Source of the DNA: Clytia hemisphaerica
Taxonomy: Eukaryota; Cnidaria; Hydrozoa; Leptothecata; Clytiidae
Assembly (NCBI GenBank): GCA_902728285.1
Contig: CACVBU010000812.1
Coordinates: forward strand, 538,352 to 602,351
Direction: 5' to 3'
DNA: 64,000 nucleotides
This document shows, piece after piece, positions 1 to 64,000 of the stretch. Under the pieces are notes generated by a model, which searched no databases, had not been told where the DNA came from, and saw only the letters and a program-made list of their open reading frames with translations. Position 1 is the first letter of the stretch, and every line of letters begins with the position of its first letter. The position numbers and the translations under genes are program-made.

Positions 1-195
1 TAAGACCCTTGATGAAAACGGGGAGTTTTTTTTTCTTAATGACTTAATTACAAAAATCTTCCCTTTTTCAAAAAGAAATTTTTTTACTCCCCCCTTATTT
101 TATGCAGAAACCATGGTAATTTGACAGGGAAACAAATAGGTGGCTTGTACGAAAAAATGGGCATGATCTAAAAAGTGTCTTTTTTCCTGTTGTAG

Positions 196-3100
196 TGAGC
201 AAGTTGGCATTAAAAACATTGCAAATCAGCTTGGTTGGTCTGACTTTGACCTTCATATTTCCCGAAGCAAAAAGAGTTTGAGTGGTGGTGGAAGCAATTT
301 ATTCGCAATGGGCACGGATTTTCAAATCCGGTTGGAATTACCAAGGATAATTAATGGCGACGACAAGCTTAATGGTATTACCATGATTTCATTCTTTTAA
401 CCCTTCGAGCATCTTCCTATTTTTTTAATATGGGATGCATCTTGGGAGGGGCCTTATAATCTCAAGATTGACGAGTGCTATGACCTTGAAATTCTGATCA
501 GTGGTAGATGTGGATAATTGAAGATGATTTCCAAAGTTTAGTTAGGCCACCTGTCTGGTTGGTATTTTATAGACCAGAATGTAAACTTGACCATAATATT
601 GACTAAAATTTTCACCAAAGATAACAATTCATATTCGGTGCACACTTTCATAATTTTAAGTCCATTGACTAAAGATTTCAAAAAGTTATTAAAAAAGTTC
701 GTTTGGAGGCCTTTTTGCCCCGCCCCCCAGATGGTCAAATGATTAATCCTTATCAATTGTCTATCACTTTTGTGCTGCCATTTTAAAGGTGTCCTTATAG
801 CTTCACGGCTAGTGAGCTGACTTTCATTTTTCCATTCTCTTTTGCTTTCAGTGAAAGTATATCCCATCGAAGCTAGATTCAGAGCCAATGCTCCATCCAT
901 CTCAATCGAAGTAATTAATGGTACAAAAACTCAACCAGAAACATCAAAAATTGTGAGGCGAGAGAGAAAAGACAAAATGGAGCATATCGACGTACTATTC
1001 CTAAAATCGGGTAAGTATTTAAATTGAACACGCGTTATCTTTCTTCAAGTTGAAATTTTAGTGATGAAGAAATACTTCCCGTTTCCAAAAATTATTGAAA
1101 TACATGATAAAAGTGAGGCTTGTGATTTACTGTAACAAAATTTTAAGAAACATTTTAAAAATTGACGCTTCATCTATTTTGACTTTCAGAATTTGCAAAA
1201 CTTTCAGACAGCAAACTTGAGGCTTCTTCAGAAGGAAGAACAGTAAAACTCAAAGATAAGCATCGGATATGGCCTTGGAACGTCCACTGTGGGGTTTGCC
1301 ATATAAAACTGATGGTGAGACTTGATTCGAAGTCACAAGGGCGCATTGAATATTTCAGGAAGAGTAAGTGTAATTTCGATTAGATGAAAATACCCACCCG
1401 TGTCTACATTTTCTATAAGCATTTCTTGCCTCAAATTTGAATTGGGACTTGACGGATTTTTCAGAATTTCCCAAAAATTTAACTTAGGATATATGCATCC
1501 TGTAACCATTTTTCAGTCTAAACTTAGCATCTCCGAGTCTATTTTTTGAATTTTTGTATGCTTGTATGTTTGTTACCCCCGTAACTCTTCAGCACTTCAG
1601 ATGGAGTGATAATCTTAACTGAGATTTTGCGTATCTCCTTCTCTAAGAATGATCGTGTTACGCTGTGAATTTTAACATATTTGGTATTTTGATATATCTT
1701 TTATTGTTCAGGTGCTTTTTATTCAAATGTGCCGGCTGTCAGTTTTTCAAACAGATTTTAAATAGCAATACCATATATATTAATTTTGAAATATGTCTAT
1801 TATTACAGAGCACTATGATGACGCATGCTTAGATAAGAAAACGAAAAAAAGGACGGCCAAAGAGACTCAACGAACGATACTCCAGGCATTCTCGAAACAA
1901 CCACCTGCAAAAAAGAAACGCATATTGGATCCTGATCTAGAAATCAATAGCGATGAAGAAATCATAGTTAGTGACGACGATGTACCAAAGTAAATGACAA
2001 ACGAAATTTTACTCATATTCCTTACATTATACTAAACATTATACATAGCAGAAAAGTAACATTATTTAGAAAATAACCATATTCTTTTGACCCAAGTTAA
2101 ATCTGTCCAATTCATTTCCCTCTTTACAGAGCAAGGGTGTAAAGCTGGCATAAAGTTAGCTAATTAACTTCAAGTTCTCACATTTAGATTGACCTTAGTC
2201 TAGAAACATCTTATATCTAAGAACAGGTTCTCGTCAATACACAAAACTACTTTTGACTCTACTCCAGGTCGTATGATTCAGATTTGGAAGTACTTTCTGA
2301 ATGCACTAGCGAATCTGACGAAACATCTTCGAAAGCCGTGGGTGATTGTGAAACAGTCTTAGATTCCGACGTCGATGGCATCGATAATATCAACAATTTG
2401 GATGAGAATTGGAGGTTTCTTGCGGTGGCAGACGTCGAGGCTGATCCAGTGTGCAGGCGCCTGGATAAACTAATTCGAGATGGACAGATCCCAAAAGATC
2501 GAATATTTTATAAATATCTTGATAACATGACAAGAATATATTACGACTCCAAACATCCTTATGATAATGATGTCACCGAGTTTTTCGCATCGATCGTCCA
2601 TCTTGGTGGTGAGAGCACTTATAATTTTCTTCGAGGGCCGATGGGTTTTGGTAACAAGAAAGAAAATACGAAAGAGACCCGAATGAATTTTGGAGGACCT
2701 TCTATTGAAACTTTAAGGTATGAGAATTATTCTTGTGTAATTATTTTTGTTTAGTTACGGGTATTCAGCGTATGTAAACCAGGCACTTCAGGCAAAAGGT
2801 TTTCTTAAGTGGCGTCAAATTTTTGGTTTAAAAAGAGATTTTAAGTCAAATTTTCGTCGGTGGCAACATTCTGCCAAGGGCAGCTCGCAGTTTCCTTATC
2901 TTCAATTTTGAATAAAGCAACGCATTTTAATTTTTTCAACTCGCACCAGAAGACGTTTGGCGATCTTTCACGGTCGTATACGCAAAAGCAAAATTTCAGT
3001 TTAGGGAGTAGTTTGGTTTTATATCTACCATGTCTTATGCTGTATCTGCACTGCATCGTTTCTTGAAGGTTGACTCAAAGCAGAGAACATTTTTTTAAAT

Positions 3101-6100
3101 ATCGTTACAATAATTATTTTATCTCCAATTTACAGGAAACGAAAAGCAGCTTACACAACCGCATCAGGTGTTATCAAAAATTTGTCTCTATTGAATTATC
3201 ATCTGCTGAAAAATGGAAATGAAATCGACAGCGAATCAGCCATTGTCAAGAACAGTAAAGTTGAGGTGTATCCGGTAGCATTTTCTAATGACGGAACTGC
3301 TCTTAAGCCTTCGATACAGTTCGATGAAGACCGTAACGTTAATGTCGGATTGGAATCAACTGATTTAAATTATGAATATTGTGCATCTAAACCTTTCATT
3401 GAGAGAAAAACATTGGTAAAAAACATTGTTTGTGAGGCCGTGGTTTCATCTGTCACTAGCTTGGATAACGACGTCTCTCTACCAATTGCTGTCAATTACA
3501 GCTCAAAAAATGGAAAGTCAGGTGATAACATTAAGAGTTCGTTCATTAATCAAGTAAGACTGATACAAATGTGTGAAAACTGTGCAAGAAAAGTAGAAGA
3601 TCCAGAAATGATATTAGCAAACGATACATTCAACATATGCGAAAGCTACTGTGACGAGTGCTTCAAAAATGACAACGTGTGCGCTGAGTGTACATTAAAA
3701 GGGCAGACACATGTTGTCCCGTCGCTCAGAGCTTGTGAAAATTGTCTCAAGTATGACATAAAATGTATTAAACGGGTAGTACTTGTTATAACCGTTGATT
3801 GCGAATCTGGTAATAAACTTTGTTTGAAACAGCTTCGGCAAGCAATCACTGACAAATCTATTGATCCGTATCTTTTGCTGCTTTCACTTCTTCCAGACGT
3901 ACCGCATGTACTTAAAACATGCAAGGCTAGTTTCGCAAATTGGTATCTACAATTGCTCAATGAACGTGGTTGCCTCTCATTGTTTTATACCTTGAGAAAC
4001 AGGGCTGATCCTGAGGTTCGAAAGCAAATCCAATCTCATCTCAAAAGTAATGACTTTGTTCGCAACAGGGACCGTCAAAATCCTTCAGCTGTTCTCGTTC
4101 TCTGTAATCCAGCTCTCCTGACATATATTGAAAGTTTAGGTATGTTATTCCATTTGATCGAACCCAACACCTATAACTATTGTTTTTTTTCCTTATTAAG
4201 GACAACTTTTTTCAAATCAGAACAGGTTTTTTCGAAACATGTTGGAACTCTTAAGAAAATTAAAAACATCTAAAGGCTTTTGATATAAAACATATAGCAA
4301 CAACATTTTAATAAAGTAGTTTTCACTTAACATGATTCAGAAATTTTTGACATATATTCTCATTAAAAACTTTCAGACTATGTGACGCACGCGATAGTCC
4401 CAGAAACAATCCGTTACACGCAGCTGAACCTTAAAGAAGCATATGCAAACTTATCATCGGTAGCAGTTGGTATGCATGGATATTTATTATTCTTGTGTGC
4501 AAATGAATCAGGCTCAACAATATATAAAGCTAAATTGCATAATCCTATCAGTGAGATTATCAAGCTGTTTGATGTTTGCGATGGTGACAGAATCCGGTAT
4601 CAAAGTGGTATTGTTTATTGTTATGGCGGATCCTCGGTTTACTTCCATCCTGTCGATAAAGCTTCTGATCCAAAAGTAGCAGTAAATAAAATTACTTCTA
4701 AGAAAGCTATTTCTGAGAAAATGGCTCTATTCAATCTACCTATTAATGGAACCCTCACATCTTGTAGAGAACGTCTACTGAGACACCAAAAAGCTGTTTA
4801 CCAGCAAAAGTACGAACACCATAAGGAAAATGAAGTGTTGTTTTATGACGGTAAAGAATGTGTTGGTTATCAACCCGAAGCTCTATCATTCATCAGTTCT
4901 GATGGAGTGTATGTCGCTTTTGGAGATGTGAAATTTATTTCATTATGCTCTATGAAATCTAATTCGTTTGGTATGGAGGCAAACATCAGCCATAAGATAA
5001 CTTATCCCTCTGAATGGAATCAAGTAGTGGAGATTGAAGCAATGGATACTGATCTTATTGTATCTCACAACAGAGGTGTATCACTGTTGAACTTGGAGAC
5101 AAATTTGATCAATCAAATTCTTGTGGATCAAAGTCCTAAATGTATCGTTTCATACAAAGATGGTTTTCTGTTCCCTTCTAAAACTTGCTTGTATTATTGG
5201 AACAAAAGTGGTCTTGAAATCTTTGCTGGAAAAAAAGACACAGAAGGAAGCCGGGATGGTACTACCACGTACTGCAGGTTTTACGAATGCACTGGGATTG
5301 CTGTCGAATTTGATCACGTCATTTACTGTGCTGACAAGCGTGTTGGGTCAATCAAAATGTTGACAACCTTAAAACAGACTGCACAGTTTCTAAGGGGCTT
5401 GGGAAAAATTGCCGATGCATTTTCCGTTTCAAACTTACTCCTTAAAGTCACTAGAACAGGCAATATCATTGGTTACGAGCTGTGATGAAATGATTTCTAC
5501 AAACATCGAATCTATTCGGTCTGTAGTCAACCATCAAAAAAACCTTAATGGTCCAGAAAGAAGTATTTCAGCAGCAACAACAGATCTTGCTGTGGGGATT
5601 GAAGAAATTGAAGGAGAATGTTGAAACATACCAGTATCAAAGAACCAATCTATTAAGTTGTATGACATTGGCTGTTGAAAATTTGCATTCCACCGTCAAC
5701 AAGAAACAAGGAACACAAACCATGGTACAATATGCACAATCATTTTATTCGTCTATCAAAGAATCTATCAAGGCTATTTCAAACTGGAGCACTCACTATT
5801 TTACAAGCAGGGAAAGATGGTATCCTGTTTCCGAAACAGCAGTGAAATTGGAAGATATAACATTTCCAAAACGAGGAAATAATACCAAAACAAAATTATC
5901 TCGAGATCAAAAGCAAGAAATGAGAGAGTGGGCATCAATTAATGGTGCAGTCGTAAGACAGCGGAGTGGAAGGCAAGAAACAACGATGGCTCGAGCAGGC
6001 ACTCTACCCGAGAATGCATATTACGAAGAACTCACTCCCAATTCTGAAACAGTTAAAAGAACTACTAAAAATACAAGAGATGATACAAACGAACAAGTAC

Positions 6101-6282
6101 AAGCAGATGACCGAGATGAAATCCCAGAATATGAATCCGAAAGTGATAATGATGACAATGAAACAATTGTGAATGGCGATTCAAATCATATTGATTCGAT
6201 TTCAAGTGATGCAACCTTTTTACTTGGACGATCTTCTCGATACGGCAGAAGTATTACGTTTAATAAAAAATATATTGCTTAG
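196..6282 (+). CDS. Large multi-exon gene: Cys-rich region, propeller-like region and conserved C-terminal domain (frame-broken; 5' end outside window)
   Basis: Exons read with matching splice phase: 196-374, 852-1010, 1190-1363, 1809-1989, 2268-2717, 3136-4139 and 4380-5485. The last part continues in two other frames to the stop at 6282. Exon 3 has a CGVC pair. Exon 5 is acidic. Exon 6 has a run of CxxC pairs (MCENC, YCDEC, VCAEC, ACENC) that probably binds zinc, then a conserved block with LLPDVPHVLK and VRNRDRQ. Exon 7 looks like a beta-propeller, ends in an NHL-like repeat (around IAVEFDHVIYCADKRVGSIK), and contains a SAP-like segment (LFNLPINGTLTSCRERL). The C-terminal domain contains NLLSCMTLAVENLHS, STHYFTSRERWYP and AVVRQRSGRQETTMA, with an acidic stretch and a basic tail. 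I recall similar uncharacterised proteins in cnidarians; no biochemical role is known to me. Frame changes near 5435 and 5600-5620 mean it is a pseudogene or carries sequence errors. Confidence 0.72.
5425..5625 (+). pseudogene. Zone of two reading-frame breaks before the C-terminal domain
   Basis: The propeller frame runs to a TGA ending at 5485, but recognisable sequence (SLEQAISLVTSCDEM, then NGPERS) lies in a second frame from about 5430 to 5620. The conserved C-terminal domain then continues in a third frame. No GT/AG pair removes the shifts. The three segments sit in the order expected for one protein, so I read this as one gene with two small indels, not three genes. Confidence 0.6.
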
Positions 6283-6434
6283 GTTTACAAATTGTATTTT
6301 TTCATTTTGCATTTATGTATTTCGAACAAAGCACTGTAAACTAAACAAAAATTATTACAAGGTCACCATCGAGTTTACATTGCCTTTGTTTTGATACTCT
6401 TTTGATAGTAACCGAAGTAACAAGTTTGGTGTTA

Positions 6435-6600
6435 GTTATACTCCCGTTATATCTAGCCATATCAAAAAAAGGTTGGCGTGATCGTGATTTAAAGAAAATT
6501 TTTGCGTGATAACGTGATTCGGATTTTTTTTTTGCGTGATTGCGTGATTTGAGAGGTGACTGGGGGGGGGGCCTCATATTAAGATTTGCTCGAGTATTAA
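6435..6600. repeat. GCGTGAT-rich simple repeat with poly-G tract
   Basis: Several imperfect copies of GTGATTGCGTGAT-like words occur between runs of T, followed by a run of ten G at about 6561-6570. There is no coding potential. It looks like a degraded end of a dispersed repeat. Confidence 0.4.
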
Positions 6601-6619
6601 AGCGAGCAATCAACTAGCT

Positions 6620-7660
6620 AGTACCTCCTAGCTACTGGTACAGTACAACTTTTTTACAAGAAAAACAAGACAAATCAATATGAAATAGTTGGTGACTGGA
6701 AATAAAATTTCCAAAAAATCAATGGTGTTGAATCATGCTGGCGGATGATTATGATCTTCATGCAAGTTTTTACTACCATTGTTTACATTTTGTATTGACG
6801 TTATTCAACATTGTGCCATGATGCCAACATGATGCATGAAACACCATGAAACTTATTGGACTTTTATATGATTATGACAATCTGATTATCATATCAGCTT
6901 TGGGTAGAATTTTATCACAGATGTATATATGTATTTGTATGAAATACTTATTGATATACAGTTAAACAAAATTGATATATGGCAAAAACAAAACAGAGCA
7001 ATTGTTGGATTGGTCAGGTCACACTATAAAAGTCAAACTTTCGAGTCAATATCATATCCAATCAAACAGAATGGACAATCAAATTGAATTGCAAATTTCC
7101 TGAAGAAACTCTATATAGATTTGATTGCACTTTTGGTATCATTTGAAGGGTCTAAAGGTCCAGGCAAATGGAATGCTTAAAAACGACCAAAGATATTTGA
7201 GATATGTGACCTTCCAGGCTTCCATGTAGCGATTCGTTCGATTACCGATAACTTTACAGATTTTACTGATAACAGTCATTGTTTACCAATATCTAGATTG
7301 GTTTAGGCCACAATTACAAATAACTTGTGTTTGTTGTCCGACCGACTGATAATTTCTCTTAATTTTCCGATTATTTTGAGTCAGGAAGTCGCAAAATTGT
7401 CTGAATTTGTTAACAATTCCATCCTTCGCTTCACCTGCCATCTTTACTTCAATCGCACATTTCATTGTTTTATGGGAAAATTCTTTTTCAAAATATAACG
7501 GAGATATTGAGGTCAGGAAAATAGCCTATTCGTTGGTGCATGTCGATCTAGGTGGGTGTCTTCTCCCCTGAATATTTTTTTCTTGAGAAGTTGTTCTTCA
7601 AATTAGTTTTCAACGTTGGCTCGGTTCAAATTTTTTTCATCTATGGCTCAAAATTTTGGT
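6620..7660. other. Non-coding stretch, nothing recognised
   Basis: AT-rich sequence with no ORF I can support, no splice-consistent exons and no obvious terminal repeats. Confidence 0.4.
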
Positions 7661-7667
7661 AATGTTA

Positions 7668-7954
7668 CCTTAAAGGAAGAAATTTTGGCAGGATTTAATT
7701 TGGCGGATGGCCGAAAAAGTCTTTTAGATGGAATTTAATTTGTCGGATGGACGAAAGAACTAAATTTGGCGGGAATTTGATTTGGCGTTTGCAGAAAATT
7801 TATCCTTAAAATGGCATAAGAACAGCAAAAAAAAAGCAAAAACACCTTAAAAGAGATCATATTTTCTAAAAGTTTAATTTGGCGGGAACTTAATTTAGCG
7901 GATTCTGGCCAAATCCGCCAAATTTTCTTTCCGCCAAAATTTCTTCCTTTAAGG
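7668..7954. mobile_element. MITE with about 24-bp TIRs and TA target duplication
   Basis: The left end CCTTAAAGGAAGAAATTTTG is the reverse complement of the right end, apart from one base. TA flanks both ends (7666-7667 and 7955-7956). The 287-bp interior repeats GGCGG/TTTAATTTGGCG words and codes for nothing. TA target sites point to Tc1/mariner-type mobilisation. A diverged relative with similar ends (AAGGAAAGAAATTTT / AAAATTTCTTCCC) lies at about 29034-29250. Confidence 0.65.
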
Positions 7955-8293
7955 TAATTTCATTAAAAAGCGCCAGTTTATTTTTTCATGAATCCTATTA
8001 GAAGTTTTGTGACGCATTTTTTTGCTTCCGAGTCAAGTAACCGATATAGTGCAATGGCAGCATTAATCTTTGATACGCATTTCAGTGGGATGCTAATGTG
8101 ACTAACTGTTTGTGGGAAATCTTTTGACTACCTCTCTTAATATACTATTAATTGAAATCTTAAACAAAATTAGAATGCCATACCTTTTTGTGAATTTTGT
8201 CCAAATTGTCAACATTGAAATTTCTCAGTAAATATGAGATCATCGTCTAGTAAATGTTGGCTATTTTCAACAATTAAAACAATATGATTAAGA

Positions 8294-8530
8294 CCCGGGG
8301 GGAAGGGGTACTTAGGCAAAAATGGATGATGGGTATGTGCGGACAGTAAGGGTCGGTTTTTTCACCTTTTAAAGTCTCTCTAAGGGTCGGAAAATTCAGG
8401 ATTTCTAGGAAATTTTTTGATTTCCAGAGAAAAAATTGTAATAAATTCGTTCTAAGGGTATGACTTTTTTTCAAAAATGGAGGTCCCGTCCGCACATACC
8501 CCTCATTCGCCAACCCTGGTACTCCCCCCG
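8294..8530. mobile_element. hAT-like MITE, copy 1 (CCCGGGGGG ends, 8-bp target duplication)
   Basis: The element starts CCCGGGGGG and ends GGTACTCCCCCCG, with GATTAAGA on both sides (8286-8293 and 8531-8538). An exact 8-bp duplication is typical of hAT transposition. The interior has repeated AGGGTCGG words and GGGTATGTGCGGAC/GTCCGCACATACCC as inner inverted repeats. A second copy is at 54867-55178 and a fragment at 25907-25957. Confidence 0.7.
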
Positions 8531-8539
8531 GATTAAGAT

Positions 8540-9700
8540 TTAATGAAAAATTAAAGGATTGTTTATTATGGTGCGTTTCGTAACTTTAATTCAATTTTTA
8601 TAATTTTTTGAAGCTTAATTTATGCAGCTGTATATATGTAGTATTATTTTTTTTCGAAATAATTGAATCCCTTTTATAAGTGCCTTATTAATTAGCTCAA
8701 ATTTAAAACCTTTGTATATGTATGGTACTGTAGTTGTAACAGTAAAAATAGTACAAAAAGCGTCCAATATCAGATTCAGACATAAAGAAAATGTACCTCA
8801 CAATTACGTAAATTAAACACAACACAGGCAGATAAAAAATTTTCAAGCGTATTTCACAGAAGCGTAAACAACATAGAATAAGAAGACATCGCTGGGCCTT
8901 CACGCCGCTAAGGCGTCTTGTATATATAAAGATGTGAATCGTGAGTGATATATTTTTGTATCAAAATCTTTTTTGTTTTTTATCGTGTTATATTCATTTT
9001 CAAATTCCGAGGCTGTGTATAGAAAAAGGATCAAAGGTCCTCCGATAATCGTGAAAGCCCTCTCTCCATGTCATGCCTTTCATCCAAATCCCATTTAGAT
9101 GGATTACTTTATTTTCATTCTCCAAGGCTCTATAGTGTTTAAGCAGGAATTTAGTTTAGAGGAAGCTTAAAAGCCAAAAAGATTTGTGAAACCACCATAA
9201 TTTATTTTTGTTAAATACTTCGCTCTTTAATTTAAATTCAGGAAGACAGCCAGAGCAGAACCAGCAAATCAATATGGAACAGATCAGATATTAAAATAGT
9301 GTATTTTAGTAGTTTTGTAATTATTTCAGAAATTAAGTTGTTCATAATATGAGTCGTTCAAATATGGCATAGATGCAGTAACTATCCGACACTCGATGCA
9401 TAAATTTTCTTCCGACGCGCTAAAATCCCTGAGGGTCGGAAAGATTTTGTTATTGGCCATTTTTCCGAAAATTCTTACTCTTAGAATTAAGCTGAAGACG
9501 AGGTTTTAGTTTTTGGGAATGTTAAAATGATCAAATTTACGGTTTTTCTGTATTTAAAATCTTCTAACTTCAGTAACTTTAACTTTGCACTCACCTGAAA
9601 CAACCGTCTATAACTTTTAAAATAGTAAAGCCTAGAAACTTTGTAAATTTCCTAATATTTATTCAGCTTTAAATAAATTTAATTTTGACACCTACAAAAT
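8540..9700. other. Non-coding stretch with a short SINE-like module
   Basis: No gene seen. At 8888-8921 the words CGCTGGGCCTTCACGCC and GGCGTCTTG closely match 42259-42292, just downstream of the tRNA-like sequence at 42158. They may be remnants of the same short retroelement body. Confidence 0.35.
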
Positions 9701-9911
9701 TTCAACCTTTTACCCTCTGAAGGATCAAAATTTGGTCAAATTTGTCCCGAGGGTAGTAAAATTCACAAGATTTTCCTTGGTTTTCTCTTTTTTAGTCCCG
9801 GTAAGGGTCCAAAGTTCGAAAGTCGGGCGGCACCCCCCCGTCAGCTCGCAACCCTATTACACCCCCCCCCCCGGGGACTGGATGCGAGTTTGTACTTTCG
9901 TGCTTTTTCAC

Positions 9912-10118
9912 TTAGTTTAATGAATATTTGAAGGAATCTATCGATTTGATCCATTCATCATATTTTGAACATAATATTTCTGCGATACATAGGGCGTTTT
10001 CATGTTTTGAATTTGAGCAACCAGGATGCAAAAGAAATTTTTTTTCAACGGAAGAGTATCGGAATTCTTTAAGAAATTCGAGAACAATTTCCTTTTGTTG
10101 TGTAAATTCCATGTTCAT
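9912..10118 (-). other. 68-codon ORF of uncertain reality
   Basis: A minus-strand ORF from ATG with mixed amino-acid composition (two Trp/Tyr-containing segments, several Cys). It looks more protein-like than neighbouring chance ORFs. I cannot link it to neighbouring exons or recognise a family. It may be an exon of a decayed gene or chance. Confidence 0.15.
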
Positions 10119-10119
10119 T

Positions 10120-12950
10120 TCACTGAAGGTACTTTATCGGGGAAAAATGTCCGGGGGGCAGGAGGGACGAAAATATGTATAGGTTGGTTGAGACGAAATT
10201 TCTCCCTGTCTAAAAAATTCCACGACATCTCTAGCTTTCTCAATATATTTTTCTGTAACTAAAACTTATGTCCGATTTTTTAATTCCCTACCAAAATATT
10301 TTCCCCCGAATTTTTTATCCAACAAAAGCTGATTAATCACTTTCTTTTCAAAATAATTTCTCAATATGACCAGCCGGGTCCACAGCTCACCGCTAGATTT
10401 GTTAAAATTTTCGTCCCCTGTTGGGATTTCAATAGGAATTTTAAGAAATTTGAGAATTCGCAATTTTTCTGACTCTCAGGGCGACTGTGATTGGATTTTT
10501 TTCAACCCTTTACAGTTAGTTTCAGGGACTTCCGAGCTAAAAAAGGCACCCTTAATGGCGGCACATAACGTACCTTATCTAGGGAAAAAATGTCGGAGTT
10601 TTATTTAGTCGGGTTTTTTTTTCGTCAGGGAAAAATTTCGTCACCTAGAGACATTTTCGTCACTTTCCCCGACCAAAATTTCAAATTCGTTACTTTTCCC
10701 CGACGAAATTTACAATTTAGTCACTTTCACCCAACTAAATTGTCCAAATGAAATGGTTTCCTTCACTAGCTCGACAAAAGATCTTGAAATTCGAAATTAG
10801 AAGATGTTGTCAATTTTCGCCTACATTCAGTCATTTTTATGCCACTTTATAGGATTTATCGTTCTATCAGCTCCCAAATTCACTAAACATTTATACAAGA
10901 CAGGGTCTACCTTTCAAACTCCAGCCAGCAGGACGCCCCTGTCGGCCGTCAGAGTCAGTGCCAAGCCCCCTGGGCAAAATCACTATCGATCGTGGGTAGA
11001 CTATCACGCCACTTGATTAATTAACGTACTAGATTCTTAGTCTATATCGTGGGAAAGTTTTGAGTAAAATGAAACAATTGAAACGTCGAAATAATTCGAA
11101 ATTAATAAAATTCGATCAACCATCAAAAGAGACTATTTTTATAAGAACAGACAGTTTTTTAAGGAAAAATTTCGAAAATTGATCATGAAGGCTAAAATCA
11201 TATATTGTAATTACGTATGCAGTACAAAAATTTATGAAGTGACAGAAGTGATCGAATGGAATGAAAAGATACAAAGTTTGGAATAAAAGCAAAAGTTCCG
11301 CGAAACTTTCTTATGTTTTATTGTGTTCTTACAAAAAATATACTAAAAGTATTCATTGTTCAAGCAATCTTTTGAGAAGAGAAAAAGTCTGGCGCCATTA
11401 CGTCAAATCTAAAAGAGTTTTTATGTTGTCTCGCATCTTCCATCAGTTTTATTTGATGTATAGACACATAGAAGACAACATCTCTTGGACATTTTGAATC
11501 CAAAAAAAAAAGGTATGCGATATTTTAAGTGTTTTTGATGCAACTTTCCAATCAATGGCCCTTTTTTCCTTTTTTAAACTTTTCTTTTCTCTTTTTTCAA
11601 GTTGACTAGATCAAAAATTTTCACCTGCCTGATTTTTTGGCTTTTATTTCGATTTCATGCCTAGTGAAAAGACCAACTTTGTGAATTTCTTTTCTGTTGG
11701 GCCAGGGAGAAATTCTGTTCTAATAACACCAAAATGAGGATTGCATGTTCAGAATGCAAAAATGGGCGTTAAAAAAGGAAATCATAGATTTTCATATTTG
11801 AATAAAAAATGGACAAACAGTTAAGTTTGAGTTCCATCTGTTGATCGTGAATTTTTCTTAAGATATTTACTTCCTCAAGCTATATACTGAAGATGAACAA
11901 ATGAAATGAAATATTATAACTAACACGTTTTTTTATAAATATAAAGTATGAACATTCGAAGTCATGTATAATTTAATTTGTACTTTGGACTTTTCACATT
12001 CAAGTTTTAAAGATGGTTTGAAAGAAATATGATGATACCCCTTAAGGTCCTTAAGAGTTTGAGAAAGAGGGGGATTTCTTGACTCTCGTAAAAATGCGTA
12101 CGTCTAATCTCAAATTATTAATCACGTCAGTAGTAGAATGTCGATTTTCATTGTACGAATTAAAAGCTCAATGTAAATGTAAAAAGTCAATGTAAAATAA
12201 GTAAGAACTCCTGAGTTTGGTAATAAAATGATAAAATTGGAGATAAAAGTTATGTCATACACTCTTACTGTTTTATGAACATAGCGTTTACAAGCATACT
12301 TTGGCTCAAATTCAGCAAAAAAAAGCATAATGCTAAGCATATCTCCAAGCTAAAATGCAAAAGAATTGTGCATCTTTTCTAAAACGCTGACCTTTTTAGG
12401 GTTACTTTTAAAACTGTTTGAGCTTTCTTGGACCAAAGATTTACACCTGCGGTGCCAAATTTCAAAGAAAACTTTCATTCTTTGAGCTGAATCAATGTTC
12501 CAACTTAAAAAGTTTAAAAATACAAAATTTTCTTGAACCTAGAGAAAATCAACAAATCGAAGTCAAATAAAAAAATATATAAAAGAGTGCAATGATTCAA
12601 GAATTAATGTGTTCCTCCAACCATACGAATTCTAACTCGGGTTTGATCGTAAGAAGCCAAATTTTTTTATCGTCGTTTGCGTAGACTATTGGTTCTCAAA
12701 CATTTTTTGGTAAAGTTAGAGAATCGCCCAATGACGTGCCGTTTTGAAGTCCGTATTTCAATCCTAGAAAAAAAATTAATTTTTCATATCAAGCGTATTA
12801 CTCCCTCTTTCAAATTGACTTCTTTGAAACTAAAATTCTAAAAACAATTTCAATATAATTTATAATTTCTTTTTCCAAACTGAGTGAGACAATGCTCATG
12901 AAACGAATTTTATAAACTTGTTCCTAATAAAAATGCGTATTGTCAACTAT
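10120..12950. other. Non-coding stretch, low-complexity repeats
   Basis: It holds CGTCA/CCCCGACGAAA-rich tandem-like sequence at about 10600-10740 and AT-rich filler. The ORFs here are short and low in complexity; none is supported by splice sites or family motifs. Confidence 0.4.
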
Positions 12951-12954
12951 TTAC

Positions 12955-15900
12955 CTGTGTTTTGATCTGTAAACAATTGAAACATTTTGATGTGAAGGAC
13001 GAAAGTGTCTGTACCTTCGATGTCAACTCTCAAAATTCTCTCGACTCTACAGAAGTTAGCATCATTGAATTGGCAATAGCTACCCACGGATATCGAGTAT
13101 TCTTCTAAGAACTCGTTGACTTGGTTAAACTTTTTGATGAAGGTGGCACTTTCAATCTTTTCTGCTGGCTTTAGAAGAGTGTTGATGGCGGATTTTTCAG
13201 CATCATTTAACAACGTAGGTTTGTCTCTCTTTCTTGATTGATTGCTTGGTTCGAACTCTCCACTAGCAAGAAGTGTCTTTTGGCAGACGGTATTTCTAGC
13301 ATCGAACGCATTTGGAAATTTATTTGTGATTTCACAAAAAACCACCCAATCAAATAGCTATAATGAAAAATAAAATTTTTCCATTTTTTTCACAGAATTT
13401 TGTAAACGTAGAAAATTAACGTCATTGAAAAATTGTGTTTTGTCATCTAATGTCATCAAAATAAGGTGTGCTTTTTCTCTCTTTATTTTTTCTCCACTAG
13501 GTACTTTCGAATACACTTTAATAAATTAGATACATAAAATTCTTTAAGCAACTTAGCTGGTAAGGGTCGAGCCCTGAAAATCCCCCAACAACTAATCAAC
13601 TGTGACATAATAACCTAGTCTAACCAATTAAACCCAAAAGGTGACGTTTTGCCATTATTTGGCATTAAAATCTGTGATTGAGCTCTTTTGGATACCAAAA
13701 AGGCATTTTTAGTGAGAATGAGGTAAAATTTTGCAATTCAAAAAGTGTTTTTGGCTCAAAATCCATAAAGCAACTTTTGGGCTAAACTCCTGAGAATCCT
13801 TAGCAACTCCAGCACTGAGCCAAAAAATGGGTTTGCTAGTAAAAGATGTGTGTACCACGCCTCCAAAAATTGATTTCAATATTACCTGGTAGGTTTCCAT
13901 AACACATCTTTCCATGTGGTTCTTATTGTTGCACCTTCTGGTTATCCAAGAGTTGAAACGTTCTAAGCAGTACATCCACGTAGCGTACAAGGGTCCAAAC
14001 TTTTTCATATTTTCGACGAAATGGTGACATATGTGTGTCGTGATATTCAATAAGATGGAGGGGAAGTCGCGTTCTAGGAGTGAAAGTGATGTATGCATGT
14101 GTTTTTCGAGTTTTTCAAGTTGTGTACTGGTGAACTTCTTGTGAAACAAATGCGTCAAAACGGCAAAAAAGTACGTCAGTGTTCTTTGTTGCTTTTCTGG
14201 AAGGCAGCCACGCAGAGCATACGTCCAGAGATTCTCAACGGTGTACTAGAATATATAATTTGGATAACCATCCTTTATACATGGTGAATGAATAGTTTGA
14301 CTCGAGTACAAATTGAGTATGAAGACCTTTCACTTGGAAAGTAAAAATTTTAAATCTTCGCTTTTGAAATTGTAAAGGTAAGGCAAAGGGTATCATAAGT
14401 TCTAGTCGATGCATGATAAACTTTAATAAGGAGTTTAAATCCAAGAATATTCTTGAAATTCAAAAAATAATCAAGTCTCACCTCTTGCCATCCATGATGA
14501 TTCTTTAAAACATCACATGTTTTGGTAAAAACATCACCCTTGAATCCAGTACAATCTGGAGTGAAGATCACTTTACGGATGCGTTCGTTTGCCAACTTGA
14601 TATCCTCAGCCGTTAAAGTGTAGGTCATGTTCTCATCATAATCAACATTGGTGTGATTTTGTTCCTCAGCCCTTTTTACCTTTTCCAGAGGAAACTTATT
14701 TGGTTTTTGCTGGGATAACCAGTGAATAATGCATGATGTGACACGCTTAACTGTGTGCATCCCGTCTGGTTGGTAGTCCTCACTAAACCCGTGGTACGGC
14801 AGCTGCATAAGGACATAGTTTCCTTTAAAAGAAATATTGTAAGGTTTAAAGAACGTTCTATAGTTTAGATACCTTCAGGGAACAAATATAGATCTCGAAA
14901 AAATTTGCACACTAAATAATCCCAACACTCGTGAAAGATAATGCGGATTAGATGCGTTGAATAGCGAGGATAATTTTGAAAGAGAATTTACCTCATTCTG
15001 GTATTACCTCACTTATAACAGCTTCGGTTTCAGGAAAAGTTCCAAAATGTTCTGGAAAATGTCTTTAAAATTACCTTTAATTCCGTGTTCTTTAGCAAAT
15101 TTTTCCTTTTGACTCTTGTTAGGTTTTTCATCGTATTGCTTTCTTAATACGACTTGGCTTTCCCTCGTATGAGCTGCTGGCCGTTCAGCTGTTTCGTTAC
15201 CATGAGAGTAAAGAGTAGACGTTCTCAGTGGGTGATCTTGTTCGAGGAATTTGCGTGATCCGGGATAGATCGTCTTGTTGCACACGCGTTGTCCTTTGTT
15301 TTGGCACCAAGGGCATGCACTAATGCCACCTAAAAGTTTATTTGAAATGTTCAATTGTATTTTATTGTAAATTGATATGCGATAATTATAAATGTCGGTA
15401 GTACGTACATATACATAAAATTTTCTGAGCAAACTGACGATCTAGAAATTGTTACACCGTAGTGCTAGGGTCCCTTTTGATTTAAAGGACCAATTACCCA
15501 GAAGTTGTTCAACTCCGGTTTTTTATCAACTTTATTATAGTATATCATACCTTGACCTTGTGTGTGCATGACTTTTGCGATAGCCGGGAAATCAAACACG
15601 TACTGTAGCAGCTTGACTTTCATTTCTTTCCATTCTCGATTATATACATGGAACACTCGGCAAGCTCTTTCATCTCGTCAACAAACACCTACAGATAAGG
15701 CTCTAAGTTTTTTGGTTCCTTTGTTCCATTCCCTGGTGCGATACCAAGGAGCTGAATACCAGCAAAAGACTTTCTGAACTTTGGTGGCCAGTTTAAGATT
15801 TGAAGCATAAGTGGCCACATTGAATAGCTACGGTTATTTGACTTCAAAGGGTTTACGCCATCAGTGCAAAATGAAGTAGCAATACCTAGAAAACAAATCG

Positions 15901-17094
15901 TATTTTTTCTTAATACACTACACGTTTTTAATAAGAATAAAGAATGCAACCATCAGCATAAATCTTATAGAAATCCAAATTGATTTGTTTTTTTTTCTGT
16001 ATAAAATTCATCCACGGGGAAAACCTTAAAAAATATAAGCAATCTGATTTGCTAAAAGCGTGTACATAAATGCTGTATTTCATATTTTCAACTCGTGGTT
16101 TGTTTATTGATAAAAATGAGTTATTAACTCACAAAATTAAATTTTTGTGAGTTATTATTTAAAATCACTCGCGGATTGACGTCACAACACATAGCTCATG
16201 GATATAATAACTCACAAAAGTAACTCACATGAATTATGGATCCTATTTGCTTTTGAAATACGTTTTACTATCTTTCATACTAAGTTCTTTTAAATACAGG
16301 AATACGAAAACAATTTTAGAAATTGTTTATTTCCTGTTTATTCTGAAATTTGATTCTAAGGACTTATAAATCAATTATTCCTTACCAATCTTTCCATGGA
16401 GCATGCCATCTTGAGAATGCCATTCTTTCCACTTGATGGTATCATGAATGTCTTTAATCCATTCATCGTCTGTTCCGCGACATTCTTCCGGCTTTTCCAG
16501 GATGTTAGATCCAGCGATTCTTGCCAGTCTTGGTCCAAGTGGAAAGTATGTGAATGTTCTTCTTGGTTTTCCATCCTCGTACCTTTTCTCTTCACAAACA
16601 GGGCATTCTTGAGAGAAGCTGTACTCGTTCCGAAATATGACACAGTCATTGACACATACATCATACTTCTCTAAGGGCACAAGAAATGGTTTCAAAAGAG
16701 AACGAGCTTCCATAAACGAACCAGGCATGTTGTTTGGTTGTGGTAGAAAAAGCTCTTTATCGTTTCGTAATTCTTCATCTAGCTGTTCCTTTGAGGAAAA
16801 CGGATGAGAAACGAAGGTTCTAATCTTGACAAAAAGAGCTTCAAGTACACTTCTTTTCGATCCAGTGTACATTGGTGTTGTAGCAACTGTGCTTGTTTTG
16901 TAGAGGGATTCATCGTATTGAATTTTTCGTGAGTATTCAGTGGTGTTTTCTAATGCTCGTCTTTTTGAATCAATGAGCAGCTTTGCGTCTTCCTCACTGT
17001 GTCTTCTTAAAGTTCGTTTTGTCAAAAGCCTTCCAGTACAACCAGCGTAATCGCAGTAGCATGGCTGGAGATCTAAAGATACAAATTCATCCAT
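12955..17094 (-). CDS. CACTA/EnSpm-type transposase (Transposase_21-like), at least seven exons, degenerate
   Basis: ATG at 17094. Exons: 17094-16386; 15885 to about 15560 (one stop and one frame change inside); 15329-15075; 14822-14482; 14245-13886; 13357-12955. A donor at 12955 implies a further exon I could not find. The N-terminus has a zinc-finger-like CYCDYAGC...KRTLRRH. Exon 1 then has CVNDCVIFRNEY, CPVCEEKRY and FTYFPLGPRLAR, the Cys motifs and aromatic block of Tnp2-like transposases. Exon 2 has FCTDGVNPL, YSMWPLML, GIAPGNGTKEP and VFVDEMKEL. Later parts have DFPAIAKVM, ACPWC, ELPY-like QLPYHGF, PDGMH, WTYALRGCLPE, MYCLERFNSW and METYQ, all in family order. The last exon (SYCQFNDANFCRVERIL) resembles the C-terminal BAH-like extension of animal members. 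A TAG after EPYL and a frameshift near 15650 suggest it is inactive. Confidence 0.85.
15970..16370. other. Intron of the CACTA transposase gene
   Basis: Non-coding, between the exons ending at 16386 and starting at 15885. It contains a local inverted repeat around 16115-16220 (GAGTTATTAACTCACAAAA and repeats of AACTCACA). Nothing else was seen. Confidence 0.4.
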
Positions 17095-17129
17095 GTTAAT
17101 ATTATCTATGTTAAGAATCACTCGTTTTA

Positions 17130-18800
17130 GTCCTAGTATACTCTCTACAAACCAGACAAAACTTTAGATAAGTCCTGTACTGGTGGGAAGATTTTTTGAA
17201 TAGCCATAACCCAGGGAGGGAGTATTTAGAGAAATCGGTTATGGGAATGTGCCGCTAGACAGGGTACCTTTTTTACCCTAGAGTCCCTTTCGGGATGCCG
17301 CTTTTCTCCTAAAGTCACATTCAAGGTTTAAAGAGTTCAAAGATCAGGCTCGGGGATTTGTGTATTTTCAAAGGAAAATAATTTTTTTTCATTGTAGTAA
17401 GGTAGACCTTATTGGGAAAAAGTAAGTAAAAACTTTTGCCATTTTCAGTCACATTCAGAGTCCCTTTTTTGCAACTTTATAGTCCGGCGCAGGATACGTT
17501 TTTTTAACTACATCGGCACAACCTCGTCGGTTTACAATGGTAGTACCCCGTCTTGAAAAAAACGGGTATTTGACTTCAATATAGAATTTCATCAATACAA
17601 AAATTTATTTTAAATAGTAAAGTGTTAGCAGAGTAGCAAGCACTTCAAAGCATAGTTAAATGAAGAACGAAAAAAAGGCAACAGAATAATATTGTGTATT
17701 TTTAAGGGAAAATGATTTTTTTTATTGTAGTAAGGTAGACCTTTGTAAGGAAAAATAATTCTAAGAAGAAAAATTCCAGAAAAAATGATAAGGAAAAATA
17801 AGTCTGTTTCTTCTTGTATTTTTCAAGGAAAATTTTTAAAACCTTTTAAAGAAAAGATGATTTTTTTGTTTATCGAATCACGTCCAAAGAAAGGATAGAG
17901 TTTTTTATATTTTAAGAAAAGGCATATGATGATGATTGTATATTTTCTATTTGGTGACGCCATCAGAAATGTTATGACGTCATCTTAAAAACAGCACCTG
18001 TCGGCAGACTGTTTAAAATGTCAATTGAATGTATACAAAAAAATAATATTTAGACCTACTTGGAGGTCCTACAAAATAACATGTTTTTGTTCACAGACAA
18101 ACCTGTTATTACCAACTTTTAACGGAATCACAGTGAATCATAGAAATTTTTAGAATTTTGGTACAAAGGTGCAAAATGGTGGTAGCCAAAATGTGGTGGA
18201 GCCCGATTTCCGAAAAAAAATGCCCCAATATGTTTTTTTCCCCAGAATATTCAGAATATTACTTTTTTGTACAGATACGTAGAATAGCGTTGTCCAAAAT
18301 ATGAATGAGCTCATTTTTCGAAAAAGGAAAATATGAAATATATTAATGGAAGTATCGAAAGTGCCAAGTATTTTTCTAAATTTTGAAATTTGAAAAAATG
18401 AGAAATTTGAGAGCTTTTTATGATTTTGAAATTTTGAAGGTATTAAAAATGTCCAGACTCTAATCTTTGTATTAAAAGTTTATATAAAGTTTTATAAACA
18501 GGTAGGTCCGTAAAAGCATCGCTTGTTGGTTCTATTTTGAAAATTCTCCGGATTCGCTTTAAGCGTACACTAATCTTTGTTTTGCCTTTCCTTTTTCAAT
18601 GAACGCTCCTATTCTAACATATTATATACCAGTGGATACCCCTTAAAATCTACAAAGTTGGGTTTTGGGCTCTCTTAACCACCAAACTTGATAATATTGT
18701 ATAATTCACTTTTTTACAATCTAATATAGTTACTTTCGTAAAATACCTAATTTCAAGAATTTTAATTATCGTATTATTAACCCTTTTAAGTGCCAATGTC
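17130..18800. repeat. Dispersed repeat region with a direct duplication
   Basis: Words such as GGGAATGTGCCGCTAGACAGGGTACC (in shortened form at 17239-17268) and 'AAAGTCACATTC' look like a dispersed repeat. A segment ending TTGTAGTAAGGTAGACCTT occurs twice, at about 17391-17409 and 17731-17749, each after a T run. No coding sequence was found. Confidence 0.4.
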
Positions 18801-18822
18801 GTATATATCAGACATGGCCTAT

Positions 18823-18843
18823 GTAGGAGGGCCGCCCTCCTAC
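18823..18843. other. Perfect short hairpin
   Basis: Two 10-base arms (GTAGGAGGGC and GCCCTCCTAC) around a single base, GC-rich in AT-rich surroundings. It may be the centre or end of a small foldback element. Confidence 0.6.
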
Positions 18844-19194
18844 AATGCCCAGTTTGAGTTAGAAATCGTCATTTTTGGTCTAACTTTAGCTAAAAAGTCA
18901 AAAAAATGCAAAAATTTGACAAAAATCCACCTTTAAAATTTTGACAGTTTTTCCCCCGTTTTTTGACCATTTTTGGTCAACGAGTGAGTCGAGAACCTTG
19001 AAATTTAGCCCTGATTTACTTGATTCTGTCCTCCAGCGAATTAATTTGAAGTTTTACCACTGGGCACCTTTCTATCATTAAGTTAATTTCCCATTTAACT
19101 TCTGGACTCACCCAAACTCTCCAAATCCAATAAAAACAACACTGGCTTTGTAGAGTAGAGCTTATTTCGAAATTTGTCAAGATTTCTTCTCGTG

Positions 19195-19761
19195 TACTCT
19201 CGGTGCCTAATAACCGGGGGTTTTGCTAATCAATTCCACCCAGGACATTCTAATTCCAACCCCACCCGCTTATTGTTTTTTGGGAATTTCTTTTTGAAAG
19301 TTCCCTCTTTTGTCTTAATTCTGCTGTATAATAATAAGCCTCTTTTTCGAAAATTTCCCACCCAGGACATTTTTATTCAAACCCCCCCCCCACCTCGCTT
19401 ATTAACACCCCTGTCTCAGTGCCCCGGTGGAACCTTTTCCCACAGTGGGGATGAAAATTTCTATCGAGATCCCAATGGGGATAGAAAGTCTATTGTTTCC
19501 AGCTCAAAAATTCCAGTGGGGATGGTTTTGGAGTCCAATTTTTTCCATTCAATTTTCAATGGGGATATAATCATAGGGCAATTTCCCAGTGGGGTTGAAA
19601 ATGTAGGGTGTTTTTTTCACTGGGGACGAATTTTTGGCCTTTTTTTCACCGGGGCGGGGGGTACACCAGGTCTGTGACACAAGGGTGTTTATTATGTTTT
19701 GAAAATTTTTCCAACCCCCCTGCTTATTCCAAACCCCCCGGCTATTAGGTACCCGAGAGTA
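19195..19761. mobile_element. MITE family 'TACTCTCGG...AATAA', copy 1
   Basis: The left end TACTCTCGGTGCCTAATAAC pairs with the right end GCTATTAGGTACCCGAGAGTA. The interior is rich in short C runs and CTTATTA words. Related elements with the same layout are at 29754-30118 and 57768-57883. No coding capacity. Confidence 0.6.
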
Positions 19762-20340
19762 ATGAAACGAGAATTTTTCATCATTTGTTGTGATATTTTT
19801 TGGAAAAAACAAAAGTGAAGACGTCACATGAGAATCAGCTAAATGTTCAAAATTGTTCACACTATTCTTTTTTGAGATATAATAGCATATTTGATTTTGT
19901 CAAGTGGCGTTCAACAGCTATGTCCACACTCAAGTCAAAGAAGCTCTCAATACTTATAGTGACAGTTCTTTGTCGGACTTTACTTGTGGTTGCCAACCTA
20001 GCAGACCTTGGCCGCCAAGGCGAAACGGCGAAGATCGAGAATTTTCGAGGAAAAAAGTATACTATAATAAAAGTATAATGAGATAATTTTCATAAAATCG
20101 TTGCTTTTCATGATACACACTTTACCTTAAGTGTCCCAAATTTTGCGCGGATTAATTTCGCTATTTCACGAATTTCGGCCATTTTTGCGAAAAACCCAAA
20201 ATCAGGATTTTGCCAAAAGCCCTAGGAAAGTGTAAGAATTAGTTGAAAAAGGCTGACAAGCGAAATTTTTTCACGCGAATATTTAGGGTCTTCAATTCGC
20301 GAAAAAAGCCCATACGAAAGTTAATCCACCTCATCCCCTA

Positions 20341-20756
20341 AAGGGTGTTTCACAAAAAGTATACTTAAAAAAGTAAACTCACTGACCCTACTGTTCGAAA
20401 AAACTAGAAACTTCTTCGACTTAAATTTTGGATTAATGAAAGACACATTTATTCAGTCTTTATTACGGTGTAAAATGAGTCTTTGGATTAGAATTATGAA
20501 GCTGCACACCAGGTTTGCGATTAGAAAAGTCAAAATATAAATTTTTCAGAGCAAAAAGAGCGCAATTAAATTTTGATTGACAGCTATCTTTTTTTGTCAT
20601 TTTGATGAAATTTTCAAACCTATGCATCAGTCTTGTTAAATGAAAGGCTGTTTGAATGTAATTTTTCAGCTTTGAAAACCAAGCTGAATAAATAGTTCAG
20701 TTTCTTTCTAAAAATTGTCTCACTTTTTTCAGTACACTTTTTTGTGAGACACCCTG
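20341..20756. mobile_element. Mariner-like MITE with TA target duplication
   Basis: The left end AAGGGTGTTTCACAAAAAG and right end CTTTTTTGTGAGACACCCTG are near-perfect inverted repeats flanked by TA (20339-20340 and 20757-20758). The 416-bp interior is non-coding. Ends of the GGGTGTYTCACAAAAA type with TA duplication are typical of mariner-derived MITEs. Confidence 0.75.
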
Positions 20757-20929
20757 TAGCTGTACGACCCTGTATCATAGACAAATTTTACCATGAATTA
20801 CATACCTTTTGACTTTGAACTTTCATTCATTTCTGGTGAAAAGGTTTGTTTTCCACTTCATTTTTGATTAAAACCAGCATTCTGAGGGTTTCACGTTTTA
20901 AAATAACAGCCTCGACTTCAAAAAGGGTA

Positions 20930-21015
20930 TCCGTCGGTCACCCGTTGGTAGTGCGTCGGTCGTCGGTCACCCGTTGGTGGTGCGTCGGTTACCCGTTGGC
21001 TTTGTGTTGGTCAAT
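20930..21015. repeat. Short tandem repeat of GTCGGTCACCCGTTGGT
   Basis: About three to four imperfect copies of a unit containing CGTCGGTCACCCGTTGG in head-to-tail order, upstream of the next gene. Confidence 0.6.
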
Positions 21016-21192
21016 CGACGGGTTACGTTCGAATATCACTTTTATCACTACCATTTCCTGTCCTAATGACGCATTCGTTTGATTCGAATCATGGTTTATA
21101 ATTACCAGTCAGTTCAATCAAGTTCGGTCTTTTTGGTTTTACATTTTTACTGGAGTCACTTGTCAATTTTATCAGCAAAACTTTTTAATAAA

Positions 21193-24100
21193 ATGGCCAA
21201 CAACATTAACGAGTCATCGCCGGTAGATTACATTCAAAAAGTGAATGATTGCGTCAATGATAGGCAGTTTATAGATATGCTAGTATCTCATAATTGGCTT
21301 AATAACGGCAGGATACATCCGTTATATGATCCAGTAGTTTTGATTTTTTTAAAAGAGTATTTTGTTGCCAATGAATTAAAAAAGCAACAAAACCAAATGC
21401 AAGTCCAATTTGACCAACCATCAACCACCAACCAGACTTATGATGAGAAACGATTTTTTAAAAGAGGTACTGGAAGCCATAGAAAATTAATGGTAAGTGA
21501 CGTTTAAGTTTGTTGATTAGCTATTTATATTTTTAACTTACAAAAATGTCAAATATTCGGGTCGAATACGATTTCTTAAGTTTAAAGATACTTTTAGATT
21601 TCGTTGAAACTGTCCTTTTTATTAGTATAATTAAAATTTAAGTAGATATGCAAACTAAATATTATAACTCTAAAAAAACGCCTACAGAAGGTATCGAACT
21701 TGGAACTTCAATGGTACAACATATCGTATCTTACCACTACACCACGATTACATTCGAAGTCTTGAAAAACAAAAAGCTTAAATTCGAATTTATTATAACA
21801 TCGAATTTTTGGAAATGAAACAAAGATTTTTGTTCGAATTGATTTCGATACTTAATAAAAACTTTCTTTTTTCAAAAACTGAGCAATTGCTAGGGTGATA
21901 CACGTTTTTTATAAGAACATCTAAAGTTTTTGAAGCATTGAGATATGTTCTTAACTTTTTGGATTTGAACCGTACAAATGTTCTGAACATGTACTTATTT
22001 TCGCCATTTTTTCGTGTATTTGTGTCCATTTTCCTAAGAAATCGGGTGTTTTAGAGACAGCAAAGCTCTAAAATGTTCTTAACTTGCTCTTAATATGTTG
22101 GCGATCGAAGCCTTATGTTCTTATAGTGGGGGGCGTACGATCTGGCAGTATTCGGGATAAGGCCTAATTTATGGCCGGGAAGCGGAAAAACGATAAAAAG
22201 TGTTCGGGAAACAGTATTTTGCAAGAGCCACGGTGACGGTAAAACACCTGATTTTTCGTCCGGGATGAGGTAATTCTTATAAAAAACAACGGTATTTCGG
22301 TAAAAGCCATACTTAGACGATGTACATAAAATTTTCGGACTATAAAAAAGCTTGTCACAGAAGTCAGCAAAGGTGAAAAAACGCGAAAAACACCCAAAAA
22401 ACAAGGATCTTACATTTAATAATAAACCTTATTTGAAACGTTAATGCAGATGTGCACGGGGCTTTATAAAGCCCGGTTCCTATGAAAACGCTAGAAAAAC
22501 GTTTTGTTCGCGGAGAAAGTAGGCTACGTCATATCTCCTTTATTCCACTTAAGCTTCTCTTCGAAGAGAAAAAGTTTTACGTCCGAGCGCAGGAGATATG
22601 ACCTCAGCCTAGGATAAACCAGACAAAGATTCGAATTTTTGAATGTTTTTTTTTTTGAATTCGATCAGCTTGTCCTGTCACCTCGAAACTTTGGGGTAGG
22701 CTGGAGTCTACTGGGGTGTTTCTTTTATTCAATGATTTATCATAGCCCAAAGGGCTAGATTTGCAGCTTTAACCCGCGCTTTAACCTTTATCCAGCAAAA
22801 AAAATGAAGCACGATTTTGTGACCTAATTGAATTTCGAGGTGATGGATAGGATCTAGCATTTTCATTGTTCTCGGAGTGCGAGACCAAGAAAATTAGGTG
22901 GTAAACGCTATTTCGCATCTCTCAAACCAGTAAAATTGCATGATTTTAGTCAGGTGACTTTGGTAGGAAATCCTACCAAAGCCCAAACAAGGATGAGACA
23001 AACAAGAATGAGCTTCACTTTTCGATCCAGGCCGCAAATCTAGCCCTTCCGGCTTTACAGATATCTGTGTTTTTTTTCATTTTTTCACAGTTTTGATTTC
23101 TTTGGGCGTGGTCACAAGTTTTAGCCTCAAAACGAGGCTAAACTTTGGGGCAGACTAGAAACTTCTAAAATTGTCTGATTAGGCTGAAATTTTGCAATCG
23201 AAACAAAATACAAAAATAGTGATCGACCTCATACACATTCTATTCCATTTTGCCGAATTTTTGACTTCTAGTCCTTAGAATTTTATGGGAAAATTAGCGG
23301 GACCGGTATTTTCAAAATATTTGGCCGGGATGGCGGTAATTCGAAACCTCGTACGCCCCCCACCTTATATAGTTCGTTCCTATGATAAAAAAACGTGTAA
23401 TATGGACTAGATTGATTTCAAGCTTTTTTATTTTATTTCTTTTTAAATCAGATTCTTATGAACGATGAAATCGAAAAACGCGATTTGAGCAAGAAAACGC
23501 CAGAAGCCGTCGCAAACCGCATAAGGGATGATGTTGCAACCTCGGTAATCATTTATTTGTCATGCCCTAGTTCAGTAATAAAAGAATCTTTCATACTTGC
23601 TTTAAATCATTAACATATCCATTTTCTCAACAGTTTTCGAATGGCATAGTAGAAATGAAGTTGACTGTCTTTGCATTAACCTTGCCCAATTTTTACGTGC
23701 AGTAAACTTTAGAACCATCTGAAATAACTCGATAAACTACAATTTAAGTTATATTTTTTCAGCATTTTATGATGTATCTTATTATTTTTTTTAGTTAATC
23801 CGAACTTTAAAAATGCAAGACACCGATAATGCGAGGAGGAACATCAAACGTAGATTGTCAAGCCACATTCGAGATAAAAGATATATTACTAATTTAGAGT
23901 AAGTATTTACTGGAGCATGTTTGTATAAACTGTGGTTGCTACAACATATTGAATTAAATTGGACAAAGCTTTTCGATTTGAAAAATGTATTATTTTACAT
24001 ACAAAAAGTTTTTCCTGAAGTATTTCTTACAATTTTGTATTTTCGAAGAAAAACCAATACAAAAAAAAGGCTTTTTGCTTTATAAGAATGTTAGGATTGG

Positions 24101-25491
24101 ATTTTGGATTTTGATTAAACTAAGAATATTGTAAAATTTGATGAAAACGCATTATTCTTACAGAAAAACTTGTATGTCGGATCTTTAATGGTTCTTGGGT
24201 AACATCTGAATTTAAAATTTTCTCACGTTATGTTTGAAGAAAGATCTCCGATGTAATTCTAATTTTTTTCTTTTGTTTTAGTATCGAAGCCGAAGAAATG
24301 GGAGTTTCAAGAGCTGAAATCAAACGTATCAGACAAGCAGAGAAAGACATCGACTCTCCTTTGAAAACTTCTTCTACTAACCTTTCTTCGTCCACTGCTT
24401 CTGCCACTCCTACTTCCAGCTCTGTCGTTTCCGCTTCTTCCACTAACCTATCTTTCACTACTCCTGCCACTCCTACTTCCAGCTCTGTCGTTTCCGCTTC
24501 TTCCACTAACCTTTCTTTCACTACTCCTGCCACTCCTACTTCCAGCTCTGTCGTTTCCGCTTCTTCCACTAACCTTTCTTTCACTACTCCTGCCACTCCT
24601 ACTTCCAGCTCTGTCGTTTCCGCTTCTTCCACTAACCTTTCTTTCACTACTCCTGCCACTCCTACTTCCAGCTCTGTCGTTTCCGCTTCTTCCACTAACC
24701 ATTCTTTCACTACTCCTGCCACTCCTACTTCCAGCTCTGTCGTTTCCGCTTCTTCCACTAACCTTTCTTTCACTACTCCTGCCACTCCTACTTCCAGCTC
24801 TGTCGTTTCCGCTTCTTCCACTAACCTTTCTTTCACTACTCCTGCCACACCTACTTCCAGCTCTGTCGTTTCCGCTTCTTCCACTAACCTTTCTTTCACT
24901 ACTCCTGTCACTCCTACTTCCAGCTTTGTCGTTTCCGCTTCTTCCACTAACCTTTCTTTCACTACTCCTGCCACTCCTACTTCCAGCTCTGTCGTTTCCG
25001 CTTCTTCCACTAACCTTTCTTTCACTACTCCTGCCACTCCTACTTCCAGCTCTGTCGTTTCCGCTTCTTCCACTAACCTTTCTTCAACTGTTCCTGCCAC
25101 TCGAGCCACTGTCACGTCTGCTACAGACTCTCTTCTACTTGTTCCTTTGACCATTTCTTCCACTGCTTCTGCCACTCCTACTTCCAGCTCTGTCGTTTCC
25201 GCTTTTTTTACTAACCTTTCTTCAACTGCTCCTGCCACTCGAACCACTGTCACGTCTGTTTCAGACTCTCTTCTGCTTGTTCCTTTAAATACTTCTTCTA
25301 CTAATCTTTCTTCCACTCCTACTTCTAACTCTGCTGTTTCAGCGTCTCCTACTTCTTTGACTTCTACAACTGTAACCTTACCTACATCTCCTACATCCCC
25401 TATCCTTTTTTCCTCTCCAAAGAACACGAATAAGTGGTTCGAAGGCATTAAGGAATACCCACCTTATGATATCAATATTCCAATAATGTAG
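21193..25491 (+). CDS. Four-exon gene with a Ser/Thr-rich 63-bp minisatellite in the last exon
   Basis: Exons 21193-21492, 23452-23544, 23795-23898 and 24282-25491 join in phase with canonical GT/AG sites. ATG 21193 is the first in-frame Met after the upstream stop-poor stretch and precedes a helical N-terminal region (YIQKVNDCVNDRQFIDMLV). Exons 2-3 are basic and helical (RDDVATS, ARRNIKRRLSSHIRDKR) and could bind nucleic acid. After IEAEEMGVSRAEIKRIRQAEK comes a long low-complexity region built of about eleven 21-residue repeats of the type SASSTNLSFTTPATPTSSSVV, giving a protein of about 570 residues. The annotated stop follows YPPYDINIPIM. Recognisable sequence continues beyond it in other frames (next entry). 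I do not recognise the family. A long antisense ORF here is only a by-product of the repeat. Confidence 0.7.
21680..21755 (-). pseudogene. tRNA-like sequence (tRNA pseudogene or SINE head)
   Basis: On the minus strand, box-A-like TGGTGTAGTGGTAAGA is followed about 35 bases later by box-B-like AGTTCGATACC. The acceptor and T stems do not pair properly, so it is not a functional tRNA. It lies in intron 1 of the minisatellite gene. Confidence 0.45.
22126..23363. mobile_element. Inner TIR element (GTGGGGGGCGTACG ends) nested in the outer one
   Basis: The ends GTGGGGGGCGTACG and CGTACGCCCCCCAC are perfect inverted repeats. CTTATA flanks both ends (22120-22125 and 23364-23369), a likely target duplication. 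No transposase ORF is present inside. A relative ending CGTACGCCCCCCCCC lies at 63527-63681. Confidence 0.6.
22525..22605. other. Inverted repeat inside the inner element
   Basis: Arms GGCTACGTCATATCTCC and GGAGATATGACCTCAGCC flank a smaller GCTTCTCTTCGAAGAGAAA hairpin. Confidence 0.45.
24400..25085. repeat. 63-bp coding minisatellite, about 11 units
   Basis: Near-identical 63-bp units (each starting GCTTCTTCCACTAACCTTTC) run in frame with the host exon. A shorter, more diverged block follows to about 25340. The unit length is a multiple of three, so copy-number change keeps the frame. Individual units differ by single bases (e.g. CTA for CTT, ACACCT, CCATTC), which shows recent array turnover. 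Confidence 0.9.
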
Positions 25492-25755
25492 CGGTGGTAT
25501 ATCGGAAATTGGAGTTTGCTGTTGTTCTGGCCGTGTCAAAAGATAAAAATGGAGAAGATGTGGTCGAATTACGATATTTTAAAGAAGAGGGGGTTCTTGA
25601 AGATGCCAAAGACTCCAATAATAACCAAAGACAGCCCAGTATATGTGATACAGAAGGTTACACTGGTGCGTTGCGAAGATGATGTTCTAATCAAAGTTTG
25701 TGATTATGAAAAAGTGGTGGAACATTTTACATTTTATAAAAAAAACTATTTGTAA
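25478..25755 (+). pseudogene. Eroded C-terminal module of the minisatellite gene
   Basis: Just past the stop at 25491 a second frame reads NNVAVVYRKLEFAVVLAV... VVELRYFKEEG. From about 25595 a third frame reads FLKMPKTPIITKDSPVYVIQ to a stop at 25755. Together these resemble the small beta-rich module (VAV.Y......V..V...VEL.YF...G) found at the C-terminus of many transposon-linked invertebrate proteins. I infer two indels, near 25480 and 25595, that detached this module from the ORF above. Confidence 0.5.
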
Positions 25756-25906
25756 AAGATGATACTGAATTGATAACCATATCTCCTCTATCTTATTCAC
25801 CTTTTAAACAAATGTGTTATATCCCTTATTTTGATAATGCTTCAAGGCAAATTAAGTTTGGACACCTAATAATTCTTATACCCTCTACGTGAGTGGCAAG
25901 GTGAAA

Positions 25907-25957
25907 TACCGACCCTTACCGTCCGCACATACCCATCATCCATTTTTGCCTAGAGGT
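25907..25957 (-). mobile_element. Fragment of the hAT-like CCCGGGGGG MITE
   Basis: In reverse complement it matches the start of the copies at 8294 and 54867 (AGGCAAAAATGGATGATGGG, then TATGTGCGGACGGTAAGGGTCGG), without the terminal C/G runs. Confidence 0.6.
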
Positions 25958-26279
25958 CGTTACATGTTTTTTTTATAAGCATATAAGCATACGAAGGCCC
26001 AGATTTGTAGAATTCCTACGCATAACATAAGCATATATTATGTAAGCCTGGAATATTTTCAAGTTCTCTTTTTTTAATTTCGCATAGCGAAAGTATTACG
26101 ATAGCCTTTCGCGGTGTCATCGGAAAAAAAATTAGAAAACGAAAGTGCTTGATACGGTGGACGAACTCACTAAATTTAATTTACAAATTACACGCTCGTA
26201 TAACCACGGACGATTTTCGCGGGTTTTCTTTGGATTACGTCATATATCTTTGTGTTTTTAGCTCCACAGTTTTGATTTT

Positions 26280-28205
26280 TTCTTTATTTTCTTTATAAGG
26301 ATGGCGCACAATATGAGCATATTTATTTTTCTTATAAGCATATACTTTATAAGAATCAAATCAATAACTCTTGATAGACGGTGATATAGCTTTCGGTAAT
26401 TAGTTGTTACAAAGTAAACAAGGAATGGCGCATAATTTGAGCTCATTTATTTTTCTTATAAGCATATACTTTATAAGAATCAAATCAATAACTTTTGATA
26501 GACGGTGATATACCTTTCGGAAATTAGCTCTTTCAAAGTAAACAAGCAATGGCACACAACATCAGCATTTTTATTTTTCTTATAAGCATTTACTTTATAA
26601 GAATCAAATCAATAACTCTTGATAGACGGTAATATACTTTTCGGTAATTAGTTCTTACAAAGTAAACAAAGGATGGCGCACAATATGAGCATATTTATTT
26701 TTCTTATAAGCATATACTTTATAAGAATCAAATCAATAACTCTTGATAGACGGTAATATACTTTCGGTAATTAGTTGTTACAAAGTAAACAAGGAATGGC
26801 GCATAATTTGAGCTCATTTATTTTTCTTATAAGCATATACTTTATAAGAATCAAATCAATAACTCTTGATAGACGGTGATATAGCTTTCGGTAATTAGTT
26901 GTTACAAAGTGAACAAGGGATGGCGCACATTATGAGCATATTTATTTTTCTTATAAGCATATACTTTATAAGAATCAATTCAATAACTTTTGATAGACGG
27001 TGATATACCTTTCGGTAATTAGCTCTTCCAAAGTAAACAAGGGATGGCGCACAACATCAGCATTTTTATTTTTCTTATAAGCATTTACTTTATAAGAATC
27101 AAATCAATAACTCTCGATAGACGGTGATATACCTTTCGGTAATTAGTTCTTACAAAGTAAACAAGGGACTGTGCACATTATGAGCATATTTATTTTTCTA
27201 ATAAGCATTTACTTTATAAGAATCAAATCAATAACTCTCGATAGACGGTAATATACCTTTCCTTCGGTAATTAGTTCTTACAAAGTAAACAAGAGATAGC
27301 GCACAATATGAGCATATTCATTTTTCTTATAAGCATATACTTTATAAGAATCAAATCAATAACTCTTGATAGACGGTAATATACTTTCGGTAATTAGTTG
27401 TTACAAAGTAAACAAGGAATGGCGCATAATTTGAGCTCATTTATTTTTCTTATAAGCATATACTTTATAAGAATCAAATCAATAACTCTTGATAGACGGT
27501 GATATAACTTTCGGTAATTAGTTCTTACAAAGTAAACAAAGGATGGTGCACAATATGAGCATATTTATTTTTCTTATAAGCATATACTTTATAAGAATCA
27601 AATCAATAACTCTTGATAGACGGTGATATAGCTTTCGGTAATTAGTTGTTACAAAGTGAACAAGGGATGGCGCACATTATGAGCATATTTATTTTTCTTA
27701 TAAGCATATACTTTATAAGAATCAAATCAATAACTTTTGATAGACGGTGATATACCTTTCGGTAATTAGCTCTTTCAAAGTAAACAAGGGATGGCGCACA
27801 ACATCAGCATTTTTATTTTTCTTATAAGCATTTACTTTATAAGAATCAAATCAATAACTCTCGATAGACGGTGATATACCTTTCGGTAATTAGTTCTTAC
27901 AAAGTAAACAAGGGACTGTGCACATTATGAGCATATCTATTTTTCTAATAAGCATTTACTTTATAAGAATCAAATCAATAACTCTCGATAGACGGTAATA
28001 TACCTTTCCTTCGGTAATTAGTTCTTACAAAGTAAACAAGAGATAGCGCACAATATGAGCATATTCATTTTTCTTATAAGCATATACTTTATAAGAATCA
28101 AATCAATAACTCTTGATAGACGGTAATATACTTTCGGTAATTAGTTGTTACAAAGTAAACAAGGAATGGCGCATAATTTGAGCTCATTTATTTTTCTTAT
28201 AAGCA
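26280..28205. repeat. Satellite: about 16 tandem units of about 124 bp with higher-order structure
   Basis: Each unit contains CTTATAAGCATATACTTTAT, then AATCAAATCAATAACT, GATAGACGGT and TTTCGGTAATTAG. Start-to-start spacing of CTTATAAGCAT is 124, 124, 124, 123 in the first units. Units differ by diagnostic words (GCGCACAATATGAGC, GCGCATAATTTGAGC, ACAACATCAGC, GGGACTGTGCAC, GAGATAGCGCAC). The order of these types repeats after six units (about 745 bp): the variant with TTTCCTTCGG occurs near 27262 and again near 28007. The array ends abruptly at CTTATAAGCAG. Confidence 0.9.
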
Positions 28206-28219
28206 GTTTTTGAAAATGT

Positions 28220-28850
28220 TTTAAATATTTTTTAGAATTTATTATTGATACCTAAAACCTGTCAAAATTTGAAGTCAGTTGGATGACTAGATCAAAAGTT
28301 ATGCTAAATTTAAGATTTTTGGATTTTACAGGGTTTTAGCTGGATTTTATGATATGCCTGCACAAAAAAGTCATAAAACCTGATCTGGTCGGTGTATAAT
28401 TGTAAAATTTGGTATACATGCTGCTAATAGGATTATATCAAAAGTCAAGAACTTTCAGAGTGTTAAAAAAATTTTTCAGTGAGCTATTAGCAAAAGAGTG
28501 CCAGCCTGGTGGAAAACACCCCCCCCCTGATAAAAATAGGGTTAACTCCTTTATAGTGTCAGCTACAACCATTTATTACTAGTAAGAGGTGTATTACTGC
28601 ATTTGTGTGTTTGCGGTTTAACCGTAAATAGATGTGCAAGCTAAACTGACGTTTGTGGCGACGGAAACCGTGTGTGCAATTCAAAAGTCAAATAGAAAAG
28701 TCAATTAGAATAGGTAAGAATTATACAGCCTTTATACGACTTTTCAAGAAGAAAGGCCTCGCAAAGTATTATGTTGAAAATGTCTATAATATAGCGTTTT
28801 TATGAGAACTAAAACCTTAAACCTGGACAAGTTTAGAACACCCTTGTCTC
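28220..28850. other. Non-coding stretch with repeat debris
   Basis: It contains a GGAAAACACCCCCCCC...AATAGGGTTAA end similar to the MITE at 60151-60721, so it is probably half an element. No gene seen. Confidence 0.35.
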
Positions 28851-28859
28851 ATTGACAAG

Positions 28860-29000
28860 GTGGAGTTCTAAAATAAAATTTATAAAACCAGCAGAAGGCT
28901 CACTGGGGAAGAGGTGCTTGGTACTTCACGAGTATCATCACATAAAAAAAATAATGCATGATGGCTTACATTGCAAGTTTTACAAGGAAGATGCCATTAG
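28860..29000 (+). CDS. Candidate 5' exon of the plus-strand PHD-like gene
   Basis: Open from an AG at 28858-28859 to a GTATGT donor at 29001. It reads WSSKIKFIKPAEGSLGKR...EYHHIKKIMHDGLHC. Composition is protein-like. Its end phase does not match the next supported exon (30543), so an exon may be missing between them or it may belong elsewhere. Confidence 0.35.
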
Positions 29001-29753
29001 GTATGTCAAATTTACAAGAGTCTTCTTTATTGTATTAAGGAAAGAAATTTTAATGGGACAAGTTTTTGCCGAATTTAATTTCGTGGTTTTTCGACAAATC
29101 TGCGAAGTAATATTCCGCGAAACACGAATACTCTCAGGATTTAAAAAGTCACCCTTAAAATTGGTCTTTTTACATTTTGCAAACAAAAAATTCTCTCTAT
29201 CGCGAAATGAAACTCCGTGAAAATTTGATCTTACGAAAATTTCTTCCCTTGCGGTTATTATTTTATCTGTTTTTAGCCTTTTTTGTAATGTTAGGTAATA
29301 AGGGTTCTTTTGTGCAGTTACTTTCATGTTTATGTCACTTATTTTCTGATTGCTACACGTGCTTAAGAAAATACTCCCTTAGTGTATTCAAGGAAGGGGG
29401 ATTGACATGTTTTTTTTTTAGAGTGGTGTGTTTTTTCATTTCATGCTGGCTATTCTTAACTTTTCGGGGAAAATCATCCTAGGATATTCCTACCCCACTC
29501 ATAAGGTATATTCTTAGGTTAGTATACAACCTAACCTTGCACTAGCATGTACTACATACCTCTGGCAAAGATTTGGCATTTTTGTGAAAGCTTTTTAGAT
29601 TTACCATTGCTGGGTGATAATTGGCAATTTACTGGTAAAATGCTCTAAAAATTGACATTCATAGGTTCTGTTCTATTAAAGTTATTATTAATTCCATCAT
29701 GAATGTTCTTATAAATTATACTTCTTATAAAAAAGCGTGTAACAAAAGAAAGT

Positions 29754-30118
29754 ATTTACTCTTGTCTCCCAAATAGACGTCTCCCTGCTAATTGTCAAGA
29801 GAAAAAAAATCCATCACCCCCGCTCTTATTAAGACGCCCCTGCTAATTAAATTCGAATAATTCAATATTTTTTTGTGTAGATAGACCTCAAACTTGTTAA
29901 AATGTTACTTTTTGTTAGTATTGATTCTTATTCTACGTGTTCATTTGTTGAAGTTTCTCTTTTTTTGGTGAAATTGATATCAGTTAAAACAATTCTGTCT
30001 TCAAATTACCCCCTCCTCTTATTCCATCCCCCCGCTTATTACAATTTAGAAAATTTTCCTACCCCATGCTTATTCGGACCCCCCCCCCCCCCGTCTATTC
30101 GGGAGACAAGAGTAAATG
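29754..30118. mobile_element. MITE family 'TACTCT', copy 2
   Basis: The ends ATTTACTCTTGTCTCCCAAA and TTCGGGAGACAAGAGTAAAT pair as inverted repeats of about 26 bp. The interior has the same CTTATTA and poly-C layout as 19195-19761. Confidence 0.7.
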
Positions 30119-30542
30119 TTTCATCATCTAGAAAATAGGTATCTCAATGAACGGTAAAAATCTATTTATAAAACCACATAAGTACGATTAAAATATCTTT
30201 AAAAGCTAAAATGGAGTATCTTCACAGTTTTAGCTGGTTTTACAGTATCATTGACATTAACTGTTGAAGTTATTTTTTGGGACAAGTGAGTGCAATGGCA
30301 TTCTCGATAGCGTTAGCCTCTTTGTCAAATTTTGAAATTTTATGTTCAATCACTTAAAACCTATCAATGTCATAGTTTTAGGATTTATTTTTGATACACT
30401 CTTGTTTCTTTGTGCCACTTTTGATCTTCATGAGATTTTTCGGGCAGTAGTGATAAAATGAAAGGAAAAAAAATTCTGTTCTAAATTTGATGCTAGGTTA
30501 ACAAAAAGACTACACAACATTAACATTTAGCTTTCTTTTTAG

Positions 30543-33190
30543 CTAAACTTAAACGTTTCATCAACTGCTGTAAAGCAACGGTTCGGAATAAAGAGTACCG
30601 GCGGCGGATGCTTAAGATTTTACAAAGGGTAACTATTATTATATTTTTTTATTTTAGATATAAATAATGGCTAAAATGTAATACTAATTATTATAATTAT
30701 AACACAAGGAGCTGGTCTGTATACATGGGGCTGGTAGATACAAGTAACGTTATCGCTGCATGGTCATTCGCACGTAAAGATCAGCATAGCAACTTTTCTT
30801 TGTCTTTTTGTCAGTCAAAAGGTCATGGTATTCATTATCGTATTCTGGTTGCTCAACAAGCATGTTTGCTATCCTCTCTTTCATGACACTGAATAAAAAG
30901 AAACCATAATTTTTTTGTAGGTATTATTTTTAAGAGCAGGAGTTTCAATTTAAGACCTACTCACTCAATTGTCAACTTTGAGATTTGATTTGATTTGATT
31001 TGCTTCTTCTCGCTCGAGTTTTGTGTTGAAGACTCCTTAATCAACGGTTGGGTTTTTGTAAGTAATGCTTTTAGAAGGTGGGTATTCGCTTCATTGGCAA
31101 CATCGTCAAAAAAGATCAGCTCCTCGTCCGAACTATCATCCCTGTGCATGGATGTATGTGTTTGATCGGCGAATATTATGCATGCACATGTTATTGTGTA
31201 CGCGCATATTCGAGGGTGGAATTTGCTCCTTATTATCGCTAATGAAATACGAAAACAATGAAAACTAGGCTTTCTATGGTTAGTTTTCGGACGGTCTTTA
31301 ATTACCAACTCACTAACTAACGCATGGGGCCCACCTGCTTACAACAATGGCAATCGATATTAACTGAGTCTTTTTTCTAAAGATTGGTACAGCTTTATAC
31401 CAGCCTAGGTGTCTTGTCAGTCCAATGAAGTGATGACTACTATACCACTATGTCTTAACTTATTGTATAAAATAAACGCTAGAAATTTGTTATTGGTAAT
31501 ACGTCCTTCTAGATACTTTGTAGCATTTATGGTGGAGCCGATGAAGTCTATATCTGTGTACGGAACTTCCTTTTTGGCCCGGTAGGCACCATCTTGTATT
31601 TCCAGTTGTGTCCATAGATTTCCACGTACCTATAAACAACAACATTTTCTTTCTTAGCTACGAAAACTGGCAGAAGATTTCAATTTCGAATTTTCAATCT
31701 CCGTGAAGACAAAGGAAGGCGAAAGCATTGAGTACGGAAAAGTAAAAAGGACGGTAAGAAACGGGGTTTTTATCTGAAAAAGCTAATTAAAATTCAGAAA
31801 ACGCGTGTCAAACTAAAAATCAAAAACATCCAAACTGAGCGAGAAATCATTTTCACCAACTTAACGCGACAAGGACAAAAGTTGAAAACCAACAAAACAA
31901 AACAGCGCTAAACCTTAGGCCTACTCCACAAAAGCACATCTTAAGGGAAGAACTAAATAATCGTTGCATATGAATTACAGCTTTGTTTTTTGTGATATTA
32001 TGAATTGTTTTTTGATTTTTGTTTTTGCTTTGCCATAAACAGGAATGCTCTTACACTCGCGTATTAAACACGGTACTAGTGAGCATTTTGTCTATTTGAC
32101 GGTAGGCTCGACAATATTGAAATAACTTAGCGTCTGCTTCACTTTAGGAAAAAGCTCCCGTGAGTGATGCATTACCAACTTGCAGCAACAAAGAAAACGA
32201 CGATACACCCCTTCAGTTATCAAATGAACTCAAGGTATATATTTGAATTATTTTTGTAGTTGTATGTATCACCATGTACATGAATGACAGGGTCAAAATT
32301 GATAAACGGGAACCTGTTAAGCATTCGGGCTGCTTTTTATTCTGCTTACAGCAGCCCAACAATATCTAATATAACTAAATCCTGACTGTCTTTTCACCGT
32401 AGAAAAACTCCCCCCACAATACTTGACGCGCCTGGTTGCAGCAAAGATCAAACTGAAGTCGCATCCGTTCAGCCAGCCAATCAGTCTGAGGCATAATTTT
32501 AGTGATATTTGAATTTTATATTTCTGCAGAATTATGATTGGGTCAATATCATTCATTCCCTTTCAGCCCACCTTGTCATAGAACAATAAAAGCAAGACTT
32601 TTAGGGTAAATACGTGTTGGAAGTACACTTCAATGTGCCATCTGGGTTGCCAATGTTGATTCACACATGGCGGCGTATGTTTAGGGTGCATTGAGGGTGG
32701 TGAATTAGCAGGGTTCAGGCCAGAAACACAACTTTCAGTGCTCATTTAAATATATTTTTCACAGACTGCAAAAACATTGCAAAAAGTACGTACCATCACA
32801 CGGAAAAGACCAAAAAGCCAAACAAAACCTCGCCAAATTAAACCAATAGTGATTCCAGAATTACCACCCATCATCAACTTGCCTGGCAAGAAGGAGGCTG
32901 TGCCACAAGCGAACTTACCCTTGACAAAGTACTCCACTTGCCAGAATCCGAATCGCGGTGTCGTTTTCGGGTCTGAAGCGGACAAAAAGCTCCACACCCA
33001 GCACGGTGTAAATAACACGGCAATAGGCTGCAACACCATGGGTTGTGAACATTGGGTGCACGTTCGCTGTGCTGGGAAAAGGGTAACTGATGTGGGTGAA
33101 CTGGAGCACATCGAGCTGTTTTGTCCGTTGCACGACATTAACAATAAAAAGTCAAGAGCGAAACGAGCAAAACGAAAGCAGCTCTATTAG
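30543..33190 (+). CDS. Multi-exon gene ending in a PHD-like Cys/His module
   Basis: Exons 30543-30628, 31658-31753, 32148-32234 and 32765-33190 have canonical acceptors and donors and join in phase 0 throughout; the stop ends at 33190. The order is basic helix (KLKRFINCCKATVRNKEYRR), charged exon (EDFNFEFSISVKTKEGESIE), Ser/Asp-rich exon, then a basic linker. The end is a Cys/His cluster (CQNPN...HTQHG...GCNTMGCEHWVHVRCAG...FCPLH) with PHD spacing, including the W-x-H-x-x-C core, and a basic tail (RAKRAKRKQ) that could be a nuclear signal. The first Cys pair is irregular, so zinc binding is inferred. A further open segment at 32394-32489 (ILDAPGCSKDQTEVAS) does not fit the phase. The 5' end is unresolved. 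Confidence 0.7.
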
Positions 33191-36100
33191 GTCGGGTTAT
33201 ACATTATTTTTTTATATGCATAACATTTATTAACATGTTTAGGCTCAAAATTGCAAAAAATATAAACATAATGCTAAGCATAGCTTGGCAATAACATACT
33301 GTGTAAATCCTAACTTTGAATCTAAGTAAATGAAGAACTCGATAAGAAACTCCATTTTTTAAATTAGCATAACAGTTTGTTGGCCGAGGGTGAGCATTTT
33401 TATTTTTCTATTGTTCTTAACAATAGGCCTATTGTTCAAACTCTAAATTCTCACCCTGATATTCTTATAGAATTTATTCTTATTAAAAAAAGCGTGTAAC
33501 TTACTCGTTCTAGCTTCTCCATTAACCTGACTGCAATCAACCACTGTTCCTCTGTTAGAGCCCAGGTGTCTGGAAGCCAATAATTTTTTGTTTACTTCTT
33601 CCAATAGGGTGTCACCTAGGAATTTAAGGTTTTATTTTGCGTGAGTTCCACTTTCCACAATAGTGTACACATACAGTATCTTTTATTTGGACTTCAACAT
33701 GTACTGCCAGCTCTATTTCTTTTGCAGATGATTTTGTAGGTTACTCTGTTTTCTTGCAGATAATCAATTTTAAAAACAAACCTCCTTGACAGTTGTCCCG
33801 AGTAGACACCAGTTGAAGAAGCCATGGTTTTCTTGCAAAGTTCTTTCACGTCGTCTGGCATTTGCGCATCCAGCTTTACAAAATCAGCGTAAACCTTGGG
33901 AAGGAAATATGACAGTTTTTTGTTTTTTGTTAGACTTGCTTAGTTCACCTTGCTCCTGGGCTAACTTTGTTACAATCAGTATCATATTAAGGCAAGGACT
34001 ATGTCAAAGTTTCAGTTCCTACTGTTCGATTATTATTTGATGTAGCACATTATGTTCTTATCTGATATTCCGATGGCGTATTGGCGGCCGCCCACGCTAA
34101 AGCTCTAAAGGAGCGGGCCAATATACCATCGGAGAGGTTTAGTAGTGGCCCTTTGATGTGCCGACAACAGTTGGGTTCAATGGCTATATCTTCGCTTGCT
34201 CAAGAATTATGTTCGTCCCGACTGAACAGAAATTTAGCATGAAAATGTCTGCTGCGCCGACCGTCAAAAACTATTTTTATTTATACTTTTGGCGCTTCAA
34301 TGACAAAGCAAATTTCGGATTCAAGAAGAGCAAGTAGTGAAGAGCTTTTGTTAGATTTTGGTTGTTTTTTGGTTTGTTTTGGTGGACTTTTTTTACAATA
34401 TAAATGTCTTTATGCTTTCTTAGTACTGTATTACTTTTAGTATTCAGTGTAATTTCTGTAAATGCACCAACCTTTTAAAGATTGTTTTTTACAAGCAAAT
34501 GTTGATTATTTTTTGTTTGTTTTGGTTGACTGATTTTTACTGATTTTTCTCAAATCCAAACTCAAAGATCATAAAGAAACAGTAACAGGTATGTTCCTTA
34601 TGCTTTTTTCAGTAAGTTTCATGTTGGTATAATCTTGTGCGGTCCTATCAAAACGACTGTTGACCGCCAGACAACTGAACACAACCGACTGACCGACAAC
34701 AGTCAAAGTCAGTCAAAGTCTCTAGCAGCAGACAAACATGTGTACAAGACAGATAATTTTGTCTTCAGAAAGATCTACAGACTTCTGTATAGGTAGTTTG
34801 TATCTTACTAACGATTAACCTCACTATTTGTGTACCAACAGAACAGCCCAATTTTGTAATTTTACAGAGCACATTGAAAATTCACTTTTGAGGTCCTGAA
34901 AACTATGAAGGTTAGTGTAATATTTATCGAGTATGTCTAGGTAAGTAGGAAAAAGCAATAAATTCATGTTCTAAGTTGTATTTCATGTAAATGAAGCTAA
35001 ATTTAGGGATTGTTTATGTTTGTTTACTGGTACATGAATATGATTCCGAACCATATCGAATATGGTGCTAATATTGAATATGGTGCTAGCCTAGAAAATA
35101 CAACAAATCGGATGCGAATCAGATTTGTTATCATTTTCTGCCTAGCACCCGCATCCGATATGGAATCAGATGCTAACTTCCTATGTTGATCGTTTCCAAG
35201 TTCCTCACAAAATGTTTCAACGCGGTGAAGTCAAATTCCGTAATGCAAACCTTCCAGATGTTAAAATATGCCCGACCTTCAGAGCAAAGCGTGTCGTAGC
35301 ATATTTCCACATCTGGTATCAGATAAATTATGTTCTTACCCGTTGATACTTTGGATGGTTTCTCCCGAAAAACATTGGTGAAAATTTTTGTAGCGATGCC
35401 ATCATGCCTGGTTAGAACAAGAAAGGTATTTAATTTTTATTTCATAAAACCAACTTTGATACATGTTTTCTGTTTCAGTCTTTATTGGCGTGCTAGGGAA
35501 ATAGGTGAGGTATATATAAGCTTTAAATCGTCTGCTAAAGGAAGAACTTGACACGTGATTGCTACTTTAAAAAGGTACGAACCATCGTAGTTGTTTCGTC
35601 GAACACTGACTCTATAACAGACAATGGATAGCATAATATGCAGTATCATATGCTGCATATAAACGTAATTTGTTGACAGCTCATTCTTCTCTTCTTTAGC
35701 CAATGCCCACTCCCAATAGCCATCTGCGTTAGCATTTTTTTTTTTTCTTTATTGAGACATAAACACAGGGTACATTACGAACATATAACATACAAAATAC
35801 TACTAAACATTAATATAGTCCCTCCCTCCGCTAGAAACTTAAGTTATATCGCCAGAGGTAAGGCTATGAAGAAAGGAAAAAGTAAAACAAAGTGTGACGT
35901 GGAGAGAGCTATGGTTGTAGTAGACTAAAATAACGCAAGCATTTTGTTCGCCACATTCCTGAATGTAGGGTAGCACCAGCTCGTCCGTGAAGGCAAATAA
36001 CATAATCTCTATCGTTCACCATGTTTTATGGTGATTGGTGCATGCTTTAATCTAGAAGCAATAGTATATATAGGTGAGTCAAGTATTTTTTGCTGGTGAA

Positions 36101-37119
36101 AAAGTTTTTACTTTCGATGTAATTAGACTTGAGAGTACACTTCTGATTTTTTCCGATCTCTTTCGACATCGTTGTATTGTGTGCTTAAAGATTAAATCTC
36201 TTAAATGTAAATAAAGCGTACGTTATTTTGCTGAGCTGGTGTGGCAAAGCCCATGTCAATAGCCAACTGCTTTATGAAAACCTCCCAGTTAAGATAAAAA
36301 AAATGATTTGCACAAGATGTAACAGTCCTGCAAATAGAGTATAAATGAAACAGCTAGTTGATTGTAAGAATAACAGAAAGAGAAGGCTAACGTTGTCAAC
36401 CAGTTAAAATGATTTCTGTTTTGCCTTCTATTCATAGAACGTTTGCACTTCGGCATATCAATGTAATTTTCATGTCCAATAGCTTGTCCAGACCGCTGTA
36501 CTTTTTAAAAATAAGTTACACAATTTTAGAAACTGAAAAAGACACAATTATTGCAGCAAAAATCGTCAGAAAAAATCCAAAGCAGCCAACATTAGTACAC
36601 GCTTAATTTCCTTTAATTGGAGTGTCGGCTCTCAGTATCGAAATCATAGGCAAAAATTTCATACCCGGTATAAGAACAATCCAATCAAATTCCATGTTGG
36701 TAGCAGCGTTTTTATCGTAACATTCGTGTACCTACAACAATATTAGATTGCTTGAGATACGAAAACATCTAATAGCAGAGTAACATCTTTGCATGTTTTT
36801 CTTGGTTGTTACTTTTTTGTGTCACAACTATATCGCTTACCCACGTAATTGACCTTAGCTGAGTGTGTATGGAATAAACCCGGATGTACTAGACCTATCA
36901 TAACCTTAATTAAGGAAGAAGAACATGTGGTAAAGTCTTCTCCTCATACTGTGTTGTCTTGCGCACCTCGCCTTTAATGCAGATTCGGTGTAATACGATA
37001 GATCGCAAGTGTCACAATGAAAAGTGTTATTGATTATCTCTGCAACAATTGGAAATATTAGTGCAACCACCTCCAAGAAGATCCATCGACGAGTTCCATT
37101 GTGGTACCGTCCAATTCCT
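30750..37119 (-). CDS. Unrecognised multi-exon gene interleaved with the plus-strand gene
   Basis: Well-supported 3' exons that join in phase: 33569-33505 (WALTEEQWLIAVRLMEKLER), 31629-31460 (VPYTDIDFIGSTINATKYLE), 31141-30965 (DDSSDEELIFFDD, acidic, Ser-rich end) and 30888-30750 (MLVEQPEYDNEYHDLL, stop TAA). Further open exon-like blocks with protein-like composition lie upstream: about 33894-33790 (VYADFVKLDAQMPDDVKEL), 35439-35182 (TKIFTNVFREKPSK, YDTLCSEGRAYFNIWK), 35735-35482 (DGYWEWALAKEEKNELS), 36328-36230 (NHFFYLNWEVFIKQLAIDM), 36733-36659 (NMEFDWIVLIP) and 37119-36960 (HNGTRRWIFLEVVALIFP). I could not phase all of these together, and the true 5' end may lie further right. I do not recognise the family. 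It shares a locus with the gene at 30543-33190 on the other strand. Confidence 0.55.
33380..33500. repeat. Dispersed end 'CACCCTGATATTCTTAT...GCGTGTAAC'
   Basis: The segment TCACCCTGATATTCTTATA followed by AAAAAAGCGTGTAAC recurs at 44932-44970. It is one end of the TTTATAAGAAC family seen at 21899-23400. It overlaps the right edge of intron sequence next to the minus exon at 33505. Confidence 0.5.
34069..34133. other. Strong hairpin
   Basis: 17-base arms TCCGATGGCGTATTGGC and GCCAATATACCATCGGA (one mismatch) around a 31-base GC-rich loop containing GGCGGCCGCCCACGC. Possibly a very short foldback element. Confidence 0.55.
34200..35180. other. Intronic or intergenic stretch, nothing coding
   Basis: AT-rich sequence between exon-like blocks of the minus-strand gene. 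It contains an imperfect inverted repeat at about 35040-35165 (GATTCCGAACCATATCG / CATCCGATATGGAATC, with CCTAGAAAAT / ATTTTCTGCCTAG inside). Confidence 0.35.
35736..36040 (-). mobile_element. 3' end of a poly-A retroelement, inserted in minus orientation
   Basis: On the minus strand the sequence ends TTTATGTCTCAATAAAG followed by about 13 A, i.e. an AATAAA signal plus a poly-A tail. Preceding sequence (around 35940-36020) contains a short readable piece (VNDRDYVICLHGRAGATLHSG). This fits a 5'-truncated non-LTR element. The tail abuts the minus-strand exon block starting at 35735. Confidence 0.5.
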
Positions 37120-37945
37120 AGAAATAGACATAAAAGGTCCATGTAACATTTGATCGCCTTTGACTACACCAGAGACGCCCTGTAAACGAATTACGTTGTA
37201 ATTCTCTTGGAAATCCTATATCTAAACTTTAATTTCAAGATGAAATTGGTGAAAAGCAGCAAAACTAAACTGAGTAATTGGTTGTGGCATACTCATTTCG
37301 ACAACGTAATTTGTAAAAATGTAAATGTAAATGTAAAAACTGTCAATCCAATAAAAATCTTATTTAATGAAAATCGGTTGTCAAAACAACCTAAAATAAA
37401 CACAAATCGAAATATATTAAACTGAAAATAAATATAGATATAAATGTAAATGTAAGAATCACATCTTCTTAAGGGCTACAATATATTGTGTAGTCTAAGT
37501 AACCCTTTATAATTGTTCGACTCAACCAAAAACTTTTTACCCTAATAATCGGTCGAAAAGGTGTATTGTTGACAAGTAAAATTAAACCAAGAAAGACGCG
37601 TCTTCTTCCTTTACCTTCGCATGTTTTTAATTTTAGGGGTTTTGGGATTCAAGTTTTTGAACCCCTACAACAAACCCCACCCCTTTCATTTTTTTGCTAA
37701 AAATCTGATTCTGTGAAAGAGGGTAACTTTGAAAGTCAATAATCAAAACAATTGAACTAAGGGGAGATGATTAATTTAGAGGGGTGGCTGCTTGGTTTTG
37801 ATAGCAAATTAGGGGGCATTTATACTTCTTTTGAATCTTCAAAAATCAAGTTTCTTTGTCCTGGGTTGGTACCCTTGACCTTGACCCCCCTCCCCTGGTA
37901 GGTCCACTCAACATGTTGTTTTTTACATTAAGGAGAATAATAGTC

Positions 37946-38467
37946 ATGTCAGCCAACAAAAAACCTGGTTGGATGGAATGTAGAAATAAAGCTGCTGACA
38001 AGAGACTTGGGGAAAAAAAAGATTTCGGTAAACAACAAACCAAACCAAGTTTTATTAAGGTTCAACGTTTAGAATCAAAAGTTTCAGGGAAGACTCAAAT
38101 CTACAGTCGATATGGAGCAATCGAGTTTGTCAATATTGAAGCATATGATCGTCTTTGCCTTCAAACTGTCATTCAAGCATGCAATGTCCATTTTGTTGAT
38201 GAAATTGGTTTCCACCAAACATGTGAGCTTTTGGTTGGACAAAGAGGTCCGTCAGTAAAGCAACAAAGCCAATTTAGTTTGGCTGATATTTACCATATCA
38301 GGTTTATCCAAAATCCAATTTACTCTACTTTTCCAACTTTAAATTCATCACGGAAAAGATGTTTGACATCCACTAAGAAGAAGGAAGACTCTGAAGTACC
38401 TTCCACTAGCAAACGTTCTCATTATAGCCCACCAACACCTCCACCAAGTATATTCTCTCTAAAATGA
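37946..38467 (+). CDS. N-terminal part of the alpha-kinase locus
   Basis: ATG 37946 opens a 173-codon ORF starting MSANKKPGWMECRNKAADK. It has a globular stretch (YGAIEFVNIEAYDRLCLQTV, GFHQTCELLVGQRGPSV) and a Ser/Pro-rich linker (SHYSPPTPPPSIFS). It stops at 38467 where the kinase frame takes over, so I treat both as one gene with one or two frame breaks between about 38425 and 38550. No introns are evident, unlike most genes in this window. The N-terminal region is not one I can name. Confidence 0.55.
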   Translation: MSANKKPGWMECRNKAADKRLGEKKDFGKQQTKPSFIKVQRLESKVSGKTQIYSRYGAIEFVNIEAYDRLCLQTVIQACNVHFVDEIGFHQTCELLVGQRGPSVKQQSQFSLADIYHIRFIQNPIYSTFPTLNSSRKRCLTSTKKKEDSEVPSTSKRSHYSPPTPPPSIFSLK

Positions 38468-39240
38468 TCAAATGTGGCAAAATGATGAAGCCTTTCAAAA
38501 CACTCGTAGAGATAGAACATTTCAATGTACAAGAAATGAAGTGGGATGATAAACGTCAACTTGTTGAATTTCAAATTGATGAGAAACCCTTTGGCAAGGG
38601 AACATTTAGAGCTGCATTCATGGCCAATTCTTCTCACAATCTTTTTAAAGGTAAGAAGTGGGTAGCCAAAAAGTATCAAAAACAAACTGTGGATGATTTA
38701 AAAGATCTTGACCTTGACCCATACCAGCATGGTAGAAAACTGGTCCAAATGCACTCATTAGCAAAAAATCTAGCAGAGTCTTTTACGAGAAGCATAACCT
38801 CCATCAAATTCGGCACAGTCTCCTACAACGAAGTGTATTTTGGTATATTAGACGGGAAAGTGATTACGGTTGAAGAATTCGCCAGTGGCAAGTTTGTGAA
38901 ATATGTCAACAATAATGGTGAAATCTGCAAGAATGTTGACAAACATGGTCAGAGTAAAGCTGAAGCCTTTGTTCACTTTACGTATCAAAAATCAGAAGAA
39001 AAGCTTATGGTTCTTGATATCCAGGGCTGTGGAAAAACCTATTTTGACCCAGAAATTGCAGCCGGTGAACATTTTGATGATCAAGATGAACTCTTGTTTT
39101 GTGGTGGAAACCTCTCCCAAACAGCCATCAAGAACTTCAAACATCTTCACCAGTGTAACAAATTTTGTTCTGATTTATTATTAACTCCATTCAAAGATGT
39201 AGATGATCAAGCATCAGAAAAGAACACAGAAAGTGAGTAA
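38425..39240 (+). CDS. Alpha-kinase domain (eEF2K/vwkA/TRPM7-type atypical protein kinase)
   Basis: The frame containing ATG 38464 encodes a full alpha-kinase domain of about 225 residues. FGKGTFRAAF is the nucleotide-binding segment, and WVAKKYQK carries the probable ATP lysine. VLDIQGCGKTYFDPEI carries the catalytic D-x-Q-G and the GxGxxxxDP loop, and GNLSQTAIKNFKHLHQCNKF followed by C is the zinc-binding HxCNxxC end. All residues expected for activity appear present. Known members are Ser/Thr kinases that phosphorylate residues in alpha-helices; the substrate here is unknown. An AATAAA at 39459 lies about 220 bases after the stop. Lack of introns and the broken join to the N-terminal part suggest a retrocopy, but I saw no poly-A tail or target duplication. 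Confidence 0.9.
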
Positions 39241-39560
39241 AAACCCATGAAGAATTTAGAACATGCTAAAACATATTGTCTTCTTGTGTTTAAACAATGT
39301 GTTAAAATGATTGTGATTGTAGCATTATTTTTTGTGTATATTATGTGGAAGATTAAAATCCAAGTGGGGCAACCACCTATTCCCATGTGATTTGACCTTG
39401 TAGTTACCATAGGAACAAAATTTCAGGCTCTTTATAATTGAATTTTTCTGCTTAGATTAATAAAGCTGATAATCTAGAATCACTCCATTTTACAATATTC
39501 TATTCTGTTTACACAGGAATTTTTGGTTGCTTCACTTCATTACAAAGAGTTCTTTATTTA

Positions 39561-39650
39561 CATTTAATATTTTGTTAAATTTGCTTGATCCAGGGAGGTC
39601 AAACATTTAATATTTTGTTAAATTTGCTTGATCCTGGGAGGGTCAAGCAG
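39561..39650. repeat. 43-bp tandem duplication next to a MITE
   Basis: CATTTAATATTTTGTTAAAT plus TTGCTTGATCC(A/T)GGGAGG occurs at 39561 and again at 39604. The second copy runs into the MITE that begins at 39634. Confidence 0.75.
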
Positions 39651-40105
39651 TTATTACAAGACACTAACTGCTTTTTCGCAAGAAGTTAGTAACACCACCA
39701 TCCTTGTTACACTTAGTACGTAGCTATACTAACTGAATTTGGGGTCAAATTTATATACACTTCCCTTGAAAAAGGCCTTGATATATCTTAGATTCAATTT
39801 TCCATCTTTCAATAGGAACATCAAATTTCTGTGGCAACCAACAAATCGTTTTTTAAATTAAAAAATATCGAAAATTTGAAAAAGAAATCAACTTCCCAGA
39901 AATTCTTTGGGTAATTTACGGTCTTTTTTTAGATTTCCTCGCAAAATCCTATTTTTCACACAGCAAGTACCAAAATTTTGCAATATTTTAGCAGGGGACC
40001 ACCCTATTTTGACACCTGAGTACTAAGTGATATCATCCAATTCACATGGTACACAACCCACGGTACTAACTGGCATAGTGTCTTGTAATAACTGCTTGAC
40101 CCCCT
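39634..40105. mobile_element. MITE with 8-bp duplication GCTTGATC
   Basis: The inner ends GGTCAAGCAGTTATTACAAG and CTTGTAATAACTGCTTGACC are perfect inverted repeats, extended by ACACTAACTG / GGCATAGTGT-type matches. GCTTGATC flanks both sides (39626-39633, 40106-40113), consistent with hAT-type insertion. The interior is non-coding. Confidence 0.7.
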
Positions 40106-40250
40106 GCTTGATCTTAAAATATTGCTCATTATGTACATTTAGTATTTTGTTGAAATTTTCATCTTTTGAACTGTTCTAAACCAGGGAGTGTAAACTTTGC
40201 TTCAATCTGATCTTGCTTTTTGATTCTGACGTTTGACACCACGTAAAGAA

Positions 40251-40653
40251 GTACTTAAGGCTTACAAACTTTCGTGAGCAGAAACGTTCGTGAATTTCGC
40301 GAATTTTGGCCTTTTTTGCGAAAGTAAATGTCTTTGAAAATTCTTAACAAGGCAATTCGCAACGCGAAAGTTTATGCTTGCGAAAAATTCTTTAAAAAAT
40401 GGAAATCCCTCGAAATCCTAACAAATATCAAATCCACGGCATCTTTTTATCCTCTAATGCAAAGTCGAAGAGCAGCCGTTTTTATCGGTTTTAAATATAT
40501 ATTTTCCACTTTTAAGGCCGTTTTCATTCTAAAATTCTCATTTTTATCGTTTTATCCAACAATTGGCGAAAGTTTATGCTCGCAAAAACACTTTGTCCTC
40601 AAATTCGACCTTGCGAAAGTTTCTGCTCGCGAAAGTTTGTACCCCTAAAGTAC
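40251..40653. mobile_element. MITE with about 40-bp TIRs
   Basis: The left end GTACTTAAGGCTTACAAACT and right end AGTTTGTACCCCTAAAGTAC pair, and pairing continues inward through TTCGTGAGCAGAAACGTTCG. The interior repeats GCGAAAG/TTTCGC words. No coding capacity (the 106-codon ORF inside is repeat-derived). Confidence 0.7.
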
Positions 40654-41580
40654 TTTAGTACTTTTAGTAGTAGTATTTTTAGTAGATATAAGCAAGTTTG
40701 AAACCAAAAATAAAAATTTCATTACATTTTTGGATAGGCTTGAATGTGAAATTTAGTTCTACAAAAAGTGTTTTAGCTTGTTTCAAATCAAAGATAGAAG
40801 TTTTTTGTTTTTATGATATATAAATGAGTCAATAAAGACAGTTTTTACTTTGTTTTTAAGATTTAGACACTACTTTGTTCCTGTAATATATATTTCGTTT
40901 GTTGGATCAAATTATTAAATTTCTTTCTGCCATTGCTTCAATTACCATGATAATATCTCTTATTGGTTCTGTTGAAAAATTGAGTCATGTTTTATCAAAA
41001 CCATTTTTAACGTATGACAATGGTGGGGGTTTAATCAACTAAATTTTTTAATATCCAAATATAGAAAGAAATGCATTAATCTTCCTTGTTACTTTTATAG
41101 AAATATTGATGTCTCTAACTTTCGTTTTAAGTTTGTTTTACGTTTCTTTTTGGCCCAGCTAGCTTTAGCGTACTGGGCCTTTCATTAGCATTGTGCCCGG
41201 TGTCAGTGTGTAACAATTTACTAGGCGATACGCGTTTTCAAACACAGCACAGGCTAGTACATATTGTGAACGATTTGATTGGCTGTTAGAACATGATTGA
41301 CAGAGTAAAAAACAATTGAAATCGTCTTTATTGGTTAAAAACATAAAAGGAGAAAATACAATTAACTATTAAAACTATAAGAATGTAACAGATGTGGTAC
41401 GTTTTAAGAAAAACAATGTGATTTACACAGAAATAACCATAACAAACCTTCTTCTCTTTAGGAAGATGTTCTTTTAAAAAAAGTTGTTTTTACATTTCTC
41501 TATCATGTGAACAGTTCAGTTGTTCACGTGTTAGGAAAAAAACTAACATCTCTGTATATAAGATTAAATATTATGAATTA

Positions 41581-42094
41581 ATAAATATGTAACTTAGAAG
41601 CTTCATTTTGTAATAATATTTTATTTTATTTAATATTTAAAACGTTTCGGTCTTCATCCAAAGACCATCATCAGTTAAAAAAACAAGTAAGAAAGTTATG
41701 TACACAAAAGAAAGGTTTCGGAAGCATTATATATTAGACAAAAGAAACCTGTATTAAATGTGCAAGATATGTCTGTTCCCTTGAAACTTTTTAAGTAATA
41801 GCTTTTTAATTATTGTAACATATTTTAACACATTTATTGACAATTTTATTACTTTTATTATCCTACAATTACAAGTAGAATGAGAAGAAAAACGTGCGTT
41901 TATTATTGTACGTAATAGCGCATTAACATTCTTTTTTATTCTACTTGTAGCGACTCTGATATAAATATGTGTACATAACTTTCTTACTTGTTTTTTTTAA
42001 CTGATGATGGTCTTTGGATGAAGACCGAAACGTTTTAAATATTAAATAAAATAAAATATTATTACAAAATGAAGCTTCTAAGTTACATATTTAT
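41581..42094. mobile_element. Foldback element with about 126-bp inverted arms
   Basis: Arms 41581-41706 and 41968-42094 are near-identical inverted copies separated by about 260 bases. Each arm contains CTGATGATGG...GAAGACCGAAACGTT (plus strand at 42001-42034, minus strand at 41674-41641). An inner hairpin (TACAAGTAGAAT / ATTCTACTTGTA) lies in the spacer. No coding sequence. Confidence 0.8.
42001..42034 (+). ncRNA. Hammerhead-ribozyme-like core motif
   Basis: CTGATGA, then a stem-loop (TGGTC ... GACC with loop TTTGGATGAA), then GAAAC: the order of the hammerhead catalytic core (CUGANGA, stem II, GAAA). A clear stem III and the cleavage-site UH before stem I are not identified, so activity is unproven. 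The same motif is on the minus strand at 41641-41674. Penelope-like and other retroelements in animals are known to carry such motifs. Confidence 0.4.
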
Positions 42095-42157
42095 TATTAA
42101 GCTGATTGCCCAAACAAATTTATTTATATTATGAATTATTTCCCATTGTTGTAAATT

Positions 42158-42235
42158 AGAGGTAGCCGAATGGTCTAAGGCGTCTATGGCTTGTGTTAGC
42201 GGCTCCCGGTTCAAAACCCCTCTGCTACTCAAGTC
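42158..42235 (+). pseudogene. tRNA-like sequence, probable SINE head
   Basis: Box-A-like TAGCCGAATGGTCTAAGG and box-B-like GGTTCAAAACC at the normal distance. A D stem (GCC/GGC) and a 6-bp acceptor-like pairing (GGTAGC/GCTACT) are visible. The T stem is mispaired (CCCGG versus CCCCT), so it is a tRNA pseudogene or SINE. It resembles Leu/Ser-type tRNAs in its D arm. The following CGCTGGGCCTTCATGCC module matches 8888-8904, which supports a SINE. Confidence 0.5.
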
Positions 42236-42309
42236 TTGTTCAGTTCATATTTTTATTCGCTGGGCCTTCATGCCCTCTGGGCTTCTTGTTTTCAGTTTAT
42301 CAAATTAAA

Positions 42310-45300
42310 ATGAATACCAACTGGAAATATGATGACTTACTTAAGGGAAAATTGGAGTTGTATGTTGCTCAATGTTTGAACCGAACTGAGATTGTTGAAC
42401 TTATGAAAAAAGAATTTAGCATACTTGGAGTTTGAGTACTCTAACCAGGAGATTCAATCATTTTGGAATTAGATATACTGATACTGAAGTTCCTGTCGAG
42501 TCTGCCAGAGAAGCTGTTTCAACTGAACTTCGAGGTCCAGGGCTACAGAACCATGCATAAAAAACTACGTGTTGTTCATGGTTTGAAAGTTCCTAGGAGT
42601 CTTGTTCATGATGTTATGTTTTTGGAAGAAAGTCAATTACTGAAGGACAGAAGACCCTGTCAGAAGAAAAAAAGAGTGAAGGGTCATTTTGTATCAAATG
42701 GACTTAATTGGGTACACTCCTTTGATGGCCATGATAAGCTTATGGGCTATCAGAACAGCACCTTCCCTCTAGCTGTGTATGGTTGTATCGACACTGCTAG
42801 TCGAAAGATACTTAAGCTCAAAATTTGGACTTCTAACAGCGACCCAAAGCTTGTTGGTAAATGGTATCTTCAACATATCATTGAGACGAAAAGGATTTCA
42901 AATATGGTTCGTCTTGATAAAGGTACTGAAACAGGTGATCTTGCGGCTATTCATTGTTTTCTGCGTTCCCGTTGTGACGAAAACTTGAAAGACCCTTCAT
43001 CTGTGATACGCTATGGTCCATCAACCTCAAATCAGGTACTTTATAGGATTAATTTAAGAAACAACAATTGTGAAGTAAAACATCATCTTTTGTCTGAGGT
43101 TGAAAACGCAATTAAATACTACAATTAAATAGATTACACTTTTTTATAAGAACACGAAAAGCCTTCGTATGTTCTAGATTTTTTGAACTTTCAGCCTAAC
43201 AACGTTCTTAAAATGTTCTTATTTTTGGAGGTTTTTCTTTCCTAAGAAATTGCATATTTTGCAGTCTTCAAAGCCTTCAAATGTTCTTGCTATGTAATCC
43301 TGTGTACTCAATTTTTTTGGCCCTCAAAGCCAACAAAAAAACCGTCAATCTCATTTGAAGACTACAAAATATGCAATTTCTTAGGAAATGGTACCGAAAT
43401 ACTAGAAACATTTCTACAATCATTTTTGGCTTTCCTCAGAGCGTTTTTGAAGGAAATTGCACTTGAAATGTAAGAAAATATTGCTTGTGTAGCCTTAGCT
43501 GTCATAAAGTTTGAGTAATTTGTAACAGGGTATTTAAGAGAAGGTCAGACTTTGGAGTAAACTGTAGATTGTGTTACTGCTCATTTTGAAGGAGATAACA
43601 ACCTCTCATTTTGTTTTCATCAACTGTTTTTTTGAAACTTAAAACCAATTTCAAAATGCTTAAATACATATGTCATTCTCTTTGGTTTATGAAATATTTG
43701 AAACACTTTTTTATTGGTATAGATTGAGCGATCGTGGAAAGAACTACATGAAAGACTAGAGAAATTCTTCAAAGGTCAACTCCTGTTCTTAAAATGTGGC
43801 GGACATTATGACCCAAGTTGTGAACAAGACAGGTAATTTGCTTTACATCAATCTTATTTTCTGCATGCAATAATTGACCAAAGATGAATATTAAGATCCG
43901 ATAACGCTCCGCAACGCATACGTCAAGTTATTGAGGTTCAAGTTATTGTTTCATAATGTTCAGTGTTTGATATAGAAATATCTGTTAGCCTTTTTAGACA
44001 CCATGTCTGCAAACTGTGGCAAAAACTGTTAAAATTTAAAATAGTTTTGACTTTTGGTGGTACCATTCAGTATGCTTTTGTACTTTTAGGATGATTTTAG
44101 CCTATATCATGATCCCAATCCTCCAAGCCGAACTTAACACATTCAAAGATGTCATCTGGAATTGCCATCGCATTAGATATAAAAAAGACCAAGTTTTACC
44201 AGACGGTGTTCCCGAACACATTTATACCGTACCTGAGGTGCATGACCTTGTTGAATGTGGTAAGTTCCAGTCAACTTTTATTCGATTATTGATGTCTTCA
44301 GCTCAGTTTTTGCGAAGATAATCTGTGGCAAATCTTTTTTACAATACTTAGGTATTTGCTTCCAGGCACATACGCTAATCGTTGATCTTTACAGCGTCAT
44401 TTTGATGAACCAGACATAGTGTCCTTCAGGGTCTCTCCCCCCCCACCTATGCCTAGAATGAAAATTTTCCATTCCCCCCTCATTTTTCCCCACCCTGCCT
44501 CCAAAGATTTTTCTGTCCCCCCCCCCCCCCTCAAGCATAAAATTAAAAAGCTGTAATTTGATGAACTTAACGCTTATTGTTTTCCCTAAGTTAGTTCTAA
44601 TTCAAGAATAAATGGAAAGGATGGTTGTTTTTAAACCATAATATTGATAAAACTAAGCATTATGCTATATAATCTCATAAAACCAGTTGTTTTTCAATTT
44701 TGAATTGATTTTGGTGAGTCCCCCCCCCATGCCTAGAGTGAAAATTTTCCATCTGAATTTGGGCTTTCGAATGAACATTTGAAGCTAACATTACATTCAG
44801 CCTCAAAGTTTGAATTCAAATCTAACAAAGGAAGCAGTTTCTTTCTGATAACCAAATACAAAATGACTACCCAAATTCTGTGTAACTCACACTGAGGGTA
44901 TTCATAGAGTATTCTTACGATTTGGCCAATTTTCACCCTGATATTCTTATATAAAAAGCGTGTAGCATAAGTTTTTACTAAACCTCGTAAAGAAATTTCA
45001 CTTTAGTAATGAAACATTTTGTGGCGTCTCCGGTACTTTAGACCCCAAGAAAAAAAGCAATCTTGGAATTTATAAACTCTTTTATTTATCTCCTCCCCGT
45101 GTACTTCTTGACTGACCTTCTTCATTGTAGGCTTTGATGTATCAGACCAGGATATCAAATCCCTTATAGATGAATCGGGAATCACACCAGAAGATGCCGA
45201 CTACCTTAATGATGATTTTAGGCATCTATGTGAACAATATCTACCCAATCTAGAGCTCGTTAAACCTCATGAATGTCAGGAAGCGTATATATACTTAAAA

Positions 45301-45327
45301 CGAGAGATTGAAAATGGCAGTTTTTAA
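42310..45327 (+). CDS. Integrase-core (rve-like, D,D,E) gene, four exons, with two frame breaks
   Basis: Exons 42310-43035, 43723-43832, 44090-44259 and 45131-45327 with canonical splice sites. The N-terminal part (MNTNWKYDDLLKGKLELYVA, LMKKEFSI) leads into a helix-turn-helix-like segment (STLTRRFNHFGIRYTDTEVP) in a second frame from about 42425. From about 42535 a third frame gives GYRTMHKKLRVVHGL and the catalytic core. Candidate catalytic residues are the Asp in HSFDGHDKL, the Asp in RLDKGTETG and the Glu in NQ|IERSWKELHERL. The C-terminal exons hold HYDPSCEQDRMILAY, VPEHIYTVPEVHDL and a helical tail. This family is widespread in fish and cnidarians as 'integrase core domain-containing' proteins. 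Two single-base shifts in exon 1 make this copy probably inactive. Confidence 0.8.
43134..43390. repeat. Foldback repeat in intron 1 of the integrase-core gene
   Basis: Arms CCTAAGAAATTGCATATTTT at 43241 and AAAATATGCAATTTCTTAGG at 43366 are perfect inverted copies, extended through GCAGTCTTCAAA / TTTGAAGACTAC. It is preceded by TTTTTTATAAGAACAC, an end of the family at 21899. Confidence 0.65.
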
Positions 45328-45375
45328 GAAACTTAACAATTAAGTTTTTTTCTCCATACCGTATTTCCTCTAACT

Positions 45376-45635
45376 ACTTTAATGGGATAAACTTTTGCGG
45401 GAATTAAATTTCGCGGATTTGGGTGTCATCCGCGAATTATTTCTAAACAAAACTCAAAATATGTCAAATAAATACTATTTGAATGGTTATTTGCATCAAA
45501 GAGGCGCAAATAATGTGTATTTCAACAACCAACATGCATGATTTGACAGTAAAAGTCACAAAATCGTGAAAATATTGCCACTCAATAGTGCCACCCGCGA
45601 AATTTAATCCCCGCGAAAGTTTATCCCATTAAAGT
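45376..45635. mobile_element. MITE family 'ACTTTAATGGGATAAAC', short copy
   Basis: The ends ACTTTAATGGGATAAACTTT and AAGTTTATCCCATTAAAGT are inverted repeats; GCGGG/CCCGC words extend the pairing. The interior includes CAACCAACATGCATGATTTG, shared with the larger copy at 55852-56807. A solo end (CTTTAATGGGATTAATTTTC) lies at about 45751. Confidence 0.8.
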
Positions 45636-45958
45636 AGCCAATAGCCAGGCTATGATTCACACCTGTTGCTCTTACACTGACCTTATCACTATGGTAAGAA
45701 AAATAGTTTGAGGCAGTCTTTGATAAAAAAGATCTACAAAAATAAGTGCTTTAATGGGATTAATTTTCACGGGGATTAAATTTCGCGGTTGAGCTTATTT
45801 TCATGATTTTAGTTTCTGTTACGGTCGGCTACCGTACAATTTTGTTTTGTTTATCATTAAAGTTGCTAGTTTTTAGTAACTATTTTATTATATAAATGTA
45901 TTTCTTATTTATCCTATACTTAGTTTTTCCAATACATAATCAGCTTGCGTGAGCTTTA

Positions 45959-46215
45959 AAGCTTTTTTCACATGTACGTAAAATTCTACTTCAGACCTTG
46001 AAGGGTGGGAATTCACCTAAGCTTACGTAGTGTATTAAGGCCTTATGTAGAATTTGCTTACAATCAAAAAGTTTTGGACGGAAGGAAAAGTCACGTAAGA
46101 CCCTCTTAATCAACAAAAACTCTACATAATGTCGGGGAAATTCCCAAAAGACAGCCTTACGAACAATTTTCCGTAAGGTCTTAAATAAAGTTTTACGTCC
46201 ATGTGAAAAAAGCTT
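45959..46215. mobile_element. MITE with AAGCTTTTTTCACATG ends
   Basis: The ends AAGCTTTTTTCACATG and CATGTGAAAAAAGCTT are perfect inverted repeats, and pairing continues through TACGTAAAA / TTTTACGT. The 257-bp interior is non-coding. Confidence 0.75.
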
Positions 46216-46309
46216 AAGAGGAAAAAGTTAAATATAGTATTCTGAAAATATTTGTCAGTTACATTTTTTTAAGTTTTGCGTTAATTGTAATGATTTATTG
46301 TTAACTTTA

Positions 46310-46609
46310 TTACAAAAAGATTGTTATATCCTCAACCGCATGTTTACTATTTTTTTCTGGTTTTGCACTAATTTCAAACCCTCTTGGATTTATAGATAGA
46401 TATCGTGGTTTCTTTGATTTCGAAGATTTTGTTTCGTCAAATGTTATCAAATTAAATATGCCTTCGTCAATGTGATTAAAGCCAGGTTTTATCCTGAACC
46501 TTTCAGAAACCCTCCTACAAAATGGTTGGTCACTTGCCGTACTCTTTACAGATTTTCGTTCGGCAAAACATTCCATCCCGCCAAATTTAAAATTCATATC
46601 ATAGGTCAT
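46310..46609 (-). CDS. Isolated 3' exon of an unrecognised gene
   Basis: Open from an acceptor (TTTTTGCAG before 46609) to a stop at 46310. It encodes about 99 residues starting MTYDMNFKFGGMECFAERKS, with RFRIKPGFNHIDEGIFNLIT and a Lys/Ser-rich stretch. Composition is protein-like. No partner exons were found upstream, so it is a gene fragment or the end of a gene whose other exons I missed. Confidence 0.35.
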   Translation of the reverse strand: MTYDMNFKFGGMECFAERKSVKSTASDQPFCRRVSERFRIKPGFNHIDEGIFNLITFDETKSSKSKKPRYLSINPRGFEISAKPEKNSKHAVEDITIFL

Positions 46610-46876
46610 CTGCAAAAACAATTCCAAACATTAACATAAGTCTCAAATTTCCCTAAGATCACCCTCCTCGATTTCAGCTGAAAGACTGAAGGGCTAGAAA
46701 CGAATTTCAAACCTCTAAGGCAAGAAAATGAAATGGGTTTTTTTAACTCGTTTGTTTTCGATTGGGACATTTTGGCAATTCTGGTGGTAAATTGTACATT
46801 CGATCCGGAATTGGGTATTATCGGAAGAAAAAAAAATTATAGCAAAAAAAAATAGATATCACTGTAACTAGAAAAA

Positions 46877-47076
46877 AAAAATTGAAACTGATGGGCCGAG
46901 AATTTAAGAAGATAAATATTTTTTTTAATAAAGAAAAAATTAAAAATGAGCCTGAAATAAAAAAAAAATAAAAATAACAAGAAAAAATATGTTTTAATCT
47001 TTTTGAAACTGATGGGCCGAGAATTTAAGAAGATAAATATTTTTTTTAATAAAGAAAAAATTAAAAATGAGCCTGA
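46877..47076. repeat. Tandem duplication of about 124 bp, insertion site of the Harbinger element
   Basis: A unit beginning GAAACTGATGGGCCGAGAAT and ending TTAAAAATGAGCCTGAA occurs at 46880 and 47004. A third partial unit (ACAAGAAAAAAC ... GAAACTGATGGGCC) lies at 53600-53671 beyond the transposon. The Harbinger element therefore inserted into a tandem array. Confidence 0.8.
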
Positions 47077-47232
47077 AGGCCCTCTTACACGGAGCAATAA
47101 TGAATTAAGATAAGATTTAAAATAATCACGAAACGATAATCTTATCTTATTGTGTCGTGTATCAAAGTTTAAAATAATAAAATCATTATCTTGATGACGT
47201 CGAACTCCCATTGTTCCGATTATTGTAGAGAA

Positions 47233-47268
47233 GTCGATTATAATCAAACTAGTTTGATTATAATCGAC
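47233..47268. other. Perfect 36-bp palindrome in the Harbinger subterminal region
   Basis: GTCGATTATAATCAAACT followed directly by its exact reverse complement. It lies 157 bases inside the left end, where transposase or accessory-protein binding sites are expected. Its role is not known. Confidence 0.8.
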
Positions 47269-47469
47269 GAGCTTACGATATTCAAAACAAAAGAAAGGAA
47301 GAAAAATCTATCGATCTGGCTGTGTAAACAAACTATTCCATTCATTTGATCATGCAGCTAGTGTGTTTTGTGTTGTATTTTTTGTGAAATTATTAAAAAG
47401 TGATAAAGACAGAAGTTCATGTGTAGTTAGTCTGCATGTAGAGAGCCTTAACTGACGAAAGAAGTCAAA

Positions 47470-48787
47470 ATGGAAGAAGGAAATGATCAGTATACTCAAC
47501 AATTGTTTCAGCAGTTTTTAGCGGAAAGGAGAAAAGCAAACCTTCAACAGCAGCAAAGGTAAAGCATTCCCCTTATTAGGCTTATTCTGACAAGCCAAGC
47601 ATCTCTAGCAAAATCTCCTGACTATCTGACACAAAGTCTTGTCCTATAAAATTGAAATTATTGATGCGGTGGATTGATCTTAATTCATTTTGCATTTTCT
47701 GCAAACCTAAATTCTATGTAGCCTAGGTTATGTATGCAGCTTTAAATGTAGCAATAATCATTTACTGATAATAAATCTCTACAGGAAATCTTTCTTTTCT
47801 TTCAGCGAATTAATGGAGCCTTTGTCACCTGCGATGACGACTGCGTCGGACGAAGCTCAAAGAGAACTACCATCTCCTATCTACACACCTGAACAACTCG
47901 ATGATATGCAGTACGCGTTAGAAGAGCAACAAGAGCAGAATTATTCTACTGAATATCCACCTCGCCCTGACAATGAATCAGCCTCTAATCTTATCCCAAC
48001 TCCAACAATAGACGCCAGGACAATTTCTGCAAAAGCTAAAGTCAAAGCACCAGCCAAAAGACGTGGTCGACCACCCAAGAACCCTGCTGATGTGAGGGAT
48101 TGGAGTGACGAAGAAGTAATGGTTTTAATCAATCTCTGGCAGACACACGAAAGTCTTTATAACACTAGTCACGAACTTTATTACAACAGAGACATACGTC
48201 AAATTACAATCGATAGTGTCACTGCAAAATTAGGTGAAAATGGAATAACTGCCACGTCCAAACAGGTGAATAAGAAGCTAACTGATCTAAGAACTTATTA
48301 TGGGGCCCAGAGAAGGATGGTCGAAGGCTCAAAAGACGGTACTGGGAAAGGAACAGCTACGTTATATGTTTCTCCATGGAAATTTTTCGACTCGTTGCAT
48401 TTTTTACGAGACTCGTTTACACCACGTCAGACAACAAGCAATGCACCAAAAGATTTGGTTGGTAGTTCTGGCAGTACATCTGCAGTTAATATTTCAGCCT
48501 ACAATGAAAACAATGCACCTTCAGCAAAATCACTGAAATTGATGAAAGATGCAGAAACTAAGAACTTACATCAAGTAATGGCAAATGCTACAAATTTATT
48601 GGGTCAACTTGCTCAACCTAAAGAAAAACCTGCCCAAGTTCAAAAGGATCAAGACGACTATTTTTGTGACTTGATAAGATCGATGATAGGAACAGTTCCA
48701 GAGACTGATTTGAAATCAAACATGCGATTGGAGATCCAGCAAGTTATCTTGAACTATAAGCGTATGATTGCTAGTCAAAACGTATGA
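47470..48787 (+). CDS. Harbinger accessory DNA-binding protein (AT-hook, MADF, BESS-like)
   Basis: Two exons, 47470-47558 and 47806-48787, join in phase (AG|C). The ATG starts MEEGNDQYTQQLFQQFLAE. An AT-hook (AKRRGRPPKNP) is followed by a MADF/Myb-SANT-like domain of about 100 residues (WSDEEVMVLINLWQTHESLY ... KKLTDLRTYYGAQRRM ... SPWKFFDSLHFLRD). A BESS-like C-terminus follows (YFCDLIRSMI ... LEIQQVILNYKRM). Harbinger accessory proteins of this type help the transposase reach the nucleus and bind the ends. An AATAAA at 48794 follows the stop by a few bases. The frame is intact. Confidence 0.9.
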
Positions 48788-48994
48788 TTACTAAATAAAC
48801 GTTTTTGAAACTTTAACTTGTTCTTGTAGTTGTTACTTAGCATAGCTTCTTTTGTATTTGAAAAAAGAAAAGTAAAGTATCTTTTGTTTTAATTTATGTC
48901 TTTTTACTTAAAAATCAGAAAATATAATAGTAGCTGTATTTACAAAGACTGCGATTTTGCCTCTGAAAATCTTAAAAATATCTTTAATCTGATA

Positions 48995-49838
48995 CTAAAT
49001 CATATTCCACTGCCATTGAACTTGTCCAGGTCCAAAAAAATGATCAGCAAACATTTCTCGAACTTGGCTAGCTGTACGGTTATACGCGTTGTTTCTTCTA
49101 TTTCGTTGCAATTCGAGGAAAGCCAAGTCGGCTAAATTTTGCTCACGCCATGCTCCTTCAGTTACTTCACCGGTTTCTTCGTTGACTTCGTCGATAAAGC
49201 CCTCTGGTGTATAAGAGTCGGTTGAGTGTTCCCTAAGCATATTATGAATTACAAGTGAAGCAAGTGTGATCGTTACAGCCTTGTCAGGATCAAGTGGGAT
49301 TTTGGTCAAAAAGATTCGAAATCTACTTGCCAAAATGCCGAATGCATTTTCAGTAACTCTCCGGAAACGAGATAAACGATAGTTGAAAACACGACTTCGA
49401 AGTGTAAGGCCTTGTTGACTGTAAGGTTTGAGACAATGAATACCCAAAGGAAAAGCTTCATCTCCAACAAATACATAGGGAACAGGGACTGATTCATGAT
49501 TAATGTAATTGGGATCGTTAGAACTTGGCAGTAATCTTGGCTCAGGAATACCCAGATTACCGCTTTCTAATGCCTTATAGAAGGAACAATTTCGGTAAAC
49601 GCCCCCGTCACTAATACGCCCTTGACAGCCAACGTCTGCAAAAATGAATTTGTAATCGTGATCAACAAGTGCCAGTAGAACAATGGAGAAGAAACCTTTG
49701 TAGTTGTAAAATTCGGACCCACTCCCTTTCTGGTGGGCAATTGCAATATGTTTCCCATCTGCTGCCCCAAAACAGTTAGGGAACTGCCAACGACCCTCTA
49801 CTTGTTTCGTGATCTTAAGCCATTCAGCAGGATTGGAT
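48995..49838 (-). CDS. Harbinger transposase, C-terminal two-thirds (DDE_4 domain)
   Basis: An open frame from the LINE junction to the stop at 48995. It carries EWLKITKQVEGRWQFPNCFG, AADGKH (first catalytic Asp), FADVGCQGRISDGGVY (second Asp), VFVGDEAFPL and RRVTENAFG (catalytic Glu). These are the DDE positions of PIF/Harbinger transposases. A C-terminal DLAFLELQRNRRNNAYNRTA helix follows. The reading frame itself is undamaged; only the LINE splits it from its N-terminal part. Confidence 0.92.
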
Positions 49839-52818
49839 GGTCATCATCATCATTGCTCGACCGCAGTCGAGACAATGGATTCCACTCGCTGCCGCCAGGA
49901 GTCGCGGTTGCGCATGGCAGTGCCCAGGTCGCTAAGATCAAGGCCTGTATCCCTGCTCACCACATCCGGAAAGGTAAGTTTTCTCGATCTCTGAGCCACA
50001 CGTTTAGGTTTCCAAAGCAATAGGGAGGAAATAACCTCAGATGAGGCACGGAAACAATGACCAGCAAATTGAACGCGCTTGGCTTTAAGGAGGAGAGAGA
50101 TTGGTTTCAAGGAACCGTATATGGTACGTTTTGTTGGATGGTCACGCCAAGAGAGATTTTTAACCCTTCTCAGAAGTCTGGTATAGGTACCGTCTAGTTG
50201 CTTTTCAAACTTTTTGGTAAGGGACCAGGTTTCTGAACCATACATAAGAATTGGCTCAATAGTTGACTTGAAAATTTTAACTTTGAGACTAGGGTCGATG
50301 AAGGAAGATGACCAAATACTATGCAGCTTATTGCATGCACTCCAAGCTAAACCTTTGCGAATTTTAAAGTCTTTTTCAGAAGAAGAGATGTCTGATGATT
50401 CGTTAACATTAAGAGTCAAATATTCGGTTTTGGACTCATTGAGGTATAGGCCTGTACAGTTTGCAGCAGATTCAAGAGCAATTAGAAGATTTTGTGCATC
50501 CTCTAGGGTAGAGCTGATAAGTGCTATGTCGTCAGCAAAGTCTGTATCTGTTAAATGAACGGCAGGATTACGTGGACCAAGCCTACGTTGAAGAAGAAAA
50601 CCGCAGCTAGATATTTTATCAACAGAAACGCGCATAAGGTAATCGACAACTAGAATAAAGAGAAATGGTGCAAGGGTATCACCCTGGAGAATACCAGCTA
50701 AAATAGAAAAAGTTGAAGTCTCACCATCAGGTGTTTGTACTGAAGATTTTGTATTAGTGTACAGAAGTTTTATGGCATCAATGATCTTTTGAGGGATGCC
50801 GTAAAGAGAGAGAATATCAAACATTAAGTCGCGATCAACCGAATCAAAGGCTTTCTTGAAATCAACAAAAATCAAAATTGCTTCAAGATTGAAGTTTCTA
50901 GCTTCCTCTAAGATTCGTCGAAGAGCAAGAACTTGGCTTAAAGTAGAACGACCACTTCGAAAACCGTTTTGATTTTTACGAAGAATGGGTTCAACATGAA
51001 GCCGTATTCTATTAAGAAGAAGCTTATTATAGATTTTTGCTGCGATTGGGAGAAGAGAGATACCACGATAGTTTGTGGCAAGACTAAGGTCTCCCTTTTT
51101 TGGTACTGGAACGATGGTCGATTTTAACCAGTGTGTTGTACAAACTTTGTCTTCAAACGCGAGGTTGCAAAGCTTTAAAAGGATATCATGAAAATTTCTG
51201 TCCTTCCAGATAATAGGTGGTATGTTATCTGGACCGAGGGCCTTGCATGATTTTGTTGTGGAAAGGACCTTTGTCAACTCTTCCATGGAAAAAGAAAAAG
51301 TAGATATATCTAGAGGGGGAGAAATTTGCTCTCGTGGAAGAAAGTTATTTGTTGCTAACACCGGTTTTTTACCTAAAAGATTTTTAAAATGCTGTAACCA
51401 ATTATCTAAGCGTTTTTTATCCGAGCCACCTTTCAGCTGGATGGACGGTTTTGAGTTCTTGCCACTTAGTTTTTGTACTACTTTCCAAGCATCGCGATGA
51501 GAATTTTTGGAAAATTGCTCAGACATGTCCTTCAGCTGAGTATCAATAAAAGAAACTTGAGCCTCTAGGTAGGCCTCGTCAAGTTTAATCTTGGCAGAGG
51601 TAAGTTGCTCCTTGCGTCTCCGCGTTGGTGCTGCATTATACAAAGAGGAAGCTTTTGTTAGATTTTCTCTTGCTTTCTTGACTAAGGGACATTCTTTTGG
51701 GTCTGATTTAGCTCGTTTTTGTTTTCTTGGAAGTTGCTCTAGGGCAACTTTTTCTGTGGAATCTTTAAGACAAGAATACGCTAGCTCAACATTATCTTTG
51801 GTCAATTCTTCGTTGAAAAGAGTAGAGAAACGGTTAAAGACCTCAATTCCAAACATGCTACAGACTTCAGGATTTGTAGAGGCTCTTTTCCAATCTATTT
51901 GTTTTAAAGGATTAGGTTTCGAAGGTTTGGAAGAGCGAAGACTAAGTTTGACCTTAGAAGATACGATGCGATGATCAGTACTCACAGTAGCAAAGGAAGA
52001 ATATGCTCTTGAGTCCTGTATGCTATTACGCCATTTTTTCCGGAAAATAATATAGTCGATCTGTGCTTTATCGCCGTTTGGATATTTGAAGGTCCAGAGA
52101 TGATTAGCACATTTCATGAAGGAGTTATTTGAGGAAAAAAGGTCAAATTCTTGTAGAAGATCTAAAAGGTGTTCACCGTTACGATTTGTAGCCTTGTCAA
52201 ATGAAAAAGGAACATCAGGGTAGGCAAGTTTGGCATTAAAATCACCGGCTATGGAGAGAAAATTATGCCTTGGAATATGGCTAAGCAAGTTTTTAAGTGA
52301 CGAATAAAACTCCTCGACATCTTCCTCGGGAGCACTGTTGTGGGGGCTATAGGCACACACTACTGTTAAAACTGGGTTGCTGGAAAATTCAGCAATCACG
52401 ATTCTAGGTGTAATTTTTTCAATTCTTATTAAGTTGCTGGCTGCTCTAGATGAAAGAAGAAAGCCAATCCCTCCAACAGAAGCATTAACCGTGTTTTTTG
52501 TTGCAGATGAGGTGATAAGTTGGGAGGAAGAAATAGAATCGTAAATTAAATCATCGTCAGGGTGAAATATTCGATGTTCTTGAAGAGCAATGATGTCTAT
52601 AGAGTTATTAGACATGGAGAGTGCAAGTTCATTAAGTTGTGTTGGTCCACTTAGTGTGCGAACGTTAAAAGTACTGATTTTTAAGAAGTTAGAACATCTT
52701 AAAAGTTTTGTTGGTTTTGATTTTGATTGATCAGGTTCCATCTTATCTGGAGAGACCCTCCCATTGGGGTTTAAGATCTCACCTTCATTGGATCCCAAGG
52801 TGGATGGTAAAGACATTG
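49838..52818 (-). mobile_element. Non-LTR retrotransposon (LINE, RTE-like) inserted in the Harbinger transposase
   Basis: The insertion splits the codon run MSLPS / NPAEW. On the minus strand ACCATCCAAT is present at both junctions (5' side just before 52818, 3' side at about 49827-49838), a target duplication of about 10 bp. The 3' end is a short ATG trinucleotide run, not poly-A, which fits RTE-type elements. At the 5' junction a 13-base word (GTCTTTACCATCC) is repeated, probably added during insertion. Confidence 0.88.
49850..52816 (-). CDS. Endonuclease-reverse transcriptase polyprotein of the LINE, intact
   Basis: 988 codons without interruption. The N-terminal AP-like endonuclease has STFNVRTL, IIALQEHR, SIAGDFNAK, DYIIFRKKW and STDHRIV. 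The central reverse transcriptase has VPVPKKGDLSLATNYRGISL, LIFVDFKKAFDSVDRDLM, GILQGDTLAPFLFI and the catalytic FADDIAL box. The C-terminal region has LMYGSETWSLTK and LRRVKNLSWRDHPTKRTIY, as in RTE-like proteins. The enzyme nicks target DNA and reverse-transcribes its own RNA there. The first Met lies almost at the insertion junction, so the natural start may be the Met at about residue 25 (MEPDQSK). An intact frame suggests a recent insertion. Confidence 0.93.
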   Translation of the reverse strand: MSLPSTLGSNEGEILNPNGRVSPDKMEPDQSKSKPTKLLRCSNFLKISTFNVRTLSGPTQLNELALSMSNNSIDIIALQEHRIFHPDDDLIYDSISSSQLITSSATKNTVNASVGGIGFLLSSRAASNLIRIEKITPRIVIAEFSSNPVLTVVCAYSPHNSAPEEDVEEFYSSLKNLLSHIPRHNFLSIAGDFNAKLAYPDVPFSFDKATNRNGEHLLDLLQEFDLFSSNNSFMKCANHLWTFKYPNGDKAQIDYIIFRKKWRNSIQDSRAYSSFATVSTDHRIVSSKVKLSLRSSKPSKPNPLKQIDWKRASTNPEVCSMFGIEVFNRFSTLFNEELTKDNVELAYSCLKDSTEKVALEQLPRKQKRAKSDPKECPLVKKARENLTKASSLYNAAPTRRRKEQLTSAKIKLDEAYLEAQVSFIDTQLKDMSEQFSKNSHRDAWKVVQKLSGKNSKPSIQLKGGSDKKRLDNWLQHFKNLLGKKPVLATNNFLPREQISPPLDISTFSFSMEELTKVLSTTKSCKALGPDNIPPIIWKDRNFHDILLKLCNLAFEDKVCTTHWLKSTIVPVPKKGDLSLATNYRGISLLPIAAKIYNKLLLNRIRLHVEPILRKNQNGFRSGRSTLSQVLALRRILEEARNFNLEAILIFVDFKKAFDSVDRDLMFDILSLYGIPQKIIDAIKLLYTNTKSSVQTPDGETSTFSILAGILQGDTLAPFLFILVVDYLMRVSVDKISSCGFLLQRRLGPRNPAVHLTDTDFADDIALISSTLEDAQNLLIALESAANCTGLYLNESKTEYLTLNVNESSDISSSEKDFKIRKGLAWSACNKLHSIWSSSFIDPSLKVKIFKSTIEPILMYGSETWSLTKKFEKQLDGTYTRLLRRVKNLSWRDHPTKRTIYGSLKPISLLLKAKRVQFAGHCFRASSEVISSLLLWKPKRVAQRSRKLTFPDVVSRDTGLDLSDLGTAMRNRDSWRQRVESIVSTAVEQ

Positions 52819-53433
52819 GATGGTAAAGACATATACCTTCCCTTCAAAGTTTTCCATATAACGTCACACACCTCAGGAATGAAAATGCTGATAGTGCTTT
52901 CGTGTACTCGAAACTGGTATTGAAGGGATTCGTATGACTCTCCAGTTGCTAGAAAACGCAAGGTGATAGCAAGCTTCTGATCAGCTGATATAGGGTTTCG
53001 CATCAGTGTTGTTTGTTTGGTAATGAACGGTCGAATGTGGGAAAGCAGCTCCTAGTAAAAGGAAATGTGGACCATTTAAGACACGTCGCAAAGATTGGAA
53101 AAAAATCTGAAAAGTTTATACAAGAATGATGATAAACGATCAAAGCCTCTGATAAAATGCTTTCTTCGGTAAAAAATTTATAATTTCTTTAGTTCTTACC
53201 TGGAAAGTAGCAGTATTCATTCGCAGAAATTTTCTATAGTTTTCACTATCAGTGAGTTTAAGCTCATTAAGGATATTATTATAAGCTCCTTTCTCTTCTC
53301 TTTTTAAAAGCCATTCCTTCACCCAAATCGTTCTGTTTCTTCTTTTTTTCACTTTTCTTTTCAAAAGTTCAGCACTACAAACGATCACAAGAGTTGCACA
53401 AGCAGCAGCGCAAACCTTCTCCTGCTCATCCAT
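52818..53433 (-). CDS. Harbinger transposase, N-terminal part, separated by the LINE
   Basis: Exon 53433-53200 (ATG, MDEQEKVCAAACATLVIV ... LRMNTATFQ) splices to an exon starting at 53051 (ELLSHIRPFITKQTTLMRNP, ADQKLAITLRFLATGESYES). This runs to GRYMSLPS and then into the LINE. The helix-turn-helix-type region and the phrase ITLRFLATG are typical of the family. The missing continuation (NPAEWLK...) resumes at 49838. Confidence 0.9.
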
Positions 53434-53670
53434 TATTGTAAATGAGGACTATTGCTCTGTGTATCAAATCAAAAACATTTAGAAAATATAATACAGAAAG
53501 ATATTGATTATTGTTATCTTTACGTGTATGAAAATGCAACAATAATAAATTCTTATCTTATCTTAATTCATTATTGCTCTGTGTAAGAGGGCCTTGAGAT
53601 AAAAAAAAATAAAAAATAACAAGAAAAAACAAAAAAATATTTTTTAATCTTTTTGAAACTGATGGGCCAC

Positions 53671-54550
53671 CATACATGTGCATTGGAGACAGTAAAATCT
53701 TCTGCACTTTAACATCCAACAAGAATATTGTATTGTATTGAGCGAAGTAAAACTACTGAAAATTTTATTTGGCGCTTCTTTTTTGAAAAATGGTACGTGG
53801 TTTCACTTCTTAAACTAAAAGCTTTGAGCAGTTATATATTTTCTATGATAGAAGAAGCGACCGTGGATTTAAGGAAATTAGAATTAAAGACTTGAATTTA
53901 TCTGCTACATAAACCATTTTTATATCGATTGGAAATAAAATTAAAGATGGAAAGGAAAAACTATAAACTTGAAAATTTTTCTAGTATGATTAAAATTATT
54001 ATAGATATAGCTTTGGTGGGAATTACGTTTTAGTATTTTTTAGTATTCAGTCTGTAATTTACACTTGATAACTACCTGACAACAAAACAAATAGATATCA
54101 GCATCTACAGTTAAAATTAATTTTTTGCAAAAATAAAGCTTTTCAAAAACTTGAAAAATAAATTAGTCAGAATGTTTTTACTCTTTTAACCTTTTTCAGG
54201 TTATTCGTCTTACTTCAAAGTGCCATTCTGTAAAGTTTACAGGTCCTGACTTTGTACTTCAATGAGATTCATTTTGAAAAAAAAAATTGAAAGCGTGCGT
54301 GGACAATGTCTGAGTGGAATTCCTGTCTGGTTGTGGTTGTTTATGTGGGTCAGGTTACTAAAATTCTTATTGATTGCAAAATATTCAGCTACTTCAAAAT
54401 CTAGTGTAACCTTAGCTTAATAAAAGTTAAATATCGTAAAATTGATTAGATTTAGCTAAACATTTTCTTTATCATTCTTGTCAGTAAAATTCACGTATTA
54501 AAAACAAGAACCTAAACAACCACCGCATAGCATTTTGACAGTTAAGAGGA
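53671..54550. other. Non-coding stretch upstream of the SAM-like gene
   Basis: AT-rich, no ORFs or repeats of note. The promoter of the gene at 54554 should lie in its right part, but no clear core element stands out. Confidence 0.35.
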
Positions 54551-54553
54551 AAA

Positions 54554-55736
54554 ATGCCAAAGTTAAGGAAAGAAACTGGAAAAATAGATACAAACAATGT
54601 TGACTACAGTCAATTTGCCAATCTTAACGTTGATGAAGTTTCAACAATGATGAAGGAGGTTTTTCCATCATCTCAAATTGCAGAAAAGATTATTGGTAAG
54701 TACTCCACACAACTTCAGAGAGCATAAATTCAACCATTGATCAGTGTTGCAAGTTGTTTCCGTCTAACAAATCTATTTTTTTTTTAATTCTGTCTCACTC
54801 GCAAATGAATTTTATAAAATATTGCTAATAAAGACAAGTAATTTTTAGCAGATTTTAGCGCCTTTTCCCGGGGGGGGGGCACTTAGGCAAAAATGGGTGA
54901 TGGGTATGTGCCGACGGTAAGGGTCGGTTTTTTCACCTTTCAAAGTCTCTCTAAGGGTCGGAAAAATCAGGACTTTTAGGAAATTTTTTGATTTCCAGAG
55001 AAAAAATTGCAATAAAGTCTCTCTAAGGGTATGACTTTTTTCAAAAATCGAAAAAAAAATTTCAAAAAGTCTCTCTAAGGGTCACCTTTTTAGCAAAAAT
55101 CAGTCTCTCTAAGGGTCGGTTTTCAGAGGTCCCGTCCGCACATACCCCTCATTCGCCAACCTTAGTACTCCCCCCGGGCACCTTTTCTTCCAATCTAGAG
55201 CTCTATAATCTCTATAATTTGCAACACTGATTAACGATTATACATGCGCTAGCGCATCCTATAAAGTGGGACACCCCTTTCTAAAATAGTATAATTACTA
55301 CTAATTAGGACACCATCATGTGGGCCTACCACTTGATGCCAGGACATTTCCTTAGCCTAATTTTTCTTGTTAGAATTATTTCGTATAAAAACTGAAAGCC
55401 TTCATCAGTTTATAAAAGTACATAGATTTTCTCTTTTTTACTTGTCAGATACGGAATAAAAGAAAGTGATTAAAAAACACGCTTTTATAAATAATTAAAA
55501 TAAATTTTCTCTTTCATATTTCAGAGCACAAGGTGGATGGAAGCCTTTTAATGACTCTGCTGACAACAGAAGAACAATTTCTAATCCTCAACAAGATGGG
55601 CGTGACAGTAAATGAAATTTTATTGTTTAAGTCAGTTTATCCAACACCTACAACAACAACAAGAAGGAGCAGTCTTTATATTCGATTGACGCCAAGGTCA
55701 ACACAACTGCAAAATCATCTACAAAACCTTCAGTAA
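54554..55736 (+). CDS. Small SAM-domain-like protein, two exons
   Basis: Exons 54554-54695 and 55525-55736 join in phase (G|AG). ATG 54554 gives MPKLRKETGKIDTNNVDYSQ and a protein of about 117 residues. Residues about 25-85 (LNVDEVSTMMKEVFPSSQIA ... EHKVDGSLLMTLLTTEEQFL ... MGVTVNEILLFKSVY) follow the helix pattern of a sterile alpha motif: V..W-like helix, 'hKVDGSLLMTL', then a helix after MGV. The C-terminus is Thr/Arg-rich. SAM domains mediate protein-protein contacts. An AATAAA at 55784 lies 48 bases past the stop. The gene has intact frames and good splice sites, so it is a plausible host gene. The hAT-like MITE at 54867-55178 sits in its intron. Confidence 0.6.
54867..55178. mobile_element. 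hAT-like MITE, copy 2
   Basis: The ends CCCGGGGGGGGG and CCCCCCGGG are flanked by CGCCTTTT (54859-54866) and CACCTTTT (55179-55186), an 8-bp duplication with one difference. The interior repeats CTCTCTAAGGGTCGG several times and is otherwise like the copy at 8294-8530. Confidence 0.75.
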
Positions 55737-55851
55737 GCAATGATTGTGTCACCTTAAAACTTTTTCTTGGTCATTTCTGCACCAATAAAACTACATTTTG
55801 ATAGATCTTGTTGCTAATTTTTTATCTGCCAACCCTTGGCTTTGTGCTAGT

Positions 55852-56807
55852 ACTTTAATGGGATAAACTTTCGCGGATTTGGGTGTCATCCGCGAAAAGC
55901 CGCGAAATTAAGTCCCAATGGAAATTTGAAAGGGCCTCATCCGCGAAATATTTCTAAACAAAACTCAAAGAATGTCAAATAACTCGGGTAAATTAATGCG
56001 TGTCCAAATTTTCGTTAATTCTTCGGACCCATCATCACCCCTCCTAGCATAATAAATTATACCTTTAAAGAAGCGCATTGCCATGCAGAACATGAAAATC
56101 GGTGTTACTTAAATTTAGGTTTTGCCAATTTTGCGAAAAACCGCAAAAACCAAAAAATGCTGACGTCAGCAAAACTTGTTTTTTAAATAACTCCAGTTTG
56201 GCTAATGGTATAAACATGAAATTTGGACCAAAGTTGCATATCAGTAATAAAAACATTTTTGCATAATCATTTTTTTCAAATTTTGCTGACGTCAGCAGAA
56301 ATCAGCAAAATACGAAAATTTGCAATAAAGTGCAGACATCAGCAAAATTTCAAAACAATTTTTTTTCATAATGATCCTTTTAATAATGTGCAGCTTTGGT
56401 CCAAATTTCATGTTCATACCATTAGGCAAACTGGAGTTATTTAAAAAACAAGTTTTGCTGACGTCAGCATTTTTTGGTTTTTGCGGTTTTTCGCAAAATT
56501 GGCAAAACCTAAATTTAAGTAACACCGATTTTCATGTTTTACATCGTAATGCGCTTCTTTAAAGGTATAATTTATTATGCTAGGAGGGGTGATGATGGGT
56601 CCGAAGAATTAACGAAAATTTGGACACGCATTAATTTACCCGAGAAATACTTGTTGAATGGTTACTGGCGTCAAAGAGGCGCTAATAATGTGTATTTCAA
56701 CAACCAACATGCATGATTTGACAGTAAAAGTCGTGAAAATAGTGCCACCTGCGAAATTTTTGAATTTCGCGGACAGGTCAAAACGCAAAAGTTTATCCCA
56801 TTAAAGT
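55852..56807. mobile_element. MITE family 'ACTTTAATGGGATAAAC', long copy with an insert
   Basis: The ends ACTTTAATGGGATAAACTTT and AAAGTTTATCCCATTAAAGT pair. The shared interior (AAACTCAAAGAATGTCAAAT on the left, CAACCAACATGCATGATTTG on the right) matches 45376-45635. The middle is replaced by a long inverted-repeat element at 55983-56644. Confidence 0.8.
55983..56644. mobile_element. Palindromic element with about 300-bp arms nested in the MITE
   Basis: The outer ends CTCGGGTAAATTAATGCGTG and CACGCATTAATTTACCCGAG are exact inverted copies. Pairing continues nearly without gap for about 300 bases on each side, including GCTGACGTCAGCA in both arms. AAATAA / AAATA flank the insert, a probable short target duplication. 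RNA from it would fold into a long hairpin. Confidence 0.8.
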
Positions 56808-56834
56808 ATGTCCCCCAGGGGTACTTTGGCAAGA

Positions 56835-56892
56835 AAGGGAAATTTAGGGTAAGAAATAGGAAATTTAGGGTAAGAAATAGGAAATTTAGGCG
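56835..56892. repeat. Three tandem copies of about 21 bp
   Basis: The unit GGAAATTTAGGGTAAGAAATA is repeated with small changes. Confidence 0.7.
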
Positions 56893-56899
56893 TAATGAA

Positions 56900-57590
56900 T
56901 CTTGATGAATTCCAAAATTCCAATACGTACAAACAAAGCAAATTGATTGAACAAATTATTTTTTATTAATAAAGCTCAGCTCATAGTATGTGGGAATTAG
57001 GGTTTTACCTTGAAAAAATAGTGGCTATATATGGCTGAAATTTGGCACAGAGGTCCCTTTGGGGTTATAGATGCACCAGAAAAAAACACGCAATCAATTG
57101 TATAAGTTTTGGACCCTTTTTGGGTCAGTTTCCCATGACGTCATTTTTCAGTACAAAATCCCTAGAACATGATTTTCAAAAAGACTTCAAAAATAAATTT
57201 AAACCTATTCATTGGAAAGAAATGAAAGACTAGATGACGAAAATGGGGTTATTTGTCAATTTTGGTTCACTTGGGCCCGAGAAATCGCCTCAAAACTCCC
57301 AAAATCTGCCATTTTTGTCAATGACGTCATCACTGGTACATGAAGTTTCACTTTTTGAAACTAGGATTAAGAGATGCGTCTTGATAAGATCTATCAGAAA
57401 ATTGTATGGTTTGTAGTGTTTCAATGACTTGATCACGAGATAATTGAGTTTTAAATATCAGCGATTTTTGCTGACTCAGAAAATTTTGCCCCATTTGCGA
57501 AAAAAGAAATCAAGCCAAATATACGTTTACTTTTTCTTTTATAAGAATATGCCATTTGACCTATAGAGTGTCAACATTGAAAAAATTACC
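56900..57590. other. Non-coding stretch of dispersed-repeat character
   Basis: Phrases such as GAAATTTGGCACAGAGG and ATGACGTCAT resemble the interior of the element at 60151-60721. No gene seen. Confidence 0.35.
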
Positions 57591-57593
57591 TTT

Positions 57594-58146
57594 CTAGTGT
57601 TTTTTTTTCTTTTCCTCTTCGTCAGAACTACTAATTTCGTTGCTCTCGTCGTTTTCAATGGTGTCCTCTATGTTGCTGTCCCACTCGTTCAATTCCTTCA
57701 ATGTCCCTATGGTAATAAAATAATATACTTGAAATCAAAATTGATAGAATAGGTTTGGGAAATAGACATATACTCTTAGGTGCCAAATAAACGGCCCCGC
57801 TTGTTAAATTTTTCGAAAATTTTCCAAACTCTCCCCGGACCTTATTAGGACCCCCCCACCGTATATTAATTCTAAAGAATAATTTCAGTTGGTAAAAAAT
57901 AGTCCTCTTATTTTGCTCTAAAAAGCTTGATTTAGCCAATAATTACCTTTAATCTGCAATACATTTCCGTGAAATTCTTCACCGTCTTTCCTGATCAAGC
58001 ACTTCTCGCCTCGGACTGTCCAATTTAATGCGTCCGTTTTACGAAACAATCGTTCTTCCATCTATGGTAAAATGAATCAACGCCCAATCAGGCAATGGTT
58101 GTAAAGTTTCACGATTTCGCATGACACGTTGAGTTGTTGTAGCCAT
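57594..58146 (-). CDS. Small two-exon gene, unrecognised, probably frame-broken
   Basis: ATG 58146 starts MATTTQRVMRNRETLQPLPD and reads DWALIHFTIDG. The frame then stops, while an overlapping frame carries on with RLFRKTDALNWTVRGEKCLI and KDGEEFHGNVLQIK to a donor at 57947. The second exon, 57706-57594, joins in phase (TLKELNEWDSNIEDTIEN, acidic Ser-rich end, KKKKH). The pattern of an aromatic strand, then G.KC, then a strand ending in VLQIK, resembles the small N-terminal module of some BEN- and transposon-linked cnidarian proteins. That resemblance is weak. Either a one-base shift near 58060 broke it, or translation starts at the second ATG (58062 region). Confidence 0.45.
57768..57883. 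mobile_element. MITE family 'TACTCT', copy 3 (short)
   Basis: It begins TACTCTTAGGTGCCAAATAA and ends with degraded ATATTAATTCTAAAGAATA. The interior has the family's CTTATTA and poly-C words. It lies in the intron of the small minus-strand gene. Confidence 0.5.
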
Positions 58147-58251
58147 CTTAAAAAATTTAAATTCAAATTTAACAGCACCAAACACCGAAATAAGAAAGCA
58201 CTGAGAAAAGAATATGGCGACCGATGACGCTTTTATAGGGGGCTTTATTTT

Positions 58252-58642
58252 TATCTCCACAACTATAGAACGACATTTGTGTTTGCACCAATCAAGCTTA
58301 GAGTTTTAGCGACCAGGAACTTTTAATTGTTCAACCTTTTCTTTATCCACCAATCAAAATTTAGAATTCTGGCGACCAGTACTTTGGCTGAGGGTGGGCA
58401 TTACATGAATGTGACGTCATTCAGTGTCCACAATATTCGAGACTTGCATTTGATCTCCACAACTATAGAACGACATGGGAACAACATTTGAGTTTGCACC
58501 AATCAAGTTTAGAGTTTTAGCGACCAGGAACTTTTAATTGTTCAACCTTTTCTTTATCCACCAATCAAAATTTAGAATTCTGACGACCAGTACTTTGGTT
58601 GAGGGTGGGCATTACATTAATGTGACGTCAATCAGTGTCCAC
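58252..58642. repeat. Direct duplication of about 185 bp upstream of the minus-strand gene
   Basis: ATCTCCACAACTATAGAACG starts at 58253 and again at 58453. Both copies continue with CACCAATCAAG, TTTTAGCGACCAGGAAC and a TGAATGTGACGTCA-type end. The repeated CACCAATCAAA/G and TGACGTCA words look like CCAAT-box and CRE-like sites. They may be a duplicated promoter of the gene starting at 58146 or of the gene to the right. Confidence 0.7.
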
Positions 58643-60037
58643 GATGACGTTTAGAACTATTTGACTTTTGATTTGATGGTCATATCGCTTTATTTACTTT
58701 TGATTTTGTTGAGAGTAAGAACTAGGATTTAAAATGTCTGAAAAAAGACCTCTTGACATCGAAGAATAGATAGATTTTAGACAAATGGCTGTGGTTGCAA
58801 AATTGGACCTCAGAAGGAACAATGCTGCCTTCAATTTAGTAAGGATGAAATCGCCGCACTTCGGGACACTATTTTAGAGTTGAGTAGCACTGAGAGGGAT
58901 TTTTTGGTGTTAGGTTTCATTTTAGCAAACAAACCAAAATCTGGCGATACTACGTATCTTCTTTATGGAAAACGTGTTTGTCGTGGGACCTTTTTATTTC
59001 GTTTGGCAATTTCTTCCTCAGTTCTTAATACTTTGTGTAAACATTTTAAGGGGAAAGGCCCGGCAGCTCGTGAACATGGGAATAAGGGAGGTTTACCACT
59101 TAACACTTTTTCGCAAGCAACAAATGAGCACTTAAAAATTTCGCTGAGGTTAATGCTTATTACCTGCCTGGCAGAGTCCCTCACTATAGAGATGAAGATG
59201 GTTCAATACAGCTAATTCCATCACATCATACTAAGAAATTATCAGTCCATCAAAATTACCTTACTGCTTGCAATGAAATCGGCACTCGTCCTATGGGTTT
59301 TAGCTCTTTTCGTGATTTATGGAAAAAACATCTGCCCAACATTAAGATTGCTAAGACCATGGCTGACCTCTGCTGGACTTGCCAGCAGGGCAATACTAAA
59401 TTGATTATAGCTCGTGTTAAAAATGCAGCAGGTGATCACACTGAAGCAGATGAAGAATATGATGAAGTACTTCGTGAAAACGAGGATCATATTATTCAAT
59501 CGGCAGAAGAAATCAGATATTATCGAGCTCAAGTAGAAGAGCCAAAGTTCTTGTTCAAAGCTCAGAAAATTTTAATGCATTCGAAAGCAAACCTAAATGT
59601 TCGTTTAGAGGCATTGCCCATTTTTCTTGGGATTATGCACAACAGGTTCACTACACTTATTACTCACAACAACCTGGGCCAATCTTTTTCAAAACTCCAC
59701 GTAAATGTGGTCTATTTGGAGTTTGCAATGACGGAATCGGCCTCCAGTACTGTTATTTCATTGATGAAATAAACAGTACTGGGAAAGGTGCAAATGCCAC
59801 AATCAGCTACGTCCACCACTTTTTGGAAAATTTCACTTTTGGTGAAACTCAAACTTATCTACATGCTGATAACTGTTCGGGTATGTTATACTTGTGTCCT
59901 TTAATTTTTAGCAGCATTGTTTTGATAAAATTATAAAGTGAAAGGCTAAAATGTTCATTTTCCAAAAAATGTAAACAGAAAATTCATTGGAGAAGATTTT
60001 CATAAGTTTATGGTTTTCATAAGCTCAAGGTTTTTGT

Positions 60038-60993
60038 AATACACCGTTTAATAGTCTCGCCATCTCCACCGTAGAGGCGGTAGGTAAAAATGCTCACTTT
60101 AGTACTGTGGAAGGTTAGAGAAATGTAAACATTGCCATATTTTTCTTTCCTTAACCCTATTCAACCTAGGCTTTTAGGGGCGGTTCAGAACTAGGGGGTG
60201 GGGGATTTTCCTGTACCACCCCTTAACTTTTGATCTAGTGGGTCTTTTTGGATGAAATTTGGCACACAAGATCCTTGTCATGTAAGGTAACTTTTGATAA
60301 AAATTTTTTCTGATGACGTCACTCATCATGCCCAAAGTGAGCAAAAACCGAAAATTTCCTTTGTTCTTATAAATAGCTATTGTATTCTAACAAAGGCTTT
60401 AGAAAAAAGTTTTCTGAGTTTAAAATGCTTATTTTATCCTAAATATTCAATAAATTACGGTTTAAATGATATATATGACATCAAAAATAAATTTGTATTA
60501 GAAAAGTGTCAATTTTTGGCACACCTTACTGTCAGAAATGTCATCATGCTCAGGGTGTGAAAATAATTTGGTGTCAATTTTTTTTTTTTTTTTTGAAGCT
60601 AAATAAAAGTTAGGAATTTACAGAAAATTTCACGGCAAAAGCTCTATTATTTCAGGAACTATTAGCAATAGTTTGACCTCCGAACAGAAAGAGCCCCCCT
60701 CCCTAGTCCGAATAGGGTTAAAAGAGAAATTTTTAGATATTTGAACATGATATTAATGACAATTTTATGTATCTCTCCTGAAAATTTCACAAAAATTCAT
60801 CTAGAGGAAAAGAAGTTATGATTAAAAGGAGTTATTTGCCTACCATTTCTCTGCTGGCTTTGCTTATGAGAACTGGATGTTTACCTACCATTTTTTACGG
60901 GGGAGAGTGAAGTTTCCCGTGGTTATTGCCAAAATCAAAACAAAGGAAAATTGTTCATACGCGTGCGCAGTCGACACTGTTAAACGGTGTATT
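60038..60993. mobile_element. MITE in the intron of the DUF7869-type gene
   Basis: TAATACACCGTTTAATAGT on the left and ACTGTTAAACGGTGTATT on the right are inverted repeats of 18-19 bases. The element encloses another one at 60151-60721. No coding sequence. Confidence 0.6.
60151..60721. mobile_element. Inner MITE with TTAACCCTATTC ends
   Basis: TTAACCCTATTC and GAATAGGGTTAA are perfect inverted repeats. Next to them GGGGGTGGGGG and GCCCCCCTCCC also pair. The 88-codon ORF inside is not protein-like. A related half-element ends at about 28542. Confidence 0.6.
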
Positions 60994-61799
60994 CCTACTA
61001 AAAAATACTTTCTACTAAAAAAACTAAATTAAAAAAATGTTTTTTATCAACTTATTAGGCCAAAACAAGAACAATGCTTTCATTCATTATCTAATGTGGA
61101 GAATCATCAATGATGTTACATCTTTCTTTCTGTCTTTTTTTCAGGTCCCCTGTGTACACATTTATACGAAATATTCCTACCTAAATGGGCTTAACTTTTT
61201 AGGGGGAATAGGACTCAAGCTACTGACGTTTTGCTCTTTTGCTTACTACTAACTTTTTCTACTAGGCTTTTTGCCAATTTTGATTTTCCAGGGCTTTAGG
61301 TGCATTCAAAAAGAAATTACGACGAACTCAGGTGTCATCATTGTATGATCTAAGAGATGTTTGTGACGATAATACAGGTAATGTAGCTGTTCTAGTGGGA
61401 ACTCATGATAAGCAATTCAATGTTCCAACCTATGAGTGGACATAGCATTTCCATACAGGGGAAAAATTTAAACCGATTGACACCATGTTAGATTATCACC
61501 ATTTTACCATGTCCTCGGAAGAGAAAGGCATAGTATATTGTCCGAAGAAACTAGGTGATACACCGGTAAAGGTATCGATCCTTGGAGATGTTCCAATTGA
61601 AAAAATTACTAGTAACTTGCCAAAAATTGCCAATCCAAAAGGTTTCAGTACGAAAAGAAAAGAATACCTTTATACTGATATTCGTGAATTCTGCACAGAG
61701 GAAACAAAGGATCTCACAGCGCCTGATCCTAGAACATATTAGTATTCCTATGATAGGAAATAAAGAAAGGAAATATGTTATTTATTTCTTAGTTTAGAG

Positions 61800-62320
61800 C
61801 AAGAAAAGTGTTTCATCAATTCATTGCGAATTGATGTTAGTTGGGTTCAATGTGAATTGCATAACTCTAACATCTAAGATGTTTAGATACTCTTTCTTTA
61901 TTGCAAATTAAGAGGAAAAAAATACTAGATAATTGCGATCGTTATCATTTTTTGATATGCACGGTTTTTGTTATTGACTATAAATTACAGTCAGCCCTAA
62001 TAATTAATTTATCTTTTTTTTAGGGTGGAGTACTAAATCCTATTGGCTTACCTTCACGTGGTGTACTCTGTTACATACTTTCAACAATAAAATCTTACAA
62101 AGTTGTGTCTATTAATACCTTTACTTGTATATAATGACTCTGTTTCAATGTGTTGAAAGTGCAAACTAAAGTGCAAGCCAAAGGGAGAACAAAGGGTAGA
62201 GCTCTGATAATAAGAACAAATCAGAAATCATAATTTTCTTGGCAAAACAAACATTCTCTTCTTTTTTACGTTAAGTTCAGTTTTTACTTTTCTTTTTTTG
62301 ATAGTGAATATCAAAAAAAT
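61800..62320. other. Non-coding stretch
   Basis: AT-rich, no ORF or repeat recognised. Confidence 0.35.
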
Positions 62321-62327
62321 TTAAAAA

Positions 62328-62477
62328 ATGGAGTTGACGGTTCAGGCGTTCCGACAATATCAAAAGAATAATCTGGGAGGTGTTAGCCCGGAAGCATTCC
62401 TCATTTGGAAAGAGCAAGGTGGAAAAGATAAAGATGGATATGTGCGCTCAAACGCACGTTCCGCAATAAGCGGGTAG
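62328..62477 (+). CDS. Short ORF or first exon, unrecognised
   Basis: ATG 62328 opens 49 codons (MELTVQAFRQYQKNNLGGVS, AFLIWKEQGGKDKDGYV) with protein-like composition. A possible donor GGTAGAC lies at the end (62473). It lies upstream of the paralogue fragment at 62822-63368, but a link between them is not shown. Confidence 0.35.
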   Translation: MELTVQAFRQYQKNNLGGVSPEAFLIWKEQGGKDKDGYVRSNARSAISG

Positions 62478-62821
62478 ACAAATTATTGAGGCGATCTATT
62501 TACATTACCGAGGACAGGTATGAGCTAGATTTTTTCACTTTTCCACAGAAAATTATGAGCTGAAGTCGCTTCCAGAGGCTATCTGAAGCATTGTCCTCTA
62601 TTTTTTCATTCAAGACAGACCAGAAAGAGCATCGATAAAACCCTGGCTTCTCTAACTCATCGTCTAACTGGTGTTCATGGTTTTGTTCCGACCAAATCAT
62701 TTATCTCACTTCAACTTCTGAATGGTCTTTAAGAAAACCTTTAAGTTTTTTTAAAGACCATTCTTTAAAAAGAAAACACCGACATGCTTAATTCTAAAAG
62801 CACTACATGTTGAGTATATGA

Positions 62822-63368
62822 TGACGCTTTCGGCAGAACATTTGTTAATGAGCCAGCTACAGTACCCGCGTGAATTTATGAGGCCCGTGAAAGAATCTCT
62901 TAAACGTTTGTACCCATGGTCGGCTCACTATTTTACCAGCAGGAAAGGTAGTTGGTATGACCGAAAAGTTCGATAAACTTCAAAGAACTTTCTTGTGTTT
63001 TACTACGAAAAAACAATCAAGTTACCCCAATCTCCAAAACCGACGAAAATAAACTACGAGTCTGGGCAAACAGATATTCTTGTGCCGTTCGTCAACGCAC
63101 AGTCCGCCAAGAGACAACTATGGCTAGGACACTTTCCCACTATTTGTATTCGACCAAAATTAGTGAAATTGCAGATACCACTGAACTCAAATCAAGATGA
63201 TATTAGTGACAAAGATAAAATGAACCTGAGAAGGAACCCACAACTTTTGGCAAAGACAAAGATGAGAAGGAACACGAAGATACTTACGATCTTGAGAGTG
63301 GAGGCAGTGAAGCAAGATCATCAAGATTCGGTCGTGCAATCAAAATCAACTCAAAATTTATATCTTAA
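62822..63368 (+). pseudogene. Decayed paralogue of the C-terminal domain of the gene at 196-6282
   Basis: Frame 1 reads MTLSAEHLLMSQLQYPREFM and LYPWSAHYFTSRKGSWY, matching MTLAVENLHS... and STHYFTSRERWYP of the first gene. Another frame reads LRVWANRYSCAVRQRTVRQE followed by TTMA, matching the RQRSGRQETTMA block. The last part reads YDLESGGSEARSSRFGRAIK with end NSKFIS and a stop at 63368, matching the basic tail. At least two frame changes separate these blocks, and several short segments are missing. Order and spacing agree, so homology is firm. Confidence 0.8.
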
Positions 63369-63526
63369 TCAACTCAGTTCTTAACCCAATTTTAAATTGA
63401 TTTGATTTTACTCGATGATTTTTATTAATTTTGTAAAGCGTGTTTAAATTGAAACTAGAATTAGGGTGTAATCGTTGTACTGTATGTGGCAAAAATATTT
63501 TTTTCCCCACACTCTCTTCCTTGATT

Positions 63527-63681
63527 TTATGGGGGGGGGGGGTTTTTCTTAAGTGAAAATTATCTACAGAAAAAATTCGGTATCGGAATTAGCGAAATAT
63601 TTTTGCGGACTATCGGAAATCAGGTAAAAAATGCTCGGAATTTCGGAAATCAGAAACGCCGTACGCCCCCCCCCCAAAGAG
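63527..63681. mobile_element. Relative of the GTGGGGGGCGTACG element, degraded
   Basis: It starts with a run of twelve G and ends GCCGTACGCCCCCCCCCC. The interior has repeated TCGGAAAT words as in the right part of 22126-23363. Confidence 0.4.
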
Positions 63682-63845
63682 CAGAAAACCTTAAGCGTGA
63701 TGGACCTGTTTTGAAGGTTCCTTTTTAATTTTTCTTAATGTTCAATATATTGTATTTTCTCCTGAAGTTGTTTTCTACAACCCTTATTTCTCCCTAATTG
63801 GTCAGCCTAAGCTGAGCATTCAAATAGGTAAAATTTTCTTCTTCT

Positions 63846-63847
<2 letters not shown>

Positions 63848-63881
<34 letters not shown>

Positions 63882-63909
63882 TTCATCATCATCATCATCA
63901 TCATCATAA
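63848..63909. repeat. (CAT)n microsatellite
   Basis: About twenty CAT triplets with one CTT interruption near the middle. Confidence 0.95.
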
Positions 63910-64000
63910 GACGGCAAAAAAAAAATCCGATTTCCCGAACTCACTTTGATTTCTAAACTTTCTTCCGATCGGGTTAACTTTTTGGGTACTTTTAGCGTGT

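Follow-up and report, generated by a model that had tools for sequence, protein, structure and literature searches.

The locus described here lies in a 64,000-nucleotide stretch of the Clytia hemisphaerica genome (the window), and we consider, with moderate confidence, that a two-gene unit dispersed at low copy number is represented here by a copy in decay; the convergent genes of the unit would be interlocked, and the unit itself is most likely a mobile element. The case is carried by homology, as open reading frames alone are weak evidence in this region.

Exon anatomy of the two genes

The predicted plus gene has four exons (30543-30628, 31658-31753, 32148-32234 and 32765-33190; p1 to p4), each preceded by AG, the first three followed by GT and the fourth closed by TAG, which join into a single open frame, 230 codons long before its stop, with phase 2 at the first exon. 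The predicted minus gene (33569-33505, 31629-31460, 31141-30965 and 30888-30750; m1 to m4) likewise has AG before each exon and GT after the first three, and its single frame runs for 182 codons to a TAA stop. Exons m2 to m4 fall within the plus intron 30629-31657, and p2 to p4 fall within the minus intron 31630-33504, such that in the window either gene is predicted to harbour exons of its partner within one of its own introns. An earlier reading, made from the sequence alone, had proposed these eight exons in one phase per strand, interleaved, and with the acceptors of m2 and p2 facing away from each other across 28 bases (31630-31657); all borders proved canonical, both chains splice in a single phase, and the coordinates agree with the layout proposed. 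As described, both chains are without a complete 5' end, and at least three more candidate exons lie upstream in the minus gene (33894-33810, 35407-35340 and 35723-35583). The features are as follows.

28758..36954, no strand: stretch colinear with the copy at C904 (578577-609345); insertions interrupt both copies
28867..29000 (about), plus: possible upstream exon, uncertain; donor GTATGT; open frame 28837-29217, GT at 29001
30543..30628, plus: p1, beyond m2-m4; AG/GT, open; present in C904 (96.5%) and C59 (88.4%) without indels
30750..30888, minus: m4, last minus exon; top of six frames, P=0.0027
30965..31141, minus: m3, in plus intron 1; frame partly shifted relative to C904 and C59
31460..31629, minus: m2, in plus intron 1; AG/GT
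31658..31753, plus: p2; AG/GT; top of six frames by codon usage
32148..32234, plus: p3; AG/GT; top of six frames, P=0.011 relative to noncoding open stretches bounded by AG
32765..33190, plus: p4, terminal exon; PHD-like zinc-binding module and stop
33505..33569, minus: m1, just 3' of the PHD exon; AG/GT; donor GTAAGT; weak relative at C557:15293-15385, between body and PHD exon (E=1.7)
33810..33894, minus: body exon, VYADFVKLDAQMPDD...; has relatives; among several donors, 33810 keeps phase with m1
35340..35407, minus: body exon with FFGRNHPKYQ motif; relatives at many places; AG/GT, phase fits
35583..35723, minus: body exon ending ...RRNNYDG; AG/GT; phase fits the next exon

By codon usage, p2, p3, p4, m2, m3 and m4 each rank top of six frames, m1 ranks second and p1 third. 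However, on the plus strand of 30400-32760 there are 251 combinations of frame and open AG..GT interval at lengths of 60-200 bp (a count that includes the claimed exons), and because open chains of this kind are not unique, the exon observation needed evidence from homology.

Neither product had been assigned to a known family in the sequence-only reading, which had also seen a PHD-like module at the end of the plus product, and profile searches concur on both points: no Pfam family exceeds its cut-off for either product, while the plus product matches PHD_NSD (E=0.007) and zf-HC5HC2H (E=0.009) below their cut-offs. For the partial plus product, where PHD_NSD, zf-HC5HC2H and PHD are the weak matches, the scores are 17.1 bits against a cut-off of 23.9, 16.6 against 29.1 and 13.1 against 24, and no PHD match of Pfam exceeds its cut-off. 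A structure predicted by AlphaFold for p4 alone was unusable (mean pLDDT 45), searches of solved structures returned weak matches only (best E 0.016 and 0.85), no relatives of p4 were found among viral contigs, and an Rfam scan of the window gave no match above gathering score. The minus product was also considered as a member of DUF6589 (PF20231), an expanded, repeat-like family with at least 105 matches in the same genome; it contains no DUF6589 match, and by eye none of the PF20231 places among the matches listed coincides with a listed relative of the minus product. A search for DUF6589 in a set of open papers turned up none.

Copies and pairing across the genome

Besides the window, only four DNA-level copies were found in the 417-Mb genome (C904, C59, C155 and C158), two of which, C155 and C158, have at least about 9 kb in common at 79-92% identity. 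Relatives of p4 are more widespread, with 46 rows in 36 clusters, the window's own included, and in 25 of these clusters the opposite strand carries relatives of the minus gene no more than 10 kb away (counting minus rows up to E=1). When the window and C904 are left out, 22 paired clusters remain, and in all 22 the PHD exon is followed on its 3' side, at a distance of 355-3,109 bp, by the nearest minus piece. Other copies of the locus, for which the sequence-only reading had recommended a search, therefore exist both as close copies and as divergent clusters, and on predicted exons they amount to a convergent gene pair in several dispersed copies. No PHD partner was detected for 51 of 76 clusters of the minus body, the best conserved stretch of which is 35583-35723, where remote relatives are mostly 33-52% identical.

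Minus exons probably also recur on the far side of the PHD exon. Relatives of m2 or m3 were found at 16 further places besides the window. At 10 of these a PHD exon on the opposite strand has the match on its 5' side, 202-1,327 bp away, where chance would give 0.0014 such cases; five match m2 (C188, C853, C118, C417 and C76) and five match m3 (C928, C133, C119, C796 and C49). Nine of the ten have minus body exons on the other side of the PHD exon as well, and at C49, the remaining one, a weak body match stands in the right position (E=3.15). At another five of the 16 places the match comes 0.3-10.3 kb after minus body exons of its own strand. For m4, a relative at C254 (181331-181471), 50% identical over 46 aa, likewise ends in a stop and has the identical acceptor phase. 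The ten far-side matches are individually weak (E 0.0013 to 7.7) and take their weight from position only. With the window reading of m3 as query, the remote m2/m3 exons escaped detection even when E values up to 10 were allowed; they appeared once the C904 reading served as query. When a second query was built so as to omit the artificial joint of the first, five of the ten came up again (C188, C928, C133, C119 and C796), C188 being the only m2-like place among them, and it missed C49 together with C853, C118, C417 and C76; the first-query alignments of the latter four cross the artificial joint and contain stops. Furthermore, spacings and scores are nearly equal among C118, C417 and C853, which look nearly identical to one another, as do C677 and C396. 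With these limits, minus exons probably flank the PHD exon on both sides in divergent copies too, and half or more of the interlocked arrangement seems to be preserved in distant copies.

The other half is seen in close copies. Remote relatives of p1 to p3 and of the upstream plus candidate were sought and none found, and consequently full interleaving is seen only in the close copies: p1 is known only from the window, C904 and C59, and the upstream candidate, the phase of which does not directly fit p1, is matched outside the window only in C904 (22/45 residues, 82%). The C904 copy is itself without window 31573-31662, including the p2 acceptor.

The two genes differ in how they have been retained. 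Against C904, the predicted plus exons contain no indels in 690 bp, where 7.2 are expected, and so are under indel constraint as judged against this one copy; omega is 0.46 for p1 to p3, and for p4 it is 0.47 and 0.43 against C158 and C155, and 1.09 against C904. The predicted minus exons show no constraint, with 5 indels against C904 where 5.2 are expected, an omega of 1.75, and 10 indels in C59 where 6.0 are expected, and the minus gene looks decayed in the window and in C904.

Alternative explanations

Chance exon chains with no genes behind them are very improbable: open chains are easily found, yet they would not account for protein similarity across the family or for its recurring geometry. 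A more serious alternative, although still an unlikely one, is that the locus descends from interlocked convergent host genes that were multiplied by segmental duplication and have since decayed in the window copy. Introns and many short exons would suit host genes, the long shared stretch of C155 and C158 resembles a segmental duplication, no terminal repeats were found, and DNA-level copies are few. Against this, the 22 paired clusters outside the window and C904 lie on different contigs, and most are divergent and nonetheless retain the pairing, while minus body relatives lacking a detected PHD partner are also numerous.

Two further alternatives dispute how the exons are joined. We think it rather unlikely that p1 is a chance open stretch and that the plus gene, beginning no earlier than p2, fits entirely within the minus intron, in a case of simple nesting. 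The poor codon score of p1, for which remote relatives were searched and none found, the abundance of open AG..GT intervals and the neutral pattern of substitution relative to C59 (nonsynonymous in 7 of 9 changed codons) agree with this suggestion. However, p1 is free of indels in both C904 and C59, and as an in-frame ATG is absent from both p2 and p3, and 28 bases separate the start of p2 from m2, a normal start would require a plus exon upstream of p2. Somewhat more doubtful still is an arrangement of three genes, in which a minus body gene ends at m1, the PHD gene occupies the plus strand, m2 to m4 form a separate minus gene, and no minus transcript spans the PHD exon. Here the evidence is that m2 and m3 never occur in one continuous frame with the body, that single-frame relatives at C635, C542 and C378 (E 0.05 to 1.7), which run from the body through m1, cease matching 7-8 residues into m2, and that C254 and C346 bear m4-like exons where no body or PHD match is found. 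On the other hand, m1 joins m2 in phase, and the m1 donor GTAAGT is unchanged in C155 (C904 is without six bases there). Moreover, m2 begins at an acceptor and has no in-frame ATG, and so needs an upstream exon, which must lie in or beyond the plus gene. In our preferred reading, a single transcript would join m1 to m2.

A putative two-gene mobile element

Under our preferred reading of an interlocked two-gene element, the plus gene would encode a short basic protein ending in a PHD-like zinc module, and the minus gene a longer, multi-exon product of an unnamed family. The genes would be arranged tail to tail, with the PHD exon, p2 and p3 occupying a minus intron and, in the window copy, the last three minus exons occupying a plus intron. 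The minus product might perform the DNA work of the element and the PHD-like product might tether or regulate it on chromatin, while interlocking may hold both genes on one indivisible unit.

The possibility of a two-gene mobile element had been raised in the sequence-only reading, and the two-gene part is supported by the pairing of the genes in many copies. Mobility is something we infer, since neither the ends of an element nor a transposase domain could be found. A search of 28758-36954 for terminal inverted repeats gave nothing better than matches of 10-14 bp, as chance would produce, and target-site duplications were sought without success at 28758 and near 36954, the right end not having been located; the ends of the C155/C158 unit show no clear repeat, with the right end outside the sequence examined; and the partial minus product, with its incomplete 5' end, has no Pfam match above cut-off to a transposase domain.

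More tentatively, the family as a whole may represent an undescribed class of two-gene mobile elements in which opposite-strand genes are threaded through each other's introns, although we regard this as doubtful; a search of a set of open papers by phrase (interleaved, interlocked or interdigitated genes, and PHD-bearing two-gene transposons) returned no description of such an element. If threading were family-wide, losing or separating either gene would break its partner, and where the primary transcripts overlap, the pair could regulate itself by antisense. Opposite-strand pairs with exons in each other's introns are known as single curiosities, easily suspected of being annotation errors. 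Because one of the two sides of the interlocking seems to be shared by several distant copies, selection for physical inseparability could be studied here on a family.

Comparison with known systems

Opposite-strand genes nested in introns are a general phenomenon, and the locus resembles them in having exons of one gene in an intron of a gene on the other strand, but in the window copy the nesting is predicted to be mutual, and one side of it seems recurrent in a dispersed family. Some Ginger DNA transposon proteins also carry PHD fingers, located in the transposase itself, whereas at the Clytia locus the PHD-like module belongs to a separate gene, and the Pfam matches obtained for the two partial products include no integrase core.

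A further parallel is with the RAG-like (RAGL/ProtoRAG) transposons, which are described as containing closely juxtaposed convergent genes, one product of which ends in a PHD finger (PMC7204232). The likeness consists in two convergent, tail-to-tail genes and a terminal PHD-type module in one product; however, the RAG-like genes are closely juxtaposed (PMC7204232), whereas those of the Clytia locus are predicted to be interlocked. No kelch, RAG1 or RAG2 family is among the Pfam matches listed for the two partial products: in place of a kelch propeller with a RAG2-type PHD, the partial plus product has only its weak PHD_NSD, zf-HC5HC2H and PHD matches, and the partial minus product, incomplete at its 5' end, has no match above cut-off that would indicate a RAG1-like transposase. 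RAG-like terminal inverted repeats and target-site duplications were likewise not found at the locus, the right end of which was not located. With no evidence of kinship between them, the locus would place beside the RAG-like elements a further convergent gene pair with a PHD-like partner.

Exon anatomy of the locus

The sequence-only reading had described two chains of exons on opposite strands, each with three exons inside a single intron of the other, and the anatomy of the window agrees with it throughout: an AG precedes all eight exons, a GT follows every non-terminal one, both chains read in a single phase to a stop, and the gap between m2 and p2 is 28 bases.

30543-30628, plus strand, exon p1
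31658-31753, plus strand, exon p2
32148-32234, plus strand, exon p3
32765-33190, plus strand, exon p4, PHD-like, ending in a stop
33569-33505, minus strand, exon m1
31629-31460, minus strand, exon m2
31141-30965, minus strand, exon m3
30888-30750, minus strand, exon m4
33894-33810, 35407-35340 and 35723-35583, minus strand, candidate body exons upstream of m1
30629-31657, plus-strand intron containing m2-m4
31630-33504, minus-strand intron containing p2-p4

Open chains alone are little proof, because on the plus strand of 30400-32760 the AG..GT intervals of 60-200 bp that stay open give 251 combinations of interval and frame, the claimed exons included. Under a codon usage model trained on 13 long frames of the window (picked by length, with repeat-like genes among them), the claimed frame ranks first of six for p2, p3, p4, m2, m3 and m4, second for m1 and third for p1. 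Against open noncoding stretches, P values for seven exons are 0.59 (p1), 0.13 (p2), 0.011 (p3), 0.033 (m1), 0.26 (m2), 0.072 (m3) and 0.0027 (m4).

The minus exons may form one gene or two. The m1-m2 junction is in phase, and m2, lacking a start in its frame, needs a preceding exon that must be placed within the plus gene or past it; single-frame relatives on three other contigs (C635, C542 and C378, E 0.05 to 1.7) run from the body exons through m1 and match only 7-8 residues of m2. Likewise, p2 and p3 contain no in-frame ATG, and a normal start therefore requires a further plus exon upstream, a role that suits p1, which is preserved in the copies on contigs C904 and C59.

Neighbouring repeats and reading frames

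Several repeats lie in and around the locus. A 1.27-kb interspersed repeat within a minus-gene intron (34058-35327; ends TTATCTGATA and TATCAGATAA, flanked by the direct repeat ATTATGTTC) occurs in at least 39 other places at 90-96% identity. A repeat of about 360 bp (29758-30119; inverted ends ACTCTTGTCTCCC and GGGAGACAAGAGT; at least 38 other places, 85-90%) and one of 150 bp in plus intron 2 (31766-31917; at least 32 other places, 95-98%) are both missing in the C904 copy. Two tandem arrays are also present, one at 24238-25491 (63-bp unit, 13.6 copies at 24368-25240), with strong strand skew and frames open for more than 400 codons on both strands, and one at 26299-28205 (124-bp unit, 15.3 copies). 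The frame at 38428-39240 carries an alpha-kinase domain (Pfam, E=5e-34), and that at 42445-43128 has a weak, below-cut-off match to an integrase core (PF24764, E=0.0008). At 48995-52843 the minus strand has long frames, of 281 and 997 codons, that by eye resemble a transposase of the Harbinger type and the reverse transcriptase of a LINE. Across the genome, DUF6589 (PF20231) has at least 105 matches, many within long open frames.

Copies of the locus and a dispersed family

The genome comprises 417 Mb in 951 contigs, with the window at C558:538352-602351; its size, introns and repeats are in keeping with a eukaryote, and the gene content suggests an animal, perhaps a cnidarian. Our search scores the best candidates alone, and all copy counts are lower bounds. 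At the DNA level, window 28758-36954 has a colinear counterpart at C904:578577-609345 that is enlarged by insertions, C59:279064-280388 matches 30200-31467, and C155 and C158, mutually related across about 9 kb, match 32824-36580 and 32824-36162, respectively. Neither p1-p3 nor a candidate plus exon at 28867-29000 has relatives elsewhere in the genome search, which confines full interleaving, established here as predicted sequence anatomy, to one close set of copies.

The check for further copies proposed in the sequence-only reading was productive: the plus product returned at least 46 matches in at least 36 clusters, nearly all of them to p4, and a minus query of the body exons plus m1 and m2 (E up to 1) returned at least 103 in at least 76 clusters. 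Among the matches listed, minus relatives lie on the opposite strand within 10 kb in 25 of 36 PHD clusters and none does in the other 11, and 51 of the 76 minus clusters, with E up to 1, have no PHD partner. One of the paired clusters, on C928, fuses two PHD places that lie 11 kb from each other and differ in strand, and its pairing is true for the place at 1483757. With C928 taken at that place, every one of the 22 paired clusters outside the window and C904 has its nearest minus piece on the 3' side of its PHD exon, at a distance of 355-3,109 bp.

A minus gene that spans the PHD exon predicts that m2 and m3 have relatives on the far side of that exon. A query that artificially linked the last exon of C254 with m2-m3 as read in C904 (E up to 10) returned at least 26 matches, or 16 places after removal of ten on C558 (the window's contig), C904, C59, C254 and C346. 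Ten of these places (C188, C928, C853, C118, C417, C133, C76, C119, C796 and C49) sit on the strand opposite to a PHD exon, 202-1,327 bp from its 5' side, where 0.0014 were expected by chance, and nine have minus body exons on the PHD exon's other side, C49 having one at E=3.15. Five others (C677, C396, C605, C732 and C281) follow minus body exons by 0.3-10.3 kb on the same strand, with no PHD exon detected, and the match on C827 is isolated. The E-values of the ten are individually weak (0.0013 to 7.7), and the m2-type alignments on C188, C853, C118, C417, C76, C732, C677 and C396 are partly meaningless because they span the artificial joint; all eight contain stops. A joint-free query re-found five of the ten (C188, C928, C133, C119 and C796) and four of the other six (C605, C732, C827 and C281), without C853, C118, C417, C76, C49, C677 and C396. 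C118, C417 and C853 look like near-identical copies, given their near-equal spacings and scores, and C119 and C796 may be close to each other. Given the weak E-values, the joint, the partial recovery and the near-identical copies, m2/m3-like exons at the predicted position and strand are firm at the five recovered places, with up to ten in all. A relative of m4 on C254 ends in a stop, with 50% identity over 46 residues and an acceptor phase equal to that of m4. For the family, the matches thus far support a PHD-like exon inside the putative minus gene's span, which is half of the interleaving.

Selection and decay

Between the window and C904, exons are no more similar than introns. Omega against C904 is 0.80 for the plus chain (p1-p3 0.46; p4 1.09) and 1.75 for the minus chain, and that of p4 is 0.47 against C158 and 0.43 against C155, single values that should not be pressed because other p4 reading frames fall to 0.25 against C904 in the same test. 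Indels are more informative here. The plus exons show no indel event against C904 in 690 aligned bases, although the rate outside exons would give 7.2 (P ~0.001), and p4 shows two in C158 (3.5 expected) and three in C155 (4.6 expected). The four minus exons have five events against C904 (5.2 expected) and ten against C59 (6.0 expected). Moreover, window 31573-31662 is missing from C904, removing the p2 and m2 acceptors and a third of m2; the m1 donor in C904 is short of six bases; and, compared with C904 and C59, m3 of the window carries two length changes, with the frame shifted in part. Together, the lost m2 acceptor, the m1 donor, the m3 frame shifts and the minus-exon indels indicate that the predicted minus gene is decaying in the window and in C904, where the putative plus gene likewise lacks one acceptor.

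Nature of the unit and comparison with known systems

The reading that we favour, at roughly even chances, is that the locus would be a two-component mobile element. This suggestion of the sequence-only reading gains from the pairs dispersed on many contigs, their conserved order and the decay following copying, whereas no element ends were found at the locus and no transposase domain in Pfam scans of the partial predicted products. No account of an interlocked two-gene element came up in a literature search, mostly outside subscription journals. Pfam searches of the partial plus and minus products give no support to kinship with RAG-like elements. Such elements are described as carrying convergent RAG1-like and RAG2-like genes, with a PHD on RAG2 (PMC7204232), and by analogy with them we propose that the minus protein would act on DNA while its PHD-like partner would read chromatin.
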